From Lacinutrix sp. Bg11-31 (GTDB lineage Bacteria > Bacteroidota > Bacteroidia > Flavobacteriales > Flavobacteriaceae): a stretch of 64,000 nucleotides of DNA. Made by a program: the position numbers and the translations under genes. The stretch is taken from contig NZ_CP025118.1 of the NCBI RefSeq assembly GCF_002831665.1, positions 2,666,001 through 2,730,000 on the forward strand. Direction: 5' to 3'. The notes beneath the pieces were generated by a model. The model was not told the origin of the DNA, ran no database searches, and worked only from the letters and a program-made list of their open reading frames with translations. Shown here in pieces: positions 1 through 64,000 of the stretch (position 1 is its first letter; every line of letters starts with the position of its first letter).

Positions 1-7
1 TTTTGAT

Positions 8-15
8 TAACTTTG
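8..15 (+). promoter_or_regulatory. -7 box of the bacilliredoxin promoter
   Basis: TAACTTTG matches the Bacteroidota -7 consensus TAnnTTTG and lies 35 bases before the start codon of the bacilliredoxin gene. The matching -33 TTG element would fall before the first base of the window, so only half the promoter can be judged. Confidence 0.5.
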
Positions 16-50
16 TACAAATAGAATATTAATATAAAAATTAGAAAGAT

Positions 51-461
51 ATGTATCCAGCAGAAATGGTAAAACCTATGAGCGAAGATTTAACAAACGC
101 AGGTTTTGAAGCATTACATACAGCAGCGTCTGTTGACGAAGCGATAAAAAGAGAAGGAACTACGTTAGTGGTTGTAAATTCAGTTTGTGGTTGTGCAGCA
201 GCAAATGCGCGTCCAGGTGCAAAAATGAGTTTAAATAATGATAAAAAACCTACTAATATCGTAACTGTTTTTGCAGGTGTAGATAAAGATGCGGTTAACC
301 AAGCGAGAGCACATATGGTACCTTTTCCTCCAAGTTCGCCAAGTATGGCTTTGTTTAAAAATGGAGAATTAGTACACATGTTAGAGCGCCATCATATTGA
401 AGGTCGTCCTGCAGAATTAATTGCAGAAAATCTTGTAGATGCTTATAACGAGCATTGCTAA
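51..461 (+). CDS. BrxA/BrxB family bacilliredoxin
   Basis: A 136-residue cytosolic thioredoxin-fold protein of the YphP/YqiW (bacilliredoxin) family. The signature Cys-Gly-Cys motif is at residues 46-48 (VCGCAAANARPG), and the N-terminus MYPAEMVKPM is typical, which fixes the start at this ATG. In Firmicutes these proteins remove bacillithiol from mixed disulfides; some Bacteroidota also make bacillithiol, so the role here is probably dethiolation or disulfide exchange. The gene stands alone, with its own -7 box and a strong terminator. The family assignment is secure; the choice between BrxA and BrxB is not. Confidence 0.93.
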   Translation: MYPAEMVKPMSEDLTNAGFEALHTAASVDEAIKREGTTLVVVNSVCGCAAANARPGAKMSLNNDKKPTNIVTVFAGVDKDAVNQARAHMVPFPPSSPSMALFKNGELVHMLERHHIEGRPAELIAENLVDAYNEHC

Positions 462-507
462 GAGTTAAATAACAGAAAATTACTTTGCTTTTTAAGCTAA
501 GTATTAC

Positions 508-540
508 AGAAAAACCACGTTTTTTAAACGTGGTTTTTCT
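508..540 (+). terminator. Intrinsic terminator after bacilliredoxin
   Basis: A perfect 15-bp inverted repeat (508-522 and 526-540) with a TTT loop. The core is ACCACG/CGTGGT flanked by A and T runs, so it can end transcription in either direction. It separates the bacilliredoxin gene from the lipid genes. Confidence 0.85.
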
Positions 541-569
541 ATTTTTGGAGGATAGATTTTTATATTAAA

Positions 570-1307
570 ATGAGAAAAATTTTAGCATATCCATTAACTT
601 GTATTTATTACCTATTTTTTGGGTTATCGTTACTTGTTTTTCATCCAATACAATGGTTTTGTTTTAATGTATTTGGGTATAACGCTCTTAAAAAAAGCGT
701 AGACCTTTTACAGTTTTGTTTAATGCGTTGCTTAAACTGTTTAGGTACTTGGCATACGTTTATAAATCCTTATAAATTAGACACATCTCAACCTGTTATT
801 ATTGTTTCTAATCACCAAAGTATGGCAGATATTCCGCCATTAATGTGGTATTTTAGAAAACATCATGTAAAATTTGTTAGCAAAAAGGAATTAGGAAAAG
901 GTATTCCAAGTGTTTCTTACAATTTACGCCATGGAGGATCGGCTTTAATAGACCGTAAAAACCCGAGACAAGCTATTGTTGCTATTAGAAAATTTGCAGA
1001 TTATATAGAATCTACAAATAGAGCAGCAGTTATTTTTCCTGAAGGCACTAGAAGTCGCGATGGAAGACCTAAAAAATTTCAAACTAAAGGTTTGGAAACA
1101 CTAATAAAATATATACCAAGCGCAGTTATTGTTCCTGTAACGATTAATAATTCTTGGAAGAATTTACGTTATGGAAAATTTCCATTGGGAATAGGAAATA
1201 ATATTATTATTAATGCTCATAAACCTGTTAAATTAAGTGATTTTGAAACACAGGAATTATTATTAGCATATATTGAAACTACTATAAAAAACAGTATAAA
1301 ACTTTAA
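570..1307 (+). CDS. plsC: 1-acyl-sn-glycerol-3-phosphate acyltransferase
   Basis: A 245-residue PlsC-family acyltransferase that adds the second acyl chain to lysophosphatidic acid at the inner membrane. The catalytic HX4D box is NHQSMAD at residues 81-87 (His82, Asp87), and the substrate motif FPEGTR is at 156-161. A hydrophobic N-terminal segment (about residues 5-35) anchors it. The stop codon is four bases before the acyl-ACP desaturase start, so the two are probably co-transcribed, linking acyl-chain desaturation to phospholipid assembly. Family identity is firm; precise acyl preference cannot be read from sequence. Confidence 0.93.
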   Translation: MRKILAYPLTCIYYLFFGLSLLVFHPIQWFCFNVFGYNALKKSVDLLQFCLMRCLNCLGTWHTFINPYKLDTSQPVIIVSNHQSMADIPPLMWYFRKHHVKFVSKKELGKGIPSVSYNLRHGGSALIDRKNPRQAIVAIRKFADYIESTNRAAVIFPEGTRSRDGRPKKFQTKGLETLIKYIPSAVIVPVTINNSWKNLRYGKFPLGIGNNIIINAHKPVKLSDFETQELLLAYIETTIKNSIKL

Positions 1308-1311
1308 GATT

Positions 1312-2298
1312 ATGTCATTAAAAAATATAAGATTAGAAGTAATGTCGTTTTTAGAAAAGGACATAGAAACACTAATAGAAAAATATTTAATTCCTCCTGA
1401 AACTATATGGCAACCTACGGATTTTTTACCAAATTCTGAAGGCCCAAACTTCCTTGAAGAAGTTAAAGAAATTAGAGAGCTTTCTAAAGAATTACCTTAC
1501 GATTTCTGGGTGGTTTTAGTTGGTGATATGATTACTGAAGAAGCGCTACCAACCTACGAATCTTGGTTAATGGATGTTGAAGGTGTAGACCAAGGTGGTA
1601 GAAATGGTTGGGCAAAATGGGTTAGACATTGGACAGCCGAAGAAAACCGTCATGGAGATGTACTTAATAAATACCTATATCTTTCTGGTCGTGTAAATAT
1701 GAGAGAAATTGAACAAACCACACAACATCTTATTGCAGATGGTTTTGATATTGGTACAGCTCAAGACCCTTATAAAAACTTTGTTTACACTAGTTTCCAG
1801 GAATTAGCAACTTATGTTTCTCATAATCGTGTTGCTAAATTAGCAAAGCAAAAAGGTAACAAACAATTATCTAAAATGTGTAAGATTATTGCTGGTGACG
1901 AAATGAGACATCATCATGCTTACAGTGAGTTTGTAGAGCGTATTTTTGCTGTAGATCCAAGCCAAATGATGTTAGCTTTTCAATACATGATGAAGCAAAA
2001 AATTACAATGCCTGCTCATTTTTTAAGAGAATCTGGAGGGAAAATAGGATCTGTTTTCGAAGAGTTCTCAAACACAGCACAACGTATTGGTGTTTATACT
2101 TCTTTAGATTATATTGAAATATTAGAAAAGCTAACTAAACGTTGGGAAATAGATAAAATTACAGGCCTTAATGATGAAGCTGAAAAAGCTCGTGATTATT
2201 TAATGAAACTACCTTCAAGAATGTTACGTTTGGCAGACAGAATAAAGATTCCTGAAAACTCATACCAATTTAAATGGGTTGAACCTGCAAAGTTATAG
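1312..2298 (+). CDS. Acyl-ACP desaturase (soluble di-iron)
   Basis: A 328-residue member of the plant-type stearoyl-ACP desaturase family (FA_desaturase_2), which introduces a cis double bond into acyl-ACP using O2 and ferredoxin. Both di-iron ligand motifs are visible: E-E-N-R-H-G at residues 110-115 and D-E-M-R-H-H at 196-201, spaced as in the family. No membrane segments are present, unlike the DesK-controlled acyl-lipid desaturases. It lies between plsC and an HD hydrolase with one base to the next start, so an operon for membrane-lipid adjustment is likely. Confident at family level; double-bond position is unknown. Confidence 0.92.
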   Translation: MSLKNIRLEVMSFLEKDIETLIEKYLIPPETIWQPTDFLPNSEGPNFLEEVKEIRELSKELPYDFWVVLVGDMITEEALPTYESWLMDVEGVDQGGRNGWAKWVRHWTAEENRHGDVLNKYLYLSGRVNMREIEQTTQHLIADGFDIGTAQDPYKNFVYTSFQELATYVSHNRVAKLAKQKGNKQLSKMCKIIAGDEMRHHHAYSEFVERIFAVDPSQMMLAFQYMMKQKITMPAHFLRESGGKIGSVFEEFSNTAQRIGVYTSLDYIEILEKLTKRWEIDKITGLNDEAEKARDYLMKLPSRMLRLADRIKIPENSYQFKWVEPAKL

Positions 2299-2299
2299 C

Positions 2300-2956
2300 A
2301 TGATTGACCTTGTTTTAATAGAAGCGACCAAAGCATTTGTGAAAAAAGAATTAGCAAATGCTGAAGGTGGACATGATTGGTTTCATATAGAGCGTGTTTA
2401 TAACAATGCTTTACTTATTTCTAAAGGCGAAAACGTGAATGCCAAGATAGTAGCCTTGAGCGCTTTATTACACGATATTGCAGATAGTAAATTTAATAAT
2501 GGAGATGATACTATTGGCCCTAAAAAAGCAAGAACCTTTTTGTTTGAGCAAAATGTTGATTCTGTAGTTATTGAACATGTTGTTAATATTATTAAAAACA
2601 TATCCTTTAGTTCTAATATTGGAAAAACAAATGCATTTAACTCTTTAGAATTACAAGTTGTTCAAGATTCAGACCGTTTAGATGCGCTTGGAGCTATTGG
2701 TATAGCACGTGCTTTTAACTATGGCGGCTTTAAAAACAGAGCTATTTACAATCCAGATATTAAGCCAAATCTTAATATGACAAAAGCCGAATATAAAGCC
2801 TCTACTGCTCCAACAGTTAATCATTTTTACGAAAAACTATTGCTTTTAAAAGACACGATGAATACTAAAACTGGTAGACAAATAGCTTTAGAGAGACACA
2901 ATTATATGGAAGCGTTTCTTAAGCAGTTTTTTGCTGAATGTGATGGTGAGAAATAA
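2300..2956 (+). CDS. HD-domain phosphohydrolase, YedJ-like
   Basis: A 218-residue HD-superfamily metal-dependent phosphohydrolase. Metal-ligand motifs are G-G-H-D-W-F-H near residues 27-33, L-L-H-D-I-A-D near 56-62 and the downstream S-D-R-L-D-A-L-G motif. I chose ATG 2300 rather than the upstream in-frame TTG at 2279, because the longer form would start inside the desaturase and add seven unrelated residues. It begins one base after the desaturase stop. The substrate is unknown; relatives act on nucleotides or phosphorylated small molecules. Family call strong, biological role open. Confidence 0.85.
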   Translation: MIDLVLIEATKAFVKKELANAEGGHDWFHIERVYNNALLISKGENVNAKIVALSALLHDIADSKFNNGDDTIGPKKARTFLFEQNVDSVVIEHVVNIIKNISFSSNIGKTNAFNSLELQVVQDSDRLDALGAIGIARAFNYGGFKNRAIYNPDIKPNLNMTKAEYKASTAPTVNHFYEKLLLLKDTMNTKTGRQIALERHNYMEAFLKQFFAECDGEK

Positions 2957-2957
2957 T

Positions 2958-3131
2958 TTAATCCTCCTTAGCAACCTCTAATGCAGTAATTTTATATTCT
3001 AGAATAGTCATTTCTTCACCATTTTCTATAATTTCTTCTGCTGTTAACGTTTTACTGCCATTAACATAATCTATTATCTCTTTCCTTTTGGCAAAGTAAT
3101 AATCTAATGCTTCTTCAACGCTACTTTTCAT
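2958..3131 (-). CDS. Small acidic protein, unrecognised
   Basis: A 57-residue reading frame starting MKSSVEEALDYYFAKR and ending LEVAKED. It opens nine bases after the AraC regulator stop on the same strand and ends one base from the stop of the convergent HD gene, so it fills the gap exactly. Composition is that of a helical, highly charged soluble protein with no membrane segment or cysteine. It probably forms a two-gene operon with the regulator. I do not recognise the family. The exact fit between neighbours and normal codon use argue that it is real. Confidence 0.7.
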   Translation of the reverse strand: MKSSVEEALDYYFAKRKEIIDYVNGSKTLTAEEIIENGEEMTILEYKITALEVAKED

Positions 3132-3140
3132 AATCTAAAA

Positions 3141-4010
3141 TTATTGTATAATTAATTTTATTTCGCTCCTATATTTTGATGCATTCTTGCCTGTTATTTC
3201 CTTAAACACCTTATTAAAATGAGAGAAGTTATTAAAGCCGCACTCAAAACAAACATCTGTAATACTCATTTTGCTTTCAGACAATAATTTTGTCGCATGC
3301 ACGACTCTATATTCATTAACTAACTTTGTAAATGTCTTACCTGTTGCTTTTTTAAAATAACGACAAAAGGCTGGCACTGTCATACTTACTTGCTTAGCAA
3401 TGGTATCTAAACTTATATGCTCTTTAAAATTACTATAAACATATTTAAAAACAATATCAATCTTAGCGTTGTCTTGTAATTGCGCTTCAAACGCATAACC
3501 ATCTGCATTTAGTAACACATAATCTTCAGCTTCTGCTAAAATATGAAGTATTTCAAGTAGTTTAATAACTCGTTTAAAACCTTCGTATTTAGTTAGTTTT
3601 GTTATTTTCTCTCCAACTTTTTCTTTAGTTTCTGGTTTAAAAAGCAATCCTTTTTTGGCACGCTCTAAAAGCAACGAAATACTACTCATTTGTGGTAAGC
3701 TAAAAAAATCTTTACCTAAAAAATCTGGATGAAACTGTATTAGTGTTTCTTTTCCTTTAGCCGTTAATCTATTTTCAAATCCATTATGAGGTAAATTAGA
3801 ACCCACTAAAATTAGTTGACTGTTATCAAAATAAGACATGTGATTACCAATATGTCTTCGTCCTTTTCCTTTATTTACATAAACCAATTCTATCTCTGGA
3901 TGGAAATGCCAAAATGCTTGATCTCTTTTCCTTTTCTTAAGTTTATTAACTGCAAGAATGGAATTCCCGAATCCAGGTGATATTTTCTCTAATGTAGGCT
4001 TCTTATTCAA
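3141..4010 (-). CDS. AraC-family regulator with N-terminal cupin
   Basis: A 289-residue transcription factor. The first ~130 residues form a cupin-type sensor (W-H-F-H-P-E-I-E-L near residue 35, then G-R-R-H-I-G and N-L-P-H-N motifs), and residues ~185-289 hold the two helix-turn-helix motifs of AraC/XylS proteins, ending with the conserved C-G-F-N-N-F-S-H-F-N-K-V-F-K block. It is divergent from the secreted protein at 4214, and three phased copies of a 14-bp sequence lie between them, so it is the natural candidate to bind there. The ligand is unknown. In related regulators the cupin usually binds a sugar or small metabolite. Confidence 0.9.
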   Translation of the reverse strand: MNKKPTLEKISPGFGNSILAVNKLKKRKRDQAFWHFHPEIELVYVNKGKGRRHIGNHMSYFDNSQLILVGSNLPHNGFENRLTAKGKETLIQFHPDFLGKDFFSLPQMSSISLLLERAKKGLLFKPETKEKVGEKITKLTKYEGFKRVIKLLEILHILAEAEDYVLLNADGYAFEAQLQDNAKIDIVFKYVYSNFKEHISLDTIAKQVSMTVPAFCRYFKKATGKTFTKLVNEYRVVHATKLLSESKMSITDVCFECGFNNFSHFNKVFKEITGKNASKYRSEIKLIIQ

Positions 4011-4057
4011 AAGTAGATTTTAAGATGTAAAATTAATTATTCTGTTGGTTGTAAATC

Positions 4058-4134
4058 TATACTAAATTAACTTTTTTATATACTAAATTAACCTTAACGC
4101 GCCTTAAAAATAATATAGTAGTTAATTTAGTATA
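4058..4134. promoter_or_regulatory. Three phased 14-bp repeats, putative AraC operator
   Basis: TATACTAAATTAAC occurs at 4058-4071 and again at 4079-4092 as direct repeats, and as its exact reverse complement at 4121-4134. Spacings are 21 and 42 bases, two and four helical turns, so all three lie on one face of the DNA. The third copy ends 44 bases before the -7 box of the downstream gene, a usual activator position. Direct repeats at 21 bp are typical of AraC-family dimers. The binding protein is inferred, not shown. Confidence 0.7.
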
Positions 4135-4177
4135 CAAATAAGCCAAAATAGGTGTTTTCCACACTAACCTTTGTATA

Positions 4178-4185
4178 TATCTTTG
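4178..4185 (+). promoter_or_regulatory. -7 box for the secreted protein gene
   Basis: TATCTTTG fits TAnnTTTG and is 28 bases before the start codon at 4214. A clear TTG element at the right distance is not present (the region reads GTGTTTTCC), which fits a promoter that depends on an activator bound at the upstream repeats. Confidence 0.5.
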
Positions 4186-4213
4186 CAGAGTAAATATTAA
4201 ACAAATTAAGATT

Positions 4214-4810
4214 ATGAAAAAAGCAATTCAAAAAAGCCTATTATTAGTTGCTGTATTAGTAACAATGATAAACTACGCAAGCAATGTTTCTCCATTAAAT
4301 GAAGATGAAAACATTAAAAAAATAGTTCTAACTTTAAACAATGTAAAAGAAGGACAACAATTATTAATTAAAGATGACAATCAGGTTATTCTTTACAAAG
4401 AGGCTATTTCTAAGTCTGGAGATTATAAAAAAGGATTTGATTTAACTGCATTACCAAATGGAGATTACTATTTCGAACTTAATAAAGATATTGTAATAGA
4501 GGTTATTCCTTTTAAAGTAAACTATAATGTAGTTACTTTTAATAAGGATAATAAAATGGAAATTTTTAAGCCTTTTGTAACATTAAAAAACAATACTGTT
4601 TTTGTTTCTTTATTAACTTTAGACGCAAAACCTGTAAGCTTATCTATTTACTATAATAACGATGGTTCTATGGAATTAATCCATAAAGAAACTATAATTA
4701 ATGCTGTAAATATTCAAAAATCTTACAAATTAGATGCTACAAAAACAGGAAGCTATATCTTTTCTATTAATACAGAAGGTCGGGCATTTTCAAATAGCAT
4801 AAACCTTTAG
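4214..4810 (+). CDS. Secreted protein with two beta-sandwich repeats
   Basis: A 198-residue protein with an N-terminal hydrophobic segment (about residues 7-22) that looks like a signal peptide. The rest reads as two related ~80-residue beta-rich units: each starts with a hydrophobic strand, has a Y-K/H-K-E strand (ILYKEAI; LIHKETI), and ends with a Y-F/I-F strand (GDYYFEL; GSYIFSI). This resembles the small periplasmic Ig-like proteins (DUF3244-like) of Bacteroidota, but I cannot name a family with certainty. Its promoter region carries the three-repeat array and the gene ends in a strong terminator, so it is a single-gene unit probably controlled by the divergent AraC protein. Confidence 0.75.
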   Translation: MKKAIQKSLLLVAVLVTMINYASNVSPLNEDENIKKIVLTLNNVKEGQQLLIKDDNQVILYKEAISKSGDYKKGFDLTALPNGDYYFELNKDIVIEVIPFKVNYNVVTFNKDNKMEIFKPFVTLKNNTVFVSLLTLDAKPVSLSIYYNNDGSMELIHKETIINAVNIQKSYKLDATKTGSYIFSINTEGRAFSNSINL

Positions 4811-4857
4811 ACTCTGTGATAAGTTAGAGTTTAAGATTAATTTAGTTAGTTAATTAC

Positions 4858-4887
4858 AAAAAGTGAGCTTTAGAGCTCACTTTTTTT
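4858..4887 (+). terminator. Intrinsic terminator after the secreted protein gene
   Basis: A perfect 9-bp stem (4861-4869 with 4874-4882, AAGTGAGCT/AGCTCACTT) with a TTAG loop and a T run to 4887. It lies between convergent genes and has A residues on the left side, so it may work in both directions. Confidence 0.88.
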
Positions 4888-4926
4888 ATGCTATTTACTA
4901 TTCTTTATCTCTGTAAAATAAGCAAT

Positions 4927-5709
4927 TTATTTGCCTGGAAATTCTGCTTTACGTTTTTCTAAAAAAGCTGTTGTACCTTCTTTAAAATCTTCTGTACCAA
5001 AGCATTTTCCAAATTGTTTAATTTCTACTTTATAACCATCTTTTCCATCTTTATAATTTGCATTTACAGCTTTAATAGCTTTGCTTATTGCAACAGACGA
5101 ATTACGCATAATTTTACTTGCAATTTTTTCGGCTAAAGGGATTAGTTCTTCTTGAGACACTACGTGGTTTACTAAACCGTAATCTTTAGCTGTATTTGCA
5201 TCTATCATTCCAGCTGTCATTACCATTTCCATAGCACGACCTTTACCAACTAATTGCGGTAAACGCTGTGTACCTCCATAACCTGGTATTACTCCTAAAG
5301 ACACTTCTGGTAATCCCATTTTTGCATTATCACTTGCAACCCTAAAATGTGCTGCCATTGCTAATTCTAATCCTCCACCAAGTGCAAAACCATTTACAGC
5401 TGCAATTACTGGAGTACTTAAATTCTCTACAAAATCGAACAATAACTCTTGTCCTTTTGCTGCTAACTTTCCACCGTTTTCAATGTTAAAATTTGCAAAC
5501 TCACTTATATCTGCACCAGCAACAAATGCTTTTTCGCCACTTCCAGTAATGATAATTACTTTTACTCCTTTATCTTTATTTGCAGCTTTAAAAGCTTCAT
5601 GAAGCTCTTCAATTGTTGCTTTGTTTAAAGCATTTAATTTTGAAGGTCTATTTATTGTAATGGTTGTGATTCCATTTTTACTTGCTGAGATGATGTTTTC
5701 GTAATTCAT
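4927..5709 (-). CDS. Enoyl-CoA hydratase/isomerase (crotonase)
   Basis: A 260-residue crotonase-superfamily protein, probably hydrating trans-2-enoyl-CoA to 3-hydroxyacyl-CoA in fatty-acid or amino-acid breakdown. The oxyanion-hole segments are visible (A-G-A-D-I-S-E near residue 66; N-G-F-A-L-G-G-G-L-E-L near 105), and the two glutamates expected of a true hydratase are in G-G-G-L-E-L and G-L-P-E-V-S-L-G. The motif G-Y-G-G-T-Q-R-L-P follows as in short-chain enoyl-CoA hydratases. It lies downstream of a histidine kinase with a 47-base gap, so shared transcription is possible. Full length. Confidence 0.92.
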   Translation of the reverse strand: MNYENIISASKNGITTITINRPSKLNALNKATIEELHEAFKAANKDKGVKVIIITGSGEKAFVAGADISEFANFNIENGGKLAAKGQELLFDFVENLSTPVIAAVNGFALGGGLELAMAAHFRVASDNAKMGLPEVSLGVIPGYGGTQRLPQLVGKGRAMEMVMTAGMIDANTAKDYGLVNHVVSQEELIPLAEKIASKIMRNSSVAISKAIKAVNANYKDGKDGYKVEIKQFGKCFGTEDFKEGTTAFLEKRKAEFPGK

Positions 5710-5756
5710 AAAAAAATATTTTATTCGTTAAAGTGAATTTCTGCCTACACAGGAGT

Positions 5757-7208
5757 TTAGTTTATGGGAAAAGCAACTGTAAAAGTTGTGCCTTCGCCCT
5801 TTTGAGATACAAAGGTAATAGTTCCTCCATAAGTTTCGACAATATTCTTAACCATTGCCAGGCCTAGTCCCATTCCACTAGATTTTGTAGTGAATTTAGG
5901 TTCGAAAATTTTAGGTTTATTTTCTTCGGAAACACCAATTCCGTTATCTGAAACTGTAATTTTTATTGTTTCATTTTCTTCTGAAACATTAACAACTATT
6001 TTAGGCTGCCTTCCTTCTGGAATTGCTTGAATACCGTTTTTAATTAAGTTTGTAACCACTCTAATAAGCTGTGTTCTATCAAACTTTGCTATAATTTTTT
6101 TTTTATCAGATTGAAATGTGATGTAATTCTCATTGAAAATATCAAGTGTTAAATCGACAACCTCTACAACATTAAGCATTTCATTTTTTTGAGCTGGCAT
6201 TTTTGCAAAGTTAGAAAAAGCTCCTGCTATCGAGCTCATAGTATCTATTTGCTGAATTAAAGTTTTAGAATACTCATCTAATTTTTGATGGATGTTTTCA
6301 TCTTCCGGATTAAATTTACGTTGAAAACTTTGCACTGTTAATCGCATTGGAGTTAGCGGGTTTTTAATTTCATGCGCCACTTGTTTTGCCATTTCTCTCC
6401 AAGCTTGTTCCCGCTCACTTGTTGCTAATTGCACAGCACTTTCCTCAAGCTCATCAATCATTCTATTATAAGAATCTACAAGTGTCGAAATCTCTTCACT
6501 TGTGTCTTGAATGTTAATTTTTTCGTTACGCTTTTCTAAACGCGTAGCATTCATTTTCTCACTAATCGCTTTAATTGGTTTTGTAATGTATCGTGCTAAA
6601 AAATAAGCTAATGCAACTGCCATTAACATAACAACTAAAGAGGTGTATAATAAACGCCCTAAAAACTCATTAAGTTCCTTTGCAAGAAAATCGTCATTTT
6701 CTAAATAGGGCAAATTAATAATTGCTAAGTCTTTATATTTTGAATCTGTAATGTAACGATAAGACGACCTAAAAGTTTCATTATCTTCTACACGTCGTTC
6801 TTCGTAACGATGCTCTGCAGTGTTAGAAAGTGTGTTTAAAACATTAGGCTCCAAGCATTTTTCGGTAGCTTGTTGTAAACCTGCTTTAGATGAAATTAGC
6901 AAAGAACCTTCCAAATCGTATAGATTAATTTGAATATTATGAACTTCGGAAACTTCGTAAATTTTCATTTTAAAAATAAGCGGAACATTTTCGGTAGTAA
7001 CCGGAAAAGAGGTTTCGCGAATAACAAAGTCTAAACTTCTTATTATTGCTATTTCTTTTCTATCTAAACGCTGTTTGTGGTAGTCTTGGGTTTCTTCGTT
7101 GTATTGATAAATAGCAACTACAGCAATTAATATTGAAGATAATAATACCAACAAAATCATGGCTACAAATATTCTGGTACGTAAGGACAGTTTTTTTAAT
7201 TTCATCAT
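5757..7208 (-). CDS. NtrY-like sensor histidine kinase
   Basis: A 483-residue membrane kinase. Segments in order: TM1 (about 12-34), extracytoplasmic sensor (35-185), TM2 (186-206), HAMP linker (207-260), dimerisation/phosphoacceptor with His279 in V-A-H-E-I-K-N-P-L-T-P, and an ATPase domain with N-box T-N-L-I-K-N-G-I-Q-A-I and G-boxes D-N-G-I-G and G-M-G-L-G-L. The H-box with N-P-L-T-P-M is the NtrY type. No response regulator is adjacent, so it is an orphan. Its ATG overlaps the stop of the upstream gene (TAATG), implying translational coupling to the small secreted protein. A second ATG three bases later could also serve as start. Confidence 0.93.
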   Translation of the reverse strand: MMKLKKLSLRTRIFVAMILLVLLSSILIAVVAIYQYNEETQDYHKQRLDRKEIAIIRSLDFVIRETSFPVTTENVPLIFKMKIYEVSEVHNIQINLYDLEGSLLISSKAGLQQATEKCLEPNVLNTLSNTAEHRYEERRVEDNETFRSSYRYITDSKYKDLAIINLPYLENDDFLAKELNEFLGRLLYTSLVVMLMAVALAYFLARYITKPIKAISEKMNATRLEKRNEKINIQDTSEEISTLVDSYNRMIDELEESAVQLATSEREQAWREMAKQVAHEIKNPLTPMRLTVQSFQRKFNPEDENIHQKLDEYSKTLIQQIDTMSSIAGAFSNFAKMPAQKNEMLNVVEVVDLTLDIFNENYITFQSDKKKIIAKFDRTQLIRVVTNLIKNGIQAIPEGRQPKIVVNVSEENETIKITVSDNGIGVSEENKPKIFEPKFTTKSSGMGLGLAMVKNIVETYGGTITFVSQKGEGTTFTVAFPIN

Positions 7209-7585
7209 TATTTTCTGTTTCTACGTTTAGCTTTTCTTACTTGCTTCTTTTTAAAATTCAAATATTTATAGTGTGCGTTTGCTGTCTTTTTATCTAAGAA
7301 TCCATTTGCCTCTAACTTATAACCTAAATCGATTAATTGTTGTTGATATGCAATAAACCTAGCTTTTTGTTCGTCTATATTTTTAAGAGTAAAATGTGTT
7401 ACTCTATTAGTTCTAACTTGCCTAATATTATTACAATCGACTTCTTCCCATTCTATAGGCTTATCGTAATAAAAACAACGTTCGTAGCATTTTCCTGGTT
7501 TTGGGTTTTTTGGCAAATCACCATTCTGAGCTATAGCACCACTAAATGTAAAAGATAGAATTACAGTAATTAATAGAAATCTCAT
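7208..7585 (-). CDS. Secreted protein with partial peptidoglycan-binding-like motif
   Basis: A 125-residue protein with a clear signal peptide (hydrophobic to about residue 18, ending G-A-I-A-Q). The mature part starts with P-K-P-G-K-C-Y-E-R-C, a two-cysteine motif I associate with flavobacterial envelope proteins. It then has Q-Q-Q-L-I-D-L-G-Y-K-L-E-A-N-G-F-L-D-K-K-T, which resembles the core of a peptidoglycan-binding repeat (LQ.LGY..dG.fg..T). The C-terminus is strongly basic. Its stop overlaps the kinase start, so it may be the kinase's periplasmic partner; this is inference from context only. Confidence 0.78.
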   Translation of the reverse strand: MRFLLITVILSFTFSGAIAQNGDLPKNPKPGKCYERCFYYDKPIEWEEVDCNNIRQVRTNRVTHFTLKNIDEQKARFIAYQQQLIDLGYKLEANGFLDKKTANAHYKYLNFKKKQVRKAKRRNRK

Positions 7586-7629
7586 AGATTAAATTTTATT
7601 AAATATAGCAATAATCACACCACTATTTT

Positions 7630-7716
7630 GCGTTAGCGATAGCAACGGCATCCTTTTTTTTGTTGCATATATGCAAAAAAAAGATATAGTGGATAGCGCG
7701 ACCTTTAGGTAACGCC
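7630..7716. repeat. Palindromic intergenic element with GCGTTA/TAACGC ends
   Basis: An 87-base imperfect palindrome filling most of the 137-base gap between the secreted protein and hemJ. The ends are GCGTTA (7630-7635) and TAACGC (7710-7715), GCATCC and GGATAGC mark the inner arms, and the centre TTGCATATATGCAA is a perfect 14-bp palindrome between T and A runs. Its GC-rich ends stand out from the neighbouring sequence. From memory, very similar elements recur between genes in many flavobacterial genomes; only one copy is in this window, so the repeated status cannot be shown here. Confidence 0.55.
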
Positions 7717-7722
7717 CAAATT

Positions 7723-8271
7723 TTAAGCTTCCGGGTTTTTATCGCGAATACTTTTGTACAGCTTAAAACCCAACATAAGAAGCAGTCCTAAAACAAAAAC
7801 ACCAATGACACCAAAAATCCAATTAAAGGCACTCTTTAATAGTACTAAAAAGATAACTGCAAAAAGAATAAAAGTTGCTCCTTCGTTCCACAAACGCATA
7901 AAACCAGAGGTCTTTTTTACAATACCGTTTTGCAATTGTTTAAAGTAAACATGCGTTTGTAAGTGATAAATAATAAGTAAAACTACGAAACCTAGTTTTA
8001 CTTGCATCCAATCGTTTTGAATAAGATATGGATTTAAATAAAATAATGTTAAACCAAAAAATAGTGCTAATATAGCGGAAGGCCATGCGATAATAGTCCA
8101 TAAACGCTTTGCCATTAACTTTAATTGCTCTCCTAAAATTTCTTTGTCTGGCGACGGTTTGTGAGATGCTTCAATTTGATATACAAATAGTCTTGGAATG
8201 TAAAACAAACCAGCAAACCAAGTAATTACAAAAATAAGATGTAATGCTTTTATGTAATTATAGTATTCCAT
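7723..8271 (-). CDS. hemJ: Protoporphyrinogen IX oxidase HemJ
   Basis: A 182-residue integral membrane protein of the HemJ (UPF0093/CopD-like) family with four predicted membrane helices. It carries the family N-terminus with conserved histidine (Y-I-K-A-L-H-L-I-F-V-I-T-W-F-A-G-L-F-Y). HemJ oxidises protoporphyrinogen IX to protoporphyrin IX, the step before ferrochelatase. The gene begins two bases after the hemH stop, so the last two haem-pathway enzymes share an operon. The pathway context and the full family length make the call firm. Confidence 0.9.
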   Translation of the reverse strand: MEYYNYIKALHLIFVITWFAGLFYIPRLFVYQIEASHKPSPDKEILGEQLKLMAKRLWTIIAWPSAILALFFGLTLFYLNPYLIQNDWMQVKLGFVVLLIIYHLQTHVYFKQLQNGIVKKTSGFMRLWNEGATFILFAVIFLVLLKSAFNWIFGVIGVFVLGLLLMLGFKLYKSIRDKNPEA

Positions 8272-8273
8272 AA

Positions 8274-9302
8274 TTAAGCTTCAACAGTATCTTTAGACCA
8301 CTCGTTTATCCATTTTGCTAATAAAGAAACCCAAGCCTTATCGATATTTAAGCATGGTATTGTTGAAAATTCTTTCCCTCCCATTTCATGGAAAATTTCC
8401 TCACCTTCCATAGCAATCTCTTCTAAGGTTTCTAAACAATCGCTAACAAAAGCTGGTGTTGCAATAGCCATTGTTTTAATACCCTTTTTACCTAAACGCT
8501 CGATAGTTCTATCTGTATAGGGTTGTAACCAAGGATCGAAACCTAAACGCGATTGAAACGATGTAGAATACGTATCTGGCTCTAACTTTAAATACTCACC
8601 AACCAAACGTGTTACTTCTTTACATTGGTGACGATAGCAAAACTCATGAGCTTTACTTGCTGTTTCACAACAACTACCATCTATTTTGCAATGCGATTTT
8701 GTAATGTCGCTTTTACGAATATGTCGTTCTGGAACTCCATGATAAGAGAACAATAAGTGCTCGTATTCTTTATCTTTTAAATCATCCTTTATACTGTTTG
8801 CTAGAACAGAAATATATTCAGGATTGTTATAAAATGCAGGAAGTGAGTCTATTTTAAGGTTTGGAAAAAAATCAGCACGTATTTTTTCAGCTAAAACCAA
8901 AATAGTCTCGGTTGTTGCCATAGCAAATTGAGGGTATAATGGAATTAAAAACACTTCATCGCAACCTTTGTCTACCAATTCTTGCAACCCTTTTTTAATG
9001 GTCATACTTCCATAGCGCATAGCTAATGCTACAGGAAAATCTACTTGTTCTTGTACTTTTTCTTGTAAACGTTCAGACAATACAATTAATGGCGATCCTT
9101 CTTCCCACCATATTTTTTTATACGCAGCAGCAGATGCTTTAGGTCGTGTATTTAATATTATACCCTTTACAAGTAATGTTCTTGCCCAAAGCGGAACATC
9201 TATTACGCGTTCATCCATTAAAAATTCGCCTAAATATTTTTTAACGTCTTTGGGTTCTGGACTTTCTGGTGATCCTAAATTTACAAGTAATGCTCCTTTC
9301 AT
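8274..9302 (-). CDS. hemH: Ferrochelatase
   Basis: A 342-residue ferrochelatase that inserts Fe2+ into protoporphyrin IX, the final haem step. The N-terminal K-G-A-L-L-V-N-L-G-S-P motif is present, and the catalytic histidine is His188 in S-Y-H-G-V-P-E-R-H-I. The C-terminal block F-V-S-D-C-L-E-T-L-E-E-I carries the conserved acidic metal-route residues. Cysteines cluster at about residues 206-228 (C-K-I-D-G-S-C-C ... C-Y-R-H-Q-C), which deserves comparison with Fe-S-type ferrochelatases. First gene of the hemH-hemJ operon, behind a consensus promoter. Confidence 0.96.
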   Translation of the reverse strand: MKGALLVNLGSPESPEPKDVKKYLGEFLMDERVIDVPLWARTLLVKGIILNTRPKASAAAYKKIWWEEGSPLIVLSERLQEKVQEQVDFPVALAMRYGSMTIKKGLQELVDKGCDEVFLIPLYPQFAMATTETILVLAEKIRADFFPNLKIDSLPAFYNNPEYISVLANSIKDDLKDKEYEHLLFSYHGVPERHIRKSDITKSHCKIDGSCCETASKAHEFCYRHQCKEVTRLVGEYLKLEPDTYSTSFQSRLGFDPWLQPYTDRTIERLGKKGIKTMAIATPAFVSDCLETLEEIAMEGEEIFHEMGGKEFSTIPCLNIDKAWVSLLAKWINEWSKDTVEA

Positions 9303-9323
9303 TTATAGTCTCTATTATTTATG

Positions 9324-9355
9324 CAAAAATACAATACTATAAGATATTAAACCAA
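9324..9355 (-). promoter_or_regulatory. hemH promoter
   Basis: Read on the minus strand: TTG (9353-9355), a 21-base spacer, then TATTTTTG (9324-9331), an exact TAnnTTTG -7 box. The spacing is in the normal 17-23 range for Bacteroidota sigma-A promoters. The leader to the hemH ATG is only about 15 bases. Confidence 0.75.
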
Positions 9356-9455
9356 AGATTAAAACGTTGCATATGTTATAAACACGTTAAAGTTCTATAT
9401 TTTACTTGTAGTTTAAGTTAAATAAATATATTTATAGTTCATTTTATTTTCGTCT

Positions 9456-12400
9456 ATGCACAAGCACCTCATTATATTAGCTACATTTTTTTGTTTTTTG
9501 GGTTTCTCTCAAGAACAAGAACAGAGTTTGCTTTGGGAGATTTCTGGTAATGGTTTGCAAAAATCATCTTACATCTATGGCACAATGCACGTTAGTAAAA
9601 AGGTGGCTTTTAGACTAGACGATGTCTTTTTTGATGCTCTAGAAAAAAGCGAAACTATTGCGCTAGAAAGCGATCCTTCTACATGGCTAAATCACAGTTA
9701 TGAAACCGCAATTTTGTCTCCTCAAAACTCAAACGGCAATTATAGAGATGGTTTTTACTCGTCTAAATTTAGCTTAAAACATCCAAACGAATTATTAATT
9801 AGAAGTGCCATACGCCAAGACAATCGAATGCTTAACGGTTATTTGTATAGAAAAAGCTCACGTTCAGATAATTTTGAAGAAGAAACCTACCTCGATATGT
9901 TTATTTATCAAGCAGGTAAAAAGAAAAACAAACCTATTGTTAGTCTTGAAAATTTAGATGAAGCTGAATATTTAACCACTAAAGCAAGTACAAATGCTTA
10001 CAAGAAAAAAATAGATCCTTGGTTAACCGAAATTTATGAAAAGGAAAGCCCCTATTTATTACAAGAAAACACGTATCGTGAACGAAATTTAGCACTTTTA
10101 GATTCTATTGGAGAAGCATCTAATACACAGTATTTTAGAGAAAACATGCTTTATATTCGAAACGATAATATGGTAACCGTTTTAGATAGTATTATGCAAA
10201 ATCAAACAGTTTTTGCTGGTGTTGGAGCAGCACATTTACCTGGAGAACGTGGTATGCTAAAATCGCTTAGAGATAAAGGTTATACTGTAAAAACGTTATT
10301 GAGTGAACAAACCCAGAACGGACAAACAAAAAAACAATCTATAGAAGATTTTATTGCGCCTCCAGTTTTAAAAAAACACACTACTGCAGATGGTTTTTTA
10401 ACAATAAAAAGCTTTAGCGATTTAAAAGATTTTTTTTATAATGGTCAAAAATTTTCTATATCACCAGACATGACTAATGGTGCTTTTGTAACTATTAGTA
10501 GGTTTAATTTATTCGATTTTTTGCCAAGTGAAGATGAAATTACCTTAGACCGTTTGGAAAACTTTCTGTTCGAGGATATTCCTGGAGATATTATTTCAAA
10601 AGAAAAAATAACCACTCCTTTTCCTGGTTTAAGTATTTTAAATAAAACAAAAAAAGACGACTACCAAAAGTACCATATCTATAAAACACCTTTAGAAATT
10701 ATTATTATAAAATTTGGAGGTCCTAAAAACTATGTTTTAAATTATGAAAAAGAAGTTTTCGAATCTATTAACTTTAAAATGCCCTCTAAAACTATAGAGA
10801 TATTTAAATCTCCTTATGGTAAATATGAAGTGCTTTTACCTAAATTTAACACGCAGGACAATCTTAAAAATGCTGGTAATAAATTAATTCAAGCCAATAT
10901 TGGTGATGATTTCTATTTCCTAAAAGAATCTGTAAACCAAGATACTTTTTATATTGAAGAAGATGAGTTTGAAGCCAAGTACATAACCGAAAGTTTTTTT
11001 AAGGACTTAAAAATTGAAAACAGCGTGTCTGGTAATTTTAATAATGGAACTTATAAAAGTTACGAAGCTGTTGCTAAATTCGATTCGGTTTCAGATAGGG
11101 AAATTCATCTAAAAACCATTGTAAAGGATGGTAGTTATTACTTATTGGGTTATTCTGGCAAGGAACAAAAGAAAGCTACAGCCTTTTTTAATTCTTTTAA
11201 ATTTAATAAAACTAAACACAATGGATTTGAAAAAAAAACAGATACATCGCTTCATTTTACAGTGCTAACAAACACAAAACCTGTAATTTCAAACTACAAT
11301 CGCTATAATAAAAAGAAGAAAAAAGACTACGAAGCACAAACCAAACAAGCTAGTTATTACTCTAAAGCTAACGAGCAGGTTTTTGTAATTAGAACAAAGT
11401 TTCACGATCTGCAAATGTATACCAACATTGATAGTTTGTGGCAGGAATTAGACGATTCAAGATTGCCAAAATATAAAAGTAATGATGATCGACCATTTAA
11501 TATTGAAAATAAGAAAAAAACAAAAAAAGACGACACCTATACTTACAGTTATACATTATCAGATTCGCTTAGTGTAAAAGCCATAAAAGTGAAGCATATT
11601 GTGAAAAAAGGAGTCTTATTTACTATTAAATCTTTAAACGATTCTAAAAACAAACCATCTCCTTTTATCACAAACTTTTACGAGACATTTAAACCCATAG
11701 ATACAATTATGGGGGAAACTATTTTTAAAGATAAAACCCAACTTTTTTTTGAAGCACTAAAAAAAGACGACAGTATTGTTATGAATACTTACGATTTATT
11801 AAAATTTAATAAATCGCACTCCAATACTATTATGGATCTGGTTAAAAATTTCGAATTTCCAGAAAATAAAGAAAACATAAAAACGAATTTAATTAGCGAG
11901 CTTATTGAATTAGACGACACTAAAGTACTACCTTTTTTAAAGGATTTATATGTAGACTCTTATTCTAATCCTAAAATTCAAACTACCATTTTAAAGGCAC
12001 TTTTAAACAAAAAAAATAAAAAATACCACAAAGATGTCTTAGTTTTAATGCAGAAGGATTTACCAATAGAACAGTACGCAGTGCAATCTCTTTTCTACAC
12101 TTACAAAGACTCTTTAGAACTCAAAAAATATTTATTCCCAAAGCTTTTAGAATATACAAATGTTCAAGAATACAAAGAACCTATTTATAATTTATTAGCG
12201 CGATTAAAAGACAGTAGTATTATAAAACCTAAAGTCTATAAAAAGTATAAAAAGTCGATTATTAATGATGGAAAAATTGAAATTAAACGCAGTTTAAGCA
12301 AGAAATCTGTATACAGCTCTAGGAACAACACTCTATATAGTTATGTGAAGTTAATTTTTCCTTTTAGAAAAGAATCTGCTGCCAAAGCTTTTTTCGATAA

Positions 12401-12929
12401 ATTACTAGACAGTGAAAACGCAAAAGCGCTAACAACCTACTATGCTTTATTAGAAAATGCAAAAGAGGAAATCCCTGTAAAGCTTAAAAACAAAACTATA
12501 GACGACTATAGAAACCAAGCTGTTTTAGTAAACACACTCTATGCTTTAAATCTTAAAAAGCCGTACTTAACTCAAGAAATTACACAGTTAAAATATGCTA
12601 AATCGTATTTATTTAGCAATGTGAAAATTGAAACAGGAAGAGATTCTATTTCTTTTTTAGTTAAAAAACCTTTTAAAACAGACAGTGACAAAAAAGGAAC
12701 CATCTACTTTTTTAAACTCGATACTAAAAACGATTATGGAGATTCTAAAAAGCTTTTTTATGCTGCTTTTTTAGACCACAAAAAACAAAAGGAATTAGTT
12801 ACAAATGTTTACTACCAATCAGGTTATAATGGCAATTATATGGATGAAAATGAGAAGGAAGATGAGTTAATCGAGGAGGTTTTAGACTTAGTGAAATATA
12901 AAACGAGAAAACGTATTAGTGAGAGATAG
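9456..12929 (+). CDS. TraB/GumN-domain protein with long C-terminal extension
   Basis: A 1157-residue exported protein, far longer than the ~300-residue family norm. A signal peptide (residues 1-18, ending F-S-Q) is followed by a TraB/GumN domain to about residue 285, with G-T-M-H at 42-45 and the second conserved motif G-V-G-A-A-H-L-P-G-E-R-G near 254-265, the paired metal-site motifs of this putative metalloprotease family. The middle part (about 310-770) holds three related modules, each ending in a Y/F-E-S/T-F/I-x-F-type strand. The C-terminal ~350 residues look alpha-helical with HEAT-like repeats. A poor -7-like box (TATTTTCG) lies just before the ATG. Proteolytic activity is inferred from the family only. 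Confidence 0.85.
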   Translation: MHKHLIILATFFCFLGFSQEQEQSLLWEISGNGLQKSSYIYGTMHVSKKVAFRLDDVFFDALEKSETIALESDPSTWLNHSYETAILSPQNSNGNYRDGFYSSKFSLKHPNELLIRSAIRQDNRMLNGYLYRKSSRSDNFEEETYLDMFIYQAGKKKNKPIVSLENLDEAEYLTTKASTNAYKKKIDPWLTEIYEKESPYLLQENTYRERNLALLDSIGEASNTQYFRENMLYIRNDNMVTVLDSIMQNQTVFAGVGAAHLPGERGMLKSLRDKGYTVKTLLSEQTQNGQTKKQSIEDFIAPPVLKKHTTADGFLTIKSFSDLKDFFYNGQKFSISPDMTNGAFVTISRFNLFDFLPSEDEITLDRLENFLFEDIPGDIISKEKITTPFPGLSILNKTKKDDYQKYHIYKTPLEIIIIKFGGPKNYVLNYEKEVFESINFKMPSKTIEIFKSPYGKYEVLLPKFNTQDNLKNAGNKLIQANIGDDFYFLKESVNQDTFYIEEDEFEAKYITESFFKDLKIENSVSGNFNNGTYKSYEAVAKFDSVSDREIHLKTIVKDGSYYLLGYSGKEQKKATAFFNSFKFNKTKHNGFEKKTDTSLHFTVLTNTKPVISNYNRYNKKKKKDYEAQTKQASYYSKANEQVFVIRTKFHDLQMYTNIDSLWQELDDSRLPKYKSNDDRPFNIENKKKTKKDDTYTYSYTLSDSLSVKAIKVKHIVKKGVLFTIKSLNDSKNKPSPFITNFYETFKPIDTIMGETIFKDKTQLFFEALKKDDSIVMNTYDLLKFNKSHSNTIMDLVKNFEFPENKENIKTNLISELIELDDTKVLPFLKDLYVDSYSNPKIQTTILKALLNKKNKKYHKDVLVLMQKDLPIEQYAVQSLFYTYKDSLELKKYLFPKLLEYTNVQEYKEPIYNLLARLKDSSIIKPKVYKKYKKSIINDGKIEIKRSLSKKSVYSSRNNTLYSYVKLIFPFRKESAAKAFFDKLLDSENAKALTTYYALLENAKEEIPVKLKNKTIDDYRNQAVLVNTLYALNLKKPYLTQEITQLKYAKSYLFSNVKIETGRDSISFLVKKPFKTDSDKKGTIYFFKLDTKNDYGDSKKLFYAAFLDHKKQKELVTNVYYQSGYNGNYMDENEKEDELIEEVLDLVKYKTRKRISER

Positions 12930-12937
12930 CAAATAAT

Positions 12938-13513
12938 TTGAAAGCCTCAAAAACATACTTAAAAGGACAATCGGTATTCATTATTTCTATAATTGTAATA
13001 CTACTAACTATTCTTATCGTTTATTTAAACGGTGAAAATCATGACCGGTCTATTACTTCAAACTTTTATATTTCGTTAGCTATAATTGGATCTTCTCTAT
13101 TTCTATTTATGACTTATGGCCTTTACAAAGGAATTAGTTTAAAAGATAATTTTCCAAATTTTAAAAATTATGAAGTTGGAAATTACATTTCCTCTTCTGG
13201 AGATATGCCAGACCTTCCGTTTTTTGAAGGAGGAGATGGAATAGGTGGGTTTATAATATCATTTTTAGTTTGGATAGGAATGACAATATTAATTTTTTTA
13301 TTGCTTATTCTAATAGAAATAGCATTTTGGTTTTCTATTTTTATAGTAATTATGATGCTTTATTGGTTGTTTTTTAGAGCATTAAAATTAGTCTTTAGAA
13401 AATCAAAAACAACTCAAGGAGATATTGGAATTTCGGCCCTTTACTCTTTAGGATATACTATATTGTATTTAGGCTGGATATTTGTAATCGTATTTTTAGT
13501 AAAAAAAATTTAA
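12938..13513 (+). CDS. Hypothetical membrane protein
   Basis: A 191-residue protein with about four to five hydrophobic segments: near residues 11-30, 42-60, 103-150 (two helices) and 167-188. The middle hydrophilic loop contains an acidic, glycine-rich stretch (F-F-E-G-G-D-G-I-G-G). No family is recognised. The start is a TTG at 12938; no in-frame ATG lies before the second membrane segment, so TTG is the best start. It follows the TraB fusion by eight bases and probably shares its transcript. Its stop overlaps that of the convergent AraC gene by four bases. Confidence 0.65.
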   Translation: MKASKTYLKGQSVFIISIIVILLTILIVYLNGENHDRSITSNFYISLAIIGSSLFLFMTYGLYKGISLKDNFPNFKNYEVGNYISSSGDMPDLPFFEGGDGIGGFIISFLVWIGMTILIFLLLILIEIAFWFSIFIVIMMLYWLFFRALKLVFRKSKTTQGDIGISALYSLGYTILYLGWIFVIVFLVKKI

Positions 13514-14412
13514 CCAACAGACTGCACATATTTCTTAGGCGTTGTTCCATACTTCTTCTTAAAAGCAGCAATAAAATGACTAGAAGTACTATATCCAACT
13601 TTTAAACCAACCTCATTAACATTATGAACACCAGACTCTAATAATTTCCTCGAAAACTCCATTTTATAATCTAACAAGAAGCTAAATACAGAATCCCCAT
13701 AAATTTGTTTAAAACCTTCTTTTAGTTTTTTAAGCGTTAACCCAATTTCGTCTGCTAACTCTTGTAAACTTGGTGGCTCTGCCATTCTCGAAATAACGAT
13801 ATCTTTAGCTTTTCTAATTTTTAAAACGTTAGATTCATCCACTAAAAATGGACATTGTTCAATATCTGCATCTTCATTTCTATTAAAATATAAGCTCAAC
13901 ACTTCGTAAGCTTTTGCTTTAAAATAGATGTTTTTAATTGAAGCGTTTAAATTATAATTTACCAACTGGTTTAATGCTATTGCCATAGAAGGTGAAATTT
14001 TTCCGTCTTTATAATATTTTTTATCGCGATTATCTTCACTTAAAAAAGTAATATAATCTGCTTCCTGAGAAAACAAGCCATGAAATTTTTTAATTGAAAT
14101 TAGCACAGAAACTAACCAAGAATTAGGTTTCACCTCTAAATGTATTGGCAAATCGCGTTCAGGATTATATAGTAAAAGTGACGTTTCTTCGGCTACATTT
14201 AATTTATAATTACCATTATTAAACAGAAACTGACTCTCACCTTTTATACAAAAATGAAACTGAATAAAGCTACTATCTATTTCTCGTTCAATAACCTTAA
14301 CCTCCTGTGTATCATTTTGATGTGTTAAAATATAAACACCATCATCAGCACGTATTTCAACAAAAAAACTTTTAGCGATACTTTTGTCTGTTTTATTTTC
14401 CGAATGTAGCAT
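13510..14412 (-). CDS. AraC-family transcriptional regulator next to hemA
   Basis: A 300-residue regulator. Residues 1-190 form an unrecognised sensor part with I-Q-F-H-F-C-I-K-G and similar beta strands. Residues ~200-300 form the AraC helix-turn-helix pair (L-Q-E-L-A-D-E-I-G-L-T; V-G-L-K-V-G-Y-S-T-S-S-H-F-I-A-A-F-K-K-K-Y-G), ending T-P-K-K-Y-V. It is transcribed divergently from hemA with a 176-base gap, so it may sense iron, haem or a redox cue and control hemA; this is inference from position. A -7-like TATATTTG for this gene lies on the minus strand at 14467-14474. Confidence 0.88.
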   Translation of the reverse strand: MLHSENKTDKSIAKSFFVEIRADDGVYILTHQNDTQEVKVIEREIDSSFIQFHFCIKGESQFLFNNGNYKLNVAEETSLLLYNPERDLPIHLEVKPNSWLVSVLISIKKFHGLFSQEADYITFLSEDNRDKKYYKDGKISPSMAIALNQLVNYNLNASIKNIYFKAKAYEVLSLYFNRNEDADIEQCPFLVDESNVLKIRKAKDIVISRMAEPPSLQELADEIGLTLKKLKEGFKQIYGDSVFSFLLDYKMEFSRKLLESGVHNVNEVGLKVGYSTSSHFIAAFKKKYGTTPKKYVQSVG

Positions 14413-14544
14413 AACTCTATTTAGATTTGTTCTAAACTACAAAACAATTAACGCTTGTAGCATTAGCAAATATAGTGCTTTTCATAATTTTAATTAAAAA
14501 ACAACGCAAAAAAACCACAAGCGACACTATTAGTTCTTTTAGCG

Positions 14545-14576
14545 TTGTTTTCTACCATACTGAGTTGGTATTTTTG
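14545..14576 (+). promoter_or_regulatory. hemA promoter
   Basis: TTG at 14545-14547, a 21-base spacer and TATTTTTG at 14569-14576, an exact TAnnTTTG -7 box. It ends 12 bases before the ATG at 14589, so the leader is very short. The reading frame is open further upstream, but a start before this promoter would not be on the transcript, which decides the hemA start. Confidence 0.75.
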
Positions 14577-14588
14577 CTATCGAAGATT

Positions 14589-15848
14589 ATGAAACAATAT
14601 AACATTTCAAGAAGTACTACGTTTTACGCCATTGGCTTGAGCTACAAAAAAGCTGATGCCAAAATTCGTGGTAATTTTAGTTTAAGCGAAGAAGCGAAGT
14701 TAAACTTGCTAGATCAAGCAAAAACCAATGGTATTGAAAGCTTAATAGTGACTTCTACTTGTAATAGAACCGAAATTTTCGGTTTTGCAGAACACCCATT
14801 TCAACTTATTCAATTACTTTGTGACAACACAAAAGGAACCGTTGAAGAGTTTCAAAAAGTGGCTTATGTTTATAAAAATAAAGACGCTATTTCTCATATG
14901 TTTCGTGTTGGTTCTGGTTTAGATAGTCAAATTCTAGGTGATTTCGAGATTATTAGTCAATTAAAAACTGCCGCAAGAATTTCTAAAAAACACGATTTAC
15001 TTAATCATTTTATAGAGAGATTAGTAAATGCCGTTATTCAAGCAAGTAAGCGTATAAAAACAGAAACAGATATTTCATCTGGTGCAACATCTGTATCTTT
15101 TGCTTCTGTACAATACATAATGAAGCATGTTGAGAATGTTACAAACAAAAATATTCTACTTTTTGGAACCGGAAAAATAGGCAGAAATACTTGTGAGAAT
15201 CTAGTTAAACATACCAAAAATGAGCATATAACTTTAGTTAACAGAACTAAAGATAAAGCTGAAGCCATTGCAGGAAAATTTAATTTAATTGTAAAAGATT
15301 ACGCGAATCTTCAGGAAGAAATTAATGCTTCAGATATTTTAATTGTTGCAACAGGAGCTCAAAATCCTACAATCGACAAACATATTATTCAGTCTAAAAA
15401 AGAATTGTTGATCTTAGATTTATCAATTCCGAAGAATGTAAACGAAAACGTTCAAGAATTAAGTAACGTTAAACTTATACATTTAGATGATTTATCGCAA
15501 ATTACCGATGAAACATTAGAAAACAGAAAACAACATATTCCATTAGCCGAAACTATTATTCAAGAAGTAAATACTGAATTTAATAGCTGGTTAGAAACTA
15601 GAAAATTCGCACCTACAATAAAAGCGTTAAAAACAAAATTACAATCGTTTAAAACAGCTGAATTAGATACACAACGTAAAAAAATCGCAAATTTTAACGA
15701 AGAACAAGCTGAGTTAATTAGTAATAAACTCATTCAAAAAATAACAAATCACTTCGCTCATCATTTAAAAGACGAAGCAATTTCTACAAACGATAGCCTG
15801 GAACTTATTCAAAAAGTGTTTCAGTTAGAACCAATAAAAAATGTCTAG
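14589..15848 (+). CDS. hemA: Glutamyl-tRNA reductase
   Basis: A 419-residue enzyme that reduces glutamyl-tRNA(Glu) to glutamate-1-semialdehyde, the committed step of C5-pathway tetrapyrrole synthesis. The catalytic Cys58 is in T-S-T-C-N-R-T-E, followed by G-S-G-L-D-S-Q-I-L-G-D and the NADPH-fold motif L-L-F-G-T-G-K-I-G-R-N; the C-terminal dimerisation helices are complete. The frame is open from 14475, but the extra 38 residues are not family-like and span the promoter, so ATG 14589 is chosen. It overlaps hemCD by eight bases, so translation is coupled. Confidence 0.96.
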   Translation: MKQYNISRSTTFYAIGLSYKKADAKIRGNFSLSEEAKLNLLDQAKTNGIESLIVTSTCNRTEIFGFAEHPFQLIQLLCDNTKGTVEEFQKVAYVYKNKDAISHMFRVGSGLDSQILGDFEIISQLKTAARISKKHDLLNHFIERLVNAVIQASKRIKTETDISSGATSVSFASVQYIMKHVENVTNKNILLFGTGKIGRNTCENLVKHTKNEHITLVNRTKDKAEAIAGKFNLIVKDYANLQEEINASDILIVATGAQNPTIDKHIIQSKKELLILDLSIPKNVNENVQELSNVKLIHLDDLSQITDETLENRKQHIPLAETIIQEVNTEFNSWLETRKFAPTIKALKTKLQSFKTAELDTQRKKIANFNEEQAELISNKLIQKITNHFAHHLKDEAISTNDSLELIQKVFQLEPIKNV

Positions 15849-17424
15849 AATAATAAGAATTGGAACTCGCGATAGTGAGTTAGCGCTTTATCAAGCCAGA
15901 GCTGTAAGACAACAATTAGTGCAACTAGGCCATAAAGCAGTACTTGTTCCTATAAAATCCACTGGTGATTTAGTTTTAGACAAGCCACTTTACGAGCTTG
16001 GTATTACTGGAATATTTACAAGAACTTTAGACATTGCTATGTTAAATGGTGACATTGATATTGCTGTACATTCTTTAAAAGATGTACCAACCGTTTTACC
16101 AAAAGGCATTGTACAAGCTGCTGTTATGAAACGTGGTAACGTGCGTGATACTATAGTTTTTAAAGGTACCGAAGAGTTTTTAGGTGGGCCTGAAGCAGTA
16201 ATTGCTACTAGTAGTTTACGTAGAAAAGCACAATGGCTTAATCGCTACCCAACACATACTATCGTAGATATTCGCGGAAATGTAAATACACGTTTAGAAA
16301 AATTAGACACTAGTGAGGATTGGGATGCTGCTATTTTTGCTGCAGCTGGACTTGGACGTTTAGATGTACGACCAGAAACAGCAGATAATTTAGAATGGAT
16401 GGTTCCTGCTCCTGGACAAGGTGCAATTATGACAACTGCTCTAGAAGAAGACGAAGAGCTTTTAGTAATTTTAGCTGAAATTAATGATGAAGAGACAGAA
16501 ATTTGCACGCAAATAGAACGCGAATTTTTAAACCGATTAGAAGGTGGTTGTACTGCTCCTATTGGTGCTTTGTGTTATATAAAAGATGAAGAAGTAAACT
16601 TCGAAGGTATTTTATTAAGCCCAAATGGAACTAAAAAAATTACCGTAGAACGTGTAAAAGCGCTTGGAGAACATAGAGATATTGCAGAGTGGTGTGCAAA
16701 CTACGTAATAGACAAAGGTGGCAAACGCTTAATGGATGCTATGAAGCAAACTAGCAAACCAACAAATGTTTACTCTACTAAATCTTTTACAGAAGATCAA
16801 CGTTTGTTGTTTCATGAAAAAGTGAATCCTGATAGTAGTGATTTTGTAAAAATCAACTTAAATAGAATTGCACCAAGATTCTTAAAAAGCGAAATTGAAA
16901 ACGTAGTAATAACAAGTAAAAATGCTGTTGAAGCATTGCTTACTAATTTTTCTGCAATAGAGCTACAATTTAAAAACATCTACTGTGTTGGTCGTCGTAC
17001 AAAACGCATGATAGAGAGAAGAATTGGCGAAGTAAAACATAGCGAAAACAATGCTAAAAAATTAGCAGAACACTTAATTGAGTTTATGGATGGTAGTGAG
17101 ATTACATATTTTTGTAGCGATTTAAGATTAGACGATTTACCAACTGTTCTTAAAGAAAACAACATAGACGTTAAAGAAATTGAAGCTTACCAAACAAAAT
17201 TAGACAGCATTAAGGTTGATAGTTCTGTAGAAGGTCTTATGTTTTATAGTCCATCAACAGTAAAAAGTTATAAGCAAGAAAACAACGCTGAAGACAAAAC
17301 CATTGCTTTTTGCATTGGAGAATCGACAGCAAAGGAAGCTAGTAAGTATTTTAAAGATATTAGAATTGCAAAAGTACCAACTGTAGAAAGTGTTATTGAG
17401 TTGGTTAATGAGCATTATGTTTAG
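15841..17424 (+). CDS. hemC: Hydroxymethylbilane synthase / uroporphyrinogen-III synthase fusion
   Basis: A 527-residue fusion of two consecutive haem enzymes. Residues 1 to ~305 are HemC: I-R-I-G-T-R-D-S-E-L-A at the N-terminus, the H-S-L-K-D-V-P-T loop, and the dipyrromethane-binding cysteine in L-E-G-G-C-T-A-P-I-G near residue 237. Residues ~310-527 fit HemD by size and fold pattern, with S-K-N-A-V-E-A-L and F-Y-S-P-S-T-V-K-S as the usual weakly conserved motifs. HemC makes hydroxymethylbilane and HemD closes it to uroporphyrinogen III, so fusion would pass the unstable intermediate directly. It overlaps hemA by eight bases, and a tRNA-Ser gene follows 24 bases after the stop. Confidence 0.94.
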   Translation: MSRIIRIGTRDSELALYQARAVRQQLVQLGHKAVLVPIKSTGDLVLDKPLYELGITGIFTRTLDIAMLNGDIDIAVHSLKDVPTVLPKGIVQAAVMKRGNVRDTIVFKGTEEFLGGPEAVIATSSLRRKAQWLNRYPTHTIVDIRGNVNTRLEKLDTSEDWDAAIFAAAGLGRLDVRPETADNLEWMVPAPGQGAIMTTALEEDEELLVILAEINDEETEICTQIEREFLNRLEGGCTAPIGALCYIKDEEVNFEGILLSPNGTKKITVERVKALGEHRDIAEWCANYVIDKGGKRLMDAMKQTSKPTNVYSTKSFTEDQRLLFHEKVNPDSSDFVKINLNRIAPRFLKSEIENVVITSKNAVEALLTNFSAIELQFKNIYCVGRRTKRMIERRIGEVKHSENNAKKLAEHLIEFMDGSEITYFCSDLRLDDLPTVLKENNIDVKEIEAYQTKLDSIKVDSSVEGLMFYSPSTVKSYKQENNAEDKTIAFCIGESTAKEASKYFKDIRIAKVPTVESVIELVNEHYV

Positions 17425-17448
17425 CAATTATTAGCCTAATAGATTAAT

Positions 17449-17535
17449 AGAGAGTTGACAGAGCGGCCGATCGTGCTACCTTGGAAAGGTAGTGTACTTG
17501 CAAAGGTACCAAGGGTTCGAATCCCTTACTCTCTG
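17449..17535 (+). tRNA. tRNA-Ser (anticodon GGA)
   Basis: An 87-nucleotide tRNA with a long variable arm, as in serine tRNAs. The acceptor stem is AGAGAGT (17449-17455) with ACTCTCT (17528-17534), discriminator G at 17535. The anticodon arm is CTACC-TTGGAAA-GGTAG with anticodon GGA at 17483-17485. The T arm is AAGGG-TTCGAAT-CCCTT. CCA is not encoded. The D stem is weak, as often seen in serine tRNAs. It lies on the plus strand between hemCD and hemE. Confidence 0.93.
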
Positions 17536-17541
17536 CACATA

Positions 17542-17581
17542 ATTAGCCTATTTATTTTAAATGAAATGAGCTAATCTTTTT
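17542..17581 (+). terminator. Weak hairpin after tRNA-Ser
   Basis: ATTAGC (17542-17547) pairs with GCTAAT (17570-17575), with a short inner ATTT/AAAT stem, followed by CTTTTT to 17581. It could end tRNA transcripts or be an incomplete barrier before hemE. The stem is AT-rich, so it is a tentative call. Confidence 0.35.
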
Positions 17582-17640
17582 AGCAAAAAGAAAACGTACA
17601 ATTAAAAAAATCTTGTTCTCGAAATTTAGAGGCAAAAGGA

Positions 17641-18684
17641 ATGAAAAGAAAAGATATGTTGAAAAACGATTTATTTTTAAGAGCATTAAAAGGAGAAACT
17701 GTAGATCGTCCACCAGTTTGGATGATGCGTCAAGCAGGAAGGTATTTACCAGAATTTATGGAAATAAAGGCTAAATACGATTTCTTTACACGCTGTCAAA
17801 CTCCAGAATTAGCAAGCGAAATTACAGTACAACCAATTCGAAGATATGGAATGGATGCTGCTATTTTGTTCTGTGACATTTTAGTGATTCCTCAAGCAAT
17901 GAATATCGAAGTACAAATGAAGCCAGATTTTGGTCCTTATTTACCACATCCTATTCGTAATCAAAAAGATGTCGATAACGTTATTGTGCCAGACGTAAAA
18001 GAAAGCTTAAGCTATGTTTACGAGGCTATAAGAATGACTAAAGAAAAACTAAACGATGATATTCCTTTAATTGGATTCGCTGGTTCTCCATGGACAATTC
18101 TTTGTTATTGTGTGCAAGGTCAAGGTTCTAAAAACTTTGATAAAGCAAAAGAATTTTGCTTTACAAACCCTGTTGCTGCACACCAATTATTACAAAAAAT
18201 AACAGACACAACAATTGCTTACTTAAAGGAAAAAGTAAAAGCAGGTGTTAATGCTGTTCAAGTATTCGATTCTTGGGGAGGAATGCTTTCTCCAGTAGAT
18301 TATCAAGAGTTTTCTTGGAAATATATTCAGCAAATAATTGATGCTTTAAAAGATATTACACCAGTAATTGCTTTTGGAAAAGGTTGTTGGTTTGCTTTAG
18401 ATGAAATGTCTAAATCTGGAGCTGCAGCTTTAGGTGTTGACTGGACATGTTCTGCAAGAAACGCACGTTACTTAACAGGAGGAAACATTACTTTACAAGG
18501 TAATTTTGATCCTACTCGTTTATTTTCTCCTCCTGCAGAAATTAAAAAAATGGTACACCAAATGATTAACGAATTTGGTAAAGATAAATACATTGTAAAT
18601 TTAGGCCATGGTATTTTACCTAACATTCCGTTAGAAAATGCTAAAGCATTTATAGATGCTGTAAAAGAGTATAAAGCTAATTAG
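17641..18684 (+). CDS. hemE: Uroporphyrinogen decarboxylase
   Basis: A 347-residue enzyme that removes four carboxyl groups from uroporphyrinogen III to give coproporphyrinogen III. The family hallmark [14 protein letters not shown] is at residues 21-34, followed by [10 protein letters not shown] (catalytic Asp), G-F-A-G-S-P-W-T and the C-terminal N-L-G-H-G-I-L-P. An in-frame ATG at 17656 is a possible alternative start that would fit the usual family length slightly better. It lies 105 bases after the tRNA, and no consensus promoter is visible in that gap, so read-through from hemA may serve it. Confidence 0.96.
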
Positions 18685-18752
18685 TTAATATAACTTGTAA
18701 CTTAATCTTGGTTTTTGCGTCTTTTAAGTATGTTTAATTAAACACCTAGTTA

Positions 18753-19526
18753 ATGATTAAAAACATTCTAAAAGGTATAAAAGCCTATACAGGAACATTT
18801 ACATTAATTTCTAAATTAAAACTTTGGAAATACTTTTTAGTACCAATCATTATTAGCATTATAACTGCTACAATTGTTGGTTTTACAGCTTATGGTTTAT
18901 CAGACAATATTGGAAGGTTTATAGCTAAAATTTGGCCTTGGGAAACAGGAATAGAAACCTTTACCTCTATTTCAAGTTATTTAGGTGGAGCAATTATTAT
19001 TGTTTTAGGTTTCATATTATACAAACACATTGTAATGGCATTGTCTGCACCATTTATGAGTCCTGTTTCAGAAAAAATTGAAGCACACTTAACTGGAGAA
19101 AACAAACACGAACACAGAATAACATCGTTTAAAGAGCAACTTTGGAGAGGTATTAGAATTAATGTTCGCAACCTTTTTAAAGAAATACTCTTTACTATTC
19201 CCTTAATTATAATTAGCTTTATTCCAGTTATTGGTATTCTGGGTACTATTCTTATGTTCTTAGTTCAAGCTTTTTATGCTGGATTTGGTAATATGGACTA
19301 CACCTTAGAACGTCATTTTAAATATGGAGAAAGTGTTAATTTTGTTAGAAAAAACAGAGGCTTAGCAATAGGAAATGGTATTGTTTTTATGCTGTTTTTA
19401 TTAATTCCTATTATTGGAATTATTATAGTATTACCACTTTCTGTAACAGCAGCAACCACTAAAACGGTAGAAGTTATTAAGGCCAAAAATAAATTACTAA
19501 CAGAACAAAAAACGCCAACAGTTTAA
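18753..19526 (+). CDS. EI24/CysZ-like membrane protein
   Basis: A 257-residue integral membrane protein of the EI24 (etoposide-induced 2.4 / CysZ) domain family. Predicted helices lie near residues 27-50, 72-105, 138-175 and 207-235, and the basic loop before A-T-T-K-T-V-E is typical of the C-terminus. CysZ of enterobacteria is a sulfate channel, but the flavobacterial members sit in other contexts and their substrate is unknown. It follows hemE by 68 bases and precedes an acetyltransferase. Family call good, function uncertain. Confidence 0.82.
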   Translation: MIKNILKGIKAYTGTFTLISKLKLWKYFLVPIIISIITATIVGFTAYGLSDNIGRFIAKIWPWETGIETFTSISSYLGGAIIIVLGFILYKHIVMALSAPFMSPVSEKIEAHLTGENKHEHRITSFKEQLWRGIRINVRNLFKEILFTIPLIIISFIPVIGILGTILMFLVQAFYAGFGNMDYTLERHFKYGESVNFVRKNRGLAIGNGIVFMLFLLIPIIGIIIVLPLSVTAATTKTVEVIKAKNKLLTEQKTPTV

Positions 19527-19548
19527 GTACTTAGCGTAAAATTAAATA

Positions 19549-20082
19549 ATGATTCTACAGTTTAACGACTTCGAAATAAGCCCGATTAAAGAAACAGACG
19601 CTTGGAAACTTTGTGACTTTATGGTAACAAATTCCGATCGTTTTAAACGTTATTTTCCTGGCACTTTAAAAGAAAACCTAAACCCAACTTTATCCCAATT
19701 ATTTGTAGAAACAAAAGTGAAACAATTCAATGAAAAAGAAGAATTTTTGTTCACTTTAAAACATTCTGAAACACGTAAAATTGCAGCAATCATCTACATA
19801 AAAGCATTAGATTGGTCTATAAAACGAGGAGAATTTGCATACTGCATAGATTATAATTTTAAAGGTAAAAGCCTTATCTCGAAAGTCGTAAAAACACTAT
19901 CCAAACATGCTTTTACAACATTAGAGTTAGAAACTTTGCAAATAATAGCACATAAAGATAATTTACCAAGTGTAAACGTGGCTTTAAATAATGATTTTGT
20001 TTGGCAAAAAACTTTAGAAAAAGAATTCACTCCAACTGGCGAGCAACCTCTAGATATGGAGTTATATGAATTATATAAATAA
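19549..20082 (+). CDS. GNAT acetyltransferase, RimJ/RimL-like
   Basis: A 177-residue protein with the layout of N-acetyltransferases of the RimJ/RimL type: an N-terminal I-S-P-I-K-E-T-D-A-W-K-L strand-helix, then G-E-F-A-Y-C-I-D-Y-N-F-K-G-K-S before the acetyl-CoA helix (about residues 87-108), and the H-K-D-N-L-P-S-V-N-V-A-L-N-N-D-F motif. The usual Q/R-x-x-G-x-G/A loop is degenerate (F-K-G-K-S-L-I-S), so activity is likely but not certain. It lies six bases before the tautomerase gene, within the haem gene run. Confidence 0.8.
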   Translation: MILQFNDFEISPIKETDAWKLCDFMVTNSDRFKRYFPGTLKENLNPTLSQLFVETKVKQFNEKEEFLFTLKHSETRKIAAIIYIKALDWSIKRGEFAYCIDYNFKGKSLISKVVKTLSKHAFTTLELETLQIIAHKDNLPSVNVALNNDFVWQKTLEKEFTPTGEQPLDMELYELYK

Positions 20083-20088
20083 ACAATT

Positions 20089-20436
20089 ATGCCACATTTT
20101 GTAATAGATTGCTCTGAAAATATTTTAAATAATGTTGAAGCAAAATCTGTTTTAAGCAAAGTACACAGCACAGCAAATAACAGCTTATTATTTGATGAGG
20201 CAGATATTAAAGTACGCTTAAACCCTTTTAAAGAAAACTATTTAGTTGGCGGAAAAAAGGAAACTTTTATTCATGTTTTTGCAAACATTATGGAAGGCAG
20301 AACAATCGAACAAAAAGCAAAGCTTTCTAAGAGTATGGTAACCGAATTAAAAACGATGTTTCCAGATATTCCTTTTATTGCAATTAATATAAGAGATTTT
20401 GAAAAGGCAACATATTGTAACAAATCAATGGTATAA
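20089..20436 (+). CDS. 5-carboxymethyl-2-hydroxymuconate isomerase-like tautomerase
   Basis: A 115-residue protein of the CHMI (HpaF) branch of the tautomerase superfamily. The catalytic Pro2 exposed after Met removal is present (M-P-H-F-V-I-D-C-S-E-N-I). HpaF acts in homoprotocatechuate breakdown, yet no other Hpa enzyme is nearby; the gene sits four bases from hemF. It may have a different tautomerase substrate. Length is normal for the family. The family call is good; the role in this context is unknown. Confidence 0.85.
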   Translation: MPHFVIDCSENILNNVEAKSVLSKVHSTANNSLLFDEADIKVRLNPFKENYLVGGKKETFIHVFANIMEGRTIEQKAKLSKSMVTELKTMFPDIPFIAINIRDFEKATYCNKSMV

Positions 20437-20439
20437 AAA

Positions 20440-21342
20440 ATGAAAGATAAATTTTTCAAATACATACATCAATTACAAGACACTATTACAGCAGGTCTAG
20501 AAAAAGTTGACGGAAAAGCAACTTTTCAAGAAGACATATGGAAACGGCCAGAAGGTGGTGGCGGACGAACAAGAGTTATAGAAAATGGAAACGTTTTTGA
20601 AAAAGGAGGCGTTAATATTTCTGGTGTTCATGGAAAGTTACCTGACTCTATGCAAAAGTATTTTGGTGTGGAAGATGCCGATTTTTTCGCCTGTGGATTA
20701 AGCCTGGTTTTACATCCTAAAAACCCAATGGTTCCAACTGTACATGCAAATTGGCGCTATTTCGAAATGTATGATAAAGACCAAAATATTGTAGACCAAT
20801 GGTTTGGTGGCGGACAAGACCTAACGCCTTATTATTTGTTTGATGAAGATGCAACACATTTTCATCAAACCTGTAAAACTGCTTGCGACAAACACAATCC
20901 AGAGTTTTATCCAAAATACAAAGCACGTTGCGACGAGTATTTTTACAATGCACACCGTAACGAAGGTCGTGGTATTGGAGGTCTATTTTTCGATTATTGC
21001 AAAGCTTCAGAAGACATGAGCATGCAAAAATGGTACGATTTTGTTACCGAAGTTGGAGATAGTTTCCTTGAAGCCTATGTTCCTATTGCAGAAAAAAGAA
21101 AAGATTTAGAATACACAAAAATACAACGCGATTGGCAAGAAATACGTCGTGGTCGCTATGTTGAGTTTAATTTAGTACACGATAAAGGAACGCTTTTCGG
21201 CTTAAAAACAAATGGAAGAATAGAAAGCATTTTAATGAGTTTGCCTCCTCATGTGCAATGGGTTTACGATCATAATCCAGAAGTAGGCAGCGAAGAAGAA
21301 CGATTGATTAAAGTATTACAAAATCCTAAAGATTGGACTTAA
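20440..21342 (+). CDS. hemF: Oxygen-dependent coproporphyrinogen III oxidase
   Basis: A 300-residue HemF, which uses O2 to convert coproporphyrinogen III to protoporphyrinogen IX, the substrate of HemJ. Signature blocks are W-K-R-P-E-G-G-G-G-R-T-R-V-I near residue 30, H-P-K-N-P-M-V-P-T-V-H-A-N-W-R-Y-F, D-L-T-P-Y-Y-L and G-G-L-F-F-D-Y. Full length. It starts three bases after the tautomerase stop and ends one base before the YchJ-like gene, so co-transcription is likely. Its presence with HemJ points to an aerobic haem route. Confidence 0.97.
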   Translation: MKDKFFKYIHQLQDTITAGLEKVDGKATFQEDIWKRPEGGGGRTRVIENGNVFEKGGVNISGVHGKLPDSMQKYFGVEDADFFACGLSLVLHPKNPMVPTVHANWRYFEMYDKDQNIVDQWFGGGQDLTPYYLFDEDATHFHQTCKTACDKHNPEFYPKYKARCDEYFYNAHRNEGRGIGGLFFDYCKASEDMSMQKWYDFVTEVGDSFLEAYVPIAEKRKDLEYTKIQRDWQEIRRGRYVEFNLVHDKGTLFGLKTNGRIESILMSLPPHVQWVYDHNPEVGSEEERLIKVLQNPKDWT

Positions 21343-21343
21343 A

Positions 21344-21730
21344 ATGAATTGCTACTGCGGAAACAATAAAACGTATAAAATATGCTGCGAAGTGTTTCAT
21401 TTAAACAATGGAAAAACAGAAACTGCACAACAATTGATGCGTTCTAGATATAGCGCTTTTGTGCTCGCTAATGGCGATTATTTAATGCAAACACATCATA
21501 GTTCTACTAGATCAACATCCGAAAAAAAGGAAATTGTAAAATGGGCAAAATCTGTGAAATGGATAAAACTAGAAGTACTTGAAACTACTAAAGGTTTAGA
21601 GAAAGATGAAGAAGGAACAGTAACATTTAATGCTTCATTTTATGAAAACGGAAGTGTTGATGTTATTTATGAAAAATCTGTTTTTGTAAAAGAAAATAAT
21701 AACTGGAAATATTTAGGATTAAGCCAATAA
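21344..21730 (+). CDS. YchJ-family SEC-C motif protein
   Basis: A 128-residue protein of the YchJ/UPF0225 family. It begins with a metal-binding SEC-C-like motif (C-Y-C-G-N-N-K-T-Y-K-I-C-C-E-V-F-H) and continues with the NTF2-like body marked by A-Q-Q-L-M-R-S-R-Y-S-A-F-V. The biochemical role of this family is not settled. It overlaps the end of the hemF operon, with a one-base gap, and lies 76 bases before hemB. Confidence 0.9.
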   Translation: MNCYCGNNKTYKICCEVFHLNNGKTETAQQLMRSRYSAFVLANGDYLMQTHHSSTRSTSEKKEIVKWAKSVKWIKLEVLETTKGLEKDEEGTVTFNASFYENGSVDVIYEKSVFVKENNNWKYLGLSQ

Positions 21731-21806
21731 ATAGATCTGAAAAATAATATTTAAGTAGGAGTCAAATAAATTTCACTCTGTACTTTTTAACTTTTAACTA
21801 TTACTT

Positions 21807-22796
21807 ATGTATCCAATAAAAAGAAACCGAAGACTAAGAGCCAACGAATCTATTAGAAGTTTAGTTCGTGAAACTATAATCTCACCAAACGATTTTTTAG
21901 TACCATTATTCGTGGTTGAAGGCAAAGGTATAAAAGAAGAAATTGCCTCGATGCCAAATTACTATCGCTTTAGTTTAGATTTATTAGAAACTGAAGTAAA
22001 AGAGCTATGGAAATTGGGTTTAAAATCTGTTTTATTATTTGTAAAAGTCCCAGACAATTTAAAAGACAACAAAGGTACTGAAGCTTTAAATCCAAACGGA
22101 TTAATGCAACGTGCTATTAAAACCGTTAAAAATGTGTGCCCAGGAATGCTAGTGATGACAGATGTTGCGCTAGATCCATATTCATCATTCGGTCACGATG
22201 GTATTATTGAAAACGGTAAAATAGTAAACGATGATACGGTTGAAGTTTTAGCAGAAATGAGTTTGTCTCACGCAGAAGTTGGAGCAGATTTTGTAGCACC
22301 AAGCGACATGATGGATGGACGTATTTTAGCTATTCGCGAACTGCTAGAAGACGAAGGTTATACAGATACTGGAATCATGAGTTACTCGGCAAAATACGCC
22401 TCAGCTTTTTATGGTCCTTTTCGTGATGCTTTAGACTCTGCTCCTGCAGCTGTAAAAGATATTCCTAAGGACAAAAAAACATACCAAATGGATTATGCTA
22501 ATCGCTTTGAAGCATTACGCGAAACCGAAATGGATATCGACGAAGGTGCAGATATTGTTATGGTAAAACCAGGCTTATGCTATTTAGATATTGTACGCGA
22601 AATTAAAAATGAAGTCGATGTACCTGTTGCTGTGTATCAAGTTTCCGGAGAATATTCTATGCTTAAAGCTGCTGCCGAAAAAGGTTGGTTAGATCATGAT
22701 GCGGTTATGATGGAGCAAATTACAGCCATTAAACGTGCTGGAGCAGATATAATTGCGAGTTATTTTGCTAAAGATGTAGTAAAATTAATATCGTAA
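21807..22796 (+). CDS. hemB: Porphobilinogen synthase (delta-aminolevulinate dehydratase)
   Basis: A 329-residue enzyme that condenses two 5-aminolevulinates into porphobilinogen. The N-terminal R-N-R-R-L-R-A-N and the Schiff-base lysines are visible in S-Y-S-A-K-Y-A-S-A-F-Y-G-P-F and V-M-V-K-P-G-L. The metal region reads M-T-D-V-A-L-D-P-Y-S-S-F-G-H-D-G-I: the cysteines of the zinc-dependent form are replaced by Ala/Asp, as in Mg-type enzymes. With hemA, hemCD, hemE, hemF, hemJ and hemH, the window covers every step from glutamyl-tRNA to haem except HemL. Confidence 0.97.
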   Translation: MYPIKRNRRLRANESIRSLVRETIISPNDFLVPLFVVEGKGIKEEIASMPNYYRFSLDLLETEVKELWKLGLKSVLLFVKVPDNLKDNKGTEALNPNGLMQRAIKTVKNVCPGMLVMTDVALDPYSSFGHDGIIENGKIVNDDTVEVLAEMSLSHAEVGADFVAPSDMMDGRILAIRELLEDEGYTDTGIMSYSAKYASAFYGPFRDALDSAPAAVKDIPKDKKTYQMDYANRFEALRETEMDIDEGADIVMVKPGLCYLDIVREIKNEVDVPVAVYQVSGEYSMLKAAAEKGWLDHDAVMMEQITAIKRAGADIIASYFAKDVVKLIS

Positions 22797-22824
22797 ATTA
22801 GCCACAAATAAACTAAAAAAAACC

Positions 22825-23901
22825 ATGGGATTACTAATATTTTACGGAGTTATCTCCATATTTTTTTCATTTTTGTGTTCTATTTTAGAAGCTGTTCTTT
22901 TAAGTGTAACACCAACATTTATAAATCTTAAAAAGAAAGAAGGCAAGAAGTATGCTACATCTTTAGAGGTCTTAAAAAAAGACGTCGATAGACCTTTAAT
23001 TGCTATTCTAACCTTAAACACAATCGCACACACAGTAGGTGCCATTTTAGTAGGTAAAGAAGCAGAAGGATTGTACGGAAATGGTGAGGGTTATGGTGTA
23101 TTTATTGTTTCGGCAATAATGACAATTTTAATATTAATTGCTTCAGAAATTATCCCAAAAACAATTGGTGCAACCTACTGGAAAAGCCTAACTAATTTTA
23201 CAACTAAAGCCTTGAAAATTTTAATTTTCCCTTTAAAATGGACAGGTTTATTATGGTTAATGCAATTAACTACAAAGCTTATTGGTGGCAAAGGACATGG
23301 AAGCGTTTTAAGTCGTGAAGGCTTTTTAGTTATGGCAGATATGGCTCACGAAGAAGGTGTTTTTGTAGATAACGAAAGCAAAATTATTAAAAACCTACTA
23401 ACCTTTAAAGATATTAATGCTAAGGATATCATGACGCCTAGAACCGTTATGAAAACTGAAAACGAAAACACAACCGTTGCAGATTTCTTTAACAACAATA
23501 TAAACCTTAGATTTTCTAGAATTCCTGTATTTTCAGAATCTGAAAATAATATAAAAGGTGTTGTTCTTAAGGATGAAATCTATAAAGAAATGGCTTTAGG
23601 AAATGGTTCTAAAAAACTATCCGAATTAAAACGTGATATTATTATTGTAGAGCGTAATACTCCAATTCCAACTTTATTCGAAAAATTAGTAGAAAGCAAA
23701 AACCACTTAGCCTCTGTAGTCGATGAGTATGGAACTGTAAGTGGTATCGTAACAATGGAAGATGTTATAGAAACACTACTTGGTTTAGAGATTATGGATG
23801 AAAGCGATAATGTAAGCGATTTACAACATCAAGCTAGAAAAAACTGGGAAGCGAGAGCTAAAAAATTAGGCATTATAGAAAACATAGAAGACAATCAATA
23901 A
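22825..23901 (+). CDS. CNNM/CorC-type membrane protein with CBS pair
   Basis: A 358-residue protein with an N-terminal CNNM (DUF21) membrane domain (residues ~1-150, with the conserved A-S-E-I-I-P-K-T-I-G-A segment) and a CBS-domain pair (about 190-315: D-I-M-T-P-R-T-V-M; S-R-I-P-V-F-S; V-D-E-Y-G-T-V-S-G-I-V-T-M-E-D-V). Such proteins are linked to magnesium or cobalt export and are often labelled haemolysin by homology. The C-terminal CorC_HlyC domain is absent, which is a shorter family form. It overlaps the Ogt gene by one base. Confidence 0.9.
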   Translation: MGLLIFYGVISIFFSFLCSILEAVLLSVTPTFINLKKKEGKKYATSLEVLKKDVDRPLIAILTLNTIAHTVGAILVGKEAEGLYGNGEGYGVFIVSAIMTILILIASEIIPKTIGATYWKSLTNFTTKALKILIFPLKWTGLLWLMQLTTKLIGGKGHGSVLSREGFLVMADMAHEEGVFVDNESKIIKNLLTFKDINAKDIMTPRTVMKTENENTTVADFFNNNINLRFSRIPVFSESENNIKGVVLKDEIYKEMALGNGSKKLSELKRDIIIVERNTPIPTLFEKLVESKNHLASVVDEYGTVSGIVTMEDVIETLLGLEIMDESDNVSDLQHQARKNWEARAKKLGIIENIEDNQ

Positions 23902-24377
23902 TGGAAGAAACCTGCTATATCAATTCGCCTTTAGGTATTACCAAAATTGTTGGTGATGAGGATGGTATTGCTTCGGTTTCTGTATTAAATTCTAATGAAA
24001 AGGTTTCAGATATTATTCCAGAAGTCCTAGAAGATTGCGTGATTCAACTTAACGAATATTTTGAAGGAGCGCGTAAACAATTCAGTTTAAAACTAAATCC
24101 TAAAGGCACTGTTTTTCAAGAACGTGTTTGGGATGCTTTAAGCTCTATTGCTTACGGAAAAACGACTTCATATTTACAATTATCTAGACAGTTAGGCGAC
24201 GAAAAAGCCATTCGTGCAGTCGCAAATGCTAATGGAAAAAATCCAATTTGGATTATTGTCCCATGTCATCGCGTTATTGGTAGTAATGGAAGTTTAACAG
24301 GTTATGCTGGTGGATTATATAGAAAACAGTGGTTATTAGAACATGAAAGCCCTTATAAACAGCAAAGTCTATTTTAA
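23901..24377 (+). CDS. ogt: Methylated-DNA-protein-cysteine methyltransferase
   Basis: A 158-residue O6-alkylguanine-DNA alkyltransferase that repairs alkylated DNA by irreversible transfer to cysteine. The acceptor is Cys122 in I-V-P-C-H-R-V-I-G, with the recognition helix R-A-V-A-N-A-N-G-K-N and the C-terminal G-Y-A-G-G-L-Y-R-K-Q-W-L-L. No Ada-type regulatory domain is attached. Its start overlaps the CNNM stop and its stop overlaps the next gene by one base, so all three are translationally linked. Confidence 0.95.
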   Translation: MEETCYINSPLGITKIVGDEDGIASVSVLNSNEKVSDIIPEVLEDCVIQLNEYFEGARKQFSLKLNPKGTVFQERVWDALSSIAYGKTTSYLQLSRQLGDEKAIRAVANANGKNPIWIIVPCHRVIGSNGSLTGYAGGLYRKQWLLEHESPYKQQSLF

Positions 24378-24895
24378 TGTATAAAATTGCAACCAAATTT
24401 TTAACACGCTTTGTAAAACCAGCTAGCATTTATAAATATGGCTTTAACTGGTCTCCAATGTATAGACGCACAACTGCAAAACTTATTGAAGTTAGCGACG
24501 ATTTACATTTTGTAAAAATTAGACTAAAACTAAATTGGAAAAACCGCAATTATGCAGGTTCTATTTTTGGAGGCAGTATGCTATCTGCTACAGATCCAAT
24601 TTACATGATACAGCTTATTCAAATTTTAGGTGATGATTATGTGGTTTGGGACAAAGCAGTAACCGCTAAATATAAACGTCCTGCAAAAGGCGCTATATAT
24701 GGTGAATTTATTTTTACTGCTGAAGAAATAAAAACTATAAAACTTAACGTATTGCAACAGCAACAGCTTGATATTGTTAAAGACATGGTTTTGGTTAACG
24801 CTAAAAACAAAACTGTAGCAGAGTTTTCGAAAACATTATACATCGCAGAAAAAGCGTTTTATAAAGAAAAGCTTAAGCAGAGAAACTCTCGATAA
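24377..24895 (+). CDS. DUF4442 hotdog-fold protein
   Basis: A 172-residue protein resembling the DUF4442 family, which has a hotdog thioesterase fold. The core N-W-K-N-R-N-Y-A-G-S-I-F-G-G-S-M-L-S-A-T-D-P is the region where the substrate helix of acyl-CoA thioesterases lies. The final K-E-K-L-K-Q-R-N-S-R tail is basic. A thioesterase role for an acyl-CoA is plausible, but no catalytic residue can be assigned. Overlaps ogt by one base. Confidence 0.82.
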   Translation: MYKIATKFLTRFVKPASIYKYGFNWSPMYRRTTAKLIEVSDDLHFVKIRLKLNWKNRNYAGSIFGGSMLSATDPIYMIQLIQILGDDYVVWDKAVTAKYKRPAKGAIYGEFIFTAEEIKTIKLNVLQQQQLDIVKDMVLVNAKNKTVAEFSKTLYIAEKAFYKEKLKQRNSR

Positions 24896-24947
24896 CTCGA
24901 TATCCTTTTAAATTTTACTATATTTAGTTTTCTAATAAAATCAATCC

Positions 24948-26093
24948 ATGAAATTCCTTAAAAAATTTTTTAAAGTATTAGTCGTTCTTTTCGGTTTACT
25001 TATCGCAATCCTTTACATCACAGATACTGATTATTTAATAAAAGCAGTTCGCACAATATATATGCGTGGTTATACAACAGCGTTTTTAGACGATTATAAA
25101 AAATTCGATAACAGAACAATTGAGATAGAAACTCCTCAACCTTGGAGTAATCATAAAAACTATAATTCTGCAAAAGAAACCGAAGCTTTAAACAAGGCCA
25201 ATACGGATTACGGAACCGTTGCTTATGTCATTATTAAAAACGATAGTATTTGGTTCGAAAACTATTACGATGGGTATAATGAAAACTCTAAATCGAACTC
25301 ATTTTCTATGGCAAAAAGTTACGTGTCTGGATTAATGGGAAAAGCCATTATGGAAGGTTATATTAAAAGTTTAGACCAACCAGTTTGCGACTTTTTACCT
25401 GCCTTTTGCGATGGACAAGCAGCAAAAATGACCGTTGGAGATTTATCTAGCATGAGTTCTGGAACCAATTGGGACGAAGCTTATTATTCTCCATTATCTA
25501 TAACTACACGTGCTTATTTTGATGACGATTTAGAAAAAGTAATGAATGGTCTTAAAGTAGTAACCGAACCAGGAAAAGGCTTTAAATACGCAAGTGGAGA
25601 CACACAAATGCTATCTATGGTTATTGAAAAAGCTACAGGCAAGAAACTATACGATTATTTTGAAGAAAGCTTTTGGAAACCTCTTGGCAGTGAAAACCAA
25701 ACACTTTGGCAAGTAGATAGCGACGACCACGACTTAGTAAAAGCGTATTGCTGTATTGCTAGTAACGCAAAAGACTTTGCGCGTTTTGGAAAATTATATA
25801 AAGACAATGGGAAATGGAATGGCAAGCAAGTATTAGATTCTGCTTTTGTAGCTAAATCTTTAACACCAAAATTCGACCCAGTTTATGGATATGGTTGGTG
25901 GCTAAAAAAGCATAATGGTAAAGATTTTAAAATGATGCGTGGACACTTAGGCCAATACGTAATTGTACAACCAGAAGATAATGTAATTATTGTGCGTTTG
26001 GGTCACCAAAAGTCTCCAGATGCAGGAGTTGGTGCTTTCACTAATGATATTTCAATATATATTGATGAGGCTTATAAGATGATGAATAACTAA
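24948..26093 (+). CDS. Serine hydrolase, class C beta-lactamase fold
   Basis: A 381-residue exported or membrane-anchored protein (hydrophobic segment at residues 7-25). The catalytic S-x-x-K tetrad is S-M-A-K in F-S-M-A-K-S-Y near residue 119; Y-A-S-G-D-T matches the Y-x-N/S motif, and M-R-G-H-L-G-Q near the C-terminus replaces the K-T-G box with H-L-G, usual in esterase or peptidase members. It is therefore more likely a peptidase or esterase than a true beta-lactamase. It lies four bases before the exonuclease gene. Confidence 0.88.
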   Translation: MKFLKKFFKVLVVLFGLLIAILYITDTDYLIKAVRTIYMRGYTTAFLDDYKKFDNRTIEIETPQPWSNHKNYNSAKETEALNKANTDYGTVAYVIIKNDSIWFENYYDGYNENSKSNSFSMAKSYVSGLMGKAIMEGYIKSLDQPVCDFLPAFCDGQAAKMTVGDLSSMSSGTNWDEAYYSPLSITTRAYFDDDLEKVMNGLKVVTEPGKGFKYASGDTQMLSMVIEKATGKKLYDYFEESFWKPLGSENQTLWQVDSDDHDLVKAYCCIASNAKDFARFGKLYKDNGKWNGKQVLDSAFVAKSLTPKFDPVYGYGWWLKKHNGKDFKMMRGHLGQYVIVQPEDNVIIVRLGHQKSPDAGVGAFTNDISIYIDEAYKMMNN

Positions 26094-26097
26094 GCCT

Positions 26098-26811
26098 ATG
26101 ATATCTAAACTCAACCTAGAGAACATCTTATTCTTAGACATTGAAACGGTTCCTGAAACTCAAAATTTTAATGAGCTAGATAAAACCAAACAAGAACTTT
26201 GGGAAGCAAAATCGCGCTACCAAAGAAAAGAAGAATTTTCGGCTGAGGAATTTTACGATCGTGCAGGTATTTGGGCAGAATTTGGTAAGATAATTTGTAT
26301 TTCGGTTGGGTATTTTACAAATCAAGGCGAAACACGTTTGTTTCGTACCACTTCTTTTTATGGAGAAGAACCAACTCTTTTAAGAGACTTTAAAAACTTA
26401 TTAATTTCTCATTTTAGCCAAGCCAAACACTTACTATGTGCTCATAATGGTAAGGAATTCGATTTCCCTTACATAGCGAGACGCATGATTATTAATAATA
26501 TAGAATTACCATACAAACTTAATCTCTTTGGTAAAAAACCATGGGAAGTACCACATCTAGACACTTTAGAGTTATGGAAGTTTGGAGATTACAAAACCTA
26601 CACCTCTTTAAAATTGATGACAAACGTTTTAGGTATTCCATCTCCAAAAGACGATATCGATGGTAGTGAAGTTTATAAAACCTATTATGAAGATAACGAC
26701 ATAGACAGAATAATTGTCTATTGCGAAAAGGACACTATTGCAGTGGCTCAAATTTTCTTGAGGTTACGTGGTGAGAGTATTCTTGAGGATGATGAGATTA
26801 TACATGTGTAA
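26098..26811 (+). CDS. 3'-5' exonuclease, PolB-like RNase H fold
   Basis: A 237-residue DEDD-type nuclease. Exo I is L-F-L-D-I-E-T-V-P-E near residues 11-20, exo II is A-H-N-G-K-E-F-D-F-P-Y-I near 121-132, and exo III is Y-C-E-K-D-T near 208-213. The family is the predicted PolB-associated 3'-5' exonuclease group, widely found in Bacteroidota as a single-domain protein. It probably trims DNA or RNA 3' ends in repair. Four-base spacing to the upstream serine hydrolase suggests one transcript. Confidence 0.9.
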   Translation: MISKLNLENILFLDIETVPETQNFNELDKTKQELWEAKSRYQRKEEFSAEEFYDRAGIWAEFGKIICISVGYFTNQGETRLFRTTSFYGEEPTLLRDFKNLLISHFSQAKHLLCAHNGKEFDFPYIARRMIINNIELPYKLNLFGKKPWEVPHLDTLELWKFGDYKTYTSLKLMTNVLGIPSPKDDIDGSEVYKTYYEDNDIDRIIVYCEKDTIAVAQIFLRLRGESILEDDEIIHV

Positions 26812-26894
26812 TTAATAAAGACTCCTAAAAATGTTAGTAATAGCTTAAGAAAGCGCTTTAGTAACAATAGAAATGCTTTTATACATTTATATAA

Positions 26895-27818
26895 ATGAAA
26901 AAAAACCTAATAACATTATTAATATTCACGCTTGTATTTTCTTGTAAAAACAAAGAAAATAAAAAACTAGATAGCATAATAAAAACTGAATTTATAGAAA
27001 TAATTAAAGATGACTATATCTTAAATAAACCCGTTAAAGACGCAAAAGCTGTCTTAGTTCTTTTTGGTGGTTTTCCAGAAAATGCAGGTGACATTAAACG
27101 TGAGTTTAAAATAATTGAAAATGCTGAAGAAAATAATATAGCAGTTTTATATTTGAATTATAGCAGAAAAATTTGGCTTACAAAAAAAGAAAAAACACTT
27201 TTAAGCGAGCAACTTCAAAACATATTTAAAGAAAATAAATTGCCGAGTGATAATGTATATATTGGAGGCTTTTCAAGTGGAGGAAATATGGCTTTGTTAA
27301 TTAGTAATTTTATAACACATGAGAATTCAAGCATAATTCCAAAAGGTGTTTTTATAGTCGATTCTCCTTTAGATTTATATGCATTACATACAGTTGCTAA
27401 AAAAAATGTAGAACGTAATTTTTCAGAGCCTGCTGTTCAAGAAAGCATGTGGTTAATTGAAACTCTTGAGAAACAATTAGGGAAACCAGAAGAGGACATT
27501 TCGAAATACGAAGAATATTCTGTTGCTACTTTAAAAACAGGTAACATTGATAACATTAAAAATTTAAAGGAAACTAAAATCAGATTTTATACTGAACCTG
27601 ATACACTTTGGTGGAAAAAGAATAGATTTTCTGAATATGATGAAATGAACGCTTACTATATTAAAAAGCTTCACGAAAGATTAAGCGAATTGAAGTTTAA
27701 TGCTGTTGAATACATTCCTACAGAAAACAAAGGTTATCGTGCGAATGGAGAACGACATCCTCACAGTTGGTCTATTGTAGACAAAACAGATTTGGTACAT
27801 TGGATGCTTAACAAATAG
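26895..27818 (+). CDS. Alpha/beta-hydrolase lipoprotein
   Basis: A 307-residue lipoprotein: signal segment L-I-F-T-L-V-F-S-C with Cys17 as the lipidated residue. An alpha/beta-hydrolase fold follows: L-V-L-F-G-G-F-P near residue 55 for the oxyanion loop, nucleophile elbow G-G-F-S-S-G-G-N near 126-133, and a late histidine in R-H-P-H-S-W-S near 294. The nucleophile elbow is G-F-S-S-G rather than the common G-x-S-x-G with H/Y, but consistent. Substrate not predictable. A hairpin follows the stop. Confidence 0.8.
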   Translation: MKKNLITLLIFTLVFSCKNKENKKLDSIIKTEFIEIIKDDYILNKPVKDAKAVLVLFGGFPENAGDIKREFKIIENAEENNIAVLYLNYSRKIWLTKKEKTLLSEQLQNIFKENKLPSDNVYIGGFSSGGNMALLISNFITHENSSIIPKGVFIVDSPLDLYALHTVAKKNVERNFSEPAVQESMWLIETLEKQLGKPEEDISKYEEYSVATLKTGNIDNIKNLKETKIRFYTEPDTLWWKKNRFSEYDEMNAYYIKKLHERLSELKFNAVEYIPTENKGYRANGERHPHSWSIVDKTDLVHWMLNK

Positions 27819-27858
27819 AAACTTAAGTGACTTATATGCGTTACATTTTTAAGTTTTG
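27819..27858. terminator. Hairpin between convergent genes
   Basis: AAACTTAA (27819-27826) pairs with TTAAGTTT (27849-27856), with an inner GTGAC/GTTAC stem (one G-U pair) and a T run on the plus strand. It fills the gap between the hydrolase stop and the end of the DUF6686 gene, and could act for the plus-strand transcript. Confidence 0.45.
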
Positions 27859-28203
27859 TTAATTTAGAATAAGAGTGTAGTCTATATCATCTAACGCTAA
27901 AAAGACATTCTTTTTATTACAAAAAAGTGACTTTAACTCTTCTATTTCCTGCCTATTAAACATTAAAACCAGATTAGGTTGTAAAGATGGTATTGGTATT
28001 TTACGTTTAACTTTCGAGTGTGCGTATTTTGTTTCCCAATAGTTGGTTTCTATATTTAAAAGGTAGTTTTTAAATTTCTCATACTGCTCTACATTAAACT
28101 CAAAACATATATTATTAAACTCTAAATGGTATATTTTGCAGTTTTCACATATTGATAATTCGCCACTACTAACTTTTGATATTGTCTTTACATTATGGCA
28201 CAT
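27859..28203 (-). CDS. DUF6686-like small cysteine protein
   Basis: A 114-residue soluble protein with M-C-H-N at the start and C-E-N-C-K-I-Y-H at residues 19-26, giving a C-x-x-C and two histidines that could hold a metal. The rest is F-E-F-N-V-E-Q-Y-x-K-F (a helix) and a second C-terminal unit with a similar hydrophobic pattern. I match it to the DUF6686 family of Bacteroidota, whose function is unknown. It begins 16 bases after the PepSY fusion stop, so it is the last gene of the haem/iron operon. A metal-sensing or trafficking role is a guess from the cysteines. Confidence 0.75.
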   Translation of the reverse strand: MCHNVKTISKVSSGELSICENCKIYHLEFNNICFEFNVEQYEKFKNYLLNIETNYWETKYAHSKVKRKIPIPSLQPNLVLMFNRQEIEELKSLFCNKKNVFLALDDIDYTLILN

Positions 28204-28219
28204 AAATTTGTGTTTTAGA

Positions 28220-30409
28220 TTAGTAACAATCTGTTTTTATTTGGTTTCTTTCTATAAACTTGCTTAACGGAAGGTTTAAGTTTTCTGTTGTAATGGTATT
28301 TAGGGTAGCCAATACATCGTTTTGCATGGCTAACGATCCGCAAAGCATAATCACACCTTTATTTTTTAAGGTTTCTGCAATAAACAAAGCGTCTTGATTT
28401 AAGACGTCTTGCACGTAAGTTTTAGGTTCTTCTCTAGAAAACGCTAACTTTAATTTGGTAAGATTTTTACTATTATAATTTTCTTTAATAGCATCGCGAT
28501 ATAAGTTAAATGAAGCATTTTGCCTTAAACCATAATAAAAATGTGTTTCTGTGTTTTTCGTGTTTTGGTCTATCATTCCTAAAAAGGGAGCGATACCAGT
28601 TCCGTTGGCAATTAAGATTACTTTTGAGGCTTTTTTAGGAAAATGAAACGCCTTATTTTTAATAATTCGTGCTTTAAAATGAGCACCTATTTCTAATGTA
28701 TTTAAAAAGCCTGAGCCTAATCCGTTATCGTGAAGCTTTACACTTAATTGAACATTACCATTTACTTTACCAATGGAATACAAACGCTCTCTATAATCAT
28801 TTTTTGGATAGATGGCGAGCAAATCTCCAGAAGTAAATGTATTGGTATTCGGTTTTAAGGTGATTAAAAAGGTGCTATCTGGATGGTCTTCTGCTATGGT
28901 TTTATCTACAACCGTAAATGTGTTGTTTAATCTAGGTTTTATGGCCAGTTTTTCTTTTGAAATTGTAATTTGAAGCTCACGTTTCTTATTCCAAAGGTTT
29001 ATCCATTCTTGAAACGATTCTACCGATTTATCGTTAATTGTAAAAACAGGTAATTCTTGCTTAAACTGAAGCTTCATTTCGGCATCAACATCGAAAGCAA
29101 ATTTGCAAAAATCGGGATAAGCTAATGATCCAAAACCAACAACCGAATAACTTATTTCTTGCTCTTGTTTTATAGACTTTAAGCGCTGTAAAAATGCACT
29201 TGCGTTTGTTGGCGCTTCACCTTCACCATAAGTAGAAGTCATTATTATAAAATGCTCTGCTTTACTAAATGTGTTATAATTATTAAGCTCTGCGATGTAA
29301 GCTATTTCTCCCGCTTTTATTAATTGTTGTTGCAATTGGTTTGCAAAAGGCATGGTGTTTCCGTTTTCCGAACCTACTAAAATCACATACTTGCAAGCGT
29401 CCTTTTTATACTTGTTTTTTAGTTTAGATTTCCTTCGTTTTAGCGTCATTGCAAAACCAGAATAGATAAAAAACAGAATATTTGCGGTTGCAATTGCTAA
29501 AATAAGAGACCATAAAATACTACCTTTTCCTGTGTGTAAATTGAGACTTAATGTAGAAAAAACGGTTACTAATGGTGTTTCTATTTCGCTTAAAACAGCT
29601 CCATTAAATTGATTGACTACTATTTCTCTGTCTTTAAGTGAAATGGTAAAATAGTCTTCGACATCATTAGAAAAAGGAAACTCAATACTTTTTACTTCGG
29701 AAAGCTTTGTGCTTTTAAAAACTGGAAACGCTTTAATATCTATTTTTGGTGTTTCCGATAAGGTTTCAAAATCTATTTGATGGGAGCTTGTGTTTTTTGG
29801 AAGGACATCGAATTTTTCTAACGATAAATAAACACCTGTAATAGTAATGATAATAATTGGAATTAAAGACAAACGTCCTAAAACCACATGCCAATATTGA
29901 TTAAAATTCTCGTTAACTATTTTAGAGAAAAACTTTTTAAAACCACCTTGTCTTTTTAATATTAATACCGTTCCTGAAACTGCAATTAAAAATAATAGGA
30001 ACGAACATAAACCAACAAAAAAACGACCAATACTCTTTAAAAATAGCGATCTATGAAAATTAGTAACCCAATTAAAAAACTTGGACACTTCTATTTTGTC
30101 TCCTAGAAACTGTCCTGTTCTCGGGTTTATATAACCATTTAAACTTTCGCCATCGTTAGTAATTACTGAGGCTAAAACAAACTGATTTGCATCAATTTGA
30201 AGATCTAAAACTTCGGGATATTCTGTTTTTAAATTCGAAAGTGTTTCGGCAAGTGTTATACTTTCAAAATCTGAAACCTTATACGGTTCCATTTGTTCCG
30301 AGATTGGCTGAAAAGCCAAGATGATTCCAGTTATAGAAGCTAATAAAATAAAGACAAAAGAAGATACAGCTAGTGTAAGATGGCTGTATCTCCAAATTGA
30401 AATGGTCAT
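28220..30409 (-). CDS. PepSY membrane domain-flavodoxin-NAD(P)H reductase fusion
   Basis: A 729-residue single-chain transmembrane electron carrier. Residues 1-330: PepSY-associated domain with four membrane helices (about 9-32, 131-150, 172-195, 298-322), including H-W/H-V-V-L-G-type histidines that could bind haem. Residues ~340-485: flavodoxin domain (V-G-S-E-N-G-N-T phosphate loop; S-T-Y-G-E-G-E-A-P). Residues ~500-729: ferredoxin-reductase-type FAD/NAD(P)H module (R-L-Y-S-I-G; A-N-G-T-G-I-A-P-F-L-G). Electrons would pass from NAD(P)H through FAD and FMN to the periplasmic face, probably to reduce ferric chelates, haem or the adjacent flavinylated DUF2271 protein. Downstream in the iron operon. 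Confidence 0.92.
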   Translation of the reverse strand: MTISIWRYSHLTLAVSSFVFILLASITGIILAFQPISEQMEPYKVSDFESITLAETLSNLKTEYPEVLDLQIDANQFVLASVITNDGESLNGYINPRTGQFLGDKIEVSKFFNWVTNFHRSLFLKSIGRFFVGLCSFLLFLIAVSGTVLILKRQGGFKKFFSKIVNENFNQYWHVVLGRLSLIPIIIITITGVYLSLEKFDVLPKNTSSHQIDFETLSETPKIDIKAFPVFKSTKLSEVKSIEFPFSNDVEDYFTISLKDREIVVNQFNGAVLSEIETPLVTVFSTLSLNLHTGKGSILWSLILAIATANILFFIYSGFAMTLKRRKSKLKNKYKKDACKYVILVGSENGNTMPFANQLQQQLIKAGEIAYIAELNNYNTFSKAEHFIIMTSTYGEGEAPTNASAFLQRLKSIKQEQEISYSVVGFGSLAYPDFCKFAFDVDAEMKLQFKQELPVFTINDKSVESFQEWINLWNKKRELQITISKEKLAIKPRLNNTFTVVDKTIAEDHPDSTFLITLKPNTNTFTSGDLLAIYPKNDYRERLYSIGKVNGNVQLSVKLHDNGLGSGFLNTLEIGAHFKARIIKNKAFHFPKKASKVILIANGTGIAPFLGMIDQNTKNTETHFYYGLRQNASFNLYRDAIKENYNSKNLTKLKLAFSREEPKTYVQDVLNQDALFIAETLKNKGVIMLCGSLAMQNDVLATLNTITTENLNLPLSKFIERNQIKTDCY

Positions 30410-30460
30410 ATTTTTTTATTTTGAAACTTCTCGCAGATCACTTGAAGTAACATGATAGAA

Positions 30461-30946
30461 TTAATTAGGCATTAAACGTACATAACGAATAAAACCAGAA
30501 CCTTCTTTTTTGCTTTTAACACTTTCTGATGTTAATGGAAATTCCACATCCTTTGTGTAATATTCTTGATCTTCTACAGCAGTTTCAAAACGAATACTAT
30601 AACCAGCATCAATTTTAGAATCTTCAATATCTATTACACTAATACTTCTTGCACCTCCTGCAATTGTAGCTCCTGTAATAGCATCAATTTTTGTTCGTTT
30701 TTTACCGTAGAATTTCCACCATTCTGAAATGTCATGATACCACTCTTCATCATCACCTTGTACGCATAATGTTTTTTCGTATTCGCCTTCAGGATTAATA
30801 AGTGAAATAACGACGTAGGCGCTTTCACCAGAATAATTAATCATTTGAATCATACATTTATACGATGTCGATTCTGTTACTGTTGTAAATGATAGCGTTG
30901 AAATTGCTAAAACTCCAAGTACTAAAAGTGTTTTTAATGTTTTCAT
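30461..30946 (-). CDS. DUF2271 periplasmic protein with flavinylation motif
   Basis: A 161-residue exported protein (signal peptide to about residue 22). The mature domain matches DUF2271, with the W-Y-H-D-I-S-E-W-W-K-F-Y block at 69-80. Residues 88-94 read D-A-I-T-G-A-T, matching the D-x-x-[ST]-G-A-T sequence on which ApbE attaches FMN to threonine, with Thr94 as the acceptor. It lies between the ankyrin protein and the PepSY reductase fusion, the natural electron donor. I infer a periplasmic covalent-flavin electron carrier. No apbE is in this window, so the transferase must be encoded elsewhere. Confidence 0.85.
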   Translation of the reverse strand: MKTLKTLLVLGVLAISTLSFTTVTESTSYKCMIQMINYSGESAYVVISLINPEGEYEKTLCVQGDDEEWYHDISEWWKFYGKKRTKIDAITGATIAGGARSISVIDIEDSKIDAGYSIRFETAVEDQEYYTKDVEFPLTSESVKSKKEGSGFIRYVRLMPN

Positions 30947-30956
30947 TAATTACTTT

Positions 30957-32435
30957 TTATTTTAAAAAATCTAAATCAGTTTTCTGTGCTTTTAAAATTT
31001 CGTTTTCAGAAGCTAAATCGTAAGGTGTCTCTCCAAAATCTGTTGTAGTTTCTTTTTTAGCTCCAATAGAAATTAAATACTTTAAGATTTCTGTGTTTTT
31101 TGCTTGCAGAGCGGCAAGGTGTAAAGCTGTGTTTCCTTCTTTATTTTTAGCATTTACATCTATATTAAATTGCTTGATAAGCTTTAAAATACTGCTGTTG
31201 TTTTTTGGTAAAGCTAAATGGTATAAGGTATTTCCGTTTTCTTGTGTTTTAGTGATATCTAGTCCGTTTTTAGTTAAAACATCTAATTTTTGCTTAAAAA
31301 TAGCTTCTTTTTTAGTTGAAAACGATGCTATTAAATAAGCAGTTAAATTATTTTTATTAGCATCTAAAACCGAAACATCTGCTTTATTCTCAATTAAAAA
31401 ACGAACAACTTCTGGTGAGTTATTTGCAACAGCTAAAGCTAGTGCAGACTCTCCTTTTTTATTAACCTGATTTATATTTTTTAAATCCTTAGATAATAGT
31501 TCAACTGTCTCTGTAGTATTTCTACTAGCAGCGTTTATAAAAGGTGTGTTTCCGTTGTTATCTATTGCATTTACATCTAATCCTTTATCAACTAAATAGC
31601 TAATAAGTTCTAAATCTTTACTTCTAGACGCTAAGATATGTAGTGGCGTTTCTCCTTTTACTGAAGCTTTATTAGGATTTAAATCTACACTTTCTAAATA
31701 CTCATAAAAATCTAGTGTGTTTCTTTTACCTCTTGTTCCATAGGCTGCAAAAACAAAAGCATTATCTGTACCTTTTACTCCTTTTTCTATTAGCTTATTT
31801 AACAACTCTATATTACCTGTTTTGGCAACATAATTAAATATGCCATTACCATCTCTATCTACGCTATTAATATCTACTCCTTTTGAAGTAAAATAGCTAA
31901 TTAGTTTAAAACCTTTATCGTAAGGCGCAGCAAGTAATAACGCATTAGCACCATTTGGTGTTAAATCCGTTTTCACATTAGCGCCATTTGCAATACAAAG
32001 ATCGTAGACTTTTGTGTTTTGTTGCCCTGAACCTGCAGCGAAATTTAAGATTGTACTTCCTTTATCGTCGGTAATATCAGTTTTAGCTCCTTTGTTTAAA
32101 AGGTATTCCATAAAAGCAATATTACCTTTATAGGCTGCCCAGAAAATATAGGTTCTACCATCGTGCGTTAACTTATTGACATCGTTTCCTTTTTTAGATT
32201 GAATGTGCTTTAAGGTTTCTAATGGTGCATCTTGTAAAATAGCATATACAACCGCATCAAAATTATTGCTATTGGCTTCTGCTATATTATTACCTTCTTT
32301 TATTTTAGCTTCTACAGTTTTAACTTTTGGATTTGCATTCCAAAAATCCCTATCTAAAAACACATTCTCTTGTGCAAAACTTAGTATGCTTATAAAGCAT
32401 ATAATAATTGTTACTATTTTTTTTAAATACTTCAT
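30957..32435 (-). CDS. Periplasmic ankyrin-repeat protein
   Basis: A 492-residue exported protein: signal peptide ending I-L-S-F-A-Q at residue 22, then about twelve ankyrin repeats of ~33 residues covering nearly the whole chain (typical units G-N-T-A-L-H-L-A-A and G-E-S-A-L-A-L-A). Ankyrin proteins are interaction scaffolds; a secreted one in an iron locus probably binds another envelope protein. It begins one base after the DUF6607 stop and ends ten bases before the DUF2271 start, so it is firmly part of the operon. Its partner is unknown. Confidence 0.9.
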   Translation of the reverse strand: MKYLKKIVTIIICFISILSFAQENVFLDRDFWNANPKVKTVEAKIKEGNNIAEANSNNFDAVVYAILQDAPLETLKHIQSKKGNDVNKLTHDGRTYIFWAAYKGNIAFMEYLLNKGAKTDITDDKGSTILNFAAGSGQQNTKVYDLCIANGANVKTDLTPNGANALLLAAPYDKGFKLISYFTSKGVDINSVDRDGNGIFNYVAKTGNIELLNKLIEKGVKGTDNAFVFAAYGTRGKRNTLDFYEYLESVDLNPNKASVKGETPLHILASRSKDLELISYLVDKGLDVNAIDNNGNTPFINAASRNTTETVELLSKDLKNINQVNKKGESALALAVANNSPEVVRFLIENKADVSVLDANKNNLTAYLIASFSTKKEAIFKQKLDVLTKNGLDITKTQENGNTLYHLALPKNNSSILKLIKQFNIDVNAKNKEGNTALHLAALQAKNTEILKYLISIGAKKETTTDFGETPYDLASENEILKAQKTDLDFLK

Positions 32436-32436
32436 T

Positions 32437-33345
32437 TTATTTTTTTACAAATGATTCAATTAATGGATTAATTTCTTCTGATGTTTTATACTTTTCTTTA
32501 TCGAATAAATACTTAAACAACACTTTATTATCTACTTTTTCTTCTAAGGTTAAATCTTTATTTCTAGCAAAAACTTCATCCCATTTTGTGCGTACTAAAA
32601 CCCATTTACCTTCATTATTTTTCCAATAATCTTGTGCAGCGACACATTCGCTATCCTCTACTTTAACATAAGTATTATGGCCTTTTTCTTGTGCTAAAAC
32701 AACATCCTCTTTTACATCATCACGAATAACTTTGTCGTTATCTTGATCATGAATCCAACCGTTAGCAACAATTTCGTGACGGTTAGTTCTAAGTGTTACA
32801 TTATAATCGCTACGTTTTGTGTACTCACGTCTTGGTAAAGGTGCAGCAGTTGTGCTTTCCCAATAACTTTTCCCGTCTACATGAACCCAAGTAGCAGAAC
32901 CTTCGTAACGCGGACTATCGTCTACCTGAAATACTTTTTGCGTCCACTGTCCTTTTACTTCTTTTATAGGAAGACTAACAAACGTCCATTTATTATCGTG
33001 ATCAAACTCGTATAAATTGGTGTTTTCAAACTCCCAATCTTGTCTCCAATGTTTTACTATGTATGGTTTTTCTTTAGAGCCAACAATTAATAAATGCTGC
33101 AATGCAATTTTATTTCTATCGTCTTCAACTAACTGAACCCATTCTAAACCTTTATCGGTTTTTGTTTTAGAAGGCACATAAGTAGAGTCTTTAGAATACT
33201 CAAAAGTTTCAGCAAAATTGAAGCTTACTTCATAACAACCACACATGTCTTTTATGGCTTTTTGATCTTGTTTTTTCTTGTTTTGAGCATTTCCACTAAA
33301 CGGTATTGATAGAATAATTACTGCTAATACTACTAAATGTTTCAT
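32437..33345 (-). CDS. DUF6607-like secreted protein
   Basis: A 302-residue protein with a clear signal peptide (to about residue 20, ending G-N-A-Q). The mature chain starts with a C-G-C-Y-E-V-S-F-N-F motif (residues ~35-44) and is rich in W and charged residues (K-H-W-R-Q-D-W-E-F; W-T-Q-K-V-F-Q-V). I match it to DUF6607, a Bacteroidota family of unknown function. First gene of the operon that runs through the ankyrin, DUF2271 and PepSY genes. The C-G-C pair could bind metal or form a disulfide. Confidence 0.8.
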   Translation of the reverse strand: MKHLVVLAVIILSIPFSGNAQNKKKQDQKAIKDMCGCYEVSFNFAETFEYSKDSTYVPSKTKTDKGLEWVQLVEDDRNKIALQHLLIVGSKEKPYIVKHWRQDWEFENTNLYEFDHDNKWTFVSLPIKEVKGQWTQKVFQVDDSPRYEGSATWVHVDGKSYWESTTAAPLPRREYTKRSDYNVTLRTNRHEIVANGWIHDQDNDKVIRDDVKEDVVLAQEKGHNTYVKVEDSECVAAQDYWKNNEGKWVLVRTKWDEVFARNKDLTLEEKVDNKVLFKYLFDKEKYKTSEEINPLIESFVKK

Positions 33346-33397
33346 TATTAAGTTGTTTGATTATGATATTAAAAAAAATATTAAAAATTTGTTATTC

Positions 33398-33420
33398 TTA
33401 TTTAGATTGAATTAAAATAA
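33398..33420. promoter_or_regulatory. Fur-like palindrome, site 1
   Basis: An 11-1-11 palindrome centred on G33409 (TTATTTAGATT-G-AATTAAAATAA) with 9 of 11 pairs matching. It covers the TTG element of the receptor promoter and lies 53 bases before the start of the divergent DUF6607 gene, so one bound repressor could block both operons. The form resembles Fur-family boxes, but the identity of the binding protein is inferred. Confidence 0.6.
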
Positions 33421-33432
33421 GATATATATTTG
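33407..33432 (+). promoter_or_regulatory. TonB receptor promoter
   Basis: TATATTTG at 33425-33432 is an exact TAnnTTTG -7 box, 18 bases before the ATG. A TTG lies at 33407-33409, giving a 15-base spacer, slightly short. The element overlaps Fur-like site 1. Confidence 0.55.
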
Positions 33433-33441
33433 CGACAAATA

Positions 33442-33464
33442 TAAAATAGAATGATTCTAAATAA
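33442..33464. promoter_or_regulatory. Fur-like palindrome, site 2
   Basis: A palindrome centred on G33453 with a perfect 6-1-6 core TAGAAT-G-ATTCTA; 8 of 11 pairs match over the longer form. It covers the start codon at 33451 and is 44 bases (four helical turns) from site 1. Binding here would block elongation or help a second Fur dimer at site 1. Confidence 0.55.
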
Positions 33465-35580
33465 AAATAAAATCACCATTTATTTTTCACTTTTTTTAAG
33501 CTGCATTTCTTTTGCTCAAATAAAAAAAGACTCCGTAAAAACGCAATCTCTTGAAGAAGTTGTAATTACAGGACAATACAATGCGCAGTCTATAAAAAAG
33601 TCTATTCATAATGTTACTGTAATTAATAGAAAGCAAATTGAAAGTCAGGCGGCTAATAATTTAGCCGATTTATTAAATTTTAATCTAAATCTTACCGTTA
33701 CACCTAATGCGCAATCTGGAAAATCGACTGTTTCATTTTTTGGATTAGACTCTCAATACTTTAATGTTTTAATAGATAACATTCCATTGGTGAGTGATAA
33801 TGGTCTAGGAAACAATATCGATTTAACGCAAATAAATCTTGACGACATTGAGCGTATAGAAATCGTGGAAGGTGCTATGGGAGTTGAATATGGTGCAAAT
33901 GCTGTTTCTGGTGTTATTAATATAATTACAAAGAAAACCATTAGTAGCGATTGGAAAATTCAAGCTTTTGTACAAGAAGAAACCGTTAGCGATGAATACG
34001 AATGGTTTGATGAAGGAAGACACATACAGTCTCTTAGTATTGGACATAATATAAACGAAAAACTGTTTGCTAGAGTTGGTTTTAATATAAATCAATTTGC
34101 AGGATTCTATAATGGCAGACAAGGACAAAACCACTATATAAACGATAGTTTACGCGGTCATGATTGGTTACCTAAAACTCAATTTAACACCAATGCTTTA
34201 CTAAGTTATAATACTAACAAATTTAAGCTAGTATACAAATCGGAATATTTTAATGAGATAATTAATAACTACGGTGTTACCGTTAGAGCTAATATTGATA
34301 CCGATAACCAAACAAGTAATCCAACGTCAACCGATAAAATTTTTACAACAAACAGGTTTGTAAACAATTTAAATTTAAGCGGAAGTTTAAATTCTGGTGC
34401 AAATTATAATGCTTCATTTTCTTATCAAACTCAGAAAAGAGATTTAAACGAGTTTACTTACTACATACTTACTAAAGATAAAACCGATGAAATTGATGAA
34501 ACCTACCAATCGAGTCATGTATTTTATTCTAAAGGAGATATAAATAATCTTGTTAAAAGTGATTTTTTCAACTTTCAGTTAGGCTACGAAACTCGTTTTA
34601 TAAAAGGTTTCGATACGCAAGCTTCGGGAGATATTACACAAAAAGATAAAACTAGAAAGCAAAATAATGTTGCGTTGTTTGGTTCTTCAGAATTAAAACT
34701 GACTAATAAATTTTCGATAAGACCTGGTGTACGTTATGAGTATAATTCCTTATTCGATTCTAAATTATTAGCTTCATTAAGCACACGCTATTTAATGCCT
34801 AAAGGTTTCGAGTTACGCGCCAACGTTGGTACTTCTTACAGAACACCAAATTTTGAAGAGTTATACTACTACTTTGTCGATTCTAACCACGATGTACAAG
34901 GAAATGAAAACTTAAATCCTGAAAAAGGATATTCGGCATTTTTAACCTTAAAAAAGAGAAGTTGGTTTAAGGATACTTCTTTACAAAACACAATAAAACT
35001 TAGCTATATAGACTTAAAAGATAAAATAGATCTTGCTATTGTAAACACTGCACCTTTACAATACGAGTACATAAATATTGATACTTATAAGCTTTGGGGA
35101 ATTACACAAGAGAACAGTATAAAAAAAGATAACTGGACTTTAAATCTAGGTGGAACATTACAAGGTATTTCTAGAGTTGCAAGTAATGAAGTTAATATAG
35201 ATAATGACTTTTTATATTCTTACCAATTAAACACAAGTGCTACTTATAATGTTAAAAAATGGAAAACTGCTTTCACGTTGCTATTAAAGCATAATGGGAA
35301 GCAAAAGGGCTATGTCTCTAGTGGAACAGATGGTAATGGCAATTCTGTATTCGAAAAAACCACAACCGATGCTTATAGCTGGTTAGATGGTTCCATAAAA
35401 AAATCTTTTTTAAACAATAAAATTCAAGCAACAATTGGCGGCCGAAACCTACTAGATGTTACTAATGTAAATGTTAGTAATAATTCTACAAACGGTGTGC
35501 ATTCCTCTAGTAATAGTGCATTACTATTGGGTTACGGACGTTCTTATTACTTAAAACTATTATATAATTTAAACTTTTAA
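33451..35580 (+). CDS. TonB-dependent outer-membrane receptor
   Basis: A 709-residue outer-membrane transporter. Signal peptide to about residue 23 (C-I-S-F-A-Q); TonB box region L-E-E-V-V-I-T near 34; plug domain with V-I-N-R-K-Q-I-E-S-Q-A-A-N-N-L-A-D-L-L and I-E-R-I-E-I-V-E-G; then a long beta barrel ending Y-L-K-L-L-Y-N-L-N-F with a terminal aromatic. The absence of a SusC-type N-terminal domain and the HmuY partner suggest haem or siderophore uptake. It precedes the HmuY lipoprotein by eleven bases and is controlled by the Fur-like sites. Confidence 0.94.
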   Translation: MILNKNKITIYFSLFLSCISFAQIKKDSVKTQSLEEVVITGQYNAQSIKKSIHNVTVINRKQIESQAANNLADLLNFNLNLTVTPNAQSGKSTVSFFGLDSQYFNVLIDNIPLVSDNGLGNNIDLTQINLDDIERIEIVEGAMGVEYGANAVSGVINIITKKTISSDWKIQAFVQEETVSDEYEWFDEGRHIQSLSIGHNINEKLFARVGFNINQFAGFYNGRQGQNHYINDSLRGHDWLPKTQFNTNALLSYNTNKFKLVYKSEYFNEIINNYGVTVRANIDTDNQTSNPTSTDKIFTTNRFVNNLNLSGSLNSGANYNASFSYQTQKRDLNEFTYYILTKDKTDEIDETYQSSHVFYSKGDINNLVKSDFFNFQLGYETRFIKGFDTQASGDITQKDKTRKQNNVALFGSSELKLTNKFSIRPGVRYEYNSLFDSKLLASLSTRYLMPKGFELRANVGTSYRTPNFEELYYYFVDSNHDVQGNENLNPEKGYSAFLTLKKRSWFKDTSLQNTIKLSYIDLKDKIDLAIVNTAPLQYEYINIDTYKLWGITQENSIKKDNWTLNLGGTLQGISRVASNEVNIDNDFLYSYQLNTSATYNVKKWKTAFTLLLKHNGKQKGYVSSGTDGNGNSVFEKTTTDAYSWLDGSIKKSFLNNKIQATIGGRNLLDVTNVNVSNNSTNGVHSSSNSALLLGYGRSYYLKLLYNLNF

Positions 35581-35591
35581 AACCAATTACA

Positions 35592-36677
35592 ATGATTAAC
35601 AAATTTTTTACCTCAATTTTATGCGCCTCGGTATTACTGTTCTCAAGCTGCAGTAGCGATGACGACTCAACACCTACACAACCAATACAAGTTGTAATAG
35701 AAGGTGCTGCCATATCTCCATTAGTTGGAGGTCCAAACGAACAAAATCAAGTTTATGTAGACTTAAGTACAAACACAAGTACAGCTGTACAGCGTGATTC
35801 TTGGGATTTAGGTTTTTATTCTGAATCAGAATTTAGAGTAGCTATAAATGGATCTATTTATATGGCAACTGCTGAATTAACGGTTTCAGATATAGATGCT
35901 GTGAATTCGTCTAATGCAGAAGTGCAAGACTTACAAACAAGAGTTGCTGTTGGTACTTTTCAAGCTGAAACTGCTGGATTTATAGATGCTCCAACTGGTG
36001 AAATTAGCGGAACTGCTATTTCTGCTATTTCTGAAACTGATGTAGAAAACCATGTCTATTTAGTAAACTTAGGCTTTGAGGTTGGAACAGCAACGCCTTC
36101 TAACGGAAGTGTTGAAGTTTCTGGTGCTGCTAGAGGTTGGAAAAAAATTAGAATTTTAAAAGACGGAAACAATTACGTTTTACAATATGCTGATTTGGAT
36201 GCTACAACTCATGAAGTAGTTACTATTGCTAAAAATGCAGATTATAATTATACATTCTTTAGCTTTAATACTGAAACAGAGGTTAGTGTAGAACCAGTTA
36301 AAACAAACTGGGATTTAAACTTTAGTGTTTTTACAAATGAAATATCAGGTTATGGTGCTTATGGTTATTCAGATTTTGTAGTTAATAATACAAAAGCAAG
36401 CGCAACTGTTTACATGATAGATACAGATACTGAAGCTTTAGCTTATGACGATTTTACGTTAGCAGATGTTGAAAACACAAACTTCTCAAACGACCAACGT
36501 GCAATTGGAAGCAGCTGGAGAAATGGTGGTGGACCAGGAACATTACCTTCTTTAAAAGAAAACGTGTTTTACATAGTAAATGATACCGATGGTAATTTAT
36601 ATAAGCTTAAATTTTTAGCTTTAACAGATGCTTCCGGAGAACGTGGTTACCCAGAATTTGTTTATAGTTTATTATAA
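35592..36677 (+). CDS. HmuY-family haem-binding lipoprotein
   Basis: A 361-residue lipoprotein: lipobox L-L-F-S-S-C with Cys at residue 20, followed by an acidic S-S-D-D-D-S tether typical of surface export. The body fits the HmuY family: S-W-D-L-G-F-Y-S near 76-83 and a repeat of W-D-L-N-F-S later, a paired beta layout seen in HmuY. HmuY of Porphyromonas is a secreted haemophore that hands haem to the TonB receptor HmuR. The sequence lacks an obvious counterpart of the two ligand histidines by eye, so haem binding needs testing. Co-transcribed with the receptor. Confidence 0.85.
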   Translation: MINKFFTSILCASVLLFSSCSSDDDSTPTQPIQVVIEGAAISPLVGGPNEQNQVYVDLSTNTSTAVQRDSWDLGFYSESEFRVAINGSIYMATAELTVSDIDAVNSSNAEVQDLQTRVAVGTFQAETAGFIDAPTGEISGTAISAISETDVENHVYLVNLGFEVGTATPSNGSVEVSGAARGWKKIRILKDGNNYVLQYADLDATTHEVVTIAKNADYNYTFFSFNTETEVSVEPVKTNWDLNFSVFTNEISGYGAYGYSDFVVNNTKASATVYMIDTDTEALAYDDFTLADVENTNFSNDQRAIGSSWRNGGGPGTLPSLKENVFYIVNDTDGNLYKLKFLALTDASGERGYPEFVYSLL

Positions 36678-36709
36678 TAAATTTTATTTTAGAGTTAATT
36701 AAAATGAAA

Positions 36710-36735
36710 AAAGCCACTCAAATTTGAGTGGCTTT
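36710..36735. terminator. Bidirectional terminator
   Basis: A perfect 26-base palindrome (AAAGCCACTCAAA/TTTGAGTGGCTTT) with A and T runs at both ends, between the convergent HmuY and carbonic-anhydrase genes. It should end both operons. Confidence 0.85.
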
Positions 36736-36742
36736 ACCTGTG

Positions 36743-37369
36743 TTAATCTAAGTGATAAATCTCACGAATGCTTTCCAGAATGTTTTCAAAATCTATTTTT
36801 AGATCTATCAATTTTCCTGTATGAATATCGAAAACCCAACCATGTACTGCTAAACCTCTTCCACGAGCTGCTTTTTGAACTGCAGCTGTTTTAATTAGGT
36901 TAACACATTGCTCTTGTACATTTAATTCTACTAGGCGCTCGTACTTTTTTTCTTCATCTTCTATTGCATTTAGCTCTGTATTGTGTATTCGGTACACATC
37001 GCGAATATTACGTAACCAAGGATTTAGTATTCCTAAATCTGCAGATTGCATTGCTGCTTTAACTCCACCACAACCATAATGGCCACAAACAACAACATGG
37101 TTTACTTTTAAATGTGATACTGCATATTCTACTACAGACATTGCATTTAAATCTGTACCAATAACCATATTTGCAATGTTACGGTGTACAAAAACATCTC
37201 CAGGTCCTAATCCCATTAATTCCTCGGCAGTTACTCTACTGTCTGAGCAACCTATAAATAAAAGCTCTGGATTTTGTCCTTCTCCTAATTTATCGAAATA
37301 TTTATCGTCTTCGTTTAGCTTAGCCTTAATCCACTCTTTATTGTTTTCAAAAACGTTATCTAGCTTCAT
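36743..37369 (-). CDS. Beta-carbonic anhydrase
   Basis: A 208-residue beta-class carbonic anhydrase interconverting CO2 and bicarbonate. Zinc ligands are visible: Cys in I-G-C-S-D-S-R (about residue 41), His and Cys in G-H-Y-G-C-G-G-V-K (about 97-100), with the Asp-Arg dyad of C-S-D-S-R. No signal peptide, so cytosolic. It is the last gene of the SulP run, twelve bases after the SulP transporter stop, and probably equilibrates imported bicarbonate. Confidence 0.95.
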   Translation of the reverse strand: MKLDNVFENNKEWIKAKLNEDDKYFDKLGEGQNPELLFIGCSDSRVTAEELMGLGPGDVFVHRNIANMVIGTDLNAMSVVEYAVSHLKVNHVVVCGHYGCGGVKAAMQSADLGILNPWLRNIRDVYRIHNTELNAIEDEEKKYERLVELNVQEQCVNLIKTAAVQKAARGRGLAVHGWVFDIHTGKLIDLKIDFENILESIREIYHLD

Positions 37370-37381
37370 AATTTTAAGTTT

Positions 37382-39244
37382 TTAATGTTTGTCTTCTACG
37401 TTATCTTTAACCCATTTTAAACAGGCTTTAAAATTACTAAAAATACGATCATTCGGTATAAAATCTGGAATTATATCAATACGTTCCATCATATATCGTG
37501 GTTGTTGTAAAAGTCCAACAAAAACGACATCGATATCTTTCTTTTTTAAATCTAAAAGCATGTCTTCCATAGCATACAAACCAGATTGATCCATATATTG
37601 CATACGTCCTAATCTTAAAATAACAAATCTTGCTGTATCAGGAATTTGCAATGTTAATGCTTGAAAATCACTAGTCGACCCAAAGAATAATGGTCCTTTT
37701 AAATGTTTAATAAACACCTCTTCTTTTAATTGTTGTGGGAAATTTGTCTCGTCTTCCCATGTTTCTTCTTTTAATGATTTTACATCTGAACGTTCTGCTG
37801 TTAAATCACCAATTTTCTTCATAAACATTAAAGAAGCAATTACAAGACCAATACCAACTGCATAAATTAAATCCCAGAAAGTAGATAGTAATAATACGAT
37901 GATCATTATTAATACTTCTGAACTTAATTTTAAAGGTCCTATTTTAATATCTCTTGGTAAACTTGGTATAGCTTTAAGTCCTTTATAATCCATAACACCA
38001 ATACCAACAGTTATTAAAATACCTGCTAAAACTGCTGCTGGAATTTTAGATGCTACAGGTCCTAATGCCAACATAACTACTAATAACATAATGCCTGCAA
38101 TCATTCCTGAAAGCTTTGTTTTTCCTCCTGCATTAATATTTACAACGGTTCTTATAGTTGCTCCTGCACCAGGAATACCTCCAAAAATCGCTGCAATACT
38201 GTTACCAATTCCTTGACCAATTAATTCTTTGTTAGGTTTGTGTTTTGTTTTAGTCATATTATCTGCAACAACACTTGTTAATAAAGAATCTATTGCCCCT
38301 AATAAAGATAATGTAAGAGCAGTAAAAATATATGGAGTAATACTACCCATACTGAAGGAAGTAAACATTTCTAATTTTGGAATTGGAATACCTCCTGGAA
38401 TCTCAGAAATTGGTCTATAGCCCAAACTAAAGCCATAAGCTATTCCAGACATAACAACTAGAGCAACCAAAGTACTTGGTATTGCTGTTGTAATACGTTT
38501 AAAACCATAAATAATTAATATCGTTCCTAGGGCCAACATTAGTTCTAACCAATTAATGTTTTTTAAGGCTCTTGGTAATACTCTCAACGCTCCAATTGTA
38601 CCAGAAGCTTCTTTTGCCGCTAATGTTTGAGATTCGTTTAAAATCTCTTCTGGTGTAATTAAATCTGCTCGTGTTATTGTTTCTTTAAAGTTTTCTAAAA
38701 CTAAAATACCTTGACCAGCTTCATCTTTAAGTATATTCTCAAGGATAACTTCTTCGGCTTGTGGTTTAAATTGTTCAACAAACTCCATATCTTCTTTTGG
38801 GTAATAACCAATAGAAGGTAAAACTTGTGTAAGTAATATTATAACTCCAATTGCAGTCATGAAACCAGAAACAACAGGATATGGTATGTATCTAATATAT
38901 TTACCTAGACCTAAAAAACCAAGTCCTACTTGTATTAATCCTGCTAATAAAAAGACTGTTAATATTGCAGGTAATGCTTTGTCTATACTACCATCGTTTG
39001 CCGCAACAATACCAGCAATTATAACCATACTTACCGCTGTCATTGGAGCAGTAGGTCCAGATATTTGTGTTGGTGTGCCGCCAAAAAGAGCAGCAAAGAA
39101 ACTAATAAATATAGCACCATAAAGCCCTGCTTCTGGTCCTAAACCTGAAGACACTCCAAATGCCAATGCTAATGGTAGTGCTACAATTCCTGCTGTGATA
39201 CCTCCAAAGGCATCTCCTTTAAAATTGGAAAAAAAGTTTTTCAT
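37382..39244 (-). CDS. SulP-family anion (bicarbonate) transporter
   Basis: A 620-residue SulP transporter with about 12-14 membrane helices (residues 1-470) and a C-terminal STAS domain (about 505-620). Family motifs include G-G-I-T-A-G-I-V-A-L-P-L-A-L-A-F-G at the N-terminus and G-G-I-P-G-A-G-A-T-I-R-T-V-V-N-I in the core. SulP proteins move sulfate or bicarbonate; two carbonic anhydrases in the same run favour bicarbonate, as in BicA. An insertion of ~60 residues after helix 5 (about residues 150-215) makes it longer than its paralogue upstream. Substrate is inferred. Confidence 0.92.
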   Translation of the reverse strand: MKNFFSNFKGDAFGGITAGIVALPLALAFGVSSGLGPEAGLYGAIFISFFAALFGGTPTQISGPTAPMTAVSMVIIAGIVAANDGSIDKALPAILTVFLLAGLIQVGLGFLGLGKYIRYIPYPVVSGFMTAIGVIILLTQVLPSIGYYPKEDMEFVEQFKPQAEEVILENILKDEAGQGILVLENFKETITRADLITPEEILNESQTLAAKEASGTIGALRVLPRALKNINWLELMLALGTILIIYGFKRITTAIPSTLVALVVMSGIAYGFSLGYRPISEIPGGIPIPKLEMFTSFSMGSITPYIFTALTLSLLGAIDSLLTSVVADNMTKTKHKPNKELIGQGIGNSIAAIFGGIPGAGATIRTVVNINAGGKTKLSGMIAGIMLLVVMLALGPVASKIPAAVLAGILITVGIGVMDYKGLKAIPSLPRDIKIGPLKLSSEVLIMIIVLLLSTFWDLIYAVGIGLVIASLMFMKKIGDLTAERSDVKSLKEETWEDETNFPQQLKEEVFIKHLKGPLFFGSTSDFQALTLQIPDTARFVILRLGRMQYMDQSGLYAMEDMLLDLKKKDIDVVFVGLLQQPRYMMERIDIIPDFIPNDRIFSNFKACLKWVKDNVEDKH

Positions 39245-39279
39245 TTATCTTGTTTTATTTCTTGTATTGTTGGTATTTC

Positions 39280-39942
39280 TTAAAAGTTAAAGAATGTAAT
39301 AACATTTAATTGATCTCTGTTACTCGTTTCAAAAAACTGATTCATATAACCAATCTCTATTTTTAATGATTTATTAAACTTGTAACCTAAACCTCCATAC
39401 ATTCTATTTCTATCGAAAACAGAAGATTCTGTATTTAAAAAAATCTCATTATAGGCTGAAAGATAATACTTGTTATCTTCTTTTCCGGTTAACGGGATAT
39501 TAAAACCTAAAAAATAACGAAAACGCATTTTAAAATCGGTTTCAACAAAACGTTGTTCGAAACGATAACGATGACTTAAAGCTACGCTACCAATTTTTTG
39601 CTTAGTTGTAAATTGCTGAAATATGCGGTGTTCGTTTACATCAATTTTCTCGTCTAATCCTTCTCTATAATTTTGAGATAGAATATAACCATATCCTAGC
39701 AAAATATTGTTATTGTTTTCTGATAAATTATAACCAATACCTGTTCTTAACAATAATTGTTCTAAATCGTCTATAGCATTATAGCTTCGATACTGCACTT
39801 CATTATGGATATTCCATTTACTATCAAGCTTCTTGTTCCCAATATATACTAGCCAATTCCCGAAATCACTTTCTTGTGCATGTATAAAATTAGGCAGCAC
39901 TAACAATAATGTTAGTGCTGCCATAGTTATTCTCTTTTTCAT
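39280..39942 (-). CDS. DUF2490 outer-membrane beta-barrel protein
   Basis: A 220-residue outer-membrane protein: signal peptide M-K-K-R-I-T-M-A-A-L then a hydrophobic core ending I-H-A-Q, and a barrel of alternating strands ending in N-V-I-T-F-F-N-F with the aromatic terminus typical of BamA substrates. It fits DUF2490, a family often beside SulP or carbonic-anhydrase genes. I chose ATG 39942; an upstream in-frame ATG at 39969 would overlap the carbonic anhydrase stop (ATGAATAG) and lengthen the n-region. It may form a pore for bicarbonate or other small anions; inference from context. A strong hairpin is buried in its first codons. Confidence 0.85.
   Translation of the reverse strand: MKKRITMAALTLLLVLPNFIHAQESDFGNWLVYIGNKKLDSKWNIHNEVQYRSYNAIDDLEQLLLRTGIGYNLSENNNNILLGYGYILSQNYREGLDEKIDVNEHRIFQQFTTKQKIGSVALSHRYRFEQRFVETDFKMRFRYFLGFNIPLTGKEDNKYYLSAYNEIFLNTESSVFDRNRMYGGLGYKFNKSLKIEIGYMNQFFETSNRDQLNVITFFNF
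39893..39922 (-). promoter_or_regulatory. Hairpin in the first codons of the DUF2490 gene
   Basis: A perfect 13-bp inverted repeat (39893-39905 and 39910-39922, GGCAGCACTAACA) around a four-base loop, covering codons 7-17 after the ATG at 39942. In mRNA this is a strong stem about 20 bases after the start codon. No T run follows, so it is not an intrinsic terminator. It could limit translation or mark an RNA-processing point. Confidence 0.45.
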
Positions 39943-39961
39943 TTTATTTTTAGATATTCTT

Positions 39962-40591
39962 CTATTCATAAAATTTTACTTCACCTGTATTTACATTGTA
40001 CATGGCTCCTATAATTTTAATTTCACCGGCTTTTTCCATCTCGGTAAGTATTGGGCTTTCTGCATGAATTCTATCTATCATTAATTCTACATTAATGTGC
40101 GATACTTCATCAACAAAATCTAAGTTTTTAGAAGTTCTTAAAGCTTCTTCTTTAGGTTCTAAAACAGCATTAACTGCTGGTGTTATTTTTTGAACTAACT
40201 TAGTTAAGTTACCCATTTCTGCATGGTCACAAGCTCCTTTTACAGCTCCACAACTAGTATGGCCCAAAACAACAATAAGTTCTGTACCTGCTAATTTGCA
40301 AGCAAATTCCATACTACCTAAAATGTCTTCGTTTACAATATTACCTGCAACACGTACACTAAAAATATCTCCTAAACCTTGATCGAACACCAACTCTGCT
40401 GAAACTCTAGAATCTATACAGCTTAAAATAGTAGCGAAAGGAAATTGCCCATCACTAGTATCGTTTACTTGCTCTAAAAGATTTCTATTGGCTTTTAAAT
40501 TGTTTTGAAATCTTTGGTTTCCTTCTTTTAAATATTGTAATGACTTTTCAGGTGTCATTGTCGATTGCGTTTCTTTTGTATGTGCTTTCAT
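39962..40591 (-). CDS. Beta-carbonic anhydrase
   Basis: A 209-residue beta-class enzyme distinct from the one at 36743. Zinc ligand regions are S-C-I-D-S-R (near residue 58), G-H-T-S-C-G-A-V-K (near 112-120). The N-terminal L-Q-Y-L-K-E-G-N-Q-R-F and the R-V-A-G-N-I-V block are characteristic of the branch often encoded next to SulP genes. No signal peptide, cytosolic. It is preceded by the stress-protein gene and followed by DUF2490; two carbonic anhydrases in one run suggests a real need for bicarbonate exchange. Confidence 0.94.
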   Translation of the reverse strand: MKAHTKETQSTMTPEKSLQYLKEGNQRFQNNLKANRNLLEQVNDTSDGQFPFATILSCIDSRVSAELVFDQGLGDIFSVRVAGNIVNEDILGSMEFACKLAGTELIVVLGHTSCGAVKGACDHAEMGNLTKLVQKITPAVNAVLEPKEEALRTSKNLDFVDEVSHINVELMIDRIHAESPILTEMEKAGEIKIIGAMYNVNTGEVKFYE

Positions 40592-40623
40592 ATGTCTTGT
40601 TTTTAAATTTAAATTGTTTTTTA

Positions 40624-41424
40624 CTATGCTTCAGAAACTAATAATGAAACATTTAACTGACTTATTATTTTATTTAATGGTGTTTCTGCTGTGTTTTTGG
40701 TTTTATCTTGAACTCTATCGATACACAACAAATTAATATTACTTTTTAATAAATAGGAAGAAAGTGTATTCATAGCGTTAGTGTTTTCTTCAAAAACATA
40801 CTCTTCCATTTTTTCTTCATTTTCTACAGAAGCCTTTTTTATTTCCTTTTGGCTATTAATAATCTTAAAAGATTTTAAAGGAGCTTTAGTATGCGTTATT
40901 AAATCTTTCGAGAATTTAGTGTTTAATACTCTATTCGAATCATTAAAAATGCCTAAAGTCATTTTTTCGTTTGGTACTAGTGCATTTTCATTAGCCGTAA
41001 TCATCACAGCGCCTTTAAATTCTTTTAAAATAAAACGAGTAATACTATCTCCAATTAATTGAAGTGGGCTAGAATCGCGCTGTCCTAAAACAATAATATC
41101 TGGATTATAAACTTTAATGTAATTACGAATCTCTTCTTTTACTTTTCCAAAAGAATAACTGTAATCTATTGCTACATTATATTCTTTAGCAATAGGATCT
41201 ATTAATGCTTTTATTTCCTTTTTAGTATTAATATGCTCTTCATTTAAAGTTCTAATTGCAGATAATTGATTGTCTCCTTCTACAATATCTATATGCTTTT
41301 TTACATTAAATAATGTTACTTCTCCACCAATCATATTAGCTAAGCTTATGCTACTTTTTATAGAAGAACTTGTGTTTTTCTTTAAATCTGAAAGTACTAG
41401 TATTTTATATTTATTATTTTTCAT
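40624..41424 (-). CDS. Universal stress protein
   Basis: A 266-residue UspA-type protein. The first ~145 residues form a complete Usp domain: N-terminal K-I-L-V-L-S-D-L, and the ATP loop region G-Q-R-D-S-S-P-L-Q-L-I-G-D-S-I-T-R (G-x-x-x-x-x-G-S/D). The second half is a degenerate repeat of the fold. Such proteins bind ATP and modulate partner activity. It is six bases from the SulP stop and 32 bases before the carbonic anhydrase, so it may regulate the transporter or respond to its flux. Confidence 0.85.
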   Translation of the reverse strand: MKNNKYKILVLSDLKKNTSSSIKSSISLANMIGGEVTLFNVKKHIDIVEGDNQLSAIRTLNEEHINTKKEIKALIDPIAKEYNVAIDYSYSFGKVKEEIRNYIKVYNPDIIVLGQRDSSPLQLIGDSITRFILKEFKGAVMITANENALVPNEKMTLGIFNDSNRVLNTKFSKDLITHTKAPLKSFKIINSQKEIKKASVENEEKMEEYVFEENTNAMNTLSSYLLKSNINLLCIDRVQDKTKNTAETPLNKIISQLNVSLLVSEA

Positions 41425-41430
41425 AGTATT

Positions 41431-43023
41431 CTAGCTTAAACTAATATTAGACTTAGGTCTTAACTGAAAGAACTCTATAAAACTTGATGGGTTCTCAACA
41501 ATACCACGTTTAGATATTAATTTAATATCAATATTTCTTTCTTTGGCTTTAAAAGCAAAATCTTCTAAAATCTCTACAATATCATAATCTAGATATCTCG
41601 TTTTAGTGACATCAAACTCTAAGTAAGTGTCTCTTGGTAAGCTATCTAATTCTTTTAAGATTGCTCCTTTGTTAAAAAATGTAACCTCCTCTGCAAGCTC
41701 CATTTTAATTTTATGTTTTCCATTACTATTATCTTCGATATGTAAGAAATGAGAATTCTGGTAACTTTTTAATAAAATAACTACAATACCAACAGCTAAA
41801 CCTAAAGCTATACCTATTAATAAATCAGTAAAAACAATTCCTATTACTGTTACAAAAAACGGAACAGATTGTTTCCATCCTAATTTATACATTTTTACAA
41901 ATAACGATGGCTTTGCTAGTTTATAACCCACAATTAATAAAATTGCTGCTAAAACAGATAAAGGGATTTTATTAAGTAAAGAAGGTATTAAAACAACAGA
42001 TATTAAAAGTAACATTCCATGTAAAATAGTAGATAATTTACTTTTTCCACCAGATTGAATATTAGCAGAACTTCTAACAATTACTTGAGTTATTGGAAGT
42101 CCTCCAACTAAACCAGATAGTATATTACCTGCTCCTTGTGCTAACAATTCTCTATTTGTAGGTGTTACGTTTTTATTTGGATCAAGTTTATCAGATGCTT
42201 CTACACATAACAATGTTTCTAAACTTGCAACTAAGGCAATTGTAAAGGCTATAACCCAAACTTCAGGATTTGTTATTACTGCAAAATTAGGAAAACTAAA
42301 TTGACCAATGAATGAATCTAAATCATCTGGAACTGGTACACTTACTAAATGAGATTCTGCAATAGATAGTGACATATTAGATTTTGTTAATAAGAAAAAA
42401 ACTATTCCTACAACAACAGCAACTAGTGGTCCTTGAATGACTTGAAAAATCTTTCCTTTTTTTTCTAAAACATTACTCCACAGTAATAAAATACCCAAGG
42501 CTATAAAACCAACAACCATAGAACCTAATATAAGGTTATCAAAAACATGCCAAATCGCAGAGAAAGTATTCTCTCCAGAAGCTTCTATAAAACTATCTGC
42601 TCCTTCTGCTTCTGCATCGTATCCAAAAAAGTGAGGGATTTGTTTTAAAATAATAATAATTCCAATACCAGTAAGCATTCCTTTAATAACCGATGAAGGG
42701 AAATAATATCCAATAATTCCAGCTTTTAAAACGCCAAAAAGTAACTGAATAACGCCTCCTAAAACAACAGCAACCAAGAAGTTTTCATAACCTCCCAAAG
42801 TACCAATTGCTGTTAATACAATAGCTGCTAAACCTGCTGCAGGCCCACTAACTCCAATTTTAGAACCGCTTAAGGCTCCTACTACAACTCCTCCAATAAT
42901 TCCAGCAATTACTCCTGAAAAAAGTGGCGCACCACTAGCTAAAGCAATACCTAAACATAAAGGTAATGCAACGAAAAATACAACGACACTTGCAGGCAAG
43001 TCGTTTTTTAATGTTTTAAACAT
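41431..43023 (-). CDS. SulP-family anion (bicarbonate) transporter
   Basis: A 530-residue SulP transporter with about twelve membrane helices (residues 15-425) and a short STAS-like C-terminus (about 430-530). The core motifs match its paralogue at 37382: P-A-S-V-V-V-F-F-V-A-L-P-L-C-L-G-I-A and G-G-L-P-I-T-Q-V-I-V-R-S-S-A-N-I-Q-S-G-G. The G-L-P-I-T-Q-V-I-V-R motif is close to that of the carbonic-anhydrase-linked SulP group, favouring bicarbonate. First gene of the six-gene run; the leader upstream contains two hairpins. Confidence 0.92.
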   Translation of the reverse strand: MFKTLKNDLPASVVVFFVALPLCLGIALASGAPLFSGVIAGIIGGVVVGALSGSKIGVSGPAAGLAAIVLTAIGTLGGYENFLVAVVLGGVIQLLFGVLKAGIIGYYFPSSVIKGMLTGIGIIIILKQIPHFFGYDAEAEGADSFIEASGENTFSAIWHVFDNLILGSMVVGFIALGILLLWSNVLEKKGKIFQVIQGPLVAVVVGIVFFLLTKSNMSLSIAESHLVSVPVPDDLDSFIGQFSFPNFAVITNPEVWVIAFTIALVASLETLLCVEASDKLDPNKNVTPTNRELLAQGAGNILSGLVGGLPITQVIVRSSANIQSGGKSKLSTILHGMLLLISVVLIPSLLNKIPLSVLAAILLIVGYKLAKPSLFVKMYKLGWKQSVPFFVTVIGIVFTDLLIGIALGLAVGIVVILLKSYQNSHFLHIEDNSNGKHKIKMELAEEVTFFNKGAILKELDSLPRDTYLEFDVTKTRYLDYDIVEILEDFAFKAKERNIDIKLISKRGIVENPSSFIEFFQLRPKSNISLS

Positions 43024-43041
43024 TTATAATTTGATTTTATT

Positions 43042-43098
43042 CTATTGGTTAATAAACCAATAGTTATTTTAATATTTTTTTGGGGACAAAAAATGTCC
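43042..43098 (-). promoter_or_regulatory. Two hairpins in the SulP leader
   Basis: CTATTGGTT-AATA-AACCAATAG (43042-43063) is a perfect 9-bp stem 19 bases before the SulP start. A second, smaller stem GGACA-AAAAA-TGTCC lies just upstream (about 43084-43098). No terminator T run follows on the minus strand. They may be binding sites for a regulator or an RNA leader element; they match no riboswitch I know. Confidence 0.4.
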
Positions 43099-43111
43099 AA
43101 ACGACAAAATA

Positions 43112-43396
43112 TTAAATAAAATCAGGTGGTGGAGAAATGAGGTTTAAGTGAGGTTTTGAGTAATTTTTAAAAAAATATCCTAAATTATTAGTTTTTAAAA
43201 CGTTACTTAAATAATCTAGTTCTTCTTCATTATTAGAAAAAAGTAGTTTCAAGTTTTGAACTTCTTCTTCTTCCTCAGAAAGGCTATAAAAAACAGATAT
43301 ATCTACAGTATCATCTAAAACCATAATTATAGAAGGCGCAGTAATTATGGCCAAAAATAATATGGTAAAGAAAATAGATATGTGTTTTTTAAGCAT
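43112..43396 (-). CDS. Small membrane-anchored protein, unrecognised
   Basis: A 94-residue protein with one hydrophobic segment (about residues 5-25) and an extracytoplasmic part holding an acidic S-E-E-E-E-E-V run, and a C-terminus rich in proline (I-S-P-P-P-D-F-I). I use ATG 43396; a longer frame begins with TTG at 43414. It lies between batE and the SulP run on the same strand, 47 bases after batE stop. The layout resembles small single-pass accessory proteins, but I recognise no family. Confidence 0.65.
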   Translation of the reverse strand: MLKKHISIFFTILFLAIITAPSIIMVLDDTVDISVFYSLSEEEEEVQNLKLLFSNNEEELDYLSNVLKTNNLGYFFKNYSKPHLNLISPPPDFI

Positions 43397-43460
43397 ATTT
43401 AAGTTATAATTCAAGACGCAAATATAATATTAAAGAAACATTTTAAATGTTAAATAAAAT

Positions 43461-44216
43461 CTAAATCTTATTTAATAATCTTAAATCTTCATCTTGTATC
43501 CAACCTGTTTTACCATCACTAAGTTTAATTTTTTTCCAACTTTTTACAGTGTCTAAAACCTGAACCTTAGTGCCTTCGTGTAGAACAAAAGCTTCGTCAC
43601 TACGCAAGTTTGGCTCACTTTTAACTTTAGATTCTTTTGCAAAAATAATTGCTGGATTCTTTTTTTGCGCTAAACTATAGCTATAAAAAGTAAAAACTAA
43701 TGCCACTAATGCTAGTACAACAGAGAGTGTACTAGTCACAAAATAAAAACGTTTTTTTTCTGTACCAAAAGTAAAATAATACAGTAAATAAAATAACACA
43801 AAAAGCACAACTAAAACAATAGAAAGCTTTGCCCAACCATCGAAAGATAGAGTATTGGTTGTCTTTTTCACAAACCTAGTTAAACCAACTTCTGGCAAAT
43901 TATCTATAGCATCAATTCGCATATTGTTAGCAAATGCTAGATTACCTTGTATGTCCTTATCTTTAGGTTTTAGCGCTAATGCTTTTTCATAATAATAAAC
44001 TGAAGGCGCAATATTATTAAGCTTATAGTGCGCATTTGCAATATTAAAATACAGCTCGGCAGAGTGCTTATCTGAATTTAAAATCACATCATATCTATCT
44101 ATAGCTTCAGCATATTTACCTTCGTTATAAAGCGCGTTAGCCTGATCGAAAATTTTCTCGTTTTGAGCCGAAAGACTTCCTATAAAAAACAAGAGTATGT
44201 AGAGTGTGTTTTTCAT
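43461..44216 (-). CDS. batE: BatE: TPR and SH3 protein of the aerotolerance operon
   Basis: A 251-residue exported protein with signal peptide (ends S-L-S-A-Q), three TPR units (about residues 20-100: A-L-Y-N-E-G-K-Y-A-E-A-I; A-E-L-Y-F-N-I-A-N-A-H-Y-K-L), a membrane segment pair (about 128-180) and a C-terminal bacterial SH3 domain (V-L-H-E-G-T-K-V-Q-V-L ... G-W-I-Q). It is the last gene of the Bat run. The Bat proteins form an envelope complex of unsettled function. Confidence 0.9.
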   Translation of the reverse strand: MKNTLYILLFFIGSLSAQNEKIFDQANALYNEGKYAEAIDRYDVILNSDKHSAELYFNIANAHYKLNNIAPSVYYYEKALALKPKDKDIQGNLAFANNMRIDAIDNLPEVGLTRFVKKTTNTLSFDGWAKLSIVLVVLFVLFYLLYYFTFGTEKKRFYFVTSTLSVVLALVALVFTFYSYSLAQKKNPAIIFAKESKVKSEPNLRSDEAFVLHEGTKVQVLDTVKSWKKIKLSDGKTGWIQDEDLRLLNKI

Positions 44217-44255
44217 TGTTTAAGTATTCCCATAATAATGGAAATGAAAAATATT

Positions 44256-46022
44256 TTATCTAATCTGTTTATCTATTAAATTAATTGCGCTTGCAGCTTT
44301 ATCATAATCTTGCTGCATGGCAACTTTTGTAATTGGTGTATATCTTGCTATTTCGCAGTTTTTAAGAATATTTTCAAAATTTGAAACAACAGTAGTATCT
44401 ACTTGTTTTTCTAGTAACAAAGTGCGAATTTTATCCTTACTTAAATCGCTAGTTTCAATATTTAATTTAGCTTTTAAATAATTATGTAACGCTTTTTCTA
44501 ACGCAACATAAAAGGCTTCTTTTTCTCCTAATGCTTTTTTAGCTTCACCTAAATATTTCTTAGCTAATTTATCTGCTTTTCTAAGTCTATTACCTACAAT
44601 ATCACCATCACGTTCTTCTTTTTTTCTTCGGAAAACAATAGCCAACGGAATCAATAATAAAGGTGTCAATAAACTTACCCAAAAGAGCGTAGATTTAAAG
44701 AATTGCGTATTATTTTTTGAAACCAGATTAGCATCCATTTTTATAAATGCAAATTGATCGTTATTTAAAACAACATCTCGTTTTTCTGCACCTTCTGCTG
44801 TTAAATTGTTATCTGAAACACCATAAACAGGACCTTCGAGTACATTAATTATGGTTTCGTTAGATGATAATCGTTTATAACTTTCAGTCTTTAAATCGAA
44901 ATAAGAAAAAGAAATTGTTGGTATTGGGTATTTGCCTTTATATTGAGGAACAATAGTATAACTATCTGAAACCTCACCTTGCATACCACTTAAATTTGTT
45001 CTCACATTTTCGTTATGCTCTGGCTCATATACTTCAAGAGAATTAGGTAGTGTTAGTTTTGGTAAGGCTAATAATTTTAAATTCCCTTTTCCTGAAACTA
45101 TTACCTTAGCTTGCATAGATTCATTAGCATTAAGCTCGCTTTTAGAGATGCTTAAATTAAATTTAAAATCTCCAACTGCTCCAGAAAAATCTAAAGGTTT
45201 TCCTGTTTCTGGTAACGGCTTAACATTAATAGTACGTCTTCCAGCTGTTACAGGAACATTTACTTTACTCATTAATCGTTGCCCAAAAATATCACGCCTT
45301 TTAGTTGGTATTTCTGCAGTAACGTCAAGCTTTAAAGGTTCTATAATTAATTTTCCTGTTTTTTGCGGATATAAAACTGTTCGTCGTAAAATTACATATT
45401 GATAATCTTCGCCTTTGTATTGGCCTCTTTCTATTTTTAAACCTTTTGGGTTAATATGTTGACTCCAAAAGTCGTCGTACTCAGGATCGTCTGTTTCTCT
45501 CCAATTGCTTACTCCTGTATTTGGTGCAACATAGAGTTTATAAACCACAGTAATGGCTTCGTTTAAATAAGGATTTGCATTAGAAATCTCGGCTACTAAA
45601 TGAATATTATCACTTGCAACTGCTGTGTTTGGGTCTTTAGGCTTCTGTATTTCCTTAGTAACCTTAATAACGATAGCATTGGTTTTGTAAGTTTGGCCAT
45701 CTATTTCTATACTAGCAGATTCTAGCATTAAACTTCCCATTCTTTTTGGTGATAAGAAATAGCTATACGTTTTCTCGAAAGAACGTTTTCCATTAATCCA
45801 AGAATTACTAACCGATTGATTTGGGCCACCAACCACATCGAAACCATCAAAACTTGGAGGATTGAAATTATCTCCATCTTTATTCATAGAAAAATCTACA
45901 CGTAAACGCTCGTTCAATCCTAAAGTTTTTTTACTCACTCTAGTTTGAAACTGCACTTGTGCGCCTGCTATACTTGTAAAAAGTATAATAAGTAGCATTG
46001 CTATGTTTTTTGTTTTTTTCAT
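44256..46022 (-). CDS. batD: BatD aerotolerance protein
   Basis: A 588-residue BatD (oxygen tolerance) protein. Signal peptide to about residue 21 (I-A-G-A-Q), then several Ig-like beta domains over residues 22-420 (V-S-K-K-T-L-G-L-N-E-R-L-R-V-D-F-S near the start is typical), one membrane helix near 445-465 (F-W-V-S-L-L-T-P-L-L-L-I-P-L-A-I-V) and a cytosolic C-terminus. Downstream of batC with 100 bases between, holding a dispersed repeat. Confidence 0.92.
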   Translation of the reverse strand: MKKTKNIAMLLIILFTSIAGAQVQFQTRVSKKTLGLNERLRVDFSMNKDGDNFNPPSFDGFDVVGGPNQSVSNSWINGKRSFEKTYSYFLSPKRMGSLMLESASIEIDGQTYKTNAIVIKVTKEIQKPKDPNTAVASDNIHLVAEISNANPYLNEAITVVYKLYVAPNTGVSNWRETDDPEYDDFWSQHINPKGLKIERGQYKGEDYQYVILRRTVLYPQKTGKLIIEPLKLDVTAEIPTKRRDIFGQRLMSKVNVPVTAGRRTINVKPLPETGKPLDFSGAVGDFKFNLSISKSELNANESMQAKVIVSGKGNLKLLALPKLTLPNSLEVYEPEHNENVRTNLSGMQGEVSDSYTIVPQYKGKYPIPTISFSYFDLKTESYKRLSSNETIINVLEGPVYGVSDNNLTAEGAEKRDVVLNNDQFAFIKMDANLVSKNNTQFFKSTLFWVSLLTPLLLIPLAIVFRRKKEERDGDIVGNRLRKADKLAKKYLGEAKKALGEKEAFYVALEKALHNYLKAKLNIETSDLSKDKIRTLLLEKQVDTTVVSNFENILKNCEIARYTPITKVAMQQDYDKAASAINLIDKQIR

Positions 46023-46035
46023 TCCTAATTTATTC

Positions 46036-46062
46036 TGGATCCCTGCCTTCGCAGGAATGACA
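46036..46062. repeat. Dispersed palindromic repeat, copy 1
   Basis: ATCCCTGC-CTTC-GCAGGAAT followed by GACA, a hairpin of 8-bp arms with one mismatch, between batC and batD. A second copy is at 56024-56048. Similar C-T-G-C/G-C-A-G palindromes are found scattered in many bacterial genomes. Confidence 0.65.
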
Positions 46063-46122
46063 AAGATTTTAAAGTTCGAATAAGCAACTCTTCACTTCTA
46101 AATTCAAACTTCTCACTTTTAT

Positions 46123-46962
46123 CTACCAGTCTTTTTCTGTTTGTATTTTTGCGCCTTTTGCTTTCTCTGCATTCATTTTATCCTGCACTTTCTGCTCTTG
46201 GTTATCCATTGCATCCAATAGATTTTTTATTTGCTGTGGCGATAATTTTCCTGGCTGTTGTTGTGGTTTAGGTTGCTCTTTTTTCTGGTCGTCTCCTTTG
46301 CCATCTTTCTCTTTTTCTTCATCTGGCTTCCCTTCATCTTCTTTATCCTCGCCTTCTTTTTTATCGTCGTCTCCTTTATCCTTATTATCTTCTTTATTCT
46401 CGCCTTGGTCTTCCTTTTTATCTTGTTCCTTCTGGTCTTCGTTTTCCTTTTTATCTTTGTCTTTATCGTCCTTGTTATCTTCTTCTTGAGGTGGCTCTTG
46501 GTTTTTAGCACACTCTTTTGCTAAGGCATAATTATAACGCGTTTCCTCGTCTAAAGGATTATTTCTAAGTGCATTTTTAAAAGCATCTGCAGCTTCACTA
46601 CATTTCTTTTCTTGCATTAAAATGTTTCCTATATTATGAAACGCTTTGTGCTTTTCTAATTTATCTGTGGCGTTTTTAGCAGCTTGTTGATTGCGAAATA
46701 AAGCTTCTTCAAAATTTCCTTTTTGGTAATATGTATGACCCAAATTGTATGTTCCAGCAACACTTGTTGGCTTATTAGAAATAGCTCTTCTGTATTCCAT
46801 TTCAGCTAAAACAAATGCGTCACTACTGGCTAAATCATTTGCATCACTAATTAAATCGTTAGTTTTCTGATTTATCTTTTGAAGCGCCTTTTCAGTTTCC
46901 TCTTGCTGTGCAAAAGCGTAAGAAACTGTTAATATTAATATGTAAGTTATTATGTTTTTCAT
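46123..46962 (-). CDS. batC: BatC: TPR protein with charged C-terminus
   Basis: A 279-residue exported TPR protein. Signal peptide (residues 1-18, ending Y-A-F-A-Q), four TPR-type units (about 28-150; A-G-T-Y-N-L-G-H-T-Y-Y-Q-K-G-N; N-P-L-D-E-E-T-R-Y-N-Y-A-L), then a ~85-residue low-complexity stretch of K, E and D with N, and a final helix (Q-Q-I-K-N-L-L-D-A-M). I use ATG 46962; the frame upstream begins with GTG. The charged repeat is usual in BatC. Reading frames on the opposite strand here are complements of that repeat. Confidence 0.9.
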   Translation of the reverse strand: MKNIITYILILTVSYAFAQQEETEKALQKINQKTNDLISDANDLASSDAFVLAEMEYRRAISNKPTSVAGTYNLGHTYYQKGNFEEALFRNQQAAKNATDKLEKHKAFHNIGNILMQEKKCSEAADAFKNALRNNPLDEETRYNYALAKECAKNQEPPQEEDNKDDKDKDKKENEDQKEQDKKEDQGENKEDNKDKGDDDKKEGEDKEDEGKPDEEKEKDGKGDDQKKEQPKPQQQPGKLSPQQIKNLLDAMDNQEQKVQDKMNAEKAKGAKIQTEKDW

Positions 46963-47052
46963 GCTAGTTCTCACAAAAATGAGAATCTTTTTAATTAATA
47001 GTATTAAGCCTCTAAATATATGAAAGCCTTGATTTGATTGGTGTTAAGGATT

Positions 47053-48087
47053 TTATAAATTTTCATTAAACAAGTTTAGCTTTTTCAACCAAGCTGTTTT
47101 GCGTTCTAATAGAAAAATATCGATAAATAAAAGTAATATTCCAAAACCTAAAAACCATTGAAATTGCGATTCGTAGGCTGCAAATTGCTTAGATTCGAAT
47201 TTGGTTTTATCCATTTTATTTAAAATATCTCTTATTTCATCAACTACTTTTCCTGTATTATTTCCATTTATATACACACCATTTGCCGATTTAGCAATGT
47301 TTTTAAGCGTGTCTTCGTTTAGTTTTGTAATAACAGTTTCACCTTGCCTGTCTTTTTTATAATTTAAAATAACACCATTACGCTTTAGTGGTATTGGACC
47401 TCCTTTTTCACTTCCAACACCAATGGTAAAAATTCTAATACCAGCTTCACTAGCTTCTTCGGCTACACTTGCTGCAGCTTCACTATGGTCTTCTCCATCA
47501 GAAATAATGACCAATACACGATTGGTTTGTTGGTCGTCATCATAATATGTTTTTGCTAATTCGATGGCTTCATTAATTGCTGTTCCTTGTGAAGACATCA
47601 TGTCTGTATTCATGTTTTGAAGAAACATTTTAGCAGAACCATAGTCTGTAGTAATTGGTAGTTGCGGAAACGCTTTGCCTGCATAAGCAATAATCCCAAC
47701 ACGATCACTTGCTAAGTTATTTATAATTTGTGTAACTAATTGTTTCGATTTTTCTAGTCTGTTTGGCGCAATATCTTCGGCAAGCATACTTTTAGAAACA
47801 TCGACTGCAAAGACTATATCAACACCTTCGCGTTTTACTGTTTCTAATTTAGATCCAATTTTTGGGTTTACCAAAGCCATTGTTAAACTTGCAAAAGCCA
47901 AACATAAAATCACAATCTTTAACACAGATTTAAAGAGCGATTTATTAGGGCTTAATCGTTTTAAAATAGCCTGATTTGCAAATTTATTTTGTGTTTTGCG
48001 CTTCCAAAGTTGAAGCACTAGAAATAGCACCAAAATTATTGGAATAATTAGCAATGCCCAAAACCATATTTTCTCTTCTAATTGCAT
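47053..48087 (-). CDS. batB: BatB: VWA-domain membrane protein
   Basis: A 344-residue protein with membrane helices near residues 7-28 and 55-75, a von Willebrand factor A domain (about 88-290) whose metal site D-V-S-K-S-M is at about 95-100, and a C-terminal helix near 315-332 (F-Q-W-F-L-G-F-G-I-L-L-L-F-I). The A domain would be on one face of the inner membrane and bind partners through metal. Second of the paired VWA genes; 30 bases from batA. Confidence 0.93.
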   Translation of the reverse strand: MQLEEKIWFWALLIIPIILVLFLVLQLWKRKTQNKFANQAILKRLSPNKSLFKSVLKIVILCLAFASLTMALVNPKIGSKLETVKREGVDIVFAVDVSKSMLAEDIAPNRLEKSKQLVTQIINNLASDRVGIIAYAGKAFPQLPITTDYGSAKMFLQNMNTDMMSSQGTAINEAIELAKTYYDDDQQTNRVLVIISDGEDHSEAAASVAEEASEAGIRIFTIGVGSEKGGPIPLKRNGVILNYKKDRQGETVITKLNEDTLKNIAKSANGVYINGNNTGKVVDEIRDILNKMDKTKFESKQFAAYESQFQWFLGFGILLLFIDIFLLERKTAWLKKLNLFNENL

Positions 48088-48117
48088 CTAATCTTTAATT
48101 TGTGCTTTTATAATTTA

Positions 48118-49122
48118 TTAAACAAAACTTCTAAAAACGGTAATCCTTAATAGTAATTCAAACAATAGCAAAATTCCTGCTACCCATACAAACCATCTAA
48201 ATTTCTCTTCGTAATTATAGAATTTAAATTCTTCGATTTCTGTTTTTTCTAACTTGTTAATCTCGTCGTATATTTCAACTAATTTCTTATTGTTTGTTGC
48301 TCTAAAATATTTTCCTCCTGTTACTTCTGCTATTTCTTTTAACAACTCTTCATCAATTTCTACTTTAACTCTTCCGTATTGAAATTGTCCGTTTTGTTTA
48401 ATCCTAATTGGAGACAAAGCCATACCATTTGTTCCTAAACCAATAGTGTATGTTTTTATACCAAATTCTACAGCTAGTTCGCTTGCTATTTTCGGGTTTA
48501 TAGAACCAGAATTATTCACGCCATCTGTTAGCAAAATAATAACTTTACTTTTTGCTTTACTGTCTTTTAAACGGTTTACAGACGTTGCTAAACCCATTCC
48601 AATAGCTGTTCCGCCTTCTATAACTGTGTTGTAATGAATATCGTTAAGAGAACTTAATACAATATTTTTATCGCTTGTAATTGGTGTTTTTGTATAGCTT
48701 TCTCCAGCGTATTCCACAATACCAATACGATCGTTTGGTCGTCCTTTAATAAATTGTGCTGCTACTTCTTTTAAGGCATCAAGCCTGTTTGGTTTTAAAT
48801 CTTTTGCCAACATACTTGCCGAAACATCTATTGCCATAACAATATCTATTCCTCGTGTTGTTTTTGTTTTTGTAGAAACATCAACCGTTCGTGGTCTTGC
48901 TAATGCAATAATTAAAGCCGTTAAAGCAACTAGTCTTAGCGCAAACAATAAATGCTTTAGTTTTGGCAACCAAGAGTTGGTAACCTTAAAACCTTTTAAG
49001 CTTGATATTTTAAGTTCTGCTGTTTGTTGTTTATTCTTAAAAAAATACCACAGCAAAGCTAATGGTAGCAATAACAGCAACCAGAAAAACCCTTTGTTTA
49101 AAAATTCTATGCCTTCAAACAT
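48118..49122 (-). CDS. batA: BatA: VWA-domain membrane protein
   Basis: A 334-residue paralogue of batB with the same layout: N-terminal membrane helices (about 10-27 and 57-76), VWA domain with the metal motif D-V-S-A-S-M near residue 97 and a C-terminal membrane helix (about 305-325). It probably pairs with BatB. Its start overlaps the stop of the upstream BatD-like gene by one base. Confidence 0.93.
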   Translation of the reverse strand: MFEGIEFLNKGFFWLLLLLPLALLWYFFKNKQQTAELKISSLKGFKVTNSWLPKLKHLLFALRLVALTALIIALARPRTVDVSTKTKTTRGIDIVMAIDVSASMLAKDLKPNRLDALKEVAAQFIKGRPNDRIGIVEYAGESYTKTPITSDKNIVLSSLNDIHYNTVIEGGTAIGMGLATSVNRLKDSKAKSKVIILLTDGVNNSGSINPKIASELAVEFGIKTYTIGLGTNGMALSPIRIKQNGQFQYGRVKVEIDEELLKEIAEVTGGKYFRATNNKKLVEIYDEINKLEKTEIEEFKFYNYEEKFRWFVWVAGILLLFELLLRITVFRSFV

Positions 49123-50807
49123 TATTCAGTTTTTGGATTTAGTTCTATTGAATTTAATATACGTTCTACCATATCGTCTGCATAAGTATCGTTTTCTGGA
49201 TATATAACAACTATTTGTTGCAGTACATTCTCTGCTGTAAATAGTACAAAAGCAAATTTGGCTGCTCTCAATTTATCACTGCCTACAGATGGAATACTCA
49301 TGGTTCCATAAGATTTTAAGCCCTCTGCTCCATTTGCAGTTTCAAATTTATCTTTTAACGCTACAATATTTTTTGCACCTTGAGCCTCCATGCCTTGTAA
49401 TGCTTTTTCTGAAATCTCAGCTAAATCAACCTCTGGAGCACTTGCTTGTTCTTGCGTTTCTGCAGTTCTTTCTTGCTTTGGAAACTGTAATGTATTTACT
49501 GTTACATTAAATACGTCAAGCATTGTTCCGTAAGAAAAACTACTTGATTTTGGTTGATTTTCTTGAGTTTCTACAACAGGAGTCTCTATACGTTTTAAAA
49601 CCTTTGGAGTCGCTACAATTATTGGTGGAGAACCATATGCGCTAGTCACCCATTCGCCTTCTAACAACTCTTTGCTTTCATGACCCAAAATAGTGTCTTT
49701 AACATAGCTAAAACCATATTTATAACCTAAACCAACTAATGTTCCTAGTAACAAAAAGGCAACAATACCAACGGTTAATACTATTTTTTTAGTTTTATTT
49801 TTACGCTCTTGCTCTTCTTTATATTCCTTATCCTTAAGTTTCTCTTCTTCGGTTGGTTCTGGCAAAGCTTCCTTAACGTGGTCGATTTCTAGATCGATAG
49901 TATTTCTATCTATTTCGGCTAAAGCAACATCTGGTGTTCCTTTTGCAAACTTTACTAAATCTGCACGCTTTAAGATGGTTTCTATTTTTCTAATATCGTC
50001 TTTACTTAATTCTATTTGATTACCATCTTTTAATAAATTTAATCTAGAAACAAGCTCATCTGTTGTGCTTTCTAAAGCATGATCGTAGACTTTTTCGTCT
50101 AGATATTTTCTAATAATAAACGTTAAGTCTGAATAATAGTCTTTCAAGTTTTCGTTTTGAAGATAACTACTTTCATCTAACTGTTTTAATGCTAGTTTTG
50201 CACGGTCGTAAGGTGGTAATAAAGCAATCTCTTCTTCTTCTGTTAATGGTTTTACTCTCCAAATAAACCACCATAATAAAAAACCAATTAAGGCAATTGC
50301 AAGTATAGTAAGCAATAGATATTTCCACCAATTACCAATACTTTTATCAACTTCAATTACAGGCTTAATATCGTACAAGCCTTGTTTTGTAGTGTCTACA
50401 ACAATTTCTCTAATTTCTACTTTTAAAGAATCTGAATAGTACTCTTTAGAACCTATTAATATTTTTTGCTTCGGAATAGTATATTTTCCAGAATCGAATT
50501 GCGTTAATCCGTATTTTTTAATCAGGTTATATCTATCGTTCTTTTTTGTAGTATCTATGGTGTAAGATTCAATCATTTCCATAGGAGAAAACGTTTGCCC
50601 TTCAGGAAAAATAACTAAAGACGTTGTGTCTACATCAACTTCAATTTTATAAGTAACCTGTGCTCCAATCTTAATTGAAGTAGAGTCTATAGTTGTTTTA
50701 ACTTGACTGAAAGAGAACAAAGAAAAAAGAACCAAGACACAAGACAAAACCAATTGTTTTAATTGATTATCCTTGAGGTTCGTAATTCGTAATTTATAAT
50801 TCATCAT
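49122..50807 (-). CDS. BatD-like multi-domain membrane protein
   Basis: A 561-residue protein in the Bat run. Signal segment about residues 18-36 (S-C-V-L-V-L-F-S-L-F-S-F-S-Q), BatD-like beta domain (37-150, S-T-S-I-K-I-G-A-Q-V-T-Y-K-I), membrane helix (about 160-182), a cytosolic helical part (185-330), a second helix (about 340-362), and a C-terminal domain of ~200 residues with T-V-N-T-L-Q-F-P and A-K-F-A-F-V-L-F. The N-terminus M-N-Y-K-L-R-I-T-N-L is unusual, and a later Met could be the true start. The gene is common between the DUF58 and BatA genes in Bacteroidota; role unknown. Confidence 0.85.
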   Translation of the reverse strand: MMNYKLRITNLKDNQLKQLVLSCVLVLFSLFSFSQVKTTIDSTSIKIGAQVTYKIEVDVDTTSLVIFPEGQTFSPMEMIESYTIDTTKKNDRYNLIKKYGLTQFDSGKYTIPKQKILIGSKEYYSDSLKVEIREIVVDTTKQGLYDIKPVIEVDKSIGNWWKYLLLTILAIALIGFLLWWFIWRVKPLTEEEEIALLPPYDRAKLALKQLDESSYLQNENLKDYYSDLTFIIRKYLDEKVYDHALESTTDELVSRLNLLKDGNQIELSKDDIRKIETILKRADLVKFAKGTPDVALAEIDRNTIDLEIDHVKEALPEPTEEEKLKDKEYKEEQERKNKTKKIVLTVGIVAFLLLGTLVGLGYKYGFSYVKDTILGHESKELLEGEWVTSAYGSPPIIVATPKVLKRIETPVVETQENQPKSSSFSYGTMLDVFNVTVNTLQFPKQERTAETQEQASAPEVDLAEISEKALQGMEAQGAKNIVALKDKFETANGAEGLKSYGTMSIPSVGSDKLRAAKFAFVLFTAENVLQQIVVIYPENDTYADDMVERILNSIELNPKTE

Positions 50808-50815
50808 TCGCTTAA

Positions 50816-51679
50816 TTATCTTCTTTTAAAATAGCCTAGTAATTTTTTAACGTAGCTCTCATCTACACGACAGTCTATGGTTCCTGCTCCAGATTTCGCG
50901 AAGCTGTCTTTATAATACTCTACCTTTTCGTTGTAAAATTTACTGTAATTTTGCCTTACTTTTTTAGAACCTGTATTAACTAACATTAATTCTCCAGATT
51001 CTCCATCTTGCATTTGTACGATTCCTAAATTAGGTATCGCTTCTTCACTTTTATCGTAAATACGAATACCTGTAACATCATGTTTTCCAGCTGCAATTTT
51101 TAATGTTTGCTTATAATCGTCTGCAATAAAATCACTAAGCACAAAAACAATGGCTTTTTTCTTCATGACGTTTCGCATGAATTTTAAAGCTTCTGCTATG
51201 TTTGTACCTTTACTTTTAGGTTTCAACTCAATTAATTCGCGAATAATACGCAATACATGAGAACGTCCTTTTTTAGGCGGAATGTATAATTCTATTTCAT
51301 CCGAAAACAAAATCAGCCCTATTTTATCGTTGTTCTGTGTTGCCGAAAAAGCTAGTGTTGCAGAGATTTCTGTTATAATTTCATTTTTAAATTGTTGGTC
51401 TGTACCAAACAATTCTGAGCCCGAGATATCTACCATTAACAACATGGTTAACTCACGCTCTTCTTCAAAAACCTTAACATGTGGCAGATTGGTTCTTGCG
51501 GTTACATTCCAATCTATATTTCTTACATCATCCCCATATTGGTACTGGCGAACTTCGGAAAAAGTCATGCCACGACCTTTGAAAGTCGAATGATATTCAC
51601 CTCCAAAAATATGATCAGACAAACGACGTGTCTTGATCTCGATTTTACGTACTTTTTTTAATAATTCTTTAGTATCCAT
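50816..51679 (-). CDS. DUF58-domain protein
   Basis: A 287-residue soluble DUF58 protein, usually encoded between MoxR and Bat genes. Family motifs include G-E-Y-H-S-T-F-K-G-R-G-M-T-F-S-E-V-R-Q-Y near residues 27-46, D-D-V-R-N-I-D-W-N-V-T-A-R-T near 50-63 and a degenerate VWA fold with M-V-D-I-S-G-S-E metal motif near 86-93. It probably works with the MoxR ATPase on the Bat VWA proteins. It starts 81 bases after the moxR stop. Confidence 0.92.
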   Translation of the reverse strand: MDTKELLKKVRKIEIKTRRLSDHIFGGEYHSTFKGRGMTFSEVRQYQYGDDVRNIDWNVTARTNLPHVKVFEEERELTMLLMVDISGSELFGTDQQFKNEIITEISATLAFSATQNNDKIGLILFSDEIELYIPPKKGRSHVLRIIRELIELKPKSKGTNIAEALKFMRNVMKKKAIVFVLSDFIADDYKQTLKIAAGKHDVTGIRIYDKSEEAIPNLGIVQMQDGESGELMLVNTGSKKVRQNYSKFYNEKVEYYKDSFAKSGAGTIDCRVDESYVKKLLGYFKRR

Positions 51680-51760
51680 TTTTCATTGATCAATTATCAA
51701 TAACCGGTTATCAATATTATAAGTTTAGTTTAACAGTATTAATTGTTAAATGATAACAGT

Positions 51761-52762
51761 CTAAGGCACCTCAACAACATTTATAATCTGGTTAATAATG
51801 TCTTCGCTGGTTACGTTTTCGGCTTCAGCCTCATAAGTAATACCAATTCTATGTCGTAAAACATCGTGTACAACAGCACGAACATCTTCTGGAATTACAT
51901 AACCACGACGTCTAATAAAAGCATAACACTTTGCAGCTGTAGCTAGGTTAATGCTTCCACGAGGTGAAGCACCAAAAGAGATTAATGGTTTTAACTTTTC
52001 TAATTTATATTGCTCTGGATAACGTGTTGCAAAAATAATATCAAGGATATACTTTTCGATTTTATCATCCATGTATACTTCTCGAACTGCTTCTTGAGCT
52101 CTTAAAATTTGTGCTACAGAAACCACTGGATTTACTTTTTCCCAAGAGCCTTTTAAATTGGCTCTCATAATTAACTGCTCTTCATCCTTTTTAGGATAAT
52201 CGATTACAGTTTTTAGCATAAATCTATCTACTTGCGCTTCTGGTAATGGGTAAGTTCCTTCTTGTTCTACAGGATTCATTGTTGCCATTACTAAAAATGG
52301 TTTATCCAAGATAAAAGTCTCATCTCCAATAGTCACTTGCTTTTCTTGCATGGCTTCTAATAAAGCAGATTGCACTTTTGCAGGCGCTCTGTTTATCTCA
52401 TCTGCAAGTACAAAATTTGCAAATATTGGTCCTTTTTTAATAGTGAAATCATTCTCTTTCATATTAAAAATAAGAGTACCTACAACATCTGAAGGCAACA
52501 AATCTGGAGTAAACTGAATACGGCTAAAACTACCATCAACCGCTTTAGACAGTGTATTAATAGCTAATGTTTTTGCCAAACCAGGAACACCTTCAAGTAA
52601 AATATGTCCTTGACCCAAAAGACCAATTAGTAAACGCTCAACCATATGTGTTTGACCAACGATTACTTTGTTCATTTCGTATGTTAGTAAATCTACAAAA
52701 GCACTTTCTTTTTCAATTTTCTCATTAATTGATTTTATATCAATTGCACCTGTTTCTTCCAT
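51761..52762 (-). CDS. MoxR-family AAA+ ATPase
   Basis: A 333-residue AAA+ ATPase of the MoxR group. Walker A G-V-P-G-L-A-K-T at residues 58-65; Walker B V-L-A-D-E-I-N-R-A-P with Asp121-Glu122; sensor 1 A-T-M-N-P; the arginine-rich lid follows. MoxR proteins act as chaperone-like remodellers of VWA-domain partners, here DUF58 and BatA/BatB. First gene of the operon, behind the promoter at 52784-52814. Confidence 0.94.
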   Translation of the reverse strand: MEETGAIDIKSINEKIEKESAFVDLLTYEMNKVIVGQTHMVERLLIGLLGQGHILLEGVPGLAKTLAINTLSKAVDGSFSRIQFTPDLLPSDVVGTLIFNMKENDFTIKKGPIFANFVLADEINRAPAKVQSALLEAMQEKQVTIGDETFILDKPFLVMATMNPVEQEGTYPLPEAQVDRFMLKTVIDYPKKDEEQLIMRANLKGSWEKVNPVVSVAQILRAQEAVREVYMDDKIEKYILDIIFATRYPEQYKLEKLKPLISFGASPRGSINLATAAKCYAFIRRRGYVIPEDVRAVVHDVLRHRIGITYEAEAENVTSEDIINQIINVVEVP

Positions 52763-52783
52763 CTTTTTATAAATTTTAAAGGT

Positions 52784-52814
52784 CGAATATAATACCTCAA
52801 ATTAAGAACTGCAA
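52784..52814 (-). promoter_or_regulatory. moxR-bat operon promoter
   Basis: On the minus strand: TTG (52812-52814), a 20-base spacer and TATATTCG (52784-52791), one base off TAnnTTTG. The leader to the moxR start is about 20 bases. A plus-strand TATATTTG at 52826-52833 could serve the divergent aldo/keto reductase gene, but no TTG element is in place. Confidence 0.5.
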
Positions 52815-52955
52815 ATTGTTGCTTTTATATTTGCAATCGTGTTAAGAATTGGTTAAAAATTCAAGCATTTAAAGGAATTTATAGCAATTTCTTTGGTATT
52901 TTTAAGCTTTTATTAGCATTTCATAAAATAATTCTTGCTTAAAAGTAAATTTTTA

Positions 52956-53831
52956 ATGACAAAAAACAACTACTCAAAAATTATTGCTGGCACGATGACT
53001 TGGGGAATATGGGGAAGCTCACTTTCTAAATCAGAAATAACAAAACGCATACACCATTGTTTAGAAAATGGCATCACTACCTTCGATCATGCAGATATTT
53101 ATGGAGATTATACAACCGAGAAAGATTTTGGTAATGCTTTTATAGAAAGCGGTATAAATAGAAACAGCATAGAGCTTATATCAAAATGTGGTATTCAACT
53201 CCAAGGTAACTCACGACCAGAGAACAAGGTGAAACACTATAATTATAGTAAAGAATATATTATCGCTTCCGCGGAAAAATCCCTTCAAAATCTAAAAACC
53301 GAGTATCTCGATTTACTATTATTACATAGACCAAGTCCGTTAATGGAACCTGAGATTATAGCTGAAGCTTTTAAAATACTTCGTGATAGCGGGAAAGTAA
53401 AACGTTTTGGTGTCTCTAACTTTACTGTGTCGCAAATAGAACTAGTTTCAAAACATGCAGAAGTTTCTGTAAACCAAATTGAATTTTCCTTAACACAACA
53501 TTCGGCATTGTATAATGGTACATTTAACTATATGAAAACTAATGCTATTGCAGCAATGTCTTGGTCGCCTTTAGGCTCTGTATTTAGAAAAGACAACGAA
53601 CAATCAAGACGCATACATAAACAATTAGGAACGTTAACAGAAAAATATAACGCAACCGAAGACCAATTGCTTTTAGCTTGGATTTTAAAACATCCTGCAA
53701 ACATTCATCCTGTAATTGGTACTACCAATTTAAAAAGAATGACAAATGCAGTCAATGCAATAGACCTTAATTTAGATTTAGAAGATTGGTTTTTAATATT
53801 AGAAGCTAGTCAAGGACACGAAGTCGCTTAG
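52956..53831 (+). CDS. Aldo/keto reductase
   Basis: A 291-residue NADPH-dependent aldo/keto reductase (YdhF-like). The catalytic Asp-Tyr pair lies in F-D-H-A-D-I-Y-G-D-Y near residues 43-52 and the Lys in E-L-I-S-K-C-G near 72; the barrel ends with H-P-V-I-G-T-T near 248. The start is ATG 52956 rather than a TTG at 52935 that would add seven residues without family support. Cytosolic; a carbonyl detoxification or sugar-reduction role is usual for the family. Confidence 0.93.
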   Translation: MTKNNYSKIIAGTMTWGIWGSSLSKSEITKRIHHCLENGITTFDHADIYGDYTTEKDFGNAFIESGINRNSIELISKCGIQLQGNSRPENKVKHYNYSKEYIIASAEKSLQNLKTEYLDLLLLHRPSPLMEPEIIAEAFKILRDSGKVKRFGVSNFTVSQIELVSKHAEVSVNQIEFSLTQHSALYNGTFNYMKTNAIAAMSWSPLGSVFRKDNEQSRRIHKQLGTLTEKYNATEDQLLLAWILKHPANIHPVIGTTNLKRMTNAVNAIDLNLDLEDWFLILEASQGHEVA

Positions 53832-53903
53832 CTAATTTCTGTTTCATACATAAAAAAAATAATTTAAGAATATTAAAAACGTTTGCTTTAGCAAGAAATA
53901 AAT

Positions 53904-54656
53904 ATGAAAAAAACAGCATTAATTACAGGAGCAACTAGTGGAATTGGTAGAGCAACTGCTCACGAATTTGCCAAACATGGCATTAGATTAATAATTTGTG
54001 GTAGACGCCAAGAGCGTTTAGAGACCATACAAAAAGCGTTAAGTAAACATACCGAAGTACATATATTAAATTTCGATGTTCGCGATAAAAAAGCAGTTTT
54101 CTCAGCTATTGAGTCGCTACCAGAAAATTTTAAACACATAGATATTTTAATAAATAACGCAGGAAATGCACATGGCTTAGACCCAATTCACGAAGGCTGC
54201 TTGGACGATTGGGATGCAATGATCGATATAAACGTAAAGGGATTACTATATGTTAGCAAAGCTGTGATTCCACAAATGACAGCGCGTAATTCTGGGCATA
54301 TTATTAATATTGGATCTTCGGCAGGAAAAGAGGTCTACCCAAAAGGCAATGTGTATTGCGCAAGTAAGCACGCTGTTATTGCTTTAACCGAAGGTATGCG
54401 TATAGATTTAAATCCGTTTGGAATAAAAGTATGTGCCATAAATCCAGGTTTGGTGGAAACAGAGTTTTCGCAAGTGCGATTTAAAGGCGAAACACTAGCA
54501 GATAATGCTTACAAAGGATACAAAGCATTACAACCTGAAGATGTTGCAGATGTAATTTACTTTGCAATTTCAAGACCTGCACATGTTAATATTGCAGATG
54601 TGTTGATGTTTTGCACAGCACAAGCGAGTAGTACTATTGTTAAGAAAAAGATATGA
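53904..54656 (+). CDS. Short-chain dehydrogenase/reductase, YdfG-like
   Basis: A 250-residue SDR. Cofactor motif T-G-A-T-S-G-I-G at residues 7-14, N-N-A-G near 88, catalytic Ser in I-G-S-S-A-G and Y-C-A-S-K near 151-155. The layout and C-terminal N-I-A-D-V-L-M-F-C-T-A fit the 3-hydroxy acid / serine dehydrogenase (YdfG) group. Its stop overlaps the next start (ATGA), so the two are co-translated. Confidence 0.93.
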   Translation: MKKTALITGATSGIGRATAHEFAKHGIRLIICGRRQERLETIQKALSKHTEVHILNFDVRDKKAVFSAIESLPENFKHIDILINNAGNAHGLDPIHEGCLDDWDAMIDINVKGLLYVSKAVIPQMTARNSGHIINIGSSAGKEVYPKGNVYCASKHAVIALTEGMRIDLNPFGIKVCAINPGLVETEFSQVRFKGETLADNAYKGYKALQPEDVADVIYFAISRPAHVNIADVLMFCTAQASSTIVKKKI

Positions 54657-55256
54657 TAAATTGGTTAAAAACCGAGTGGCACAACTTAGCTTCTAAATAT
54701 TGTAATAACACTTTAGCCAAAGAACTTTGGACTGAAATTGAAACTTATTACGCTCACAAAACCAGACATTACCATAATCTATCGCACATCTATAATATGC
54801 TATTGCAAGCTGAAGCTTATAAGGCTAAAATTCAAGATTTAGAAGCTGTACAGTTTGCTATTTGGTATCATGATATTGTCTATAAATCTTCGAAAAAGGA
54901 TAATGAAGAGAAAAGTGCTCTTTTTGCTGAAAAACGATTAAATGCATTAAATTTTGATGAAAAAAGAATACAAATTATCAAAAAACTAATTTTATCAACC
55001 AAAAAACATAGATAATGCCTATCTTTTAGATTTAGACCTATCCATTTTAGGTTCAGATTGGGAAACTTACCAAAAGTACATTCAGAATATTAGAAAAGAA
55101 TATAAAATCTATCCAGATTTCATGTACAAACCAGGACGTAAAAAAGTATTAAAACACTTTTTAGATAGAGAAACGTTGTATTTTACAGATGATTTTAGAA
55201 AGAAATATAAAATTAAAGCTAGAGAAAACTTAAAAAAAGAAATAGGGCTGTTATGA
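54653..55256 (+). pseudogene. Frameshifted HD-type predicted phosphohydrolase
   Basis: Reading frame 54653-55015 encodes the first 119 residues of a predicted metal-dependent HD phosphohydrolase (T-R-H-Y-H-N-L-S-H-I; W-Y-H-D-I-V-Y; I-L-S-T-K-K-H), then stops at TAA after the K-K-H-R. The next frame continues at 55011 with D-N-A-Y-L-L-D-L-D-L-S-I-L-G and runs to TGA at 55254-55256, giving the expected C-terminal half ending K-K-E-I-G-L-L. In the family the T-K-x-H and L-D-x-D-L motifs are normally in one frame with several residues between, so this is a short frameshifting deletion or a sequencing indel. Its start overlaps the SDR stop and its end overlaps the next gene (ATGA), as in an intact operon. 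Confidence 0.75.
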
Positions 55257-56020
55257 GATTAAGAAATATAGTATTTATTTCAATTGTTTGTTTTGTGATT
55301 TTGTCTTGTAAAAAAGAAAACAAAAACACTGTTGCTATTACTAGTACTTCAGCTAAAAACATCGAAGATTCTACAATTCTAAGCTATACAATAAATCCTA
55401 AAAAGCAATCTTTAAAATTCTATTGGAAAAATAGTCAAAACTCTAGCATTAGAACCTTTAAAAATCTTAAAACCGAAGTTGAAAGTATTAATCAAGAACT
55501 CCTTTTCGCAATGAATGGAGGCATGTTTAAAAAAGACTTTTCGCCTCAAGGCTTATATGTAGAAAAAGGCAAAACATTATCTAAATTAGATACTATTAAT
55601 AAAGGTTTTGGCAACTTCTATTTACAACCAAATGGCGTGTTTTTAATTACCGAGAATGGTGCACCAATAATTACTAAAACTCAAGATTTAAAAATCTATA
55701 AAGATATTTATTACGCAACCCAATCTGGACCAATGTTGGTTATTGATGGAACGTTACATCCAAAATTTAATAAAGGCTCTTCAAATTTAAACATTAGAAA
55801 TGGTGTTGGCGCTTTACCAAATGGAGATCTTTTGTTTGCAATGTCTAAAGAGAAAATTAATTTTTACGACTTCGCTACCTTTTTTAAAAACAAAGGTTGC
55901 GAGAATGCACTATATTTAGATGGCTTTGTGTCTAAAACTTATCTACCTTCAAAAAAATGGAAACAATTAGAAGGTGTGTTTGGTGTTATTATTGCCCAAA
56001 CTAAACCTATAAATAATTAA
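55253..56020 (+). CDS. Phosphodiester glycosidase-family lipoprotein
   Basis: A 255-residue lipoprotein (lipobox V-I-L-S-C, Cys19) of the phosphodiester glycosidase (NAGPA/DUF2233) family. The characteristic blocks A-M-N-G-G-M-F-K-K-D-F-S-P-Q-G-L-Y-V near residue 83, A-T-Q-S-G-P-M-L-V near 164 and R-N-G-V-G near 182 are present. Members uncover mannose-6-phosphate in animals; bacterial ones probably act on phosphodiester-linked sugars in the envelope. Its ATG overlaps the stop of the frameshifted HD gene. Confidence 0.88.
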   Translation: MRLRNIVFISIVCFVILSCKKENKNTVAITSTSAKNIEDSTILSYTINPKKQSLKFYWKNSQNSSIRTFKNLKTEVESINQELLFAMNGGMFKKDFSPQGLYVEKGKTLSKLDTINKGFGNFYLQPNGVFLITENGAPIITKTQDLKIYKDIYYATQSGPMLVIDGTLHPKFNKGSSNLNIRNGVGALPNGDLLFAMSKEKINFYDFATFFKNKGCENALYLDGFVSKTYLPSKKWKQLEGVFGVIIAQTKPINN

Positions 56021-56023
56021 ATA

Positions 56024-56048
56024 GATTCCTGCCTTCGCAGGAATGACA
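56024..56048. repeat. Dispersed palindromic repeat, copy 2
   Basis: ATTCCTGC-CTTC-GCAGGAAT followed by GACA, a perfect 8-bp hairpin, filling the 32-base gap to the next start. It matches copy 1 at 46036-46062 apart from one base. It covers the ribosome-binding region of the AlbA_2 gene. Confidence 0.7.
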
Positions 56049-56052
56049 GAAT

Positions 56053-57186
56053 ATGATTAACAAACGTCTTTTAATTAAAAACCTACTCGCTCACAACGAT
56101 GAGAACAGTTTTTATGATAAAAAACGAAAAATAGATATTGACCAAAAAGAAGGTAAAGCTAAGTTTTTAAAGCATGTTTGCGCACTCTCTAATAGCAATC
56201 CTAAAAACAATTCTTTTATTGTTATTGGTGTAGAAGATGAAGACAACAGCATTCGTGGAGTCGATTTTTTTGACGATTCTAAAATTCAAAACCTTATTAA
56301 TGCCTATCTCACCAATCCACCAATTGTACAATACGAAAACATTCCGTTTCCACATTTGCTAGACCATAAAGTTGTTGGTTTAGTCACTATTAGAGCCATC
56401 TATGGCTTAACTTCTTTAAGAAAAAACATTTGGAAATACTATGGAGGAACAGTCTTTTTTAGAGATGGAAGTATAAGTATGCCAAAGACTTTTAAAAGTA
56501 ATATTAAAGATGTAAACTCTAAAATTGTTGACGCTATTGAAAGCAACTCACACAATAATATAGAGCATACGCTTGATGGCGTTTTCGATTTCATGAATAA
56601 GCGTAAAGACTACAATCCGCAATACAAAGTGTTTAAAGAGTATTTTGTGCTGTGTTGGGCTGGACAAAAAAAAGAAGTAAAAGGCGAAGTGTTTTTCTCT
56701 CGTGTGGACATAGAGCTTATTAACGAACAAGTGCGTTTATTTTATTCGACTTTAGATGAAGTTTCTATTTTCTTTAATGATAATAGCTTCAAAATTGTAG
56801 AATATGTATCTTTAGGACTTCAGAATAACTATAAGTATTATCCATTGGAGGAAACAGTAATTAAATTCCAAGACAATGCGAGTTATACTATTGATTCTAC
56901 TTTAATTTTTCAGCCTCCTAAATTCGATAAAAAAGTATTACACCATATTTACAATGCTAATAATGTGCTGTTAGCTACATTAAAAAAAGAAAGTTCACTC
57001 ACAACTTCTCAAGAAAACGATATTATTAATTTACCTGCTACATTACTTATTTGCTATTTAAACGGTTTTACTGATGCTATAAATAAACTAATCGATGCGA
57101 AACCTTATTTAAAGAAACATAGCGTTATCGCCTATTCATATTATAAAGAATCTCTTAGAATATTACGCAAAGTGAAATACAATTAA
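56053..57186 (+). CDS. AlbA_2 (Schlafen-type) putative ATP-binding protein
   Basis: A 377-residue protein with an N-terminal AlbA_2 domain (residues ~15-140): I-D-I-D-Q-K-E-G-K near 25, the G-V-E-D-E-D-N-S-I-R-G-V-D-F motif near 60-73, and the L-V-T-I-R strand. The rest is an uncharacterised C-terminal region. Such proteins occur in regulators and defence-related loci, but no partner gene is here. The start codon is five bases after the dispersed repeat. Confidence 0.85.
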   Translation: MINKRLLIKNLLAHNDENSFYDKKRKIDIDQKEGKAKFLKHVCALSNSNPKNNSFIVIGVEDEDNSIRGVDFFDDSKIQNLINAYLTNPPIVQYENIPFPHLLDHKVVGLVTIRAIYGLTSLRKNIWKYYGGTVFFRDGSISMPKTFKSNIKDVNSKIVDAIESNSHNNIEHTLDGVFDFMNKRKDYNPQYKVFKEYFVLCWAGQKKEVKGEVFFSRVDIELINEQVRLFYSTLDEVSIFFNDNSFKIVEYVSLGLQNNYKYYPLEETVIKFQDNASYTIDSTLIFQPPKFDKKVLHHIYNANNVLLATLKKESSLTTSQENDIINLPATLLICYLNGFTDAINKLIDAKPYLKKHSVIAYSYYKESLRILRKVKYN

Positions 57187-57339
57187 TTAAAAATTAACCA
57201 ATTACACAAAATCAACTACCACTTATACATTTAGTAGAATTCTAACACTAGTATTGTTTTATATTTATAATGCTATTAATCAATACTATAAATCTTATTT
57301 CTCGCATTACAAAAATGGCATTGAAATGAGATTTTATAA

Positions 57340-57383
57340 AAAAGACCGTTTCTCCAAAACTATGGAAAAACGGTTTTTTATTA
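57340..57383. terminator. Terminator between convergent genes
   Basis: AAAGACCGTTT (about 57340-57352) pairs, with one bulged G, with AAACGGTTTTTT (about 57367-57380), with T runs on both strands. It lies between the AlbA_2 stop and the end of the HhH protein gene. Confidence 0.65.
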
Positions 57384-57399
57384 TTTATGCGTGAGAAAT

Positions 57400-58002
57400 T
57401 TATTTTCCACCATCTAAAGCATCTTGCCAATCTTTTAATTTCTGCCATTGTCCTAAAGCAGCCATTTTACTTTGTTCTGGCCAAGTACCTGGCTTATGGA
57501 TTTCAAAACGTTTTCCTCCACTCTTTAAAACCTCTTGACACTTATCCACAGAACAATCTGCTAATCCAGCCCAAGTAGTTACATCATGATTATGGAATAG
57601 CTCTTTAATTTTTGGACCAATACCCTCTACAACTGTTAAATCGTCTTGGTTAACCTTTTTACCAAATACTGCTTTTGCTGCTGCTCCATCAAAAGCCACA
57701 GCTGTTATTCCGCTCGATTTTCCTGAAACTACTCCAGCTGCAAAGCTTGCTGCTGAAGTTGCTGTTCCTCCTCCAGAAGAATTACCTCCAGAGAATGTAG
57801 ATTTTTTATTTGCTTTACAAGCCGCTAAATCTGCCTCTAATTTAGAAATTCTGTTTTTGTAAACATCTACATCAACTTCGTTGTTAGTTTCGTTATTATT
57901 TCCTCCTAAAAGCCTTCCTAATAAGTAGCCTAAAATTCCACAAATTGCTCCAACTAATAATGGTATTAACCAACATGGTATGTTTGATATTAATAAAGTC
58001 AT
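57400..58002 (-). CDS. Membrane-anchored protein with helix-hairpin-helix domain
   Basis: A 200-residue protein: membrane segment at residues 10-35 with a glycine-rich pattern (V-G-A-I-C-G-I-L-G-Y-L-L-G-R-L-L-G-G), a short coiled coil (about 40-62), a serine/glycine-rich linker, and a C-terminal helix-hairpin-helix region (residues ~122-195: L-T-V-V-E-G-I-G-P-K-I-K-E-L-F) of the DUF4332 type. The gene starts 21 bases after the OmpA gene stop and is probably co-transcribed with it. Function unknown. Confidence 0.78.
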   Translation of the reverse strand: MTLLISNIPCWLIPLLVGAICGILGYLLGRLLGGNNNETNNEVDVDVYKNRISKLEADLAACKANKKSTFSGGNSSGGGTATSAASFAAGVVSGKSSGITAVAFDGAAAKAVFGKKVNQDDLTVVEGIGPKIKELFHNHDVTTWAGLADCSVDKCQEVLKSGGKRFEIHKPGTWPEQSKMAALGQWQKLKDWQDALDGGK

Positions 58003-58023
58003 AATTATATATATTTTTAATTG

Positions 58024-58956
58024 TTAGTTTAATGTTACTACTACTCTTCTGTTTTTTGCTTTACCTTCATCTGTATTATTGTCTGCAATTGGCTCGTCTG
58101 GTCCTTTAGAAGAAGAATTAATATTACTAGAAGAGATCCCGTTTCTTACTAGATAGCTTTTAGCAAATTCTGCTCTATCTAAACCCAATCTTACATTATT
58201 TTCTCGATTTCCAGTATTATCGGTATGACCTATTGTTTTTATAGAAGCGTTGTCTGTTTTATCTACATATCTAACCATTTTAGCTACTTTATCGCGTTGC
58301 TCTGCATTAAGATTTATGGATGCTGATGCTGTATCGAAATACAATACTAAAGGATTAGCTATCATAGCATCATGAAGCTCTTTTAACTCATCGGCTTCAC
58401 TAGTATCATTAGCGTTTCTAGTTTTAATTGTATAAGATAAAGGCCCAAAATGAATATTAGATGTGTCTGGAACTAAATCGTCATCTAATTTTCCGAATGT
58501 ATTTATCACTTTAGAAGATATGCCATGGGATACAAAATAATTTTTCACAGCATTTGCTCTCGCTAATCCAAGATTAGGAAAAGCAGAGTTGTTATTTTCT
58601 TCACTTGTATAATGTCCTGTAATATCAATGTTTTTACCAGGATTGTCTTTTATGTATTTCGACAATCTTTCTAATTGTCCTTTTAAGCCTTCTGAAACTG
58701 GCTCTAAAATTGAAAAAGCAGAGCCTTTAAAATTAAAGTTCTCTTTAGCATCAAATTTTAAACTGCTTTTCGAATCTATTATCGAAAAGGCATTTTTTGT
58801 TGCGGCTTTTACTTCTGGTTCTGCAACACTATTCTCGATTTCCGCCTCTTTATTTGAAGCTTCCAAACATGGCTTGCAACAAAAAAAGTAGTACAGAATA
58901 GTACCTAGAATAATGGTTAGCAAAATACCAAGAAGATAACTGGTTTTTTTACTCAT
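58024..58956 (-). CDS. Twin OmpA-domain protein
   Basis: A 310-residue protein with a membrane anchor (residues ~8-26) and two OmpA/MotB peptidoglycan-binding domains: one at about 80-180 (I-D-I-T-G-H-Y-T; L-G-L-A-R-A-N-A-V-K-N-Y-F) and one at 200-310 (T-I-G-H-T-D-N-T-G; L-G-L-D-R-A-E-F-A-K-S-Y-L; K-N-R-R-V-V-V-T-L). Only the second has the complete N-R-R end. Two domains in one protein is unusual. Confidence 0.88.
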   Translation of the reverse strand: MSKKTSYLLGILLTIILGTILYYFFCCKPCLEASNKEAEIENSVAEPEVKAATKNAFSIIDSKSSLKFDAKENFNFKGSAFSILEPVSEGLKGQLERLSKYIKDNPGKNIDITGHYTSEENNNSAFPNLGLARANAVKNYFVSHGISSKVINTFGKLDDDLVPDTSNIHFGPLSYTIKTRNANDTSEADELKELHDAMIANPLVLYFDTASASINLNAEQRDKVAKMVRYVDKTDNASIKTIGHTDNTGNRENNVRLGLDRAEFAKSYLVRNGISSSNINSSSKGPDEPIADNNTDEGKAKNRRVVVTLN

Positions 58957-59113
58957 TATAATTTTGATTTTAAGTTAGTGAGCCTCAAGTTATTAAAAAA
59001 CAGCTAAATTTTAACGTTTTTTTTAATAAATTAGTAATCAGCGTGTTAAAAATCGACTAAAATTATAAAATTATCGTTTAAGTCACATTAAAAATCTATT
59101 CTATATATTGTAT

Positions 59114-59144
59114 AAAAAAAGCCACATCTCTCGATGTGGCTTTT
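59114..59144 (-). terminator. Terminator after the aldehyde dehydrogenase gene
   Basis: GCCACATC (59121-59128) pairs with GATGTGGC (59133-59140) around a TCTC loop. On the minus strand it is followed by a T run (complement of the A run at 59114-59120), as expected after the gene ending at 59165. The T run on the other side may serve the opposite direction. Confidence 0.85.
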
Positions 59145-59164
59145 CAATATAATTTAATTTCTAA

Positions 59165-60715
59165 TTATAGATCAAACTTAATACCTTGCGCTAAAGGTAA
59201 TTCGTCTGAATAATTTACTGTATTTGTTTGTCTTCTCATGTAAACTTTCCAAGCATCTGATCCAGACTCGCGTCCACCACCAGTTTCTTTTTCACCACCA
59301 AAAGCACCACCAATTTCGGCACCAGAAGTTCCAATATTTACATTTGCAATACCACAATCTGAACCAGCGAATGACAAGAACTTTTCAGCTTCTTTTAATT
59401 CGTTAGTCATAATTGCAGAAGATAAACCTTGAGCAACTCCGTTTTGAACACCAATAGCATTTTCAACGTCTCCTGAGTATTTTATTAAATATAAAACAGG
59501 AGCGAAAGTTTCCGACTGTACGATTTCGAAATCATTTTTAGCCTCTATAATAGCTGGTTTTACGTAACATCCAGATTCGTATCCTTCACCTTCTAAAACT
59601 CCACCTTCTACTAATACATTTCCACCTTCAGCTTTTGCTTTTTCAATTGCAGCTAAATATGTATTTACAGAATCTTTATCTATTAATGGTCCAATATGAT
59701 TTTTTTCATCTAAAGGATTACCAATCGTTAATTGCCCATAAGCACCAACAATAGCATCTCTTACTTTATCGTAAACCGATTCGTGAATAATTAGTCTTCT
59801 TGTTGAAGTACAACGTTGACCACAAGTTCCTACAGCACCAAATACAGCACCAGGAACAACAACTTTTAAATCTGCGGTTGGTGTAATAATTATAGCATTA
59901 TTTCCACCTAACTCTAATAGAGATTTTCCAAAACGCTCAGCAACTGTTGCACCAACAATACGTCCCATTCTTGTAGAACCTGTAGCAGATATTAATGGAA
60001 TTCTATGATCTGTAGTCATCATTTCACCTACTTTGTAGTCTCCATTAATAATACAAGAAATACCTTCTGGTAAGTTATTTTCTTTTAAAACGGTCGCAAT
60101 TATATTCTGACAAGCAATTGAACATAAAGGTGCTTTTTCTGAACCTTTCCAAACACAAACATCACCACAAACCCAAGCTAAAGCTGTATTCCAAGCCCAA
60201 ACTGCAACTGGAAAGTTAAATGCTGAAATGATACCAACAACACCCAGTGAGTGCCATTGTTCTCTCATAACGTGTTGTGGTCTTTCAGATGGAATTGTTT
60301 GCCCATTTAATGAACGTGATAAACCTACTGCGAAATCACAGATATCAATCATCTCTTGAACCTCACCATAACCTTCTTGCAAAGATTTTCCCATTTCATA
60401 AGACACCAATTTTCCTAAAGGCTCTTTTAATTCTCTTAATTTATTACCAAACTGACGTACAATCTCTCCTCTTTGAGGTGCAGGCATTGTTCTAAAAGTT
60501 AAAAATGCAGACGTTGCTGCATCCATTACCTTCTCGTAATCTGCTTTTGTAGTTGTCGTTACTTTTCCTATTAAAGAACCATCTGTTGGTGAATATGAAG
60601 AAATTGTTTCTCCACTTCCAAAGTTTTTTAAACCTGTAGAAGTTCCATCATTTACATCTTTAACACCTAATTTTTGTAAGGCTTCTTTTATTCCGAAATC
60701 AGTTGAAACTGCCAT
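59165..60715 (-). CDS. amaB: ALDH7-type aldehyde dehydrogenase
   Basis: A 516-residue aldehyde dehydrogenase of the ALDH7/antiquitin type, oxidising L-aminoadipate semialdehyde in lysine breakdown. The catalytic nucleophile is Cys302 in G-Q-R-C-T-S-T, with the general-base glutamate in L-E-L-G-G-N-N-A and G-S-T-R-M-G before it. The segment E-I-G-G-A-F-G-G-E-K-E-T-G-G-G-R-E-S-G-S-D is diagnostic of this group. No other lysine-catabolic gene is adjacent. Full length. Confidence 0.9.
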   Translation of the reverse strand: MAVSTDFGIKEALQKLGVKDVNDGTSTGLKNFGSGETISSYSPTDGSLIGKVTTTTKADYEKVMDAATSAFLTFRTMPAPQRGEIVRQFGNKLRELKEPLGKLVSYEMGKSLQEGYGEVQEMIDICDFAVGLSRSLNGQTIPSERPQHVMREQWHSLGVVGIISAFNFPVAVWAWNTALAWVCGDVCVWKGSEKAPLCSIACQNIIATVLKENNLPEGISCIINGDYKVGEMMTTDHRIPLISATGSTRMGRIVGATVAERFGKSLLELGGNNAIIITPTADLKVVVPGAVFGAVGTCGQRCTSTRRLIIHESVYDKVRDAIVGAYGQLTIGNPLDEKNHIGPLIDKDSVNTYLAAIEKAKAEGGNVLVEGGVLEGEGYESGCYVKPAIIEAKNDFEIVQSETFAPVLYLIKYSGDVENAIGVQNGVAQGLSSAIMTNELKEAEKFLSFAGSDCGIANVNIGTSGAEIGGAFGGEKETGGGRESGSDAWKVYMRRQTNTVNYSDELPLAQGIKFDL

Positions 60716-60837
60716 ATTATATCTTGATTTTTTACGAATTATTAAATTTTATGCGAATATACTAATAAATATGCGCTTTATAAGTTATAACTTTCTTAAA
60801 AATAGTAACTTTAATGCGTACAAAACCATACTAAACA

Positions 60838-61917
60838 ATGAAAAAATTAACCTCCTTAATCGCTCTCTTTTTCTTGCTATTGAACTGCGGAGAACTCGTT
60901 CCAAATCCTGATGAAAATCCTGAAAATATCACTAGAGCAAATCCAAATGGCGCTTCTGAAAAAGTAAACGACTTTGCCATAGTTATACATGGTGGAGCAG
61001 GAACTATTTTAAAGAAAAACATGACAGACGAAAAGGAGGCAGAATATAAAGCTAAACTTGAAGAAGCTATTAGCGTTGGTTATTCTATTTTAAAAGAAGG
61101 AGGAAGCAGTCTTGATGCTGTTGAAAAAACCATTAATATTCTAGAAGATTCACCTTTATTCAACGCTGGAAAAGGAGCTGTTTTTACAAATGCTGAAACC
61201 AATGAATTAGATGCTTCCATTATGGACGGGAAAACCCTAAATGCAGGAGCTTCCGCTGGAACTAAAATAGTTAAAAATCCAATTAATTTAGCTAGAGCAA
61301 TCATGGATAACTCGCCACATGTTATGATGGCAGGAGAAGGTGCCGAAACTTTTGCAAAAGAGCAAAACTTAGAACTCGTAGCACCAGAATATTTCTACAC
61401 AGAAAACAGAATGAACACATTAAAACGTGTAAAACAGAAAGAGCTTGAAAAAACGACAGATAATAAATCGGCTTTTTACGATGCAGAAATTAAAGATAGT
61501 AAATTTGGAACCGTTGGTTGTGTCGCTTTAGATAAAAACGGGAATTTAGCAGCAGGAACCTCAACAGGTGGAATGACCAATAAAAGATACGGTCGTGTTG
61601 GCGATGTTCCAATAATTGGTGCTGGAAATTATGCCAATAATGCTACCTGTGCAGTTTCTGGAACTGGTTGGGGAGAATTTTTTATTCGTGCCACTGTTGC
61701 TCACGATATTTCTGCACTAATGGAATATAAAGGCTTGAGTTTAGAAGCAGCAGCAAAAGAAGTAATCCAAAAAAAAGTACCAGCCCTAGGAGGAAATGGT
61801 GGTGTTATCGCAATAGACAAAAATGGAAATATAGTTATGGATTTCAACACAGCAGGAATGTATCGTGCAAGCATGAATGATAAAGGAGAGTTAACCATTG
61901 GAATTTACTCTAAATAA
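60838..61917 (+). CDS. Isoaspartyl peptidase/L-asparaginase lipoprotein
   Basis: A 359-residue Ntn-hydrolase. The nucleophile is Thr225 in K-F-G-T-V-G-C-V-A-L, exposed by self-cleavage. The motifs H-G-G-A-G near residue 52, N-A-G-K-G-A-V-F-T and S-T-G-G-M-T-N-K fit the plant-type asparaginase family. An N-terminal hydrophobic segment with L-L-L-N-C at 15-19 suggests a lipoprotein, so it acts outside the cytosol. It probably removes isoaspartyl residues or Asn from peptides. Confidence 0.92.
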   Translation: MKKLTSLIALFFLLLNCGELVPNPDENPENITRANPNGASEKVNDFAIVIHGGAGTILKKNMTDEKEAEYKAKLEEAISVGYSILKEGGSSLDAVEKTINILEDSPLFNAGKGAVFTNAETNELDASIMDGKTLNAGASAGTKIVKNPINLARAIMDNSPHVMMAGEGAETFAKEQNLELVAPEYFYTENRMNTLKRVKQKELEKTTDNKSAFYDAEIKDSKFGTVGCVALDKNGNLAAGTSTGGMTNKRYGRVGDVPIIGAGNYANNATCAVSGTGWGEFFIRATVAHDISALMEYKGLSLEAAAKEVIQKKVPALGGNGGVIAIDKNGNIVMDFNTAGMYRASMNDKGELTIGIYSK

Positions 61918-62041
61918 ATTTTTAACAAAATCATAACAACTAACCAAAGACTAAAACTAATCTTTCAAGCGTAATTACATTAACAAGAATACTCTTACCT
62001 GTTTTCTTTTTATCGTATTTCAACTTTTAAATCCAACTACT

Positions 62042-64000
62042 ATGCAATTAAAATCAATTTTTGCCTTGATCTTCTGTATCTCCTTAGCACTGTCTTGTAA
62101 CAAAAAAGAAACAGAAACCAATAATCTTTTCAAATTTAGAGATTATATAAGTTATACAACTTCTGGTGTAGTATCTACCACAAGTAGCATTCAAATTAGT
62201 TTAGCTAAAGAAGTTGAAAATTGGGAGGTTGGCAATGAAATTGATGGCAATTTAGTTTCTATAAAACCTAACGTTTCTGGAAATTTAAAAGTAGCCAATA
62301 AACATGCTTTAACTTTTACTCCAAATGAGTCCTTAGATCCAGATACAGAATATTCGGTTACTGTTAAATTAGGGGAAATTTATCCAGAGATGCCTACTGA
62401 GTTTTCAGATTACGCCTTTCAGTTTAAAACCATTACACCTAATTTTAATGTGGTTACAAACGATTTACAATCTTACAATAAGGAATGGCAATATTTATTA
62501 GGTGTAGTAAAATCCGCAGATAACATTACTACAGAACAAGTAAAACAATTAATTGAAGCCTCTCAAGGTGGAAAAAAATTAAATATAGAGTGGAACGAAG
62601 AACGCTTACCGTCACGAGTTTTCGAATTTAAAATTGATAGTATTAATCGTAAAATTGAAGACAGTGATATTTTAATAAAATGGAATGGAAGAGCGATTGG
62701 TGCTGATAATTCTGGCGAAAATATTTTTGCTATTCCTGGTAAAAACAACTTTACGATTACAAAAATAGATGTGGTTCAAAATCCTGAGCAATATCTGTTA
62801 ATCAACTTTTCTGATCCTATTAAAAAGCAACAAAATTTCGATGGATTGGTAACGATTCAGAATACCAAAAATCCAAAATATATTGTCGATGGTAATGTGT
62901 TAAAAGCGTATCCAGATTCTAAAATCACAGGAAACGTGCAAGTCGATGTTTTTCAAGGTATTCAAAATACCGAAGGTTATAAACTAAAAAAACCTTTTTC
63001 TGAAACTATCTCTTTTCAAGAAGTAAAACCAGAAGTACGTTTGGTAAATAGTGGAGTAATTTTACCAAATTCTCAAGAATTAAAATTCAATTTTGAAGCT
63101 GTAAACCTTAAAAAGGTAGATTTAAAAGTTATTAAAATATACGAAGACAATGTGCTTCAGTTCTTACAAGATAATGAGTTACAAGGCGGAAACGATAATA
63201 GTATTAAACAAGTAGGTCGACGCATAGCAAAACAAACTATTACTTTAGTAAACGATGGCGTTGAGAATACTGGCAAATGGAAAACCTACAGTGCAGATTT
63301 ATCTAAAATATTTAAAGCAGATCCTGGTGCTCTTTATAGAATAGAACTAAGTTTTAAAAAGGACTACTCTTTTTACGATTGCTCTGTAAATCAAAATATC
63401 ACAAATTCTGAAGACAACGACAATTACTATGAAGACGAATATTACGAGGACGATTATTACAATTATAATGAAAGCTCAACAGAAGATGAGCTAGAAGAAG
63501 AATATTGGGACAACCTAACTTACAGATATAGAGGCAGAAACTACAACTGGAGAGAACGCGACAATCCTTGTCATGCTGCTTATTATAACGAAAATCGTGA
63601 AGTATCACAAAACTTATTAGCATCAAACCTAGGTGTTATTGTAAAAAAAGGAGCGAACAACAATTACTATTTTGCCGTTACAAACATCCTTAACACTAAT
63701 ATTGAGGCTGCTGCAAAAGTAACGTTGTACAATTACCAACAACAAGAAATCTCTAGCACAACCACAGACAGTCAAGGTTTAGCAAAAATAGAAACTAATA
63801 GTCATGCTGCTTTTGTTATTGTTAGTAAAGGCAATAATAAAACATATATAAAACTACGAGATGGTCGCGCTTTATCGCTTAGTAAATTCGATGTTTCTGG
63901 AAACCATTTACAACGTGGTTTAAAAGGTTATATTTATGGAGAACGCGGTGTTTGGAGACCTGGAGACTCATTACACCTTACTTTTATTTTAGACGATAAT
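62042..64000 (+). CDS. Alpha-2-macroglobulin family lipoprotein, 3' partial
   Basis: The first 653 codons of a bacterial alpha-2-macroglobulin; the gene runs off the window. Signal peptide with lipobox S-L-A-L-S-C (Cys19). Beta-rich domains follow, and the MG-type motif G-Y-I-Y-G-E-R-G-V-W-R-P-G-D-S is at about 634-648 (typical of bacterial A2M). A region at about 463-520 is rich in Y, D and E (E-D-E-Y-Y-E-D-D-Y-Y) before N-P-C-H-A-A-Y-Y. Bacterial A2M proteins trap proteases in the periplasm and are often beside pbpC. The thioester region, if present, lies outside the window. Confidence 0.92.
   Translation, partial: MQLKSIFALIFCISLALSCNKKETETNNLFKFRDYISYTTSGVVSTTSSIQISLAKEVENWEVGNEIDGNLVSIKPNVSGNLKVANKHALTFTPNESLDPDTEYSVTVKLGEIYPEMPTEFSDYAFQFKTITPNFNVVTNDLQSYNKEWQYLLGVVKSADNITTEQVKQLIEASQGGKKLNIEWNEERLPSRVFEFKIDSINRKIEDSDILIKWNGRAIGADNSGENIFAIPGKNNFTITKIDVVQNPEQYLLINFSDPIKKQQNFDGLVTIQNTKNPKYIVDGNVLKAYPDSKITGNVQVDVFQGIQNTEGYKLKKPFSETISFQEVKPEVRLVNSGVILPNSQELKFNFEAVNLKKVDLKVIKIYEDNVLQFLQDNELQGGNDNSIKQVGRRIAKQTITLVNDGVENTGKWKTYSADLSKIFKADPGALYRIELSFKKDYSFYDCSVNQNITNSEDNDNYYEDEYYEDDYYNYNESSTEDELEEEYWDNLTYRYRGRNYNWRERDNPCHAAYYNENREVSQNLLASNLGVIVKKGANNNYYFAVTNILNTNIEAAAKVTLYNYQQQEISSTTTDSQGLAKIETNSHAAFVIVSKGNNKTYIKLRDGRALSLSKFDVSGNHLQRGLKGYIYGERGVWRPGDSLHLTFILDDN

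Follow-up and report, generated by a model that had tools for sequence, protein, structure and literature searches.

PepSY-like flavinylation systems, as described in PMC8238504, consist of a PepSY_TM protein clustered with the ApbE substrate DUF2271, and a NAD-binding domain is present in 1077 cases. Meheust et al. (2021) linked these systems to iron reduction and TonB receptors (PMC8238504). DUF4198 is a frequent secreted partner, found in 1500 of 3220 clusters (PMC8238504); the terms 'ankyrin' and 'HmuY' are absent from the main text of that paper.

We analyzed a stretch of 64,000 nt from Lacinutrix sp. Bg11-31 (the window; genome positions 2,666,001-2,730,000 of NZ_CP025118.1, GCF_002831665.1). 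Seven genes at 27859..36677 were found as open frames by an ORF check, and their products (DUF6686, PepSY_TM+Flavodoxin_1+NAD_binding_1, DUF2271, ankyrin, DUF6607, TonB-dependent receptor, and HmuY) all scored above the curated Pfam cut-offs. A sequence-only reading of this DNA had named the same genes and domains and a D-A-I-T-G-A-T motif, all of which were confirmed. Five genes form an operon on the minus strand, in the transcription order DUF6607, ankyrin, DUF2271, PepSY reductase, DUF6686; the genes for the TonB receptor and the HmuY protein diverge from it on the plus strand. The features are as follows.

27859..28203, minus strand: DUF6686 protein, 114 aa, last gene of the operon (Pfam PF20391, E = 2.6e-46)
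28220..30409, minus strand: PepFR, a fusion of PepSY_TM, flavodoxin and NAD-binding parts (Pfam)
30461..30946, minus strand: DUF2271 protein with a predicted ApbE flavinylation site at Thr94 (Pfam PF10029, E = 3.6e-41)
30957..32435, minus strand: ankyrin-repeat protein, 492 aa (Pfam Ank families)
32437..33345, minus strand: first operon gene, encoding the DUF6607 protein of the RhuH haemophore family (Pfam; PDB 8XJC)
33398..33420: conserved palindromic operator TTATTTAGATTGAATTAAAATAA, a probable Fur box, between the divergent transcripts
33444..33462: second Fur-box-like site, overlapping the receptor start codon, 16/19 to the published Riemerella consensus
33451..35580, plus strand: TonB-dependent receptor in the position of RhuR (Pfam, NCBIfam and PDB sequence matches)
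35592..36677, plus strand: HmuY-fold lipoprotein in the position of RhuA (Pfam)

We read this as two modules in one locus, probably under Fur control. Module 1 would be haem uptake of the RhuH/RhuR/RhuA type, made up of the DUF6607 haemophore, the TonB-dependent receptor and the HmuY-fold lipoprotein, and module 2 a transmembrane electron chain. The sequence itself shows the genes and their order, the motif, the ligand residues, a genomic apbE, the homology to a solved haemophore and the shared operator.

The window shares with PepSY-like flavinylation systems PepSY_TM, an in-cluster DUF2271 with [ST]GA[ST], a genomic ApbE and conserved His pairs. In the published clusters, ApbE is often (not always) present, whereas the Lacinutrix apbE lies elsewhere in the genome, and DUF4198 is often found, whereas the window has an ankyrin partner and a haemophore gene heading the operon. 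Caulobacter CCNA_03155-03159, an iron-responsive predicted operon, has a flavin-dependent reductase, a PepSY protein and DUF2271, as does the window, but the excerpt names DUF4198 as a member and no ankyrin protein (PMC12004947). The periplasmic ferrisiderophore reductases FoxB and HiuB are also of the PepSY_TM family, carry His pairs for two haems and adjoin a TonB receptor (7ABW, PMC13001220, PMC13038864); FeoAB has been proposed to act downstream of HiuB (PMC13001220, PMC13038864). Unlike these, the window has a cytoplasmic diflavin reductase fused on, so that the NAD(P)H donor is built in, together with a predicted flavinylated carrier.

On the haem side, RhuH-RhuR-RhuA of Riemerella anatipestifer and the window both have a haemophore gene divergent from a TonB receptor gene and a gene for an outer-membrane haem-binding or HmuY-fold protein (PMC11967795). 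The shared promoter carries a Fur box there and Fur-box-like sites in the window, and the ligand His is conserved (PMC11967795). On the window side, the haemophore gene is followed by those for ankyrin, DUF2271 and the PepSY reductase; the likeness of the HmuY-like gene to RhuA is one of gene position only. In Porphyromonas HmuYR, too, an HmuY fold lies beside a TonB receptor (PMC10434189), but a conserved His pair was not found in the 20 rows of the window's HmuY-like family, and by eye no hmuS/CobN-like gene was recognised among the open frames at 24-40 kb of the window.

The DUF6607 protein is homologous to PDB 8XJC over its full length (E = 3.2e-115), and its His99, invariant in 30/30 rows, aligns with the haem-ligand His96 of RhuH. 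These features place it in the RhuH haemophore family, with haem binding predicted, and not among the accessory parts of the electron chain, where the sequence-only reading had put it. The TonB receptor scored below the cut-offs of all curated B12, haem and catecholate receptor models of NCBIfam. The lipoprotein has the HmuY fold, best read as a single one that carries a long insertion. Its 20 wider rows hold no invariant His or inner Met, and Met91 is present in 15/15 closer loci aligned and in 13/20 wider rows; known HmuY members vary in their haem ligands (PMC12106395). Because the HmuY-like protein has no invariant His or Met and the receptor fits no substrate model, haem as the cargo rests on DUF6607. 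Among 20 relatives with DUF6607, module 2 is wholly absent beside it in 6 and DUF2271 stands alone in one, so the haemophore can do without module 2.

In PepFR, Pfam places PepSY_TM at residues 10-325 (PF03929, E = 3.2e-35), flavodoxin at 343-463 and the NAD-binding part at 599-699. Its flavin part matches P450-reductase (E = 5.4e-21) and CysJ-like proteins. The Pfam FAD-binding family is absent from its listed Pfam matches; the FAD motif R542-L-Y-S545 and G603-T-G605 are present, with R542, Y544 and S545 invariant in the alignment. The parts that would bind FMN, FAD and NAD(P)H in a diflavin reductase of the P450-reductase/CysJ type are thus all recognisable. Hydropathy shows four hydrophobic segments, and at each of them, or just ahead of it, stands an invariant His: H10, H119, H174 and H292 are each kept in 81/81 aligned rows (79 loci, with the window counted twice). 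These four residues fit a two-haem membrane wire, and haem binding is predicted; the sequence match of the PepSY part to FoxB (7ABW) is weak (E = 0.0021).

The DUF2271 protein has a hydrophobic amino end, read as a signal peptide from hydropathy, and the motif D88-A89-I90-T91-G92-A93-T94. Among the DUF2271 proteins of the named loci, [ST]GA[ST] occurs in 72/78 and S or T stands at the acceptor place in 78/78; the alignment table gives 74 and 80 of 80 since it counts the window twice, and n is 78 when duplicates are removed. Judged by this alignment, the motif is conserved beyond chance. Six of the 78 depart from it, with GET in four, GPS in one and AGAT in one; each of these six loci has an intact module. 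Outside such loci, a DUF2271 beside DUF6607 that has no ankyrin or reductase neighbours (L061) has lost the motif (GET), and a lone DUF2271 without these neighbours (L045) keeps TGAT.

No apbE had been seen in the window by the sequence-only reading, which proposed a search of the genome; this search gave two matches over the cut-off, at 1,122,331 and 3,397,988 (1.12 and 3.40 Mb), the only two in the genome and both outside the window. The proposed route from NAD(P)H through FAD, FMN and the membrane to DUF2271-FMN therefore withstood both refutation tests that could be computed: the genome has an apbE, and the DUF2271 motif proved conserved. ApbE was present in 49/49 tested genomes having the reductase, in 25 of which NqrB was unmatched. 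These Nqr-less genomes gave an FMN_bind match in 0/25 and a DUF3570 match in 11/25, and the whole module was seen in 12 of the 14 that also lack DUF3570. In these 12 genomes, with the module whole and no match to NqrB, FMN_bind or DUF3570, DUF2271 is the only family left, of those tested, as a substrate of ApbE. ApbE lies no more than two genes from the reductase in 17/25 Nqr-less versus 1/24 Nqr-bearing genomes (p = 3e-6), and within two genes of the module in 19/80 named loci; none of the 44 named DUF6607 loci has it beside the module. Against the flavinylated chain count the general commonness of ApbE (97/148 Bacteroidota genomes) and the lack of a local apbE in the Lacinutrix genome. Taken together, the sequence evidence gives good support to an electron chain reaching a flavinylated DUF2271.

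The ankyrin protein also has a hydrophobic amino end (signal peptide), and this secreted protein, DUF2271 and PepFR make up the core module. Their genes follow this order on one strand in 77/80 of the closest named loci and are strictly neighbouring in 76. The sequence-only reading had regarded the ankyrin protein as accessory; it is instead nearly as constant as DUF2271 (77 and 78 of the 80 named loci, respectively). DUF2271 scored over the cut-off in 9/148 Bacteroidota genomes, the window's own among them; these same nine have this ankyrin family, adjacent to DUF2271 in 9/9. We found no description of a steady secreted ankyrin companion of this electron chain in the literature searched. The electron chain itself is of a known kind; what is new is that it has an ankyrin partner across the phylum and that it is coupled to haem uptake of the RhuH type. 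DUF6686, which had likewise been taken for an accessory part of the chain, proved loosely linked, directly following the reductase in 9/80 named loci and in 9/18 nearer-relative stretches having DUF2271. No signal peptide was seen in the DUF6686 protein, and its C19 and C22 are kept in 12 aligned rows, which include the window twice.

The exact operator core is found in 30/39 orthologous regions, window included, although the palindrome at 33398-33420 agrees with the published Fur consensus at 14/19 places only. In the same genome, one-mismatch copies lie at feoAB, at a TonB-receptor/PepSY pair and at an FMN_bind locus; at the remaining two-mismatch palindrome loci (L180-L183) no evident iron gene was seen. 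Upstream of DUF6607, 42/45 loci have a Fur-box match of at least 15/19, compared with 4.6% of resampled sequences; in loci without DUF6607, such a match precedes the ankyrin gene in 21/33, compared with 2.1%. The operator is, from these sequence matches, a probable Fur box.

We consider the locus on the whole probably explained as a Fur-controlled haem-uptake module joined to a transmembrane electron chain that reduces a periplasmic ferric substrate via DUF2271-FMN. In this chain, the cytoplasmic diflavin reductase would take hydride from NAD(P)H, first on FAD and then on FMN. Electrons would cross the membrane via two b-haems, held by H10/H174 on the cytoplasmic side and H119/H292 on the periplasmic side, and reduce the FMN that ApbE would have attached to Thr94 of periplasmic DUF2271. 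DUF2271-FMNH2 may then reduce a periplasmic ferric substrate. The likeliest such substrate is ferric iron or one of its chelates, with ferric haem a possibility; FeoAB, with the near-copy of the operator at its genes, would take up the resulting Fe(II). The secreted ankyrin protein may partner DUF2271 by docking or guiding it. Flavinylation in Lacinutrix (covalent FMN on DUF2271), the membrane topology, the electron order, the role of the ankyrin protein and delivery to ferric iron or haem as the final acceptor are what we infer.

Module 2 might instead be a general ferric (chelate) reductase feeding FeoAB, lying beside haem genes through common iron control and never touching haem. Most of the preferred explanation would still hold under this reading, which differs in the acceptor and which we judge as likely to be right as wrong. 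The module occurs without DUF6607 in 33/77 loci, including Pedobacter, Mucilaginibacter and Larkinella, and the Fur-box-like sites in 21 of these 33, the operator copy before feoAB and the description of FoxB-like PepSY proteins as ferrisiderophore reductases (PMC13038864, PMC13001220) all fit it, as does a locus (L057) in which the module comes after a TonB receptor of a different kind (CarbopepD type) and a 463-aa unknown protein. (Two other loci, L058 and L060, have similar-sized genes at that place.) However, 40/80 named loci have the ankyrin gene as the next one after the haemophore gene, in the same orientation, and 4 more have one gene between the two; this is tighter than common regulation requires. 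The apparent operon of haemophore gene and electron module, in the window and in those 40 loci, would also suit electrons reaching ferric haem on RhuH or on the HmuY-like lipoprotein and easing its release or transfer. We think this unlikely, as the module lacks a nearby haemophore gene in the 33 loci above, homologues of RhuH extract haem from haemoglobin in vitro with no such module present (PMC11967795), and DUF2271 is predicted to be periplasmic whereas RhuH was detected in vesicles of the outer membrane (PMC11967795). Still less likely in our view is a reductive haem-iron route in Bacteroidota, in which the ankyrin protein would position flavinylated DUF2271 so that NAD(P)H electrons reach ferric haem of the envelope, or its iron, and Fe(II) enters via FeoAB in place of intact haem. 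On this reading it would be the first envelope ankyrin protein recognised, in the literature searched, as regularly partnering a flavinylated carrier of electrons.

The DUF2271 protein could also be unflavinylated in Lacinutrix, with the membrane reductase acting directly on its substrate as in FoxB. The distant apbE and the six orthologues without the canonical motif would agree with this, but the invariant S/T acceptor, ApbE in all 49 reductase genomes and close to the module in 19/80 loci, and the flavinylation at the same motif of DUF2271 of another species by its own ApbE, abolished by a Thr-to-Ala change (PMC8238504), make it very unlikely. It is highly improbable that the module has a different metal or redox role, for example reducing copper for haem-copper oxidases, the role proposed for CrpH; this PepSY_TM protein does work in copper supply (PMC13038864), but the Fur-box-like operator and the RhuH-family partner point to iron.

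The preferred explanation, Fur-controlled haem uptake joined to a DUF2271-FMN electron chain, links this electron route, in many Flavobacteriaceae, with a haemophore family whose structure has been solved, and a vague cluster of unknown domains becomes open to direct knock-out and in-vitro tests. It also indicates where a missing apbE is likely to be: elsewhere in the genome if nqr is present, and mostly next door if it is absent. The parts list for the periplasmic flavin electron route of Bacteroidota gains a secreted ankyrin-repeat protein whose constancy comes close to that of the flavin carrier.

The Lacinutrix sp. Bg11-31 genome is a single contig of 3.665 Mb, in which the window occupies positions 2,666,001-2,730,000. 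Pfam confirmed the domain identities at the locus, where a leftward run of five genes encodes the DUF6607 protein, an ankyrin protein, DUF2271, the PepSY-flavodoxin-NAD(P)H reductase (the reductase) and DUF6686, separated in that order by 1, 10, 51 and 16 bases; the genes of the TonB receptor and of HmuY point the other way, to the right. The ankyrin protein and DUF2271 have hydrophobic amino ends in a hydropathy scan, and the signal peptides of the DUF6607 protein, the receptor and the lipoprotein, which fall below the threshold of that scan, were recognized by eye. Adjoining the locus at 36743-40591, two carbonic-anhydrase-like genes lie around a SulP-like transporter and an outer-membrane-like protein, and relatives of these carbonic anhydrases and the transporter also stand beside the locus in several related genomes (all named by eye).

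A scan of GTDB genomes with a reductase alignment confirmed at least 562 relatives. We used the best 80, which biases the sample towards close relatives; the closest named locus among them is L069 from Lacinutrix algicola (94% reductase identity). The order ankyrin-DUF2271-reductase on one strand was found in 77 of these best 80 loci, and the three genes were strictly neighbouring in 76. The exceptions were as follows.

L084: no ankyrin gene
L105: neither ankyrin gene nor DUF2271
L120: stretch begins 142 bases before the reductase

The 80 loci come from, among other genera, Lacinutrix, Tenacibaculum, Winogradskyella and Flavobacterium; Pedobacter and Mucilaginibacter; Larkinella, Dyadobacter and Pontibacter; and Niastella. 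The genera named here represent four orders. Out of 148 Bacteroidota genomes drawn evenly (including that of the window), 9 had DUF2271 above the cut-off and 10 more had weak matches below it. A profile from 12 orthologues of the ankyrin protein (E <= 1e-30) matched in these same 9 genomes, adjacent to DUF2271 in all 9; the chance of such identity is 1.4e-14 on the assumption of independent genomes, which these are not. DUF2271 was present in 18 of 60 nearer genomes, counting the window's own, and 18 stretches from 17 nearer relatives contained the trio in 16 cases, including L054, which is cut by a contig end. For the published clusters consulted, DUF4198 is mentioned and not an ankyrin protein. 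This difference, together with the tight coupling to DUF2271, suggests that the ankyrin protein is a docking or targeting partner of DUF2271. In one relative, L057, a gene at 11800-13191 separates the gene of an 804-aa TonB receptor from the module; its 463-aa product matches no known family and is a candidate partner for another cargo; L058 and L060 have genes of similar size.

The sequence-only reading had rested flavinylation on the DUF2271 motif D88-A-I-T-G-A-T94 and proposed its conservation as a check. On alignment, 18 of 19 sequences of near relatives, the window's among them, retained the motif, as did, in the form [ST]GA[ST], 72 of the 78 DUF2271 proteins from the named loci; all 78 carried S or T as the acceptor residue. 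The six exceptions among the named loci all belong to intact modules.

L078, L089, L107, L127: GET, reading DAITGET
L097: GPS
L129: AGAT

Glu in front of the acceptor may be tolerated by ApbE; otherwise the four GET copies would go unflavinylated. The lone near-relative exception (L061, 9085-9576) also has GET for GAT; its neighbour is DUF6607, ankyrin and reductase genes are lacking there, and the same genome keeps a complete second module at L058. However, another solitary DUF2271 without these neighbours (L045) retains TGAT.

The sequence-only reading also proposed a search of the genome for apbE, and two copies proved to be present.

One copy: beside thioredoxin-like and DUF3570 genes, DUF3570 being a reported ApbE substrate (excerpt of PMC8238504)
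The other copy: downstream of an NqrB gene and of genes resembling the rest of nqr by size and order

ApbE was present in all 49 genomes searched, which were picked by hand from the 80 named loci (full trio in 46, DUF2271 in 47). NqrB was missing from 25 of them; FMN_bind matched in none of these 25 and DUF3570 in 11. Two of the remaining 14 did not show the module whole (L105, L120), and in the other 12, of the families tested, only DUF2271 could supply an ApbE substrate. ApbE was found no further than two genes from the reductase in 17 of the 25 Nqr-less genomes versus 1 of the 24 Nqr-bearing ones, some loci without it having short flanks. Such proximity was seen in 19 of the 80 named loci and in none of the 44 with DUF6607. 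In the 148-genome draw, all six NqrB-less genomes with DUF2271 had an apbE match 2.3-2.7 kb from the DUF2271 match, about one reductase gene length. ApbE is common generally (97 of 148), and among NqrB-less genomes it was found in 6/6 with DUF2271 versus 46/96 without (p 0.027, five weak NqrB matches scored absent). Given these counts, flavinylation is not called into question by the lack of apbE in the window.

The reductase has 729 residues, with four hydrophobic segments in the hydropathy scan.

Segment 1: residues 13-31
Segment 2: residues 132-150
Segment 3: residues 175-193
Segment 4: residues 297-315

The positive charges that follow segments 2 and 4 would place the protein's amino end, like its flavin domains, in the cytoplasm, and therefore H10 and H174 near the inner side and H119 and H292 near the outer side. 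These four histidines occur in 81/81 rows of a wide alignment (79 loci plus the window twice; L140, with a split frame, omitted) and are predicted to form two haem sites spaced across the membrane, an arrangement reported for FoxB (excerpt of PMC13038864); the match of the PepSY part to FoxB 7ABW is weak (E 0.0021). In its cytoplasmic half the protein is similar to P450 reductase and to CysJ, with R542, Y544, S545, G603, T604 and G605 invariant in 11 sequences. Electron transfer from NAD(P)H to flavinylated DUF2271 is a strongly supported prediction from sequence that agrees with published work on other species.

The divergent promoter (105 bases) contains the palindrome TTATTTAGATTGAATTAAAATAA at 33398-33420. 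Of 39 orthologous regions, 30 preserve its core exactly; with a matrix built from these regions the palindrome exceeded every other window position by 22 bits. Sites with at most one mismatch occurred genome-wide at five places in four loci.

33398-33420: this promoter
L176 (G000:C1:176000-186000), 4784 and 4850: tandem one-mismatch sites closely preceding the genes of a TonB receptor (808 aa) and a stand-alone PepSY_TM protein (380 aa)
L177 (G000:C1:1717000-1727500), 5124: one mismatch, with a two-mismatch site at 5053
feoA-feoB

The L177 sites lie ahead of the gene for a 386-aa protein that matches no Pfam family and, at a greater distance, one for an FMN_bind protein (PF04205, 175 aa), possibly a second flavinylated system in the same regulon. 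The further two-mismatch loci (L180-L183) had no evident iron gene. Against the Riemerella Fur box, reported as ATTTAGAATTATTCTAAAT (excerpt of PMC5609570), the palindrome scored 14 of 19 and a second site at 33444 scored 16. Upstream of DUF6607, 42 of 45 loci including the window reached at least 15/19 (first-order resamples: 4.6%); where the locus has no DUF6607, 21 of 33 did so ahead of the ankyrin gene (resamples: 2.1%). Elsewhere in the window (13510-17424), a Fur-box-like site (16/19) at 14419 is flanked by a gene resembling an AraC-type regulator and, on its other side, by genes resembling hemA (glutamyl-tRNA reductase) and hemC/hemD (all named by eye), hinting that haem synthesis may be jointly controlled.

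Occurrence of the module without the haemophore favours ferric iron or a chelate over haem as the likely electron end point. The near-copy of the operator at feoAB, reported to be Fur-controlled in Riemerella (excerpt of PMC10434265), fits Fe(II) as the product. PepSY-like flavinylation systems and RhuH haem uptake are kinds already known; in the literature searched, as far as its text was available, we found no description of the ankyrin partner, of its coupling to a RhuH-type locus, or of an apbE location split by the presence of Nqr. On the most economical reading, Fur would control this haem and iron locus, which would carry a built-in reductive arm.
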